Shown: piece by piece, positions 1-64,000 of the stretch
Numbering within the stretch: position 1 is the stretch's first letter
Layout of the letters: each line of letters opens with the position of its first letter
Assembly: GCA_963693285.1 (NCBI GenBank)
Contig: OY848926.1
Location: forward strand, 5,626,501-5,690,500
DNA: 64,000 nt
Origin: Xestospongia muta
Taxonomy: Eukaryota > Porifera > Demospongiae > Haplosclerida > Petrosiidae
Reading direction: 5' to 3'
The notes under the pieces: generated by a model
Database searches by the model: none
What the model was told of the DNA's origin: nothing
The model's input: only the letters and a program-made list of their open reading frames with translations
Made by a program: the position numbers and the translations under genes

Positions 1-3000
1 TTTTACTGATTGATACCAATCAATTTCACATTCACAAATTCTCTAAAAGAAAAGTTGTAATTCTAACTAGCATAGCTCTTAAAACAAACATTACCATCAT
101 TTCTGGTAGAGTAGGAGCATGTTCCAGTGTCTCCCAAATAGTCTTGCAGTGTTCTTGAAGTTGCAGGTAACTTGCAGATTTAGGAAGTTTATAAATAAGA
201 GGACCAAAACCACTTCCCACAGTTCGAAGATATGAGAGCTTATCTGTTGTCATATCTCCTTCTCCACCAGCAGCAGTAGCAAGAGCAACAGTAACAAAGT
301 TTAAAAGACTGTTTACATCTGTAACATGCAAGGATTGAGTTGAACTGTATATAATTCAATATACCTGTAGCTACTTTCCTTATCCATTCTACAATTTTTT
401 GACAATCTGCAAAAGCTTCCAGACACTTTCTCTTTTTATCATCTGTGGCATAGGCTTGTAAGAATCTACTTGCTTCTACTACACTCTGATCAATAGAATC
501 TAGTGTTTGATCACCAAGACATGCTAACGTCTGAACAAAAGAAAATATGCAAGTGTTCATTCAACAACTCTCATATATTTCTTACATGTTTGGCAACTCT
601 TTCAACTAATCTGAAGTCTCCAGTAAGACCCAGAGTATCACGGATTTTAATGAAAGCTTGTGCAGCCTCCTGATAGTTACATAAATCCCAGTATTGTCCC
701 ATCTGTTCAACAACAGTTTTGACCCAGATAAAGTTACTAGTGGATTTTCCAGTACAGATACCAACACCAATGTGCAACTTTTTAAGATCAAGATATAATC
801 TTTTTTGATTGGATGAGTAGTTAGCTTTGAAGAGAGTGTCAACAGCTGATAACTTTAACTTTCCTGAGTGAAGATCATCCAGCAATTTGACACATCGATC
901 AAAGACAGGCTTCCATAAAAATTCATTAACTTGTGTAAATTGTAGCATTCCAATATCTTTTCTAACTTCACTAAGTCTCTCTTGCCAGAATCTGTTAAAC
1001 AGATCATTTGAATGAGTATAGGAGATAGTATAAAATCTTTCCAGATAAGGCTCAATAGGTTTAGCAGTAGGAAAGCACACGACTTGGTATCCACTATCAT
1101 TTGGAAGTTTTTGGCATAAACAATTGATCTTCTCCTCTCGGAAGTCCCTTTGAAGCATCCTTAACAACTCTGGCTGACCTAGCAAAAGGATTATAAAAAT
1201 GTGCATGTATAATTGATGGTCCCACTCACCAGTTACTACTTCACCAATATGATTAAGGAAATGTTCCAATCGAGAAGTGTATTCTGTAAAGTGTGCATAT
1301 TCTTTCAAACGCTGTGCAATGTTCCCTTGCAGTTCAGAAGCTTGAGTTAAAGACACAGATGCCATTGTACTACCGACAGCTTCACATAATTTGTTCATTT
1401 GTCCTTGCTTAGATTCAATGTGCTCCAATTCTTTTATTGTGACATTTCCAGATTGTATTTTTCTGCATACACCTTCAAGCTGGCTCAAGGCACAAGTAAC
1501 AATTAATTGCCAATCTTCCTGTAAACCTTTTTTGATTTCTAGTTGGCTTGCTAATAACAAGAAAAACATAATATTAATAATCCAACCACATGATACATAA
1601 TACCATGAATTTTCAGGAATCCTGGCCACAGTTCCCATTCCAATAAATCATCAAAAGGGACTTCCTGGTTTTCATGGAAATGAGGATATTTTTTTTTAAG
1701 AATGTTTCCAACTAATCCAATAATACGATGTGACTTAGTCTTTATAAGTTGATCCCATCTACGTATACTATGAGCCTAAAAGACAAAAAGATATATACAT
1801 AGCTTAGCTAATAATACTCAGGTACCTTGGCCTTGGACATAAGCTCATCCAAAGCTTCAGTAGCTATTATCATGACAATATTTCTGAAGAAATCTGGACT
1901 TTCTTCTCGAGATTCCACATTAATGAAAAGGTCAATCTTCAGCTCTGGTGGAGGAATTTTTGAAATCCTGTCTTTTACCAAAGATGAAATTAACATTTCT
2001 AGCTCTTCGCGCATTTCTTGATGAGGAAATTTCATAGATACAATCTTCTCCCATAACTATTAAAATTAAAAAATGCTACTGTCCAAAAAATATCATTAAC
2101 CTTCAATTCTTGATCTTCTTTTTTCAATTCAATTGGTATCATCGATCCATTGTACTTCACAGAATATCCAAAAATTGAGCCACCAATAACATCACCCAAA
2201 ACTATCCACTCCTTTAGCATCACTTCTACCTTTCTCTTGATGTTTTTTATCAAACTAGTACAATTTTCATTCTGATCCTCAAGCATCCGTGCTTTGTGAA
2301 CGATATACAGCACCAGAGAAATGATTGATTTGATTGATGTTATGACATTATTTGATGTATTCATTAGCTTCTCCTTTAGAGCTTCCATCAAGATAATTGT
2401 AGCATCAGCATAAAGTTTAATATCTTGAAAACTGAATCTAACTATTAAAACTGTTTATGAAGCATTTGTAACTTACTCCTTCACATCTTCTTCATGAATT
2501 CGTTGCTGAATGATTGCAAATGGCTTCACAAAAAGATCTTGCATCTAATGATCATACATTAAACAGTTAAATATCTAAAACTAAAGGTAAACCTTTTTGT
2601 CATTAAAACTGGACAGTTTTATTGAGGAAACAGTTAGTCCCATTCGTTCAGGGATACAAACAATTGAAATATGAAGAGGAATTATCTCACAGAGGTGGCA
2701 AAGATCTCCTTGAGGACAAATATAAGGGATTACAGAAAGAAGTTTTGAGTCAAACAAAAATAGACTCTGTAGATCATCACGATGATTTTCAATAAAACTA
2801 AACAAAGATAAATAATGAAGTATAAAAACTGAGTTAAAGATTATACTCAACAAATAATTCTACTTCAACTCAAAATTCAAATTATCAACTCTAGCACCAA
2901 TTAATTTCAATAATCAAGTATATATTACTAAAAATATGAAGTTTCACTATAAAAATTTACCCTGGTTTGTCATTCATGCATGACCTGATGCTTGACATTC

Positions 3001-6000
3001 CCAATAGAGGATCACCCCATTTAATTGCCTTCAATGATGAATGAAATGGTTCATATGGTTTTAGGTCTTCACTAATAAAATGATATAGCGGCAAAGCTTT
3101 GATAACATGGATAACATTTTCACATTTTCTTGATTCAATGACTGTTCTGAGTAAATACTTAATTGAGTTCACAATATACACTCTTTAAAAAAGAAAGTAA
3201 CAACATTAAAACAATAATAATTATATCATACTTTGAGCCAGGTTTAACCATCAAACTTTGCAAATACTGAAGGTCTTTCTCACCAGCTTTAGGAGACAAT
3301 GCAACCAATTGAAGTAATATGGTTCTAAGTTCCATAGGAATATGTAAATCCATAAAATCAAGTGATTTATGGAGACAACAAAGTAGTAATAAACCAGAAA
3401 CTAAACGTTGGTGTGATCCAAGTGATTCAGATGTTAACAACTCAACAGCAATATTCTCTGACCACTCCTTAATTGCCTATAGAAATTTTATAGCAACTAA
3501 TAAACCAATGTATTTAACTCACATCACTAATTTCTCTCACTACCCATTTTTTCTCTCCTCCGTAATGTTCGATATATTGTAAATAAGCACAGCGGAAAAG
3601 ATTAATGCAACCATCTGTTGCATCTTGAATATTGAACTTCCCTTTGAATGCACCGGTCAGGAGAATGTCTCTTGTTGGCTTTAAATGTATTTCCATACAC
3701 TTAGTACGCATAAGTGAAGGGCTTGGGACTATCAATTTTGAATGATCAGATTCAGATCTTTTTACTAAACTAAATAGTTTCCCAATAGTACTACTAATGA
3801 TGCTACTTTTCTCTTTAGACTCTGGAAATATCATTGTATCAAACTGTCTGTGAAAACCTGAACAACAAGCTTACAACAACCAGTGTAATATAAATTTGGT
3901 TACCTCCTTGGCACAACTTTTGTTCAGGTATTTTCAATAGCCTATTGTTTTTGGGATGGTCATAAGGAGGAGCTCCATGAAGAAATTCATAAGGATGACC
4001 GACTTCATTCATTCTTGGAGAATACACAACATATTTATATGGAATGCCTAAATATTGTTTCTTCATGAATTCATAATTTACAATTAAAGGATACTTTACA
4101 ACATGTAAACCATCACCAGCATCTCTAAAAATGATAGTAAAAAATTCAATTAAAAGTAAAATAGTATTCTAAAGAAATTACATACCTAACTAACACAGCA
4201 GGACCAATATCAACCTTCCAGTCCCCTAATTCCTTAACTCCAAACCTCATAAAAATACTAGATTTCTCATTTTCCCATTCCCATGCATCCAAGGGAATTA
4301 TAGCATTGAATTGGACAAACATCGTCTTTTCTTTACTTGGATTTAAAACAGGGAAAGATGCTTTTGGAGGTCTAAAAAGTCAAACAACACTATAGTTACA
4401 ACAAACACTGATCAAATGACTCACAATACTGGAATATGCTTGGTGGGCTGTTGCTCTTGTTTATCTTTATCTATTTTGTCATTAGAGGTTTTTGGTTGCT
4501 GACTGTGATCATCAGGTATTGTTCCAATAAGTCCTCTGGTGGCTTCATTGGTTTGGTTTTCTTTTAAAGGATGTTGCTTATCATGTCCATCTTTGTTTGG
4601 TAATGCAGACGATTCATTTTCAAGGGGATTATCATTGTTAGCTGACACTCCAGAGTGAGTAGAGTGTGCTTTTGGATCATCAGTTAAGTTGCTTCCATTT
4701 TTCACAACTTTGTCTGTCATGACATTAGGATCCAAAGTGGAAAGGCTTTCAGTTTTTATTTGAGGTTTCTTACTGAGGTCATCCTGGTTTGCAGCTATGG
4801 GTGATGATACTGGTGTAACATTTGAATAAGATACTTCTCCAATAAATGAATTGTTGTTACCAGTAGAGTCATCACTTGTACTTGTAATTTGAGCCTGGCT
4901 GGCTAACGTTTCATTCTGTCCTTTGTTCACTACCTCTTGTGCTAATGTTAGCTTAGTATTAGGATCATATGATGGATTTTGAGGTGGTGTTGCTAGTAAA
5001 GAAGGAGATTCTTCTTCTTTTAGACTCTTTTTTACAACAGGCTCTTCAGTACCATCTGGCTTCTTTCTTTTTCGTGCTTCATTAATACTTTGTTTACTTA
5101 ATGGCCATGTAGAATCCTGAAATGTTGTGCCCTTTTCATTGGCATCATCTGGCTTTGCTTTGCTTTCATTAGAACTGTCAGTGAGCTGAATAACTTGTGG
5201 ATTACTCCCCTTCAATTCATTACTACTCTGATCATCAACATGAAGTTCAGGTGGCAATGACACTCCAGGAGCAAGGGTAATTTCAGGTGAAGGAGTTGGA
5301 GGTAATTTATGTTGCATTTTATTATTCATACCTTCTATATTGAATGTATAACCAGTATTGTGTTGTGAATCTGAATTCTTACTAGAACTATCAGGAACTA
5401 CACTACTTTCTGGTAAAGACCCAGAAGGTAATATTGTTTCAGTATTGTCTCCCTGCATACTATTAATATTATTTTGAAATTCTTCATTAGAACTATTGGG
5501 TTGAGCGATCTGTTCGCGTACAACAGCTCCTCCTTTGTTTACAAACATTGCAGCACTAGATGATCCAGTATCCTCAGTCTTACTTTTCTTGTCTGGAGAA
5601 TCAGAAACTTCATTTGTACAATGACGTTTGCCATTAGATGAAGGAGATGATACTGAAGACTTAGGTATAATGTCTGTAGATGGAGACAATTCCACTTCCA
5701 TAGGAGTAGTATCTAAATTGTTGTCTGGTACAATGGCAGCTTTTCCAGGTGTTGTTGCTGTAGGCAGTACACCAGAAGGAGGAGGAGGACCACTCATTGG
5801 AGGTTGCACAGGGACATCAAGACTTACTAAAGAGACCCCATGGTGAGGTTTGTTGGACTGATCTGGATGTGGACCATACATAGCTAACATCTGTTCTCTA
5901 GATACAGCAGGAGGAACACTAGAAGTTGCCATATGAGAGTCAGCTGTTATTTTACTTGGCTGATTTTGGGGTTGTAGTGATTTACATCGATAACAAACTG

Positions 6001-6370
6001 AAAAATCAACCATTAGATAGGCAGCACATTGAGAATTAAAACACTGCTTTAAAGGTGTCTGATCAAATACCTCTTCATCTTGAGGCGCAGAACAAAATGG
6101 ACAATTTTGAGCTGTAGGGTGCAACAATACATTACACAATAGACATGGTTTTCGTTGTCTTTCTAGTAAAGAAACTCCACAATTCCCACAGTATTTAGCA
6201 TTAGCAGAATTTGCTTCATTGCATTTCTTGCAAAGAACTCCTTGTAGTGATGATCCACATTCTCCACAGAATTTTACATTAGGAGGGTTTAGGAAACTGC
6301 ATTTCTTGCAGGGAACATTTTGCCCAAAGGATGTGGCATTATCAGATGACCCTCCTGATGTTTCAGACAT
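1..6370 (-). CDS. RNF213-like: RNF213-like giant AAA+/E3 protein, copy A (5' part only, 3' end beyond left edge)
   Basis: This is the N-terminal part of an RNF213 (mysterin) family protein, encoded in many short exons. The start chosen is the ATG at 6370 (MSETSGGS...), just after a good splice acceptor on the minus strand, so a 5' untranslated exon lies further upstream. Copy B starts with almost the same residues. The order is zinc ribbons (about residues 20-140), a long disordered Ser/Pro/Asn-rich segment, then from about 4370 a beta-rich domain with an IPYKYVVY motif as in vertebrate RNF213, then the helical N-arm. The last exons contain FVTVALATAAGGEGD and GSGFGPLIY, which match the end of the N-arm just before the motor region. 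At 1-49 the next exon (CECEIDWYQSVK) is still open, so the gene continues outside the window. I saw no frameshift. Whether it has an AAA+ core and RZ finger cannot be judged here. Confidence 0.85.
4424..5930 (-). other. Disordered low-complexity region of copy A
   Basis: About 500 residues rich in Ser, Pro, Asn, Thr and Gln with no recognisable fold. Short basic clusters (EARKRKKPDG, PVVKKSLKEEE) could serve as nuclear localisation or nucleic-acid contacts, but this is speculative. A similar but much more repetitive region lies at the same place in copy B. The large exon ends near 4424 at a GTGAGT donor. Confidence 0.7.
5960..6330 (-). other. N-terminal zinc-ribbon array of copy A (four CxxC...CxxC units)
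   Basis: The first 150 residues contain four successive paired cysteine knuckles. Examples are PCKKCSF...FCGECG, LCKKCNE...YCGNCG and PCLLCNV...NCPFCS, and the fourth is a longer Cys pair ending in VCYRC. This is a double-zinc-ribbon style array. Vertebrate RNF213 also begins with a small Cys-rich zinc ribbon, but as I recall it has only one. The role is not established; protein binding is the usual guess for such ribbons. Confidence 0.75.
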
Positions 6371-6879
6371 CCTGATGAAGAAATAGTAAATATCAACCTT
6401 ACATGTTACTGTTGATTTTACAGGTAATCTAACAGGTAGTCATAATTACAAAGTATTTTAATGCTTAGGGATTTGGTTAGAGTTTACTATACAGCAAAAT
6501 ACAAACTTTCTTTCAGATGAATAAGCATAATCATCACGTGAAATAATGCCACACCCATTACATGCAACAAACAAAAATTAGAACACATATACATCACAAA
6601 GGAGAAAAATTACTCCTTTTAGTTTGAATGGTAATATTAAAACATACCAATGCATGTTTAGCTGTGACTGATGATGCATAAATTAATAATTATCGAGTAA
6701 CCCAACCCCCAAACTGTATTAACCATTACACGCAAATTCAATACTTCTCTTAGCTAACCACCAAATCATGGTCAAATTGATTCTAATGTTATTATTAAGT
6801 ATTTATGCTGTTATATTAGAATAATATTTTATATGAAAGAAACTATATCAATGAAAGGTATTTTCTGATCATATGTCCA

Positions 6880-7265
6880 TTACTAATCCTGAGGAAGACC
6901 TACCTCTACAGTCAGAGTCCAATATCTGGTTGGATGTCAGTAAATCGAGAGACAACAAATCTAGATAACTTATTAGTCACCAAAAGATTTCCTATGAGGG
7001 ACAGTTTTTACGAGAAACAACTAACAAAATTCACTGTCTACCAGTGAATGGATGGGGTCATCCCTTGCTTTTTCTAACTTTAAATAGGTGAGGCTGAATT
7101 ATTAAACATTTATCGTGTAAAAGCAGAAACGGGGGAATACAGAGCTGAAATGGGTGGAGTTGAGTTATTAGGAACTAACCAGACAGTAGAGTTATTTATT
7201 GGTACCTTCACTTAGTAAATATGAATCTGTTTGTCAAAAGACGTGTGTAGATTCTATGTAACTTA
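6880..7265 (-). promoter_or_regulatory. Upstream block shared by copies A and B (probable promoter/5' untranslated exon)
   Basis: This stretch is visibly homologous to 31010-31345 upstream of copy B. Shared pieces include the segment GAGAAACAACTAAC, the hairpin at 7029-7049, GGGGTCATCCC and AATCTGTTTGT followed by TGTGTAGATTCTATGTA. It lies about 0.5-0.9 kb upstream of the start codon of copy A, as the partner does for copy B. Conservation in otherwise unalignable noncoding DNA suggests a promoter or first noncoding exon inherited with the gene duplication. Confidence 0.55.
7029..7049. promoter_or_regulatory. Perfect 8-bp inverted repeat (ATTCACTG-5 nt-CAGTGAAT) upstream of copy A
   Basis: The arms ATTCACTG and CAGTGAAT are perfectly complementary around the loop TCTAC. 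The same sequence, loop included, is at 31142-31162 upstream of copy B. It could be a dimeric transcription-factor site or an RNA hairpin in a 5' untranslated exon. Which of these it is cannot be decided from sequence. Confidence 0.5.
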
Positions 7266-7849
7266 CCTGTATGTAAAATAAAATAATGATATACATCTAG
7301 AGATAATGTAGTTTTTAGAAAGGTCAAAGTAACCCCTTAACTAATGATAGCATAAACCACAATATCAAGTTTAATTTGTTCTTAATACATTCATGATTTC
7401 CTATTAATTATTATTTAATTTATCTTACTTTGTTATATATATCTTCTTTACTATTTGTTCTCTTACCTGTTTTATTACTATTAATAACTTACCTGAAATT
7501 TACCCAAAACTTACCTACTTGTCTTCATTGTAAATCTGTGTATATCTAAGTACAATAACATTGACTATTACTATTAAAAGCATATGAAAAAAGCAAATTG
7601 TATATTTGTGCTATATAATATATATGTAAATCAAAAGTAATTTAAAAAAGCAGCACATGTACACACACACAAATTGACACAATACAACTAGAATAATATA
7701 CAATTATATATTGTGTCATATGAACTGGTCATACAACTCAAATTAACTGTACTGACATAAATTAATAACAGTACTGTACTACAGTGATCACTTAATAAGT
7801 ATTATATAAATTGTGTATATAGAAGTTCAATGAAGTATCTGCACTAATA

Positions 7850-10470
7850 TTAATCTTTAATATCATGTTCATGTTGTTGTTGAGAGAATACTATAGCTTT
7901 CCATGTAGCTACAGCTTGACCCACTGTAATAGTCCGTGGGAACTGTTTTTCAAATTGAGGAGGTAGTCTCTCTAATCCATAGTTATCCAAATGAGCAACT
8001 AATGTATCAATAAGACTGAAGACAAAATTATATAAATATGTCTCATAGTTAGATATAATACTTACAGCCAATCCTTTTCATCAGGATTTCTATGACGGAC
8101 ATTGGTTTCAATAAACTCATAAAGAAGGTTAAGTAGAGGAGGAATATCAAATTGTCGTAATAACTTTCCAAGTTCTTTCTGTACATCTTTATCTAATCCT
8201 TGTAGAAAGTCTTGACTCAGTGAATCAAAAGGCTCCTATTTATATAAACACATAATACATTATGTCAGTGTGTAGTGATCTCTTTACTTGATTAGATAGA
8301 GTGAGTCTCTTAGCCATTTGTACTGATACTGTCTCCCACAGTGATAAGATATGACCCAAACTACAATACTCCATAGCCTATAATAACTCAATCACTGTTA
8401 ACATTGGATATAGCTAATATACCTTCTTGCTAGTAAACTTTCTTTCCATTTTTAATACTTTCTTGACATATTTCTTTAGTTCTGTATTAGCATCAGTTCT
8501 TCCAGAGGAGAGAAATCCAATTACTATCTCTACTACATCAAGACACTCTCTTAGACTTTGCATTGTACGTAGTTCAGTAACTATCTCTGTTTGTTGTCTG
8601 ACACTGAGTTTGATCTAAAGAAGACACCAGAATATAACTGATGATTAGTGTCTATCTCTATTACCTGTGGTGATACATTCTTCCTAATGTTAGCAAATAT
8701 TTCAGCAGTGTACACATCTTTTCTGTATACAACTTGAGGGATTTCTAGTTGAATAAGAGGTTTGCCATGGATAAAACGGTCCATTACATGTTTCTCTAAT
8801 GCAGGGAGATCATAAGTGACATTTTGTCCTTTTCCATGTTCCAGAGAATAATGACAGTGAGAGAGGACAATAGAGAGAATTTGATGTTCATATTCCAAGA
8901 GATGACAGTGTTGGATATGACTAACTGGTACTTTGTGTTCTCTCCACATAATACTAAATACAGTAGTATCAGATCATACTAATCAATGATATAAGACTTA
9001 CTCTTTCTTTTGTTTCTTTAACTGAGAGCGATACTCCTCTATAAAGTCATTGTGTACTCCAACTAGTAAATCAACTAGAGCAACTGTACATACTCCTGGA
9101 CCAGTCAAAGTAGGAATGAGATAAGAGAGAGGAAGAGATTCATCCCAAGTAACTCTTGTCAGATATTCAGAGTTAACAGGAACACGTGCTAATAGAAATA
9201 CAACAGTAAACTGCGGTAATATATGGTCTATAATATTTACAATATTCTTTGAGTTTGTCTTTTACTAAACTCCAAGCATTTTTAACACAATCAAGTTTCT
9301 CACGGAACTGGTTCCTTTTCTGTTCAGTATGACTTCCTATATTATATCAGTAATATACTAACAAGGTAAGTGATTCCTATACCTTTCTCTAGTTCTCTAA
9401 TAAACTGTCCTATAGTGTATTGGGCTACATCAGTTTTGTCCAGTCTTCTGTGACTAAGTTCATACATTTGTTGTTGTAGTTTTACAATACCAGGTAGATA
9501 CTGAGTAGCTCTTAAGAGAGGCTCCTAATAAAATAAAATATTAATGAAGTAATCTTTATATAATACCTGTTTTATGAACTCATGTAGGATAGGACAAGTA
9601 TCTTTGTGTGTCTGTAAAGTTTGAAAAAGGTGTTCCAATGTGATCCGAGAACGATAGGTCCACAAGTGAGGGAGGATGTCCTTTGGAGCTACAGACATCC
9701 TTTCATGAATTACATAAAACAAACGATCTCGATCTGTAAAGAGAAGAAGTTAGTATATTTAATTTACTAGATGGATTGTTAACCTTCTCTCTTGTCATTT
9801 ACAAGCAGAAGTGTTGCTTGTTGTAATGTCACCTCCAATTTCTAAATATAAGTTGATATATTACAATATTCCTTTAGTAATATACTTACATTTAATATAG
9901 GTTCAATGTAGACATTATTAAAACATCTCTCCCATTCTGTTCTAGCATTTCTAGTACTTAATGTTGCATATGTGGATACACCAGTAGCTACAGAACAATA
10001 AAAAGATTATGATTTCATGAAAACTCTGGTCACTCACAAATGCTACGTTCCTCTGTGACAATATCTTTGATTATCATATGTAAGATAAGACAAGACTCAT
10101 CCTTACTCTTCCCTATAGCTCGACTCAAAATATCAATATCACACTGTAAATGTTGCCAGAAGAAGAGAGGTAAGTCTGCAGGTCTGACTTGACCCTTGGT
10201 AAGATCTAGTAGACCCTCAATAGCATGCTAATATGAAGACATCATTATTAACTATACATATTAATATTAGTTATATACCTCATTGTTACATGATGCCCAT
10301 AGTAATGATGTATGCATTAGAACTCTAACAATGGCACAGGCTGCTGGAGATAAACTTCTTTCAGATGAAAGGACAGTTTCACGTTGATCAGGATGACCAA
10401 GTGCATAGCCTGTTTCAGTAGTATCAATGCTGAAGAATTGAATTTTGAATGAACAGAAAATAGAAACCAA
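7850..10470 (-). other. C-terminal domain of copy B
   Basis: Exons after the RZ finger are colinear with the RNF213 C-terminus. Examples are ALGHPDQRETVLSSERSL, HLWTYRSRITLEHLFQTL (about 9.6 kb), CHYSLEHGKGQNVTYDLPALEKHVMDRFIHGKPLIQLEIP (about 8.8 kb) and the final exon LPPQFEKQFPRTITVGQAVATWKAIVFSQ. The stop at 7850-7852 ends the protein at the place expected for the family. Confidence 0.8.
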
Positions 10471-13400
10471 CATTTACTCACGTTCTAGCTGCTCTGTTGC
10501 CAGATGTAAGTTGATGGTTTTGACCTCCAATTGCAGACCCACATTGTGGACAATTGTATTGCTGTGTTGGTTTTCCACACTAATATAGCAAATGATACAA
10601 AAATAAACCAATGAACATCTTATCATACCTCAGATATAAAATAAGGATGACCTCTAGAACATTCTGATAAAGATAGGACATAACAATATTAGACATTTTG
10701 TTTATTCAACTCACCATAGAAAGCACCTCCTATAGCACTTCTTGCAATTGGTAAACTATCTTCTGGCATAGTAGGTAGAAATGCTCCCTATAATAACATA
10801 TTATACTGTAGAAGTATTATAGTGAACTACCTTTAATTTTCCTGGACTGTTCATCATCTTAATAAAAGGTTGTAATATAACCAACTTCTCTTTACTCTGT
10901 AGCCCAGTAACTACATGTACAATTAAGTCAGTTAAGAGTCTATTCTGTGGACTCATTCCTGGTCTCAATAACATGGGTTCTAGTCTACCACAATAAGTAT
11001 TATCAATAAGAGCCTGAGCTGTCCACATTAACTATAAAGTAGAAATACTCAGTGACTGGTACTTCAATGATATAAACATACTGATCTGTTTAATATTTTA
11101 CACTTCTTTATTAAGCTGGATATTTCTGTCCTCATTTCATCCTTATTACAAAGTAAATCACAGTTCTCATAACATATAACTTACTGTCACTTTCTTAGAT
11201 TCATCAGTGAAAACACAACTACCAGTGATTACCTGATAGATCCCTAACAACAGAGCAGGAGCATCTTTAGGACTAAGTCTCTGAACAGTAAGTTGAAAAG
11301 AGATAATTAAACATCAACAGGATTGTAGCTATAAAAATACCTCTGTAGTTTTTTTCAGTTCCTCTAATTTTTCACTATATACTGCATCAGTAAGAGTAGT
11401 TCTTAAATTTCCATAAATTTGATAGATGACAAATGGATCACTAGTTTGTTGCTCCTAGTTATAATATAATGACCACTATATTTAAAAAATATTACAACTA
11501 CTTCATTAGATCTTTGTAGATGATGAGGTACTATCCATTGCATAGTTTGATCTGAAGTCAGGTTAGTTAAGAAGGAGATGCCATATTGTCTAGCTAGTTG
11601 TTTTACTAAGAACACAGCAGGACCAGAATTATCAGTATTAACAATGTCATCACTACAACATGTATTAGCAACATCTAATAGAAGCTGTGTTTCATGTGTA
11701 TAATAACCCTGTTGTCTACTACTAGCTCCATGTTGACAATGAAGGAGTTCAACCACTACTACAATAGCATATCGTAATTTGGCAATCCCTTCCAAATATT
11801 GCAGATGAATACCTCCCTCAACAGAGGGAGCTGGACTGTTCATGATAACTTCTATACCCTCATTCATAACTTGGTAAGCATGTCTGACTTTATCATGTAT
11901 ATAACTGTATTGCTTATGGAGAGCATCCTATAAAAAGAAATGTAATACTGTATGTGTTATTGACTATCTCTTAGTAGTCTACCTCAAAACATTGTATACA
12001 TAATAAACACAAACTACGATCATCTTTAATGATTTGTTGTGATTGTGTAAAGTACTCCTTTAAATGTTCTCTGACTACATCAGTACTAAAAAGAAATATA
12101 TGAACAACTATCAGTATATATATGACTTACTTATGTTCTAGTAGTAGTTGTAATAAGAAGGAACGTATCACTGGTACTTTGTCTACTTTCTCTTTATCTG
12201 AATAACTGAAATCTTTGGTCTTGTCTTGTTCAGTGAACACAACAGTTAGTAGTTTTTTAATGAGAGCTGGTTCAGGTGGATTAGGTTGACCAAAACAAAG
12301 AGAAGACACTACTTCCATAAAGAAAGATTTGCAGCAATCACGAATCTTCTTTTGCATGTTAGAACTGTTCAGAAAAAAATTTCAGATATATTTACATATA
12401 TTATAGCTATTTCAGTTTAGATAACTTACGTATATTTTAATTTTTTGCCTGCATCCCTATCTAAAATATTTAGAACTTTTTGTATACCTAAAATCGTTTC
12501 AACTTTTGTGAAGTCAGACTGTGACTTAAGAACCTGTATAAATTATTGTTAGCTTGCTGGATTTTGGCAATGTTCAAATCTTACTATTTCAATTCTGTTG
12601 GCATATTGGACAAATTCTATAAATCTTTTATGATCATGTGAGCACTTTATTGCTAAATGCTCAATAAAAAGCTGAATCCCTCTTACATGTTGCCAAGACA
12701 GCCTGTAGAAAAATGGACAAAATTGTCTAAATTGCATCAATGTATAGTTAGATAATGGCAACTGATTTCATAATGATACTGGTGTGTATACCTGATATCT
12801 TTAGTGAGTTCAGCTGTTGGTTTTGCTAGAGTTAATATAGAATCAATTACATTTTGGCATATCTGTATTTTAACAAGTCTTTGAGGAACACAATCTCTTT
12901 TTTCAGGATCCAATGGCAGTGCTAAATTATTCTCATTGATGGCAACTTTAACAGCATACAGTGGTAACTCCATATACTGTGAACTATATTCTTCTATAAA
13001 CACATGCAGAATATCAATTAAGATTACTATAATAATAAATATATAATTACCTATTGCTTTATCCAGTTGTACTAAGATACCAGGTATATGAGTAGTAAGT
13101 TGACCAAACCACATAATCTCTTGTTGATATTGATGATATACTACATGAACTGAAGCCAGTTGAGAGAGAAAAGAAGATGGACCACTAATGAAGTCTGGTC
13201 CTGTAATAATAGCATGAAGTGCCTTTCCAATGATCTATGTTATTTGGAAAAGATAAAAATCAGTTTAGCTTATCAGTTGCTAACTTCATATTCCTCATCA
13301 GATTTATGATGAGTTACTAAATGAACACTTCTCAAGTAATCATGAAGATAAAGTTGATAAAATTCAACCCAGTGTTCTTCTGACACTTCATTTAAGATAG

Positions 13401-16400
13401 ATGCTACAGGTGTATCTATTAAGATCTCACAGAGTTGAGTATGTACTTCCCAACTGTGAACACCTACAAAAGGTCATTGTGTTACAAATACATTGTACAC
13501 TATACCTGCAGTGTGTTTGGCACTCTCTAATTTTGAATCAATGGCTTCCTTTACCAACCAAAAGAAAGGAAATTGACAGGAGAATTGTTTCATAGCTGCT
13601 ATTCCAGGTATTCCTACTCTGTGAATAGTTGGCTGAAATTCATGATACTCTATTCCTTTGCCCATTGAGAAACTCTCATAACTAAATTGACATAGTTTAT
13701 CATCAGAGAACACTTGAAGCCACAACTGTTCCAATGGATTGACCTCTTCTTGTCTAGGATGACTACAATTGTGATAATAAGATAAACTGTGAATGCTCAT
13801 ATTAATATACCTAGGTTTTATGAGGTCTAAATTTGAGTAGTGATCTGTAAATGAGAGAATGGCTGCAAATATTGGTACAATGACTTCATCAAGTCTTCTC
13901 TCCAACACATTCTGAAAAGTTCCTCCAATTTGTAGTTTTCGACCACTCAATGCTTCCTTAAGTACCCATTCCTTGTCTTGATGTACAGTGTCTCTCTCTT
14001 TTAACACATTCCTAATGTGTTTTACTAGTGCTCCATAAAAGGTATGATCATCTATTTAAAATCAATAATATGATGTGGCATTATCATAAAGTTACCTAGA
14101 GGGTAAGTAGGATTCTGGGGAATCAGACTAAATAGTAATCTAACTCGATGAGCAGCCCAGTCCTTCCTAGCGTCATCATTCTCTACCATTCTAGCTACTG
14201 CAATTTGAATACAGTTATAGAGACGATAGCATTGATTATGATGTACTCTAAGAGGTCTAGTCACTGGTGAGTTCTTTATCAAAAAAATAAAGGTAAGAAG
14301 CTATAAAAAAATTATGTACCTCATCTTGAACTAAATGAATCTTTTCAGTTGAGTCTTCTAGCAATTGTGTTGCTTCAAAAGATGAAGGATCAAATAAAAT
14401 ATGTAAGCTTAAAGATTCTGTTTCTACTTCCATTTCATTATTTCTCTTATCTATATCGTTGATTGCCTTCAGGGGCTGACCACTGATAAGTTCTAATGCC
14501 TGCTCATTTAATTCCAAATCTTTAATCTCAGTGATATTTTCTCCTTCACATTGTTCTTTGTTCTCTCCTCTTCCACTCCAAGACTCTCTAACTATAACTG
14601 GTTCCTTATAAGGTAAGAAATCTCTGTTATAAAACAGATCACTTATAGGAGCACTCAGAGCATCATTAAGAGTTAGTGCTGTCTTAGGAGGAGCTCGTAT
14701 ATCATCTATATGAGCTGATATCCAGGAACCTCCTTGAAATCCTACAAAGGAAGAACTGTGTTTGTCTGTCTCCCCAGCTTGACGAGGAAGATGAATGATG
14801 AAGAGAACATGAACAAAGTCTTGTTCATCATTCCACTGATAATTGGCTTTTTCTCTCTCATCATCAATACGATAGCGAGCACAAGCTATAAGATCACCAA
14901 ATAAGTGACCAGAATCACACTGGATTATCAGGAGTGTGTCCTTCTTGTTGTGTTGAGAGAATGCAGGACTATATGAAGTTCATAACTGTCCATTAATATA
15001 ATATAAATTATTTACCTAATTTTATTACTGAAGTCCATTTCTGTATCAAATTCTTGAAGTAAGAAACACAAGACCTGATCTTCTCTCATATCAATACACT
15101 GACATAATTCATTGAGCTCTTGGCTAGACAGAAGATGACTATGAGTAGTCACCTAATAATAACAGAATAAAACAATATACTAATATTATAACTGACTTGT
15201 ATTAGAAGACCACAGTTATCTTCAATATGACTACCATTATTAAGATGATGAACAAGGAACTGGACAATTGAGCCATGATGTTGTTCTGAGAGATATATCT
15301 GACTTAATTCTTCATAGTTATCAGCAATTGCTGTACGGCATAGTCGAATGAGTGCATCTGGTGAAGCCATTTGTAAGAGAATTCTCTTGCTTCTAGCTAA
15401 GACTGCTTCCTTCCATTCTTTAGAATTTTCATCTTGTTCTGGACTCTCTTGATAGAGTTGTTGAGTAGCAAGGAAGATCACAGAAGCTGGGGTATCACTT
15501 TGGTAGCCAACAAAAGCATCATGTTTATTAAACCTTATTAAACAATCATAAAACTATTTTCTAATATCTACAACAAAACATACTTTGTATCTCCTTCAGT
15601 AACTTTACTAAACTGATGTACCCAGTTAGAGAGCTCAGTAAGTACTTCTTTCTGCCAGTCTAGTAGTACTGTCTCTGTTAGTACAAAATGTTTCTCAAGA
15701 CGATTGATAAGAGGAGTTGGAAACTTCTCATAAACTGTGGTTTTCTCTGCTATCAAAATGAGCCTGTAGACATTTTAATATATTAAACTACACAATAAAT
15801 AATTTGTCATACTTAAAGTTATTGTGTACACGACATTTAACTCTGTGGGTTTGTAGACCCAAGTCTACATAACGTTGACCTCCCAACTGGATGTAATATT
15901 GGTTTAACAGGTCATACAAGCTCTCATACAGGTTTTCTAAGTTAAGAAGGATGACAGTACGACCCGTTTCCATACAAATCTTAATTTGATTGATATTACG
16001 ACAAACTTGAGTGTATTCTCTGTCTTTTGGGAAAGAGCTACCAAATAAAACAAATGGTTCCATTCTTTGTACAATATGTGTATTCTCCTCCAATCTGTCA
16101 AATCTCTCTTGATTGACAGCCATTCCTACCTCCTCTTGAAGATAGTGTTTGAGTACTTGTAAAGCAGCATAGTTCTCTGTTAGGAATAAAAGATAACGAT
16201 TCTCTCTGTAAGAAAAAGAAAGAATTGATTTTGAAATACAATAGCAAGTCTCTGATGTACCCATGCCAAGAAGTCTCCTTGGTCTGTAGACTTCTTCTAA
16301 TAAGTCCAAGAGGAGAACAATCAGGAGAGAGAAGTTCACATTCCTACAACACATCATATATAACATTCTCACAATTACTAGTTTACCATTTTACTCAAAC

Positions 16401-19400
16401 CAATCAAATCAGGTTGATCCTCAATGTTCTTCAAAAATCTTTTAAATATCTTGAAAGTGTCAAAATCCTCTAGACCTCCAAAATTTCTTTTTATAGCATG
16501 TTGTAGTTGAGGTCCTGTTGGTGGCTTTTGGCTTTTCTGACACATCCAGTACAACATTTTGATGAGACTGGAGTTATATTGACTTTAACAATAACATTAT
16601 CAATAATGGTACCTATAGAAATCTCTTAGACCAAAGAATGCTTTATTAGCTTTGTTCTGTTCATCACAAATAGCTTTGTAAGCAGCTGCTAATGGCTGAA
16701 AATAAGATTTTAATCTTCCTGTGACAGGATCATCAGGACGATTAGAACATATTCCTCTGAAGAAATATAATACTAGAACAAATTAAGAAACTAACTGTAC
16801 CTTGCAGAAAGTTCAAGTTCATTCTTATCAGGGTCACCACGAGTTACCATAACTCCTCTATTCATTTTAGCAGGATCTAGTGCCCAGTTTGAAATACCAA
16901 TAAATGCAACACGTTGTTCACGTTCTATGATCTGATAGATAGATTGAATATCTCATAATATCTTGACTAAGGTCTTGTTACCTGTTTAGAGTCATCAGCT
17001 CCCTCAGTACCATCCTCTAAAAGTGGATGTAGAGCTTTCAATGGCAAGTTAGGAGAGTCTTCAGCTAATCCAACTTCATCTAATACTACAACTGATACAT
17101 ATTTAGTTATATCTTGTTTCTTTTGAAAGCTCTTGGCAGAGTTGAATATTTCAATGACACTTTCAGGAGTAGACAGCTGGCTACATTGATAGGAGAACAT
17201 GTGGACCTGGACAAAGAAGTTCAACATGATGCTAATTTATAAATTTAAACCTCTTTAAATTCTTTCATCAGTTCTTTTTCAGACGATCTTCCCATCATAG
17301 AGTCAGCCACAATAGATTTGGCTAAAGACTTAGAACTTCCTGGTTTACCCACTAAGAAGAGAGGGATCCTTAACTCAATGCAAATTGCCATCATAAAAAC
17401 ATTTTCTCTCAGAGCAGCATTCTTAGCAATATTTGGACCTAACTTCATGTTGTCTAAGAGAACATCTTGACACCTAAAAAAGGAGAGGTCAACATCTTTA
17501 AAAAGTCTCTTTTATATACCATCTTAATTCATTACAGAACTGTTCTGCTCCTCCAGGTACTTCTAGTGGATCCTTAAACTGTTGTACTACACCATGTTCA
17601 TATTCCTTTCTGTCCTGTAGTCTAGCATGATAGCAAACACAAACAGCTAATATTAAAGCACGAGATATCTCATCAACTGCTAGCTTATTCTAAATTGTGG
17701 AATAGTCATCACCTATCAAGTATTATATCTTACTTCAGCCTGAGCTTTATTAAGAACTTCTTGTATAAACATGTGTTTCTTCTCACAGAAATATCTAAAG
17801 ACAATCATTACACGTTCAACATCTCTTAGACTAACAAAACTGCATTCATCCTGAGAAAAGTAAAGAACTATGTACTCCATCACTTAATGTGTCAATTTAC
17901 ATTTCTTTCCTTCATATATTTCTGTGACCAAGCTAAGACATTAGCCACTGCATCAATAATTTCAACTTGTCCACTAATTTCAGGTATGGTCTGACATCTA
18001 CCCTTGACAATTTGTTTAGTATAATCCTTCTCTGTTTCATTGTTTAGTTGACCAAAATCATATACTAAAGGTCTCATACTAGGAGGTAACTCAAGTACTC
18101 TGTAGACTAGTTGACGAAGAGGAATTTTACCTGAAATATTGAAATCAATTACTTAATATCTAAATTTCTTAATATACTATAAACTTGGGGAGTATTAATA
18201 CTGGTACTTGATTTTGTCATTACAATGTAATGGTGTATTCATAAGGTATTATACCATATAGGTTAATTTGCATTAACAGAAAGTTACCACTTATTTGGGA
18301 CATCTATTTATCTATTTATTAGAGATATGATAATAGCAGAGTATTCATACTCCTGAGGTTATAGTATCTATACATGCCTAGTTTTTGCTGTACTTCAGTA
18401 GCTTTAACATAAAAACCTAATCCTGCAGACTCAAGTTTCTTAATCATATCGTCAGTGTGTCTACAGGAAATAACAATCAATAAATTATATATAAAACCTA
18501 TATCTTTTACTTTCTATAAGGATTACAAGCAGCAATAAACTTGACATCAGCCTTGATAGATCTACCATGAATACGACGATCACACATAACTTCTTTGATC
18601 AGTCCAATAGCTTCTGTTGTGTTAGCTTCATCAAAAAACAGTACAGTATCTATTTCATGATCTTTCCTGTTCTTATCAGCAGTTTTTTCAGCTTCTTCTA
18701 CTTTCTTTACTATATCCTTTTCTGTAGTACCTCCATGAATCTAAAGTCATTAATATTACTATCATTACAAAGCATTAACAGTAATAATACCTTCATAATG
18801 AGCATATTTTTTACACGTTCTTTTCCTTGTATACATCCTTGAGCAGCAAGATCACACATAAATCTTATGAGACGAGTCTTGCCACATCCAGTCTCACCCA
18901 TAATAACTACTGGAATATTACATCTAAAGAAGATTAGATAACAATGTCCAATCATTACAAACATACCTAAATCTCATGTGGATTGCCATTATTTTGATGA
19001 CATTGTCTACAGTTAGAACATATGTAGGGTCTGGATCAAGACTCCATTCTAGACCCATCACCATTCCTATCTTCTGTATCATTGTAAATTTATCCCAAGT
19101 TTGATAGTTCTCTGATAAATCAACTTGATTATGTAGAAGACCATAATATAATTGACGAGTTAAGGCTGCTGTCTCAATGACTACATTTTTAACAGGATCT
19201 CGAAGGTCTCCATTGCGAGTTGCATTAAATCCTACAAATGTAATACTCATGCTATCTTCATTGAAGAAAAGATAAGGATGGTAACTGAAATAAGACAAAA
19301 GAAATTTGTAAATTATTGTAATTGTCAACGTGTTTACTTTTGTTCCCATTTTTTTCTCATATCAATTTGATATTCCTCAAGTTGCTCATGATCAACAATT

Positions 19401-22400
19401 ACTTCCTCATTCTCTGTAGCTACTTCACCTTTCAATGAGGAAGTGGCAAAGTCCTAACAGTATTATAAATATATCTATCATTAACATTGTAGATTGTCAT
19501 TGTCATTACTTTAGACATTCTGATCATAAACTTCACTACAAATGTCTTCAGTCCAGACATCACATCTCCAACTATATCTTCATTACAAAAAATAGAACTT
19601 TCACAGTTTCTCAACTGGGTATCCAAAAATCCAATGAAGTGTCTCAATTCTGACCAGGAAGGATCTCTTACTCCACATTGACTGCCATTGTATCAACATG
19701 ACTGTAACATGAAAAATTGATTATGTTTACTTACGCCAAAAGTATTTGCAGACATTCCACGGGTTTTCCCTCTACTGACTCTGGCATGTAAGAAAATGTG
19801 TCAAGTGATATGTGTTCCATATGCCTGCGTAAATACTGGTATACTCGTTGGAAGACAGGACTCCTGAACTCTCTAGAATCCATACTACATTTCATAGGAT
19901 CTGCAATAACAATATGAAGTAGTAGATAAACTAAGATGTAAAAGCTATTTACCATCTGATTCATTTTGTAACATCTGTAATACATTTCTTGGTGAGAGAC
20001 ACTCTGTTGTTGGTAAAATATCAAGTAGAGAAATAGTACATTTAGCAACTTTAACTTCACTCTGTAATATTGTAATTGAAATAACAAGAATTAAAATCAA
20101 GGTTACCTTTGGTACTGTCACTTCAATAGCATATAGGTGAGCTGGATGACATCTCCAGATTCTACCCTGACTGTCACAGACTGCTTGAAGTATTAATAGA
20201 GAAAACAAAACAGTGTCAACTTGTCTTAATACCTATTGAGTTATTATAAAAATAACATCAGTGAAAGAGATTTAGAAAGTCTTACACTAGGTGAAATATC
20301 TATGTGAAAGATGATTGTCTGTCCACTGTCTTGGTCAGTCATCTTCTCTAATGGATGTTTGAGTGCTTGTACAATGGTATCAAATGTGACCTTTGGACCA
20401 TGAGCTGGTATTATAACGTGGTGAGGTCCTTGTTGATCAGTTTTCGTTTCTAATTCCTCAGTCAAACGTTGAATATACAATGACTTGCCCATGCCTGCCC
20501 TCTCTGATTTAACTACTCGTACATAGGAGCTAAATTAGAGAAATTGAAACCTAAGTTAGTATATCTTATAAATTCTTACTTTTCTGAATCAACAACAGAA
20601 GCTAGTATTCTTTGTCCTCCAAGTTTACTCTGAGGTCTTTTGGGCCAACTAATGAAGTGACTTCTAAGATATTGTGAAAATTTTTGAACAGAAAAAAGAA
20701 TAGTAAAAGGTCGTCGATAAATTTGTAACTTAGAAATCATGTGAGATTTATCTTCATCTTCCTTGCTACATATGATCACCAACTTGTAGTCTGAGAAAAG
20801 TCAGAAACATAACATTGTAGATTTAGTGTTCACTTACTACTTTGTCCTTGTGAGCAATTAAATAAACTTCTCAGTGCCTTATCACAAACTTGATAAGACA
20901 ATAGCTCAGCATGAACTAGACAAAATATTCTGAAGTGGTTAGGATCTCCCATAGCTCTCTTCCATAGTAGAGTCACTTCTTCATCTGTAGTGTGTTCACT
21001 ACATATTAGAACTTCTTCATGAGTAGGCAATGGTAGTTTATCATCCTCCATATAAAGAGACAAGACAGTCTTTAGAACAGTATCTTTGTGAGAAAAAACA
21101 TTATAACAATATCAGTATAATAGATGATGATACCTGGAGTGGCCACAAGTAAGTTTGGTTCTCCTCTTTTGAGCCCTTCAGGAAATGGTCTACTTTTATC
21201 AACTGAATCTAAAGATCAAAGTTAAAAATACATTCAAAATATTGCAAAATACCTCTGCAGTTATTATTAAGTTTTTCAAGAGCTCTACCAAGCTCAACAA
21301 GTGAAAGATATTTTTGAGATGATGTATCACTGCATACAATTTCCATATCAGTAACACTAAAAATACAATATCAAGTTATAACTTTAACATCTGTAACTTA
21401 CCCTCTTACAGGTGAAGTGTCAGATCCACCACTGAATTGACGACTATATGTTTGTTCTCCTTCCAAAGCCATTCCACTCTCTTCAATTACAACCTCATGA
21501 TGCTTTGGAAATAGCTCACTAAGTTCCTCTGGATCATCTTCTAAGCAATGTAAATAATCCATAGCTTTCCTTGTGCTGTCAGGATATCGTTCTACAGCAT
21601 CTTTACATTGTTCTAATGGAAATCCAGCTCTCAATAGTTCCTTAACAATGGGATGATTTTCATCAACTGGTATATGCTCTCTGATTATCACCTTTGGTAT
21701 TGATTTTTTATGTATCACAGCCTCTTGTTCTGACTCTACAAAAGGTTCAAAAGATTGCTGTGTGTTAATTTCATTTATTGCCATATCTTCCTCCTCATTC
21801 TCTGATGATATATATTCATCCTCATAACTGTACTCATCTAAATTAGCTTCACTCTCTCCATCACTGTCAGAGAAATCAAAATCCTCTTCATGATCATAAC
21901 ACCATTTGAGAACTGCTTCTTCTAGGTCAGATTTTGCACACTTTTCAAATGCAAGAAGGATAAGCTTTCTTGAAAAATCAAAACTCGCTTTTAGGTTATT
22001 TAGTATAACCATTTGTTCCTCTGTCAGATCACTTTCATTTAATTGAGGGTGGGGACCAGATGAAGTGGCTTTCATTACAATGTCCAGCATGTCACATTTA
22101 GCACTTACTGATGGCTGGTTGTCAGAACTGTATGATATATTCAGATCATCATCTAATTCATTAGTTGTAGCTAGAACGTCTTGAGTGCTGTTGTGAGTAG
22201 TAACTTCCATTTCTTCATTAACAGAAAAGATATCTCTCAAATGAGTTTCAACCATCCTTTGATTTATTTCCTGTGACAAACATTGCAGTAAAGCTATCAC
22301 TTCTTGTTTCATTGGCAATTTATGGTCAGGATTTTTAAAAGGACCTAGCTCCTTGCGAAGCTGTAGAAGTTGTTGGGTTGTATAATAATTCAGTGAATAA

Positions 22401-25400
22401 TATTCCTCCCGTCTTTCTTCCACTGTTTTTTTCCACTTCTTAAGATCATTTTCCATTTCATGCAAAATTTCTGTTAACTGGTCCACAACTCCATCAAGTT
22501 TACAGGGAAACTTCAACACCCATCCCATATACTTAATGTGGCCAGTTAGTTGCAAGTCACTTAATACATCTGCTATGCGACAAACAGTGTGGAACACCTA
22601 ATTAGAAATTTGTAATCAATGTAAAACCTGAAGCTGCCATGTACAGTATATAATATGTCACTTACATTTAAGAAATGAACAACTTGTTCTCTCTCTTCTG
22701 ACTCTCTTCCAGTTATCAAAACAAGTTTGCTTTCCAAATCTCTTAGCTCATCTAATGAGTACTTGAGTTGTGGTAGAGGCTTGTCATCTTGTTCCAAGTC
22801 CATTCGAATTAATTCTGACAGCTTTGAATGAACTCCCAACAACCTAGTTCCAATTGTATAACATCCATAATCCTTGATATTCTTCATCTGTCCAAAAGAT
22901 GACTTCTCTACAGAGCCCTGAGTGTCCTTTACTGACTGATACCAGTCAATGCATTTAGCACAGCCTTTCTGTATAGTCACAATAATAAGTTTAGCACAAA
23001 TATGTATTTGCTTACCATCATTTCAGGTAGCTTTGGATAGTGTATTAAAGCATCCCACAGAGACTCACATCTTTTTACTAGCTGTTTGTAGCCTGTCTCA
23101 GGAGGTAGTTGGTAAATAAGTGAGGCAAATCTGCTACCAACAGTACGTAAATTAGACAAACGATCTCGAGTGAAATCATCCTCTCCACCAGCAGCAGTAG
23201 CAAGGGCAATAGTAACAAAATGTTGCAAATCTTGCACATCTATTGTAAATAATGATAGAAGAGTATCTGCTCAACAAACTATAAAATATGTACCTTCTGT
23301 CTCATTTCTGATCCATTTTACAATTTCCTGACTCTCTGCAAATACTTTTAGACATTCAAGTTTTCGAGGATCAGAGCTAATACCATGTAAGAACCTTCCA
23401 GTATTAATCAAATCATCAGTAATAAAATCTAAGCTCTTGTCATGTATTGATGTTGTGAACTAATTAACAATGAATTAAGCAACATAGATTTAATAAGAAC
23501 TCACTTTAGCTGCTAGTCCCTCGACTATTTTAAAGTCTCCTGTAAGTTCTAGTGTGACCTTCAAATCCAAAAATGCTTTGGCAGCACTTGCATGCTGTCG
23601 AAGAGAGCGATATACCTGCATTCTCTGAACACAGCTCTCAATCCATTTGTCATCTGGTATTCTTGCCTTTGTACAATGACAAATACCCTTTTCTAAATAT
23701 TTAATTTCTGATATTAGTTTGTCTTTAGTATAGCTATCAAGAAGTTTATCAACTTCATCCAATCTAATACTTTCATCCTGTAAACTTTCAAGAAATGCAC
23801 AACACTTCATAAAGGCAGGTTCCCAAACATGTTTCACAACATCAACAAGTTGTAGTGGCCTATTCTGTACATTCTTTTTTTCAGTATCCCAGTAATCATT
23901 GAAAGTGTTGTTTGGGTATAATTTAGTTAGTACTGTAAACTGAGATATAATAGGAATCAAAGGATCAGCCAACTGAAAGTAATGATAAGTCATTGTCCCT
24001 TCAGCTTGTTGGCAAAGTGATGAAATACGTTCCATTTCAAAATTCGTGTCTAGTTCATCTCTGATATCTCTAAGGTCTATGAAAAATTAACTATTCTACA
24101 TCATTAATAACATTAAACTTACCTGGAATGTTTAGATAATTAAGATGCTGAACAAGTGTACTTAACTTCTCTTGATATTCCATAAAAGCAGAATATTCAC
24201 AAAGTCGGATTTTTAATGATTCACTGATGCTCTCATAAGAAAAAATTAATGCTTCTGGATTATCAGTAGGCTGCTTTGTTTGTGAAGTAATTGCTTCACA
24301 CAACTTCTGGACTTCATCTTTTTTGTTCTTCAGTTCCTTCAGGACATTAGCAGTGACAGAACCATCTAGTACAGATGAGCAAACACCGGTGAAGATTGTG
24401 TAAGCAGTATCACAAATTTGTTGATCATCTTCAGAAAGACCTTCTGTTGTGAATGATTGTTGCTTAACTACAAAGTTTATATTACAACAATATGTAGCTA
24501 TCATAGTTATAATATTCAGACCCACCATGCATTTTTAGAAATGTAGGCCAAAGTTCCCATAAGAGAATATCGTGAATGGAGAATTGATGAGAATTAAAGT
24601 TGGGATATTTCTTTTTTAGCATACTTCCAAGCAATTTTGACAGGTTTTTTGACTGTTCCAATTTTGATACACTCCAATCATCCATTCTACCCCCCTACAC
24701 AGAACAAAGAATTATGAACATTGACAAAGACATCTAATTACTGGCTTAAGAACAAGTTGCTCAAGGCTCTGTACAACTTCATTAAGCAACAGATCTGTTA
24801 TTAATGGATTAGTATTATCACGGCCTTCAGCTCGAGTTAAGAGTTCAAGTTTCCATTCTGAAGACAGCTAAAAATATGAAGAAAAAAATTTAGGTATATA
24901 CAAAGCACATGCACACAATTACATTAACTACTCGACTTTGAATGATATCTAGAACCATAGATTCCCAGTTACTTCGAAGATCAGCAGGGCAGTCAATAGA
25001 AAGAACATGATCCCACAACTATTCAGAAAAAATAGTGTACACATAATAATGTATAAAATTATTAGACCTCAAATTCTTGTTTTGGATACTGTAGTTCACG
25101 CATGTTATAATTAAAAAATGATTGCTGGACTATACTGTTTCCAAAATGAGAACCTCCAATGATAGAACTGACATAACATTTCAGACACTTCATCAGTAAA
25201 CTGTACACTTCGTTTTGTTTTCTTTTTATAAGCTGATAAGATTCCTCAGAGTTATCAGTATTTTTGACAACCAAAAACAAAACTTGCAGTGTCAATGAAA
25301 AACTGTCCACAAAAAGTTCTGAATATGTTCGTTTGTCCTTCGTAAAAACTTCTCGCACATTTGACATTAAAAGACATGTTGCATTTAAAATATCTTGTGC

Positions 25401-28400
25401 TTCTGGAAAACTATTATGAAAAATAATTATGATGAGATAACATGTCTATACAACATATATTAAGCCTTACCTTACTTCACTAGATAAAGTTTTTTTGGTA
25501 ATAACAGCAACAATTACTTTCGCCTATACAACATGAAAAATAATTCAATATACATAACCATGATGTGCTACAACAAAGACTTACATATTCTTTTCTCAGA
25601 GATGATGGATCAAATCTCAAAATGTATGCTATCCTTGAAATTGAGTAAAACAGATGAAGTTTTGAAAACAACTGCTGGTACTGGATGATTGGACATGTGT
25701 GTACAAACTGTGGCAATAGCAATGGGTCCAAGTAGAAGAAGGGTTCCAAATGATGGTAAATTTCTAAAAAACTTTTCAAAGAAAATTGATAAGTATACAT
25801 AATTAATTACAATTTTACCTAAATTTCAGATTTGAGCCAGCAAACTTTAGCTTGTACAGTAGATTATCATTATCTTGGTTGAACCATTTTACATCTTGCG
25901 GACTTTTTGGAGGACTCCCAAATGGTTCACTTTTTCCACTAATAATATGATAAATAGCTAATACTTTGAAACAAATTGTCAAATAATCAGAGGCAACTCG
26001 TACATTCATCAGACGATTACAATATTTACTAACCCCTTGTAGAAGAAGGCCCCTATATAAAATTTAGATTAATTATGTTTGCATTATGTTAATTAAAGCC
26101 AAGTATTACTTTGATTCACTATTCTGTTGGAACAATTTTGTCAATATATCAAGCTCATGGCATTGACGATTACGAATGTCTGGTTGAAAATCAAATAACT
26201 GGAATAGGTCTGCAACTGATTGATGACGTATTTCATTAATTTCAACTTTTTGGAGATAGCACACAATCAGAGATGCAGAAATAATTCTTTTAATAGAACT
26301 TCTTTCCTCAGTAGAATTGTTGTAATGCTCAACAACAGATAGCATCAATATCTTGAAGTTCTAAATATTTATAAAATTATCATGATTATCTTATGATGAT
26401 ATAATCACATACTTCTTTAAGATTCTTAGATTTCCATACTTTGGAGTATGTGAATAGTTTCTTTGGAGTTCCATCTTGTATGCACAATTCATGCAAACAG
26501 TGATATATTTGATGTACATCTTTAATTAGGTCATCTGGTTTGATTGCCATATCAATAACACCAGTTTTAAGAACCTTTAAATGGTCATTGAGATACACTT
26601 CTAAACAAGTTTTCCTAATATGTTCCATGTCAGGTAATGGAAAAACATCATCAGAGTCAGGCAAAGTGGCTTCTGGTGATTCATTTTTAGTGCTCTGATC
26701 TGCTTGTGAGAATCCTGGAAGCATTCCTTTAATAGAAGACCATGCAGATTTTATACTTTCCCAAGTACTCTTTGCTTCCTGAATTTTTGCTTTTGGTAAA
26801 GATGGATAGATTAATGTATCGAATTGATGATATACTCCTGTAAGTACAAATAAAACACTTGCAACAAATGATTGGTAATTACATATAATGACCTTGAGGT
26901 GGATGACAACCAACAGAAAGACGTAAAACACGATTTACAAAATCACCAGATACACCTTCAAATGAACTATAAATATACTCAAATTGAGCATCATTGTATC
27001 CAGCATTAATGGTTTTAGGTGTATAAACACAGTATTTGTATTGAATGTCTCCATATACATCAATATGATTTACTTTTAGAGAGCAGTTTAGTTCCAATAA
27101 ACCATGTCCCACATCTCTATGATATTGAAAAAATTATAAACTGAATCAGATTAACATTTATATTCATACCTGACAATTACCATTGGTCCACAATCAAATT
27201 GAAAGTTACCAAGCCTACTACTGCCAAATCTTATATACACATCTGAAATGTCATCCCATTTCCAAAGTGGAGAAGGCAAAAGGGCATGAAAAACAATAGT
27301 TATCATGTTTTCAGGTTCACTTTCCTTGAAACCAGGAAGAGTAGTTGATATATTTGGTCTAATAATAATACTATAATAGTATGGGACACAACCAATAATT
27401 GACTTACCTGTTAGTAATTACCTCCTGTATTTGTTTAGTATTAATAGACTTGCTTTCTGAGTTTTTGTCTTCTTTTTCTTGGTTTTCGCTTTTCTTCTTT
27501 TTATTTTTACCTGTACCAGAAAAAAGTTCATCTTGTTCATCAGAAGGTTTCTTTCGATAAACCACTGATTCCTATATAAGGATGACAAAATCATAATTTG
27601 ATATGCTACAATTTTGTATATATACCTGTGATCCACTTTCATTTGTTGTGGAAGATATATTATTAGGATTTGCTCCACTTAGACTACTCCCATTTGGTTG
27701 ATGTTGAGATTCAATACCAGGTGGGGAAGAAGAATAATCTGAATTAGGCTCTCCTCCAATGAAAGGATGAGATGAAGCTGTTTCCAAAGGAAGCTTGTGT
27801 GGTACAGGAGAAGAAACAGGAGTGTCAAAAACTTCAGAAGAACTTGTCACCTTTATAGACACATGTTCAGAAGTGTTATTGTTATTATTCTCCCTTGACA
27901 CAGTGGTCACATTCGCTTCATTATCTGAATGAGAAATGGATGAATTGTCAACAGGAGCAGCAGAATCATCATCAGTGTTAACACTTGGAGGTGGAATTTT
28001 ATCATCAACTTTATCATTATCTTCAATGACTGGCTTTTTGGATGTAAGTGGCTCATCTTGATCTGTTAGCAAAGAAATGTCAGCTTCCTCCTTTTTTCTT
28101 TTTCTCTTTTGCATTTCTTTGGTTATCTCATCTTTTGTCATTGTCAACTGAACAGAGGATTTTTCTTTTGGATTTACACCTTCCCTGTTAAATTCTGACT
28201 GAATCATAGATCTCAACGATTCAGCTCTGACTTTAGCAGAGTCATTTTCAACCTTGTTGGTAATAGAAGATCCAGACTGGGATGTTACCTTGTCATCTGG
28301 AACTTGAGGTAATTGTAGAGGGCCTGGTGATTGAGATGACACAGTAATTGACTGATCACTACTAGATGAGCCAAATATCATTTGGTTATTTGAATTTATT

Positions 28401-29977
28401 TCAGTCTTAATTGTAGCAGCTATAGGATTAGAAGGATATGATGAACCTGGAACAAGTACTTCATCACCATGTATTCCATACGTTGGGTCACTATGACTTA
28501 ATTGTGTTTCTGTGCTTCCTGAAGGAATGACGTTTTCTCGTAACACAACATTGCCCTTCTCAGTAGTATATAAAGTGGCACTAGAACCATCTCCTGACCC
28601 TGTATCTTCTATTTTGATCCTTTTTTCTGACATTTCAATAGTTTCTTTATCAGTCAGTAATTGGCATTTGCCATTAATTGGAGGGCTAGTAAGTGATGGA
28701 GTCAAAGAAGAAAACGAAGAGGAAAGAGAAGGAGGAGGAAAGAGATTTGAAACTGTTTCAGTTGAATCAACTGAAGGTAGCACAGGCATAGATGGAGTCA
28801 ATGCCTCAGGATTAACCAGAGGTAATGGCCGTGCCTCAATAACACTAGGATCAACTGGAGGTTGCATAGGAGGCTGTGTCTCAGTAACACTAGGATCAAC
28901 TGGAGGTAACATAGGAGGATGTGTCTCAGTAACACTAGTATCAACTGGAGGTAATGTTGGAGGCTGTGTCTCAGTAATACTAGGATCAACTGGAGGTAAC
29001 ATAGGAGGCTGTGTCTCAGTAACACTACTGTCAATTGGAAGCATTGTAGGAGGCTGTGTCTCAGTAACACTAGTATCAACTGGAGGCAATGTTGGAGACT
29101 GTGTCTCAGTAACACTAGTATCAACTGGAGGCAATGTTGAAGGCTGTGTCTCAGTAACACTAGTATCAACTGGAGGCAATGTTGGAGACTGTGTCTCAGT
29201 AACACTAGTATCAACTGGAGGCAATGTTGAAGGCTGTGTCTCAGTAACACTAGTATCAACTGGAGGCAATGTTGAAGGCTGTGTCTCAGTAACACTAGTA
29301 TCAACTGGAGGCAATGTTGAAGGCTGTGTCTCAGTAACACTAGTATCAACTGGAGGCAATGTTGGAGACTGTGTCTCAGTAACACTAGTATCAACTGGAG
29401 GCAATGTTGAAGGCTGTGTCTCAGTAACACTAGTATCAACTGGAGGCAATGTAGGAGGCTGTGTCTCAGTAACATTAGTATCAACTGGAGGTGGAATACC
29501 AATAATAGTAGGTGGAATTTGTCCCTTAGTAAAAGTAGGATCAGCTGAAGGTAATGTTGGAAGTTGTGCATCAGTAATACTAGGATCAACTGGAGGCAAA
29601 ATATTAATGATAGTAGGTGGAATTTGACCCTCAATAAGTTCTGGATGCTGATAAGGCTGATTAAGAGGTACTGTTGGGGGTGGTGCATATACTGGAAAAT
29701 ACCTAGTACCTTGAGGAGGAGAATATTGTGGAGCACCATAAAGTGAACTATAGGGACTGTCTATAGACATTGATACTTCTGGTGGTTGATTACCCCACCC
29801 CTGAACAATAGGCTGTTGCAGTGGCATATTACTCATCATAACAATTTGAGTTTTCTCCATCTTCTCTGAATGTGGTAGTTGCTGTGCTTGGTACTGACAC
29901 ATTTCTTGTTGGTATAGTTGGTGTTCTTGATACATTTGTTGCTGTTGGTGTAGTGGTTGTAGTTCTTGTTGTTTGAG

Positions 29978-30018
<41 letters not shown>

Positions 30019-30547
30019 GCTGTTGTAGTTGTTGTTGATATAGGTGTTGTTGTTGTTGCTGTTGTAGTTGATGTTGATGAAACATAGCAGTCATTTGAGC
30101 TTCTGAGTATAACGGTTGAAAATTAGGTGATAAAGAGTCTGTTGAAGAGGCCATGATGGACTGATGCTGAGGGTGACTCTCAACTAATGACTGTGGTGTC
30201 ATTAAAGGTACCTCCATTATTTGTGGCTGTTTCATCCTACAATTGTAACACACTGATAAAGTTGCAATAAGGTGGGCACCACACTGAGGATTAATGCATA
30301 GTTTAAAAGGCATTTGCCTAAGTAGCTGAGGATCTTGTAGTGCCGAACAGAACATGCAATGTTGAGCATTAGGATGTAACAGTTCACGACACAATAAACA
30401 GTGTTTTTTCTGAATTACTTGCTGTGGTACTCCACAGAGTGAGCAATATCGTGCATGTGGAGGATAAAGTGGTTCTTTGCACTCCTTGCAATAAATAGTT
30501 TGTCCAGGAGGAGGAGGATTAAAAGATCCTCCAGAATTTTCAGACAT
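7850..30547 (-). CDS. RNF213-like: RNF213-like giant AAA+/E3 ubiquitin ligase, copy B (complete)
   Basis: A full-length member of the RNF213 family, colinear with vertebrate RNF213. It starts at the ATG at 30547 (MSENSGGS), directly after a splice acceptor; longer upstream reading frames are intronic. The order is zinc ribbons, disordered repeats, beta-rich domain, helical N-arm, acidic/UBA-like insertion, AAA+ modules with two intact ATPase sites (GETGCGKT/DEANTTEA and GKPGSSKS/DEVGLAED), E3 shell, RZ finger and C-terminal domain. It ends at 7850 after ...QQQHEHDIKD. The family forms a single-chain dynein-like motor with a ubiquitin ligase module, acting in the cytosol on lipid droplets and intracellular microbes. 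Dozens of short introns split the gene. No RING Cys/His cluster is found where vertebrate RNF213 has it. I saw no in-frame lesion. Confidence 0.9.
10475..10663 (-). other. RZ-type zinc finger of copy B (intact)
   Basis: Two exons encode ECSRGHPYFISE and CGKPTQQYNCPQCGSAIGG. The four zinc ligands of an RZ finger (C-x3-H and C-x2-C) are present. So is the extra cysteine in the CG(K/R)P motif, codon 10577-10579. In mammalian RNF213 the RZ finger carries the non-RING ubiquitin transfer activity, needed for ubiquitylation of bacterial LPS. The cysteine at this place (Cys4462 in human numbering, as I recall) is reported as essential. Confidence 0.82.
12370..14040 (-). other. E3 shell of copy B, without a RING
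   Basis: The conserved E3-module start GGTFQNVLERRLDEVIVPIFAAILSF (about 13.85-13.95 kb) matches the vertebrate E3 shell. The chain continues colinearly to KSFFMEVVSSLCFGQPNPPEPALIKKLL (about 12.3 kb), which in vertebrate RNF213 follows the RING. In between, where a C3HC4 RING is expected, the exons encode only a helical, Cys-poor stretch (FIEFVQYANRIEIV, then KSQSDFTKVETILGIQKVLNILD). No pair of CxxC motifs is present. Confidence 0.7.
15534..15583 (-). other. 50-bp intron present in copy B but absent from copy D
   Basis: Copy B reads GGAGATACAAA|GTATGT...AATAAG|GTTTAATAAACATGATGC (Asp-Thr-Lys-Phe-Asn-Lys-His-Asp). Copy D at about 58915-58950 continues without a break (GGAGATGCAAGGTTTACTGAACAAGATGC). 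The intron is phase-consistent and the neighbouring exons are nearly identical, so this is an intron gain or loss between very young copies. Confidence 0.65.
16860..17450 (-). other. AAA4 ATPase module of copy B
   Basis: Walker A GKPGSSKSLAK is at about 17326-17349 and Walker B VVVLDEVGLAED is at about 17063-17100, followed by FIGISNWALDPAKMNRG as sensor region. This is among the most conserved stretches of the family. All catalytic residues I could name are present. Confidence 0.88.
18470..18930 (-). other. AAA3 ATPase module of copy B
   Basis: Walker A GETGCGKT is at about 18875-18898 and Walker B LFFDEANTTEA is at about 18620-18650, in the order known for AAA3 of RNF213. The catalytic Lys and Glu are both present. 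A sensor-like segment (FIAACSPYRR in copy D) follows. The module is interrupted by short introns whose positions match those of copy D. Confidence 0.85.
20244..20540 (-). other. First AAA+ P-loop region of copy B (ERAGMGKS)
   Basis: The exon encodes SYVRVVKSERAGMGKSLYIQRL, a P-loop of the form GxGKS matching the AAA2 region of vertebrate RNF213 (SERAGVGKSLY). It is followed by FDTIVQALKHPLEKM and IIFHIDISPS, where a Walker B acidic pair would be expected but only HIDIS is seen. Reading it as a non-hydrolysing module is therefore reasonable. The D copy at 54150-54405 is almost identical. Confidence 0.75.
21490..22080 (-). other. Acidic insertion with two UBA-like domains in copy B
   Basis: Inside the exon at 21413-22597 there is a segment absent from the matching exon of copy D. 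It has a first three-helix UBA-like stretch (EEQMVILNNLKASFDF...LEEAVLKWCYDHEED), an Asp/Glu/Ser-rich linker (FDFSDSDGE...SSENEEEDMA), and a second, clearer UBA-like stretch (HPIVKELLRAGFPLEQC...AMDYL). UBA domains bind ubiquitin, which would suit a ubiquitin ligase. The second domain has the AGFP loop and the AM.YL end typical of the family. I put the second UBA at about 0.65 and the first at about 0.45. Confidence 0.6.
22600..26870 (-). other. Helical N-arm of copy B
   Basis: Many exons encode an all-helical region colinear with the RNF213 N-arm. Landmarks are LLWELWPTFLKMHG (about 24.5 kb), a WIESCVQRMQVYRSL...LDLKVTLELTGDFKIVEG motif (about 23.6 kb), FVTIALATAAGGEDDFTRDRL (about 23.2 kb) and CIDWYQSVKDTQGSVEKSSFGQM (about 22.9 kb), then LKYSLDELRDLESKLVLITG. 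These are the reference points used to compare the copies. Copies A and D share the same landmarks. Confidence 0.75.
26879..27400 (-). other. Beta-rich N-terminal domain of copy B (possibly carbohydrate-binding-module-like)
   Basis: Exons here encode IVFHALLPSPLWKWDD..., then a segment with GDIQYKYCVYTPK and FEYIYSSFEGVSGDFVNRVLRL. The same layout is found in copies A (IPYKYVVY) and D (WKKKYFRYKYAIFHN). Vertebrate RNF213 has an equivalent IPYKYVIY region. The pattern of a strand, an FRY/YKYxVY motif and a following Arg resembles starch-binding CBM20 domains. The fold assignment is my inference; homology to RNF213 is firm. Confidence 0.6.
28840..29620 (-). repeat. 45-bp tandem repeat coding for a 15-residue Pro/Thr-rich repeat (about 17 units)
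   Basis: The copy B protein has tandem units of 15 residues with the core PPVDTSVTETQ followed by Pro/Ser, Pro, Thr, Leu. At DNA level the unit is 45 bp, and the central units are almost identical, indicating recent expansion by slippage or unequal exchange. The outer units are more diverged (VDPSITE, VDTNVTE). The repeat is Thr/Ser- and Pro-rich, acidic and probably unstructured, like a spacer or O-glycan/phosphorylation-rich stalk. Because the unit is a multiple of three, long frames on the other strand and in another minus frame also stay open; those are artefacts. Confidence 0.9.
29930..30095 (-). repeat. Polyglutamine-coding tract (CAA/CAG)
   Basis: On the minus strand this encodes a Gln-rich segment of about 60 residues. 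The longest pure run is about 16 Gln, mostly CAA with a few CAG, broken by Leu, His and Tyr. It lies in the disordered N-terminal region of copy B. The run is a trinucleotide microsatellite and is likely to vary in length between individuals. Confidence 0.9.
30220..30500 (-). other. N-terminal zinc ribbons of copy B (three units)
   Basis: Three Cys-pair units follow the start: YCKECKE...YCSLCG, HCLLCRE...HCMFCS and LCINPQC...VCYNC. They match the second to fourth units of copy A in spacing and wording, including a shared LLHPxAQxC motif, so copy B lacks one unit relative to copy A. Confidence 0.75.
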
Positions 30548-31671
30548 TATGCTAAAGATTTGAAAGAAATTCATAAAAGGTATACTACCAATGTACACAT
30601 TGTTATCATAGTCTGCATTAATCAAATATGTTAGTAATACAATACTAACAGGTAGGAGGTTAGACTCAGTTATAAATAGCACCACCTACGTCCCTCCCAC
30701 ACACACATCATACTACACAACCTATCTGAAATGCCGTAAACTAATCAACCTTGATAATGATTCAAGTCTTTCAGTCTTCAATTTCATGAATAATATCAAG
30801 CTATTTGTAATAGGAATACATAGAAAACTTTGAACTTGTATCTACCAAAATTAAATACCAAAGTACACAATACAAACCAAGCTAGACATCATTTGTTTAT
30901 CTCTACTTGATTTATTTCTCTGTGTATATATATATATATATATATTATATTCAATAGAAATTAATACTAGGTATATTACCAGTTAGGTGACACTTACTTA
31001 TTAGTCTAATGAAGAAGACTTAGTTTACAGTCAATGCCAATACTGATAGAGTATCTGGTTGAACGTTAGTAGAATAAGAGACAAACCTAACCACAGGCAG
31101 ACTTCGTATAAGGGGTATTTTGTCGAGAAACAACTAACGAAATTCACTGTCTACCAGTGAATGGACGGGGTCATCCCTGCCTTTGCAAACTTTAAATGGG
31201 TGGGGCTGAATTAGTCGGAAATTAACTAGATGATCGTCAGATCAGCAGAATAAACAGAGTAAGTAGTGTTGTGTCGTTTGATCTTCTCTTGGTAAGTATG
31301 AATCTGTTTGTAAATAGATGTGTGTAGATTCTATGTACCAGAATTCAATGAAATAACAATCCCAAGATGAGTAGAGATAATCGACAATGTGTATCTGTGT
31401 ATAGACCTGTGTGTATAGATACATAGAACTATAGAGTACTCAGAAGTCTATTTTAGCTAGGAACCTAAATTTGTATTGACTATACATTATCTCCAGAAGT
31501 TACAAGCCCTTGTAAAAAGCTTGTAGATTAAGCTTGTTTTCATGTTCATAAATACATCACAGTTACCATGTTCGTTTTCACTGTAGTATCTTCTCTCCTT
31601 CCTATTGAACACTGATGTTATAGTACATATCATTTTATTGACACTAATAAGTACAAGACAAGTGTCAGACA
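30548..31671. promoter_or_regulatory. Divergent promoter region between copy B and the LRRK1-like gene
   Basis: A 1.1-kb gap between two genes transcribed away from each other. It contains a (TA)n run at about 30925-30946, the block shared with the region upstream of copy A (31010-31345) and the hairpin at 31142-31162. Copy B must have a noncoding first exon here, because its ATG sits right after an acceptor. No coding exon could be supported. Confidence 0.55.
31142..31162. promoter_or_regulatory. Perfect 8-bp inverted repeat upstream of copy B
   Basis: ATTCACTG-TCTAC-CAGTGAAT, identical in arms and loop to 7029-7049 upstream of copy A, and embedded in the same longer conserved block. Confidence 0.5.
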
Positions 31672-43088
<11,417 letters not shown>

Positions 43089-43428
43089 TTAATTAATGTA
43101 CTATGTTCTGCTAATGATTTGGAAAATTAATTTGTATAATTAGATCTAACTTTATCATATCCACATCCAGCTATTTGTATTATAACCATTATTTTGCGTT
43201 ATGAACTAATTTTATAATAATATTAAATTTGTTCAGGTGGAATTTAACCCTCACGTCGTTCACGTACCTAGAATGCATACTATTTTAACCCCTATAACAC
43301 AATTATGATGTCACATGATGTCATGCATGATGTCATCATAGGCAAGTTATACCAAGAACCACCCCTAGAAGTCTACGCCTCTACGGCCAAGAAAGAAAAA
43401 AAGGCACTTTTCTCTCACAAACAGATAA
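43089..43428. other. Intergenic region between LRRK1-like gene and gene D
   Basis: 340 bp in tandem orientation. The first half is AT-rich and should hold the 3' end of the kinase transcript. The second half has the TGATGTCA cluster and should hold the gene D promoter. Confidence 0.6.
43306..43335. promoter_or_regulatory. Three TGATGTCA sites in 30 bp upstream of gene D
   Basis: TGATGTCA occurs at 43306-43313, 43316-43323 and 43328-43335, spaced 10 and 12 bp apart, about 95 bp before the start codon of gene D. This 8-mer (reverse TGACATCA) is a recognised type of bZIP (ATF/CREB/AP-1 group) site. Spacing near one helical turn suggests cooperative binding. The function is inferred. Confidence 0.5.
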
Positions 43429-43746
43429 ATGGAGGCTGATGTAAGAAACTACAGAGAAGCCGTTATTGATGTTTTTAGGTCCCAGTACGTAGAGCTTAGC
43501 TCATCGCTAGAGGGATGTATGGACTCTTTTACTGATAAAGCTTATGAATCTGGATTGATATCTGATCAAGTCATGAAAGAACGGAAAAACTTTTCAAGTA
43601 TATTTAATGAGTTTAAAGCTGGATTTAATTCCAAAACTAATGTTTCGGAAGTACAGAAATACTATCAATGTTTTATTGAAATTCTTGATGATCTTGGTGG
43701 ACCAGTACCAGCTGTTGGTAAAAATCTTGCTTCAGAATTATCAGGT
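43429..43746 (+). other. CARD/death-fold-like domain 1 of gene D
   Basis: About 106 residues, all helical in pattern: LEGCMDSFTDKAYESGLIS, then SSIFNEFKAGF, VSEVQKYYQCFIEILDDL. It shares with domain 2 the frame of a helix ending in (Y/F)xxxLIS, a following polar helix and a hydrophobic C-terminal helix. That frame is common in CARD and death-effector domains of invertebrates. The assignment is from pattern only. Confidence 0.45.
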
Positions 43747-46700
43747 ATTAAAATATTTTTAAGATAAATGTATTTTGATGCAATATATATCGTGTACAAG
43801 TAAGACTACCCTTTAAATTGTCTTTGTCTTTGTTGCAGATCTTTCAAGTCAGAAGTCAAATTGGACTAAAACAAGTCAGTTAGCTCCATAATAAATCATA
43901 ACTGCTCATAACACAAACTTTTAATTTAATAGAAAAGAGATGTGACAAGAAAGCTTCTGGTACTGGTTTAGTGACTGATGTAACCAAAGATGAGGGAGGT
44001 TGGTCATATGGTATTTAAATTCCAATAATTTTCATTATAATATGTATGTTAACGCTAAACACCAGAGCCACACAGTTAGATGGCTGTGATCACACTAGCT
44101 GCTAAGAACTTAGTAAAGAAAGAAAGAATGTCTTGATAGCTATTGAATACCAGATAGATATCCTTTTAAGTTATAGATCTGGCATCATGTAAGCATGATC
44201 TACCATATAGATAGTGAGTAAATTTTGAAGGAAAAAAATCGACAAATTTAATAAATTACATTTCATTTGCCCAATCTCCAATATTTTACTTGGGGTGTGG
44301 TAGCTCTGTATGCAGTGCAAGTAGCAAGCACATTTTCTTACATGGTATTCATGGTATTCTCAGTTATAATGACACTTTATCAATATTTGAACTAAGAAAG
44401 GACAATCTTTCTGATGTAGATGGTCCTTTGAAGAGACACCTTACATCTGAAGCAATAACAATTATCATCAAGCAATCATTCGTTATAAATTTAAATTTGT
44501 CAAAATCTATTTTATATTGATTTTTGATTAATTTTCTTCCACCAATATTATACCCATTATACTATAATTTTGTTGCTAATCTATAATGATGGAAAATACT
44601 ATGCCGAACCTCAATGCTAAGTTTTGTCTATGTATATGCTAACTGGAAATATTATATACATGTAAAGCTAAAGGCATCGCAATGTTTTTTTTAAAATTTT
44701 CCAGGAATATCCAGTACTTTCTCTTACTATAAACAATATAATAAGTATATATGTTGGAACTATATATTCCCCTTCAGCTTAGTTTTATTATTTTATATAG
44801 TAGTACAAAGAATACTTTATTTTTCCTATTATAATTATAGATATTGATGGTTTTTTCGAAAGACATTGGAAACGTTTACATGACAGCATTTCTGACCCAT
44901 TGGAAATGGCCCAATCGTTTTATGATCAAAACCTTATTTCACAAATGTATTATGACAATGTTAATATGGCCTTTAAAGAAAGAGATGAGAGTGCAGCTGG
45001 TGTCCTCTTAAATGGTCTAAGACAAACAACCTCTCTTATTGGTCACATTTCATTTATGCAAATTTTTATACCAGTCATTGAAGAATATGACTCATTGAAA
45101 GAAATTGGTGCCATCATGAGTAAGGGCTACAAATTAATCAAGAAATTAATAAGAAGCATAATTAAAATCATGATTTACTCAATTTGAAATGTACTATCAA
45201 CTGTTCATCTACAGAGAAAGAAATGACTAGTTTACCAGGACAAGATTTGGATATTCCATTAGAGGAAGGGCCATCAAGTACCAGTAATTCCACAAAAGGT
45301 ATGAGCAAGTTTATGCATTTTCTACTTTATAGTTATTTTCATACAGGAATACAATTTGATGTGCATACATCAATTTATGAAAGTTCTTTTTTGGTTGCCA
45401 TCACTTTAACTTCAACTACAACTGGCAAAGAAATTATTCTTAAAGGAATTAATTATGAAAGTGTTGTCGAATTACACAACGGAGATGAGAATTTAATTTT
45501 TCCTATTAGTGCTTTACGAGCATGTCTTTTTGATGTAGCTAAAGAAAATGGTGTCTGTGATGTCACTGTGTTACTATGTGGATCTGACAGGACACCGATG
45601 TTTCAACTTCATTTTTTAAGATCAGATCATGTTGGGGTGTTAGTAAAATCTTTGTCAAGTAACTCTGTTCAATGTCTTTTGTCTCAGAAAGTTTTCACTC
45701 AAACTGGTTGGTCATTAAGAGTGTCTATCCATTTATATCTAGTCACTCCAAACATTGAGAAACTTACACTATTGTTTCGACCAGTTCTTCAATCAAATTG
45801 GCAAGAATGTGTGACTATCTTTGCTAAAGGAAAGATATGGGATCTCCCACAAAGTTTTCAGAAGAAAGAAGTTGAAGCAGAGCATCTAACAGGTGAGTAT
45901 ATACACAGTAATGATTATCATCAATACCCTTTGTTTGTGTTCAGTTCACAACTTGAATGTAATAGCTTATGAGCTGAAAGATGTATCCTCGGAGTGGTTT
46001 TTACTAGGATCTTCTTTACATGTGGAGCAAAATATCTTGAAATTAATTGAGAAGCAACAAGGTCAACATCTCAAGAACATGCTGAAAGCATGGCTCAGGG
46101 GACATCCTGATCAGACTTGGAATGTGATTGTTGCTGCTCTTCATAGAATTGGGCATTATGATCTTGCAAAGAAAATTGCAGATAAATATGGTACAATAAC
46201 ATTGATAATATAATAAGTTTGCCTTTTTTGATAATAGGTTGCCAATATCTTTCACATTCACAAGTAGTACCAGTACTGTCTCATTCCAAAGATTCTCTTT
46301 CTCTAGCTAGTGATAAAACCACTGTATGTAGTTCCACTAATTCATTATCATATATTTGTGTTTGATATTCATATTAATATATTCTAGAAACAAACAAGCG
46401 TAACAAGTTCAAGAGAAGAAATATTGCAGCGTTTGTCTGATCAGGAATGCCAGGTTAGTCATGAAATTGACAAGTTCTCTTGGGAAAGCACAAGTTTACA
46501 ATTTGCTATTGAGTCATTGAAGTCTACCATAGAGAGTGTTGATGTTGAGATCAAAGATTTAGAAACTGAATGTTCTAATATCACTATCAAATTAGCCAAA
46601 AAAGAAAAGAAAATTCAAGCTATTCAGCAATTGAAGGATGACAAAAACTCTAGTGTTCTTCAAGAAATTATTGAAGAGGCTGAAACAAAAATTAAATATT

Positions 46701-49700
46701 TGAATAAAAGAAATCAGGAGCTACAATGCCAGATTAAGCAAAAAGACCATGAAAGACATCAAATGGTAGCAGAACTTGCAAAGAAAGATTCTGAAATTAG
46801 TGAGAACAAAAAGAATATGAAGAAATTAGAACAGAAGAAGTCAAGATTACAAAACAGAATCAAATTTCAACAGCAGGCACATGAATTAAAGTTAAAGAAA
46901 TCAAAGCAAGAATATGTAAGTTTGTTGTTCATAATCTTATTTATTGTACTGTTATGGCACATAAAGGATTTGTTGAAAAACAAACACGATGAATTAGAGA
47001 AGCAAATACAGACCTTGTGGGAAAGTTTTGCAGCATCTAAAAGTATTACAGAAAAAGAAAAACTTCAACAAAAAATTATTACGTTGGAACACGAACAGAT
47101 GGAAGTGTTGCCAGAGCGTAAGATTTAAAATTAATGATAATTTCGTTATACTTTATTACAGCATCATTGTTAGAAAGTTTGCCCATAGATGATCTTGATG
47201 TACATGTCATATCTGATGAGTTTGTAAGTAAAGCTATCAACTTATATAAATCTGAAATAATAATAGGTTAATAATAAGAGCACTGATGTAGTGCTTGTGA
47301 AAACTTTTGTTCATAATTTGGGCACTAAATGGTTAGTTAACATTAATAATTGTTCCTATCTATATTAACTTCAGGTCTCCTCCTGATGTTTATGTAAAAG
47401 ATTGTACTAGTGTGATCTTTCATGTTGCTATTAACCTTGCTCATCTGAATATAGAACCAAGTGATAGTTTTTGGCTTTCTATACTTTCAAAGGAAATAGG
47501 TGATGGGGAAAATGTATTCTTTGGGAAATTTAACAGGTTTGAAATGAATAACTATATAACACTATATAACAATTATCATATGATTTTAGTATTTTTCAGA
47601 GTTTGGAGACTAAACAATTTGTATTGTATTGCAAACTGCCAATTCCAGATGAATTTTTGTGGAAAAAGAAGTACTTTCGATACAAGTATGCCATTTTTCA
47701 TAATTGTTCAAAGAGACCAAAGGTTGAAAGTCTTAAATCAGACAATTTTGAATGGAGAGTTATTGAAATAAAATCAGGTAATCAGACAGTACAAATATTT
47801 TATTATTTTATCTGATTTTTATATGCAAGGTGATCAACAAAAACAGTTTGATTTTTTTATTTACCAGCCTTTAAATGACATTCATTGTATTGAAAGTGGT
47901 TCAATCACAACTTTCATTGAATTTGGAGTCAATGAAAAATGGAATAACATTGGGATTTCTACAGTTGCTCAAGCTATCTCAAAGGGAAAGCAATTTTCTA
48001 CTGTATTCAAATGTCTGAAGCATGCAAAATATTGTTTGCCTGGAGGAAGAACAACAGAAGATCCTTCTAGTAATGATTTAATTGAAAAGGTATCAGTTTT
48101 CCTTTATACTATAATTTTTAATGATTAAATTTCAGGTGTTTATTAAAAAAATGGCATCTTTAGTAGTGCACTGTACTAATGATTTGATGAAGCTCTGTAC
48201 TGGTTTTGTAATTGCATATGCATTATTGAGAAGCAAAATACTTGGCATGGAGTCTTATGTTAAAGAAGTAGCTGATATCCTAAGTGCTTTCTTCATACCA
48301 GTTACAGAGTTTGTGGATTATTTCAATGTTATCAAGAATTGGAAATCTCACTTAAGGTATAGCTGTTATACACATTGGTTTGTATATAATAATTCTTGTC
48401 CTTTTTATTGGAAAGGTTTCTTATTGAAGCTGTACAGCCATTGTACACTGTTTTGATGAATCAACCACATCTAAGTTATGAATGGATGAAAGCTTTACCT
48501 TTCCTACATATTATCACTCTTGACAGTTTTGAGCCCTTTAAACCATATGCTCTTCCTTTAACAGAGGAAAAAATTGGGAGGACTTTGTTTTGTGGACTAG
48601 ACATTAGCAAATATTGTGATTTGGCTTTGAAAGACAGCAGGTTAATATGATTCATTTTGTTTATATTTTTTCAATACTATCATATAGTTTTGCTACAAAG
48701 TCATATCAGTTAGTAAAAGATTACTTTGATGTTGATTGGCTAATGCCAAGAGCTTGGGTTGCTCTTTGTTCGTTACAAGAATTATCATCTTGCCTTCATC
48801 ATTATCCACTAGTATCTCCTTTTGTATGTTCATTACTTAAATCATACAAAGATTCAGCTGAGGTAATGTTACTGGTAATGGTACATTATTTTTAATCACA
48901 TATTTTATGACAGACTAAAGACTTAATAAGAGTCAGTGAATGCATTGTAGTTTCAATCAAAGAAAGGTAACCTATTGTTGCATATAATTAAGAAATGTAA
49001 ACTTTTTTACAGAAACATCAACATTGAAGAAGAGCAAATATGTTACTTTAGTGTGAATACCTTGTTAAAGGAGATATCATCATCAAAGTCAGCACAAACA
49101 CTGGAGTTATTTCTGTCCTTGATCAAACTGTTTCTAACTGTATTGGATAAATTGAGTTGGAAGGAAAAGGATGAATGTATTTGTCAACTCAGTAGCTACA
49201 CTAAATGTTGGATTGAGAGTACATATGGAAATGAACCAAATGAACAAGTAATTGAGGCTGAGCTGAAGGTTTGTTATAATATTCAGAGAACTCTTAGCAT
49301 AACTTTTACTATATAGTGTTGGAGCAATATACTTGAGACAGCATATTCTAACAAGATACTTGTGCATGAATGTTGGTTTAAATTGTTAAGTTCTCAAATG
49401 GTTTGTCGTCTAGACAAGGTATTGTTGATATTATCAATTTACAATTATTTCTAATAATTGCAACAATACAGTTATTGTGTCTTTTAAAAGTAAATTTGTT
49501 TGTAAAAAGGACAGATGTAATGACTTATGCAATTAAAAACTGTCGTGTGACAGTTGAAGTAAGCTATATCGTATATGATGACTTGTTTAATGTTCATTTT
49601 TTCCAAACAGAAGAGCCAACCTGTTATCTCATCTAATGATGAGCTTGACTCTATACCACCTAGTAAACAAATGTTTGAGTTGGGAATTCTTTTAAATTCT

Positions 49701-51380
49701 AAGTATCCTACTGGTGTAGATGTAAATCTTCAGTCTGTTTTTGACACAAATTGGTTGAAATACTTGAAAATTTATGGTAAGTACAATTATTTCAGTGTTA
49801 GATTATTATGTTTCAATGTACTTTCAGATTGTTTTGTGTCAAGCACATTATCAGAAGTTCAGACAATTGAAGAGAGTCTAGCAGATTTTCTTTGCAAAAA
49901 AGCAATAAAGGAGTTAATGAAGTTGTTTCATGATATAGAAAATAGAAGTGTGACGTTGAAGTTAATGAATGAGATAAAGAAGGCTTGGGATACTGAAATG
50001 CTTCGCTGTTTATTGAGTCTTAAATTATTTGAAGGGATACACTTTGACAAAATACTGTTGGAAATAAATGCATGTCATGCATATGAAGAGAATAAAAGAA
50101 TGCTATCTGATGTTCTAATTCAATCTGACATAACTGGTTAGTGTTCTTGATCTTCACAAGTTGACATAAGCTATTTTATATTTGTATATATGTACATATA
50201 GGCATGTATGTATGTGTGTGTGTGTGTGTATATTATATAGGTGAGGCTTCTGGAATTGATGAAACTTCATTGAAATCTGAGGATACCTTAGCTTCTTTTC
50301 ACTCGTTATGGAAGTATGAGGGAGAAAGTTTCTACTTTCAATACGGTGATGTTAGTGTGAATCACAATCTCCTAAAAGAAATAGCTGCCCTTGCCAACCA
50401 TAAACAGATATTAAAAATATTGTGTAACATTTATTCAGCAAGATTGACTTTAAATCAACATCAAAACCAATCACAGTTCAGTATACTTCATAACATCCTT
50501 GAAGAATTGTGGAAACCAATATTTGAAGAATGCAGAGACACCTTTCATATGCTGGAGGATAATCTAAACCTTCCTTTGTGCAAAGTACATACCCTCTTTG
50601 ATGGGATTGATAGCAGAGATTTGGAAAATGAAATAACTAAATGGTGTGATGTTTTTGATAAAACGGATCGAAGTTGGATTGGAAATGCTGTAGAGAGAAT
50701 TTGTCAATATAAGAGAGTATCATGTACTGTTCAGACACTAATGCAGATGAAGCAGATTATACAGCTCACTGAAGATTCTAATACTGATACTTTGTTACCA
50801 CCAACAGGCTATGAATATAGCAGTGATATTTATGAGTTAGATGATAAATTTACACTTAAAGCATTTGGAGAAGTAGCAAAACAGATGACTAATATTCATG
50901 CTGATATTATTGAGTGTCCTGAACGTGAAGCCTCTCTAAAACTGTTTTGTTCATCAGTTCAGGTGGTTAAATGTCTTAAGAAGTATACAAAAGGTAAGCA
51001 TTTTATTATTATAATATTAGTAGATTTATATTAATCTATATAGATTTTAGACACCTATGGTGTATATTGCAAATTGCTACTAAACTTTTGAGAGAGGGTC
51101 GACTCTTTGGGAATCTTCTCATATTTGTTCTTGCTTATGGTCCTCTGATATATGATGTTAATGACAATTTTGAAAATTTAATCACAAGCTGTAAACATCT
51201 TTGGAAATATATTGATAAAAATCATGTCCTAGCAACAGCTGCAGTAGTAAGCTCAACTTTCATCCATTTTCATCAATTTTTTATACTTGCAGGAGTATTG
51301 TAATTCCAATATGACTGTAATTGAAAGAGTATTAGATGACATCAAAAGCAACTCATATGCTATAGATGGTAAGATTCACA
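43429..51380 (+). CDS. Death-fold-containing RNF213-like protein, first part (gene D)
   Basis: The start is the ATG at 43429. Exons link in frame through two CARD/death-fold-like domains, a beta-rich domain of unknown type, a Death domain (45945-46190), a coiled coil (46388-47120), then a region colinear with the RNF213 N-arm. That region has the beta-rich domain with FRYKYAIFHN (47.4-47.8 kb), helices (48-49.3 kb), FDTNWLKYLKIYG (49.7 kb), SWIGNAVERICQYKR (50.7 kb) and LAYGPLIYDV (51.13 kb). No N-terminal zinc ribbon precedes the N-arm; the death-fold module takes its place. The last exon (EYCNSNMTVIERVLDD..., 51293-51369) ends in a GTAAGA donor. The next acceptor at 51480 keeps the frame into the following RNF213-like unit, so a single fused gene is possible. 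The N-arm is much more diverged than in copies A and B. Confidence 0.7.
44012..44840 (+). other. Long intron of gene D (no coding exon seen)
   Basis: About 830 bp between a short linker exon and the second death-fold exon. It is AT-rich. A short open frame at 44290-44520 would need a TTG start and was not accepted. Confidence 0.5.
44841..45117 (+). other. CARD/death-fold-like domain 2 of gene D
   Basis: The exon encodes WKRLHDSISDPLEMAQSFYD, QNLISQMYYDNVNMAF and AAGVLLNGLRQTTSLI, ending IPVIEEYDSLKEIGAIM. The succession of amphipathic helices with xxxLAxxLY/xxLIS wording is typical of CARD domains. It looks related to domain 1. Confidence 0.5.
45347..45892 (+). other. Beta-rich domain of unknown type between the death folds
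   Basis: About 180 residues with alternating hydrophobic strands: SFLVAITLTSTTTGKEIILKG, VTVLLCGSDRTPMFQLHFL and SLRVSIHLYLVTP. It sits just before a Death domain, where ZU5/UPA modules occur in some signalling proteins. I do not recognise its family. Confidence 0.4.
45945..46190 (+). other. Death domain of gene D
   Basis: The exon encodes a six-helix Death domain pattern: ELKDVSSEWFLLGSSLHV, ILKLIEKQQGQ, HLKNMLKAWLRGHPDQTW, NVIVAALHRIGHYDLAKKIA. The W...LG, ML..WL, TW..I..AL and G..DLA.KI positions are those conserved in Death domains of receptors and adaptors. These domains assemble signalling complexes by homotypic contacts. Confidence 0.78.
46388..47120 (+). other. Coiled coil of gene D with an in-frame 51-bp intron
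   Basis: About 220 residues of heptad-type charged sequence, for example IESLKSTIESVDVEIKDLE and KKMKKLEQKKS-like segments. It is split by a candidate intron at 46916-46966 (GTAAGT...AAAG). That intron is 51 nt and phase 0, so the frame stays open if it is retained. Coiled coils next to death folds usually drive oligomerisation. Confidence 0.75.
50195..50240 (+). repeat. (TG)n/(TATG)n run in an intron of gene D
   Basis: A short run of TATG and TG units just before the acceptor of the exon that starts near 50241 (GTGAGGCTTCTGG). Simple sequence only. Confidence 0.8.
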
Positions 51381-51480
51381 CCACTAAATTATGTATTTAA
51401 TTGTCCAAATCCAATTTTAACCTATGCTATAGCTTGCTAAAAGTTGCAATCTATATAATTCACCTACTCTATTCTTACAG

Positions 51481-54400
51481 GAAAAATGTGGCTTAATCCA
51501 TGTTACTGTGTCTATTGTGCAAAAAAACTTGTAAACACAAATGAAATCTTCTGTCTTGACTGTCATACTGCTACAATGTTAACATTTTCCTATAGATCAA
51601 TTTCAAGTAAAGGACACAAGATGGTACACTGTTGTAACTGTGGAGAAGAACTTATTAAATATGGAGACAAAATAATATGCATGAATACATGTATGCTTAT
51701 GCATATGACAAACTCTGAGGAATCTGATTGGATCAAATGTGCCATTGATTTCATGATCAAATATCGTGAATTATGTAACTATTGTGAACCTGCTCAAGTA
51801 TTTATTAAAATTCGAGATACTCTTCAGTTAACAGGAGACTTCAGTTTAGTTGAAAATGTTGTCAGACAGGTATTATTATAATTGTTTAACTAGCTTTACT
51901 TGGGCAAAATGTTTTCTGTAGTTATCATTATCTCCTGAAAAGCAAATGTTGACTTCTATTGAAAACTGTTTAGAGGAAACAGGCAAGTTTTTGAAGGCAT
52001 TTGCTAAAGACAAAAGAAAGAAAGATTGTTTGGAAGCTATCGCAGAGTGTCAAAATATTGTTGCATGGATAAAGAAAACAACAACAGGTGAACAACACAA
52101 TCACTTCCCTCAATCTAGTTACCATTGTAACCATGTTTGTTCAGATGTAACCAGTCTTCAGAACTTTGTCACTGTTGCTCTTGCTACTGCTGCTGGTGGA
52201 GAAGGAGATGTAACCACAGACAAATTGTTATATCTTCGTAATGTAGGAAGTGGTTTTGGTCCTCTTATCTACAACCTTCCTAGAACTACAAATTATCATC
52301 AACTTCAAGAACGCTGTAAAACACTTTGGGAGACATTGAAACATGCTCCAACTCTACCAGAAATGATGGTAAAGTTGCAAAGTTTGTTGCTTACTTTAAT
52401 ATTATTTCTTTACTAGAGAACCTGTGAACGTGAAATTGATTGGTATCAATCAGTAAAAGAGATACAAGGATCTGTTGAGATCACTTCATTTGGTCAAATG
52501 TGAAATATTATTACTTATGGCTTGTATGAGATTGGTACCTCAAGGAAAGGAATTCTTACAAGTAGATCATCAGCTATTCACTTGAGACTGATACAGTCTA
52601 AGACAAAGAGAATACACAAACTACAATACTCTTTGGATGAAGTGAGGGATCTAGAGAGTAAATTAGTATTGATTACTGGAAGAGAATCAGGAGAAAGACA
52701 AAAAGTGGATTTATTTCTTGATGTAAGTTGTTGCATTATGTACATGTAATACATGTTTTTTTGATACACACAGATTTTTCACAGTGTTTGTCAAATTGCT
52801 GATGTTCTCATATCATTGCAACAATATGGAAACAACAAGTATATTGGATGGACTATCCATTTTCCATGTAATGTTGATGGTGTTGTGGAAAAATTAAGAT
52901 GTCAAGCCAGTGAAATGGAAAAGGATTTAGAGGATTGGAAGGCTGAGTTATCAGATCATAGAGACCAGTTTTATGAACTCAATTACTTCACTACTCCTCA
53001 ACTACTGTCTCTAAGAGAGGAACTAGGTCAGTTTAAGACCAGTCCTAATTCTACTAAACCAGTTAAGTCAGTGGTGATGTCACTTCTTCAATGTCTCTCA
53101 AGAGAGATCACTTCCAATTTAGTTAAAGATGAAGTACAAGTTGTTTGTGCTATACTTCAAGAACAAAAGCTTGCTGAGTCTGCTTTTGACAGTATATCTC
53201 ATGATTTTATAGCTAAAGATAGAGGAATAGCTCTAGAAGAAGAAAGATATAATCGTCAACAAAGTGGTGGATCTGATGGATCACCTGTGAGGTAAGTAAA
53301 TGACATCAATATGTCTTGTGTATTAATTGTCTATAATGTTAGTGATATGGAGATTGTATGTAGTGACACTTCAGCCAACAACTATCTTTCAATATTGGAA
53401 TTAGGTATGGTTCTTCAACAACTCAGTAACATACACAGAGGTAAGCAAACAAAATAATAAAGATTTTGTTTCATAAAATCCTTTTTATAGATCCGGTTGA
53501 TCAGAACAGACCATTCTCTGATATACTTAAAATTGGTGAACCAAACTTACTTGTGGCCACTCCAGGTATCCTCATATACAATGCTAATATCGTTATAATA
53601 TTTCTCACAAAGATACTGTTCTAAAGACTGTCTTGTCTCTTTATATGGAGGATGAGAAACTACCATTGCCTACTCATGAAGAAGTTCTTTTATGTAGTGA
53701 ACACACTACAGATGAGGAAGTGACTCTACTATGGAAGAGAGCTATGGGAGATCCTAACTACTTCAGAATATTTTGTCTAGTTCATGCTGAGCTATTGTCC
53801 TATCAAGTTTGTGATAAGGCACTGAGAAGTTTATTTGATTGCTCACAAGGACAAAGAAGTAAGTTCACACAATACTAATATTGACACTGTTTATGAGTCT
53901 TACCTCTCAGACTACAAGTTGGTGATCATATGTAGTAATGAAGATGAAGATAAATCTCACATGATATCTAAACTACAGTTTTATAGACGACCTTTTACTA
54001 CTCTTCACTCTGTTCAAACCTTCTCTCAATATCTTATAACTCATTTTATTAGTTGGCCTCAGAGTGGACTTAAAGGACAAAGAATACTAGCTTCTGTTGT
54101 TGATCCAGAAAAGTAAATATTTTTTGATATTTCAAATGTTATTTTCTCTAATTAGCTCTTATGTACGTGTGGTAAAATCAGAGAGAGCAGGCATGGGCAA
54201 GTCATTGTATATTCAACGTTTGGCTGAGGAATTAGAAACAAAAACTGATCAACAAGGACCTTACCATGTTATAATACCAGTTCATGGTCCAAAAGTCACA
54301 TTTGATACCATTGTACAAGCACTCAAACATCCATTTGAGAAGATGACTGACCAAGACAGTAGTGGACAAGCAATCATCTTTCACATAGATATCTCACCTA

Positions 54401-57400
54401 GCGTAAGACTCTCTAAATCTCTTTCACTGATGTTATTTTTGCAATAACTCAATAGGTATTAAGACAAGTTGATTCTGTTTTGTTTTCTCTATTAATACTT
54501 CAAGCAGTCTGTGACAGTCAGGGTAGAATCTGGAGATGTCATCCAGCTCACTTATATGCTATTGAAGTGACAGTACCAAAGGTAACATTGATTTTAATTA
54601 TTGTTATTACAATTACAATATTACAGAGTGAAGTTAAAGTTGCTAAATGTACTATTTCTCTACTTAATATATTACCAACAATGGAGTGTCTCTCACCTAG
54701 AAATGTGTTACAGATGTTACAAAATGAATCAGATGGTTAGTAAAGATCACTTTATATTTAATAGTATATCTTGTTATAGATTCCTTGAAATGTAGTATGG
54801 ATATTGGAGAGTTCAGGAGTCCTGTCTTACAGCGAGTGTACCAATATTTATACAGACATGTAGGGCGTGCACCTTTAGATAGATTCTCTTACAGACTACA
54901 GTCAGTGGAGGGAAAACCTGTTGAATGTCTACAAACACTTTTAGCGTAAGTTATCAAAAATATCCTTCATATTGTAATTTATAAATCGATGTTGTAATAA
55001 CAGTCAATGTGGAGTAAGACATCCTTCCTGGTCAGAACTAAGACACTTTGTTGGATTTTTAGATACTCAGTTGAGGAACTGTGAGAATTCTAGTTTCCGT
55101 AATGAAGATATTGTGATGTCTGGACTGAAGACATTTTTAGTGAAGTTTATGATCAGAATGTCTAAAGTAATTATACTATATTATAAAATACACAATAAAT
55201 TAATACATTTTATATTTTAGGACTTTGCTACATCATCACTAAAAGGTGAAGTGGCTGCTGAGAATGAGGAAGTAATTGATGAAGAACAGCTTCAGGAATA
55301 TCAGATTGACGAGAGAAAAGAGTGGGAACAAAAGTAAATAATTGACAATTACAACAACTTACAAATCTCTTTTTTTCAGTTACTATCCCTATTTTTTCTT
55401 CAATGAAGATGGAATGAGTATTACTTATGTAGGATTTAATGCAACTCACAATGGAGACCTTCAAGATCCTGTTAAAAATGAAGTCATTGAGGCAATAGCT
55501 TTAACACCTCAGTTATATACTGGTCTTCAACATTATCAAATTAATTTGTCAGAGAACTATCAAGTTTGGGGTAAAGATACAATGATACAGAAGATAGGAA
55601 TGGTGATGGGTCTAGAATGGAGTCTTGATCCAGACCCTACATATGTTCTAACTGTAGACAATGTCATCAAAATAATGGCAATCCACATGAGATTTAGGTA
55701 TGTTTGTAATGATTGGACATTGTCATCTATTTTTCTTTAGATGTAATATTCCAGTAGTTATTATGGGTGAGACTGGATGTGGTAAGACTCGTCTCATAAG
55801 ATTTATGTGTGATCTTGCTGCTCAAGGATGTAGACAAGGAGGAGAACATGTGAAAAATATGCTCATTATGAAGGTATCGTCATTACTGTTAATACTTTGT
55901 AATGATAGTAATATTAATGACTTTAGATTCATGGAGGTACTACAGAGAATGATATTGTAAAGAAAGTAGTAGAAGCTGAAGAAATTGCTGATAAGAACAG
56001 GAAAGATCATGAAATAGATACTGTACTGTTTTTTGATGAAGCTAACACAACTGAAGCTATTGGACTGATCAAAGAAGTTATGTGTGATCGTCGTATTCAT
56101 GGTAGATTTATCAAGGCTGATGTCAAGTTTATTGCTGCTTGTAGTCCTTATAGAAGGTAAAGATATAGGTATTATATATAATTTATTGATTGTTATTTCT
56201 TGTAGACACACTGATGATATGATTAAGAAACTTGAGTCTGCAGGATTAGGTTTTTATGTTAAAGCTACTGAAACACAACAAAAATTAGGTATAAATCTAT
56301 ATATTATTATTATTGCAAACTAAAAATGTGTTTTAAACTAGGTAAAATCCCTCTTCGTCAACTAGTGTACAGAGTACTTGACTTACCTCCCAGTATGAGA
56401 CCTCTGGTATATGACTTTGGTCAACTAAGCAATGGAACAGAGAAGGATTATACTAAACAAATTGTCAAGAGTAAATGTCAGGCCATACCTGAAATTAGTG
56501 GACAAGTTGGAATTATTGATACAGTAGCTGATGTCGTAACCTGGTCACAGAAATATATGAAGAAAAGAAATGTAAATTAACTCATAACTGATAGAGTACA
56601 TAGTTCTTTACATCTCTCAGGATGAGTGCAGTTTTGTTAGTTTAAGAGATGTTGAACGAGTAATGATTGTCTTTGGATATTTCTGTGAGAAAAGCGATTT
56701 GTTTACACAAGAAGTTAAGATCAAAGCTCAGGATGAGGTAAGGGTAGAATTACAATGAATAGTGTTGAAGTATATTTCTTAACTTAGGGAGAACAAATAG
56801 TTGATGAGATATCTCGTGCCTTAATATTAGCTGTCAGTGTTTGCTATCATGCTAGACTACAGGACAGAAGGAAATATGAACGTCGTGTAGTACGACAGTT
56901 TAAGGTTCCACTAGGAGTACCTGGAGGAGCAGATCAGTTCTGTAATGAAATAAGATGGTATGTAAAAGAGATGTTTTATAATAAATCATTGTTCTCTCTT
57001 ATATATGAAGGTGTCAAGATGTTCTCTTAGACAACATGAAGTTAGGTCCAAATATTGCTAAGAATGCTGCTCTGAGAGAAAATGTTTTTATGATGGCAAT
57101 ATGCATTGAGTTAAGGATCCCTCTCTTCTTAGTGGGTAAACCAGGAAGTTCAAAGTCTTTAGCCAAATCTATTGTGGCTGACTCTATGTTGGGAAGATCT
57201 TCTGAAAAAACATTAATGAAAGAATTCAATCAGGTAACTTGCCTCTAAGCCAAAATAAATGCTACTTCTTTTTAAAATATAGGTTCAGATATTTTCATAT
57301 CAATGTAGCCAGCTGTCTACTCCTGAAAGTGTCATTGAAGTTTTTAACTCTGCAAAAAGCTTTCAAAAGAAACAAGATACAACTAAATATGTATCAGTTG

Positions 57401-60400
57401 TAGTATTAGATGAAGTTGGATTAGCTGAAGACTCTCCTAACTTACCACTGAACATTTTGCATCCACTTTTAGAGGATGGTACTGAGGGAGCTGATGACAC
57501 TCAACAGGTAATAAGACCTTAGTCAAGATATTATGAGGTATTCAATCTATCTATCAGATCATAGAACGTGAACAACGTGTTGCATTTATTGGTATTTCAA
57601 ACTGGGCACTAGATCCTGCTAAAATGAACAGAGGAGTTATGGTAACTCATGGTGACCCTGATGAAAATGAACTTGAACTTTCCGCAAGGTACAATTAGTT
57701 TCTATAGTTGCTATTTTAAAGTATTTCTTCAGAGGAATATGTTCCAATCGTGATGATGACCCAGTTAAAAGAAGGCTAGATTCATGCTTTAAACCATTGA
57801 CAGCAGCTTATAAAACAATTTGTGATGAGCAGAACAAAATTAATAAAGCATTCTTTGGTCTTAGAGATTTCTACAGGTACCATTATTGATGATAATGTTA
57901 TTGCTAAACATTTCACCTCTATTACCACTCCTATAGTCTGATCAAAATGTTATACTGGATGTGTGAAAAGAGCAAATTACCACCGACAGGACCTCAATTA
58001 CAACATGCTATAAAAAGAAATTTTGGAGGTCTTGAAGATTTTGACACTTTTGATATATTTAAAAGATTCTTGAAGAACATTGAGGATCAACCTGATCTGA
58101 CTGGTTTGAGTAAAAAGGTATAGTTTGAGAATGTCATTTACATGATGTTAACTGTCATGTCACAGGATTGTGAACTTCTCTCTCCTGATTGCTCTCCTCT
58201 TGGACTTATTAGGAAGAATCTACAGACCAAGGAGACTTCTTGGCATGGGTAGATCAGAGACTTGTTATTGTATTTCAACAACAATTCTTTCTTTTTCCTT
58301 ACAGAGAGAATCGTTATCTCTTATTCCTAACAGAGAACTATGCAGCTTTACGAGTACTCAAACACTATCTTCAAGAGGAGATAGGATTGACTGTCAATCA
58401 AGATAAATCTGGTGGTTTGGAGGAGAATACATGTATTATGCAAAGAATGGAGCCGTTTGTTTTATTTGGTAGCTCTTTCCCAAAAGACAGAGAATATACT
58501 CAAGTTTGTCGTAATATCAATCAAATTAAGATTTGTATGGAAACGGGTCGTACTGTCATCCTCCTTAACTTAGAAAACCTGTATGAGAGCTTGTATGACC
58601 TGTTAAACCAGTATTACATACATTTGGGTGATCAACGCTATGTAGATTTGGGTCTACAGACCCACAGAGTTAAATGTCGTGTACACAATAACTTTAAGTA
58701 TGACAATTATTTTATTGTGTAGTTTAATATATTAATTGTCTACAGGCTCATTTTGATAGCAGAGAAAACCACAGTTTATGAGAAGTTTCCAACTCCTCTT
58801 ATCAATCGTCTTGAGAAACACTTTGTACTAACAGAGACAGTACTACTAGACTGGCAGAAAGAAGTACTTACTGAGCTCACTAACTGGGTACATCAATTTA
58901 GTATAGTCACTGAAGGAGATGCAAGGTTTACTGAACAAGATGCTTTTGTTGGCTACCAAAGTGATACCATAGCCTCTGTGATCTTCCAGGCTACTCAACA
59001 ACTACATCAACAAGCAGCATCATGGCACAGCAAAGAAATATGGAGACATGATAAAAAGTCTGAAGAATGGAAGGAAGCTGTCTTAACCCAAAGCAAAAAG
59101 ATCCTTTTACAAATGGCTTCACCAGATGCACTCATTAGGTTACATTGCACATCACTTGCTGATGACTATGAAGAATTACGTCAAATATATTTCTCAGAAC
59201 AACATCATGGCTCTATTGTCCAGTTCCTTGTTCATCATCTTCATAATGGTAGTCATATGTCAGGTCAATGTGGTCTTCTAATACAAGTAAGATATAATAT
59301 TATTATATTGTGTTATTATCTTATTATTAGGTGACTACTCATAGTCAACTTCTATCTAGTCAAGAGCTCAATGAATTATGTCAGTGTATTGATATGAGAG
59401 AAGATCAAGTCTTGTGTTTCTTACTTCAAGAATTTGATACAGAAATGGACTTCAGTAATAAAATTAGGTAAATAATTTATATTACATTAATTGACAGTTA
59501 TGAACTTCACATAGTCCTGCATTCTCTCAACATAACAAGAAGGACACACTCCTGATAATCCAGTGTGATTCTGGTCACTTATTTGGTGATCTTATAGCTT
59601 GTGCTCGCTATCGTATTGATGATGAGAAAGAAAAAGCCAATTATCAGTGGAAGGAGGGACAAGACTTTGTTCATGTTCTCTTCATCATTCATCTTCCTCG
59701 TCAAGCTGGAGAGACAGACAAACACAGTTCTTCCTTTGTAGGATTTCAAGGAGGTTCCTGGATATCAGCTCATATAGATGACATACGAGCTCCTCCTAAG
59801 ACAGCACTCACTCTTAATGATGCTCTGAGTGCTCCTATAAGTGATCTGTTTTATAATAGAGATTTCTTATCTTATATGAGAGAAAGAGAAAGCAGAAAGT
59901 CAGGCAAGGGAAATGTCAATTTGGAGGTTGAAGATCTGGATAATCTAGAAATAACTGAGCAGTCATTAGAGCTCATTAGTGATCAGAATATGGAAACATT
60001 AGCAGAACAACATATGACTGGAGAAGAGATGAAAACTGAAGACTTGGAACAATTAAATTCACAAGTAAATAATTGAAAGCTGATGATATTGGATATAGAC
60101 TAGATACAATACATTAATCTTTGACCATTTCTCTAGTTTCATGAAGATATTTTAATAGAGACTTATACCTCACCGGTTACTAGACCATCTAGAGTACATC
60201 ATAATCAATGCCATCGTCTCTATAACTGTATTCAAGCTGCAGTAGCTAGAATGGTAGAGAATGATGACACTAGAAAAGAGTGGGCTACACATCGGGTTAG
60301 ATTATTACTTGATCTGATCCCTCAGAATCCTACCTATCCTCTTGGTAAACACTAAGTTATGATATCAACTTATCTATTGATATATTTAATAGATGATCAT

Positions 60401-63400
60401 ACCTTTTATGGAGCACTAGTAAAACACATTAGGAATGTGTTAAAAGAGAGAGACACTGTACATCAAAACAAGGAATGGGTACTTAAGGAAGCATTGAGTG
60501 GTCGAAAACTACAAATTGGAGGAACTTTTCAGAATGTGTTAGAGAGAAGACTTGATGAAGTCATTGTACCAATATTTGCAGCCATTCTCTCATTTACAGA
60601 TCACTACTCAAATTTAGACCTCATAAAACCTAGGTATATTAATATGAGCATTCACAGTTTAACTTATTATCATAATTGTAGTCATCCTAGACAAGAAGAG
60701 GTCAATCCATTACAACAGTTGTGGCTTCAAATGTTCTCTGAGGATAAACTATGTCAATTTAGTTATGAGAGTTTCTCAATGGGCAAAGGAATAGAGTATC
60801 ATGACTTCCAGTCAGCTGTCAACAGAGTAGGAACACCTGGAGTAGCAACTAAGGAACAATTCTCTTGTCAATTTCCTTTCTTCTGGTTGGTTAAAGATAT
60901 CATTGACTCAAAATTAGAGAGTCCCAAACATACTGCAGGTATGGTATAGCTATAAAGTTATACATAGTTATAACCTTTTATAGGGACTCACATTTGGGAA
61001 GTGCACAGTCAACTCTGTGAGATCTTGATAGATACACCTGTAGCATGTATCTTAAATGAAGTGTCAGACGAACATTGGATTGAATTTTATCAACTTTATC
61101 TTCACGATTACTTGAGAAGTGTTCATCTAGTAACATATGAGAACCAGGATATGGCTAAAAAGGAATATGAGGTTATTATATGTAGGAGGACATGCTGATA
61201 GTCAATATTTGTTTTGTTGTTTCAATTATTATTTTAGATCATTGGAAAGGCACTTCACGCTATTATTACAGGACCAAACTTCATTGATGGTTCATCTTCT
61301 TTTCTCTCTCAATTGGCTGCAGTTCATGTAGTATATCATCAATATCAACAAGAAATTATGTGGTTTGGTCAACTAACTACTCATATACCTGGTATCTTAA
61401 TACAACTGGATAAAGCAATAGGTAATTATAATCATAATAATCTTATTTTATATATTTCTGTGTTTATATAGAAGAATATAGTTCACAGTATATGGAGTTA
61501 CCGCTGTATGCTGTTAAGGTTGCCATCAATGAGAATAATTTAGCACTACCATTGGATCCTGATGATAGAGCATATGTTCCTCATAGACTTGTTAAACTAC
61601 AGTTATGCCAAAATGCAATTGATTCTATATTAACTCTAGCAGAACCAACTGAGCTCACTAGAAAGATCAGGTACAGACAGCAGTATCATTATGAAATCAG
61701 TTGTCATTATTTAACTGTAGACACTCTTGGCAAAGTGTGAGAACAGTTCAACTCTTTGTTGAACATATTGTGACAAAATTTTCAATTGATGACAAGAAAT
61801 TTGTTGAGCTTGTTCGGTATATAAAAAGAATTGCACTAGTAAGAGAAGTCATAATGAAATCTCTCCTAATACTAATTACTTTTGTTTAATTTAGTTCCTA
61901 AAATCACAACCAGATTTTACAAAAGCCAAAACTGTTCAAAATATACAGAAAGTTCTTCGAGCTTTGGATGGAGATACAGGAAATAAATTAAAATACTCGT
62001 AAGTCAGTACTCCCACAAAATAAGTTTGATATCTTGTTTTGTAAAGATCTGATATGCAGAAAACAATTCGTGAATATTGCAAATCTTTCTTTATGGAAGT
62101 AGTGTCTTCTCTCTGTTTTGGTCAACCTAATCCACCTGAACCAGCTCTCATTAAAAAACTATTAACTATTGTGTTCACTGAACAAGACATGACCAAAGAT
62201 TTCAGTTATTCAGATAAAGAGAAAGTAGACAAAGTACCAGTGATACGTTCTTTCTTATTACAACTACTACTAGAACATAAGTAAGTCATATATATACTGA
62301 TAGCTGTTCATATCTTTCTTTTCAGTACTGAGGTAGTCAGAGAACATTTAGAAGACTATTTTACACGATCACAACAAATCATTAAAGATAATCGTAGCCT
62401 GTGTTTATTATGTATACAATGTTTTGAGGTAGACTACTAAGAGATAGTCAATAACACATACAGTATTATATTTCTTTCTATAGGATGCTCTCCATAAACA
62501 ATACAGTTATATACATGATAAAGTCAGACATGCTCACCAAGTTATGAATGAGGGTATAGAAGTTATTATGAACAGTCCTGCTATTCATCTGCAATATTTG
62601 GAAGGGATTGCCAAATTACGATATGCTATTGTAGTAGTGGCTGAACTCCTTCACTGTCAACATGGAGCTAGTAGTAGACATCAGGGTTATTATACACATG
62701 AAACACAGCTTCTATTAGATGTTACTAAAAGATGTTGTATTAATGATATTGTTAATACTGATAATTCTGGTCCTGCTGTGTTCTTAGTAAAACAACTAGC
62801 TAGACAATATGGTGTCTCCTTCTTAACTAACCTGACTTCAGATCAAACTATGCAATGGATAGTACCTCATCATTTACAAAGATCTAATGAGGTAGTTGTA
62901 ATATTTTTTAAATATAGTGGTCATTATATTATAACTAGGAGCAACAAACTAGTGATCCATTTGTCATCTATCAAGGTTATGGAAATTTAAGAACTACTCT
63001 TACTGATGCAGTATATGGTCAAGAATTCAATAAACTGCGAAAAACTACAGAGGTATTTTTATAGCTACAATCCTGTTGATGTTTAATTATCTCTTTTCAA
63101 CTGATTGTTAGAGACTTAGTACTAAAGATGCTCCTGCTTTGTTGTTAGGGATCTATCAGGTAATCACTGGTAGTTGTGTTTTTACTGATGAATCTAAGAA
63201 AGTGACAGTAAGTTATATGTTATTAGAACTGTGATTTACTTTGTAATAAGGATGAAATGAGGACAGAAATATCCAGTTTAACAAAGAGGTGTAAAATATT
63301 AAACAGATCAGTATGTATATATCATTGAAGTACCAGTCACTGACTATTTCTATTTTATAGTTAAAGTGGACAGCTCAGGCTCTTATAGACAATACTTATT

Positions 63401-64000
63401 GTGGTAGACTAGAACCCATGTTATTGAGACCAGGAATGAGTCCACAGAATAGACTCTTAACTGACTTAATAATACATGTAGTTACTGCACTACAGAGTAA
63501 AGAGAAGTTGGTTATATTACAACCTTTTATTAAGATGATAAATAGTCCAGGAGAATTAAAGGTAGTTCACTATAATACCTCTACAGTATAATATGTTATT
63601 ATAGGGAGCATTTCTACCTACTATGCCAGAAGATAGTCTACCAATTGCAAGAAGTGCTATAGGAGGTGCTTTCTATGGTGAGTTGAATAAACAAAATGTC
63701 TAACATTGTTATGTCACATCTGTATTAGAATGTCCTAGAGGTCATCCATATTTTGTATCTGAGGTATGATAAGATGTTAATTAGTATATATTTGTATCAC
63801 TTGCTACATTAGTTTGGAAGACCAATGCAGCAATACAATTGTCCACAATGTGGGTCTGCAATTGGAGGTCAAAACCATCAACTTACATTTGGCAACAGAA
63901 CAGCTAGAACGTGAGTAGATGTTCCTTCTATTTTCTGCTCATTCAAAATTCAATTCTTCAGCACTGATACTACTGAAACAGGCTATGCACTTGGTCGTCC
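51481..64000 (+). CDS. RNF213-like: RNF213-like AAA+/E3 unit of gene D (open at right edge)
   Basis: Either the continuation of the death-fold gene or a separate gene starting at the ATG at 51486 (MWLNPCYCVYC). It begins with two zinc knuckles, repeats the last part of the N-arm (WIKCAIDFMIKYREL...LQLTGDFSLVE, FVTVALATAAGGEGD), then has AAA+ modules with intact P-loops: ERAGMGKS at about 54176, GETGCGKT at about 55766 and GKPGSSKS at about 57135. Walker B motifs are DEANTTEA and DEVGLAED. The E3 shell (60.4-62.3 kb) and RZ finger (63.73-63.9 kb) follow, and the window ends inside the C-terminal part. From about 53540 it is nearly identical to copy B. Oddities: an in-frame TGA at 52501, no RING, and Phe in place of the RZ cysteine. 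Apart from the TGA all exons join in frame, which argues against a decayed copy. Confidence 0.75.
51490..51700 (+). other. Zinc-knuckle pair inside gene D
   Basis: YCVYCAKKLVNTNEIFCLDC and HCCNCGEELIKYGDKIICMNTC resemble the zinc ribbons that open copies A and B. Here they are fused within one exon to the helical N-arm segment SDWIKCAIDFMIKYREL, so the rest of the usual N-arm is missing from this unit. Confidence 0.65.
52501..52503 (+). other. In-frame TGA stop in the RNF213-like unit of gene D
   Basis: The exon reads ...TSFGQM then TGA, followed in the same frame by NIITYGLYEIGT. In copy B the same place reads SSFGQMKNIKDYGCYTIGT. Two readings are possible: a premature stop, or removal by an unusual 45-bp intron at 52500-52544 (GTGAAA...CTCAAG), which would keep the frame. 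Confidence 0.7.
61700..62284 (+). other. E3 shell of gene D at the missing RING position
   Basis: The exons RTVQLFVEHIVTKF...ELVRYIKRIAL, FLKSQPDFTKAKTVQNIQKV and MQKTIREYCKSFFMEVVSSLCF follow one another with short introns. There is no CxxC...CxH...CxxC cluster between the E3 shell and the KSFFMEVVSS segment, exactly as in copy B. Confidence 0.7.
63729..63911 (+). other. RZ-type zinc finger of gene D with catalytic-site Cys replaced by Phe
   Basis: The exons encode ECPRGHPYFVSE and FGRPMQQYNCPQCGSAIGG. The four presumed zinc ligands are kept, but the codon at 63813-63815 is TTT (Phe) where copy B has TGT (Cys). The acceptor CATTAG is the only one nearby, so splicing does not offer a different reading. 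Confidence 0.75.

Follow-up and report, generated by a model that had tools for sequence, protein, structure and literature searches.

Death-domain adaptors are the kind of module that builds immune signalling complexes, and we know of no mammalian protein in which a Death-domain head precedes an RNF213 N-arm. In sponges, Death-like adaptors on variable effectors are already known: the Amphimedon expansion described in eLife in 2021 (PMC8195603) includes Death-like plus TRADD-N proteins that have one to three N-terminal Death-like domains and vary in their C-terminal effectors, which include kinases and SH2 domains, as in the cassette described below. According to that paper, TRIM-type E3 ligases belong to another clade; RNF213 and MACPF, which follow the heads in the present genome, do not occur in its main text. 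For RNF213, the 2024 coat paper (PMC11549300) states that coats require ATP hydrolysis, its authors proposing oligomerisation and help from a receptor, and names the sensing of such varied targets by RNF213 as a problem of fundamental importance.

The region that we analysed, a window of 64,000 nucleotides from Xestospongia muta, contains on its forward strand a gene, D, in which an open, splice-compatible frame (43429–51368, exons set by hand) runs from a head through an RNF213-type N-arm into a linker; the head comprises, in order, a helical N-domain, a second helical domain, a beta-rich domain, a Death domain and a coiled coil (Table 1). The original prediction ended this part at 51380, close to the end of exon 27 in our model (51368), and described its exons as joined in frame; this holds for 31 hand-set exons with GT-AG introns from the ATG at 43429 to 52722, with the exception of a single internal stop, a TGA at 52501 (residue 2185). 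The linker, AAA+ core and RZ finger of gene D match mammalian RNF213 (PDB 6tax, 7oim, 8s24), to which gene D adds the head before the N-arm and a second copy of the linker. No protein with this order appears among the papers listed by searches of the open-licence literature, judged by titles and the beginnings of abstracts, in agreement with the earlier statement that no described one was known. We favor, as one explanation with a probability of about 0.62, a branch of RNF213 proteins with Death-domain heads that includes D, in which the head would gather the ligase and D would owe its present form to the juxtaposition or joining of two copies.

Table 1. Features of gene D and of the RNF213 sequence that follows it; positions are those of the window.
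Feature	Positions	Strand	Basis or remark
Exon 1: helical N-domain	43429..43744	+	Family with at least 150 genome copies
Exon 4: second helical domain	44841..45119	+	Clear relative within the genome only in D2
Exon 6: beta-rich domain, no known family	45347..45892	+	Five genome copies
Exon 7: Death domain	45945..46190	+	PF00531, E 2.9e-8
Exons 9-10: coiled coil	46388..47117	+	Translation; conserved in D2 and C14
Exons 13-24: RNF213-type N-arm, C5/C1 branch	47375..50136	+	Genome search and locus comparison
Exons 25-26: first RNF213 linker	50241..51246	+	Shuffle z scores; match to PDB RNF213 by profile
Intron 27/28 or boundary between two genes	51369..51480	+	Splice-site scores
Exon 28: zinc-ribbon pair and start of second RNF213 linker	51481..51869	+	Likeness to C1 zinc ribbons; solved RNF213
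In-frame TGA, residue 2185	52501..52503	+	Sense codon at the same place in copy B
RNF213 second half, AAA+ core and RZ finger, extending past the window	52774..64000	+	Exon borders from the gene finder only
RZ zinc finger exons	63729..63910	+	PF20173, E 1.1e-18

The match of exon 7 to PF00531 scores 34.2 bits against a Pfam cut-off of 22.6 bits, which bears out the Death domain originally read there. The related genes D2 and C14 (vide infra) also exceed this cut-off (34.5 bits, E 2.3e-8, and 25.7 bits, respectively); compared alone with PDB sequences, the gene D domain finds chance matches only. In all five genome copies of the beta-rich domain a Death-like stretch lies directly 3′ of it. TRADD-N (PF13820), which accompanies the Death-like domains in the Amphimedon proteins, is not among the Pfam matches of the head pieces, nor among those of the beta domain and four of its relatives, although scans with single sequences may miss it. 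Exons 2–7 are all of phase 1-1, yet a run of six such exon lengths occurs in 1688 of 20000 shuffles, so exon shuffling is not accepted as the proven origin of the head. An Rfam scan of the window gave no match.

The N-arm was also correctly read as RNF213: residues 822–1365 of gene D match the C5 and C1 RNF213 loci in a genome search, and exons 23–26 match the same loci. This search reversed a first reading in which 47.4–50.1 kb, having no PDB match, was taken as non-RNF213. For the first linker, a profile that combines D with one C5 locus finds solved RNF213 (8s24) with E 1.1e-9, and exons 25–27 align with the linkers of RNF213 copies B and A with z scores of 13.0 and 11.1 (0/500 shuffles each). 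Homology and an open frame together connect the head, the N-arm and the first linker in the predicted product of gene D. The second linker, which matches solved RNF213 with E 5.1e-22, begins with zinc ribbons that resemble a pair lying upstream of the C1 locus (z 18.9); against the N-termini of copies A and B they reach z 3.3 and 1.4. Copies A and B themselves start with zinc ribbons, as had been noted and as can be read by eye.

The N-arm of gene D is not alike to those of copies A and B by profile or shuffle tests: the profile comparison found no likeness, the reversed control scoring higher, and in a further test 36/200 and 9/200 shuffles reached the score, nothing clear. Human RNF213 has a CBM20 domain (residues 378–515, as given in PMC11549300) that is not demonstrable in gene D, which has no Pfam match to CBM20; a CBM20-like pattern in the N-arms, compared with A and B by shuffling, gave p values of 0.046 and 0.29 for D and 0.48 and 0.49 for D2. 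A remnant of SNTX in exons 22–24 of D was rejected, the blastp match to D2 (25 bits) being largely the shared exon 22, with no Pfam match.

The N-arm and linker of gene D are colinear with four other RNF213 loci, that is, three C5 loci and C1, which the comparison covered; further core loci lie on C2, C14, C15 and C10. A Death-like exon lies immediately 5′ of the N-arm, in frame in the gene models, at all three C5 loci, and a diverged one lies at C1. At C5:7820-7840 kb the Death-like exon is placed at 7833890-7833609 and the N-arm exon from 7833091. The corresponding position of the predicted exons in the three C5 loci indicates that the architecture is recurrent. The C5 exons score below the Pfam cut-off (20.1, 21.8 and 21.8 bits; E 6.9e-4, 2.1e-4 and 2.1e-4), and that of C1 has no Pfam Death match; the likeness of the gene D Death domain to those of C5 and C1 is modest (z 3.0 to 4.4, with 6, 3, 7 and 0 of 500 shuffles reaching the score). 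At one C5 locus the gene model chains the Death exon, N-arm, linker, AAA+ and a partial core (48 exons, 3,258 codons); it aligns with D with E values of 2.8e-121 and 0.0 and matches AAA_5 with E 1.8e-7. The C5 copies have no match to the beta domain, and their gene models contain no coiled coil.

The paralogue D2 (C10:4332.8-4343.3 kb) shares with D the exon-4-type domain, the beta domain, the Death domain, the coiled coil and the front of the N-arm; in its gene model it then continues into MACPF_SNTX, Stonustoxin_helical, Thioredoxin_11, fn3 and a septin-like GTPase, not into an RNF213 core. The exon-1-type domain has no match in the 43 kb read around D2. Between D and D2, dN/dS is 0.37 in the head (333 codons), 0.24 in the coiled coil (217 codons) and 0.32 in the N-arm (499 codons), and this conservation argues that the series from head to N-arm is more than chance. 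In the C14 and C4 genes the beta domain, a Death-like exon and the coiled coil recur in the order of gene D and are followed by an SH2-tyrosine kinase (C14) or by WW and weak SH2 domains (C4). The score of the C14 coiled coil against gene D was reached in 0/300 shuffles that keep the heptads; for C4 it was reached in 28/300, which is not significant, and the C4 Death-like stretches contain stops. At the level of predicted exons, the head, or its beta-Death-coiled-coil part, is reused on other effectors. The cassette can, accordingly, exist apart from RNF213, as it would if the Death head were a separate adaptor gene ending before 47 kb and its join to the N-arm a modelling error; we regard this as very improbable, because in D2 head, coiled coil and N-arm follow one another as in D, with 39–65% identity, and Death-like exons lie directly before the N-arm at the three C5 loci.

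Behind the TGA, a dynein-like AAA+ core matches 6tay with E 2.9e-205 and AAA_5 with E 1.6e-8, and the RZ finger follows; gene models other than the hand-set exons, here and at the related loci, were made with a home-made gene finder unable to return stops. The AAA+/RZ unit into which D was originally thought possibly to run is found downstream, with the TGA and a possible gene boundary in between. The doubled linker and the TGA before the AAA+ core allow three readings of D, as a single giant gene, two neighbouring genes or a broken gene; the odds that D gives one full-length protein today are about even. If there are two genes, which we consider rather unlikely, the first (Death head, N-arm and linker, with no catalytic core) would end at approximately 51.4 kb and encode a non-catalytic scaffold or decoy of RNF213, and a second RNF213 gene, from an ATG at 51486 past the acceptor, would carry zinc ribbons and the core. 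The doubled linker fits such a division, as do the stop at 51398 that is met when exon 27 is read through unspliced and the zinc-ribbon pair right after the ATG, like the N-terminal pair of C1. However, the intervening intron has good splice sites (donor 7.3, mean in D 5.4; acceptor 6.9, mean 7.0) and the frame fits, only 85 bases separate the possible stop and start, and neither AATAAA nor ATTAAA occurs between 51368 and 51481.

That D is broken or being lost, its product ending at the TGA after 2,184 residues, is quite improbable; the core behind the TGA would then be a relic whose likeness to the neighbouring array is maintained by gene conversion. The TGA is in frame, and copy B is close to D in the core (dS 0.21) but distant in the linker (dS 1.5–2.6; to A, 0.65). 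However, the TGA reads as the sole stop in the exons as far as they were compared, it could be removed by a 66-nt in-frame intron (52500–52565; weak donor 3.0, acceptor 5.4), and comparison of the core with B over 38 exons (2515 codons) gives a dN/dS of 0.34, a value that conversion could also cause.

In the favored explanation, D would have originated when a head-bearing C5-type gene was placed before, or joined to, a second RNF213 copy; such an event would account for the second linker as well as for a core like that of the array. The head may act via homotypic Death-domain contacts and oligomerisation of the coiled coil and so bring the ligase together at an upstream immune complex, where the ATP-driven E3 core would then coat or ubiquitylate the target. 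More tentatively, we suggest that in this branch (D, the three C5 loci and perhaps C1) the built-in Death domain allows a death-fold complex to nucleate an RNF213 coat directly on an invader, the head being an exchangeable cassette that also drives the MACPF/GTPase protein and the SH2-tyrosine kinase. If RNF213 and a Death domain are naturally fused, evolution would have wired RNF213 straight to oligomeric immune adaptors, and death-fold recruiters of RNF213 would be worth seeking in other animals; one head on a ligase, on a MACPF/GTPase protein and, in part, on a kinase would also be a compact set of modules for testing what the head senses.

The chimera of the original prediction, which did not include the TGA, the second linker or the Death-like exons of other RNF213 loci, is supported for the Death head, in one frame with the RNF213 N-arm and linker in D, but not for its CARD part: the CARD calls for exons 1 and 4 have no significant profile or fold match. 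Pfam CARD does not match exon 1, its 23 aligned relatives or exon 4; exon 1 has no CARD or death match in Pfam, NCBIfam or PDB sequences, and the best Pfam match of exon 4 is HSR (E 0.11). Single-sequence AF2 models (four helices and pLDDT 64 for exon 1, six helices and pLDDT 57 for exon 4) are too poor to assign a CARD, and their Foldseek matches are not significant; those to CARD9 (E 4.2) and NLRP4 (E 6.7) are no evidence, and neither protein is present in the VIA-align rows. Kinship of exons 1 and 4 was rejected as weak (HMM E 5e-4 with a four-sequence set, reversed controls 0.05 and 0.09; hhalign probability 5.6%). Within the genome, exon 4 is related to D2 with E 1.1e-16, the next match having E 0.1. 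For exon 1, the CARD label is unproven and at most compatible with its domain company: the family, counted from 150 members scored among 326 candidates in the genome, includes three further members whose surroundings were fetched, and in two of them a Death domain follows the exon-1-type domain.

Gene D, which carries a head (helical domains in exons 1 and 4, a beta domain in exon 6, a Death domain in exon 7 and a coiled coil) ahead of an RNF213-type N-arm and linker, was set by hand as 31 exons with GT-AG introns, from the ATG at 43429 to 52722. This frame contains a single in-frame stop, a TGA at 52501 (residue 2185); by our reading, the further stops in the comparison of D with copy B (one of two other RNF213 copies in the window, A and B) fall in introns or other frames. 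The in-frame exon joins that had been predicted are found over this stretch, interrupted only by the TGA. A home-made gene finder, the training set of which included some of the hand-set D exons, continues the frame through the RNF213 core past the window end. Beyond the RNF213 homology its model runs into a protein that by eye looks VWA-type (Table), probably the next gene; upstream, a gene of the LRRK/Roco type stops 340 bases short of the ATG of D.

Features of gene D, its neighbours and related loci (assembly of 158.03 Mb, 28 contigs; bare coordinates are positions in the window, C10:5626501-5690500; values are E-values)
Feature	Position	Strand	Detail
Ank-LRR-Roc-kinase gene, LRRK/Roco type	34236-43088	+	ankyrin repeats, LRRs, Roc 8.6e-20, protein kinase 1.1e-24
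VWA-type-looking stretch	~66.8-70.0 kb		
Copy B, long insert	21402-22597	-	parts UBA-like by eye
Copy B, N-terminal exon	27911-29760	-	many near-identical PPVDTSVTETQ-type repeats
Eight-copy RNF213 array	C10:5482-5642 kb	-	copies ~23 kb apart
Tenth RNF213 copy	C10:4074.6 kb		
D2, head and N-arm front	C10:4336-4343 kb	-	Death domain 2.3e-8
D2, effector exons	C10:4332.8-4336.4 kb	-	MACPF_SNTX 5.6e-9, Stonustoxin_helical 3.4e-20, Thioredoxin_11 4.6e-12, fn3 8.6e-11, septin-like GTPase 2.1e-8
RNF213 cores beyond N-arm matches	C5:7821.9, 7852.5, 7881.0 kb; C1:12996.6 kb		
Zinc ribbons before diverged C1 exon	C1:13008-13010 kb		three pairs, plus proline-lysine-rich repeat region
Cassette and kinase	C14:4470.6-4476.0 kb		SH2 3.3e-13, tyrosine kinase 1.5e-64
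Death-like stretch after beta domain	C4:1465217-1465480		in-frame stops: 1 TGA
Death-like stretch after beta domain	C4:1480685-1480948		in-frame stops: 1 TGA, 1 TAG

Between 47.4 and 51.2 kb (N-arm and linker), direct searches gave no PDB match, and the D N-arm has no clear likeness to copies A and B; the reading of this stretch as something other than RNF213, drawn from these results, was overturned by matches to the linker and to two other contigs. Over D exons 25-27, the match to the linker of A reaches z 11.1 and that to the linker of B 13.0 (0/500 shuffles each); residues 822-1365 and exons 23-26 have colinear matches at three C5 loci and one C1 locus, with RNF213 cores ~9-11 kb beyond them; and, with a profile built from D plus a single C5 locus, the linker reaches solved RNF213 (8s24, E 1.1e-9). 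The N-arm call in the original prediction is therefore correct, but the arm belongs to a branch other than that of A and B.

The DNA 5' of the N-arm was read at these four loci. Each of the three C5 loci has a Death-like exon (Pfam E 6.9e-4, 2.1e-4 and 2.1e-4; 20.1, 21.8 and 21.8 bits, below the Pfam cut-off of 22.6), and at C1 a diverged relative is present, which lacks a Pfam Death match and resembles the third C5 exon (z 8.0; 0/500 shuffles). In our models the C5 Death exon (phase 1-1) is joined in frame to the N-arm via a short, mostly acidic linker. At the first C5 locus, 48 exons (3,258 codons; AAA_5 match, E 1.8e-7) chain from the Death exon into the core; the gene finder is unable to return stops, so this open frame is no proof, and the evidence is the colinear homology to D (N-arm and linker, E 2.8e-121; core, E 0.0). 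The C5 loci make the Death-RNF213 architecture less dependent on D. The likeness of the D Death domain to the three C5 exons and the C1 exon is modest (z 4.1, 3.2, 4.4 and 3.0; 3/500, 7/500, 0/500 and 6/500 shuffles), so the head of D may share an old origin with the C5 Death exons, or the two may have been gained separately.

Residues 1012-1210 of the first C5 model align at two places in D, in which the RNF213 linker is doubled (exons 25-26 and exons 28-31; z 9.5 to each other); the zinc-ribbon pair at the start of exon 28 resembles the pairs 5' of the C1 locus (z 18.9). D and copy B differ little beyond 53.6 kb (dN 0.07, dS 0.21); over the stretch ahead of that point, dS is 1.5-2.6 against B and 0.65 against A. 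D lies inverted beside the eight-copy array that includes A and B, the members of which share 89-93% identity with D across the core piece used as query (86% for the tenth copy). The simplest history places a C5-type head-bearing gene in front of a second RNF213 copy, or fuses the two, with the core of the second copy later exchanged with the array. Reading the halves of D as one gene depends on the intron at 51369-51480, which has good splice sites (possible stop to possible start, 85 bases), and on the TGA at 52501, which could be spliced out with a weak 66-nt in-frame intron. On the suggested run-on into a full AAA+/RZ unit, we give even odds that D yields a full-length product. As a separate observation, the long insert of copy B has no counterpart in D, and the D matches are interrupted between residues 133 and 367 of B.

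A paralogue, D2 (39-65% identity to D per stretch), has an exon-4-type domain, beta domain, Death domain, coiled coil and N-arm front. Its dN/dS values with D (head 0.37, coiled coil 0.24, N-arm 0.32) speak for selection on all three parts. Of the 33 RNF213 core matches in the genome search, none falls at the D2 locus; its modelled frame is spliced on from the N-arm front into effector exons with stonustoxin-type and other matches (Table). On C14, a beta-Death-coiled-coil cassette, the coiled coil of which resembles that of D beyond shuffles (0/300 reach the score), is followed by an SH2 and tyrosine kinase exon, possibly all in one gene. On C4, such a cassette precedes a WW exon (2.1e-7; the SH2 there is weak, 0.018), and the likeness of its coiled coil to that of D is within shuffle range (28/300).

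An expansion of Death-like proteins is known from Amphimedon: 357 of its proteins belong to the NCOA6 TRADD-N clade, in which most types share 1-3 Death-like domains together with TRADD-N and variable effectors; TRIM E3 ligases occur in another clade (eLife 2021, PMC8195603). Neither RNF213 nor MACPF occurs in the main text of that paper (tables aside), nor RNF213 in the main text of a 2026 sponge NLR paper (PMC12909245). In searches of open-licence papers, none turned up on RNF213 together with sponges and death domains, together with Amphimedon, or together with death, fusion and invertebrate immunity; among the matches listed, titles and abstract beginnings for RNF213 and death domain concerned other subjects, and those combining two or more of stonustoxin, death domain and RNF213 showed no Death-RNF213 protein. 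Within the literature found, Death-like heads on variable effectors are thus known, and one on RNF213 is not described.

Death domains and coiled coils form oligomers. The head of D could join a death-fold complex, which would bring the ligase to a site and start a coat. Human RNF213 forms coats on bacteria and on the membrane of a parasite, with ATP hydrolysis reported as required; the proposal there is that initiation limits the rate and growth is cooperative, with possible oligomerisation and receptors acting upstream (PMC11549300).

Within the head, Pfam identifies exon 7 as a Death domain (E 2.9e-8), as predicted; Death-domain matches are numerous in this genome, in keeping with a sponge and with the expansion known from Amphimedon. 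The exon 1 domain belongs to a large family (at least 150 matches in the genome; 150 scored out of 326 candidates), and a Death-domain exon follows in two of three further members examined (E 2e-7 and 2.8e-10); the third lies in an ORF that lacks a Death match and has a hydrophobic stretch at its C-terminus. Exons 1 and 4 have no significant match to CARD or any other death fold, and their single-sequence AlphaFold models are of poor quality, so the calling of both as CARDs stays unproven. The exon 6 domain belongs to no known family and has five genome matches (5/5 candidates, E up to 1; weakest 0.012), all directly followed by a Death-like stretch; in the two C4 copies this stretch contains stop codons, marking either broken copies or unseen introns.
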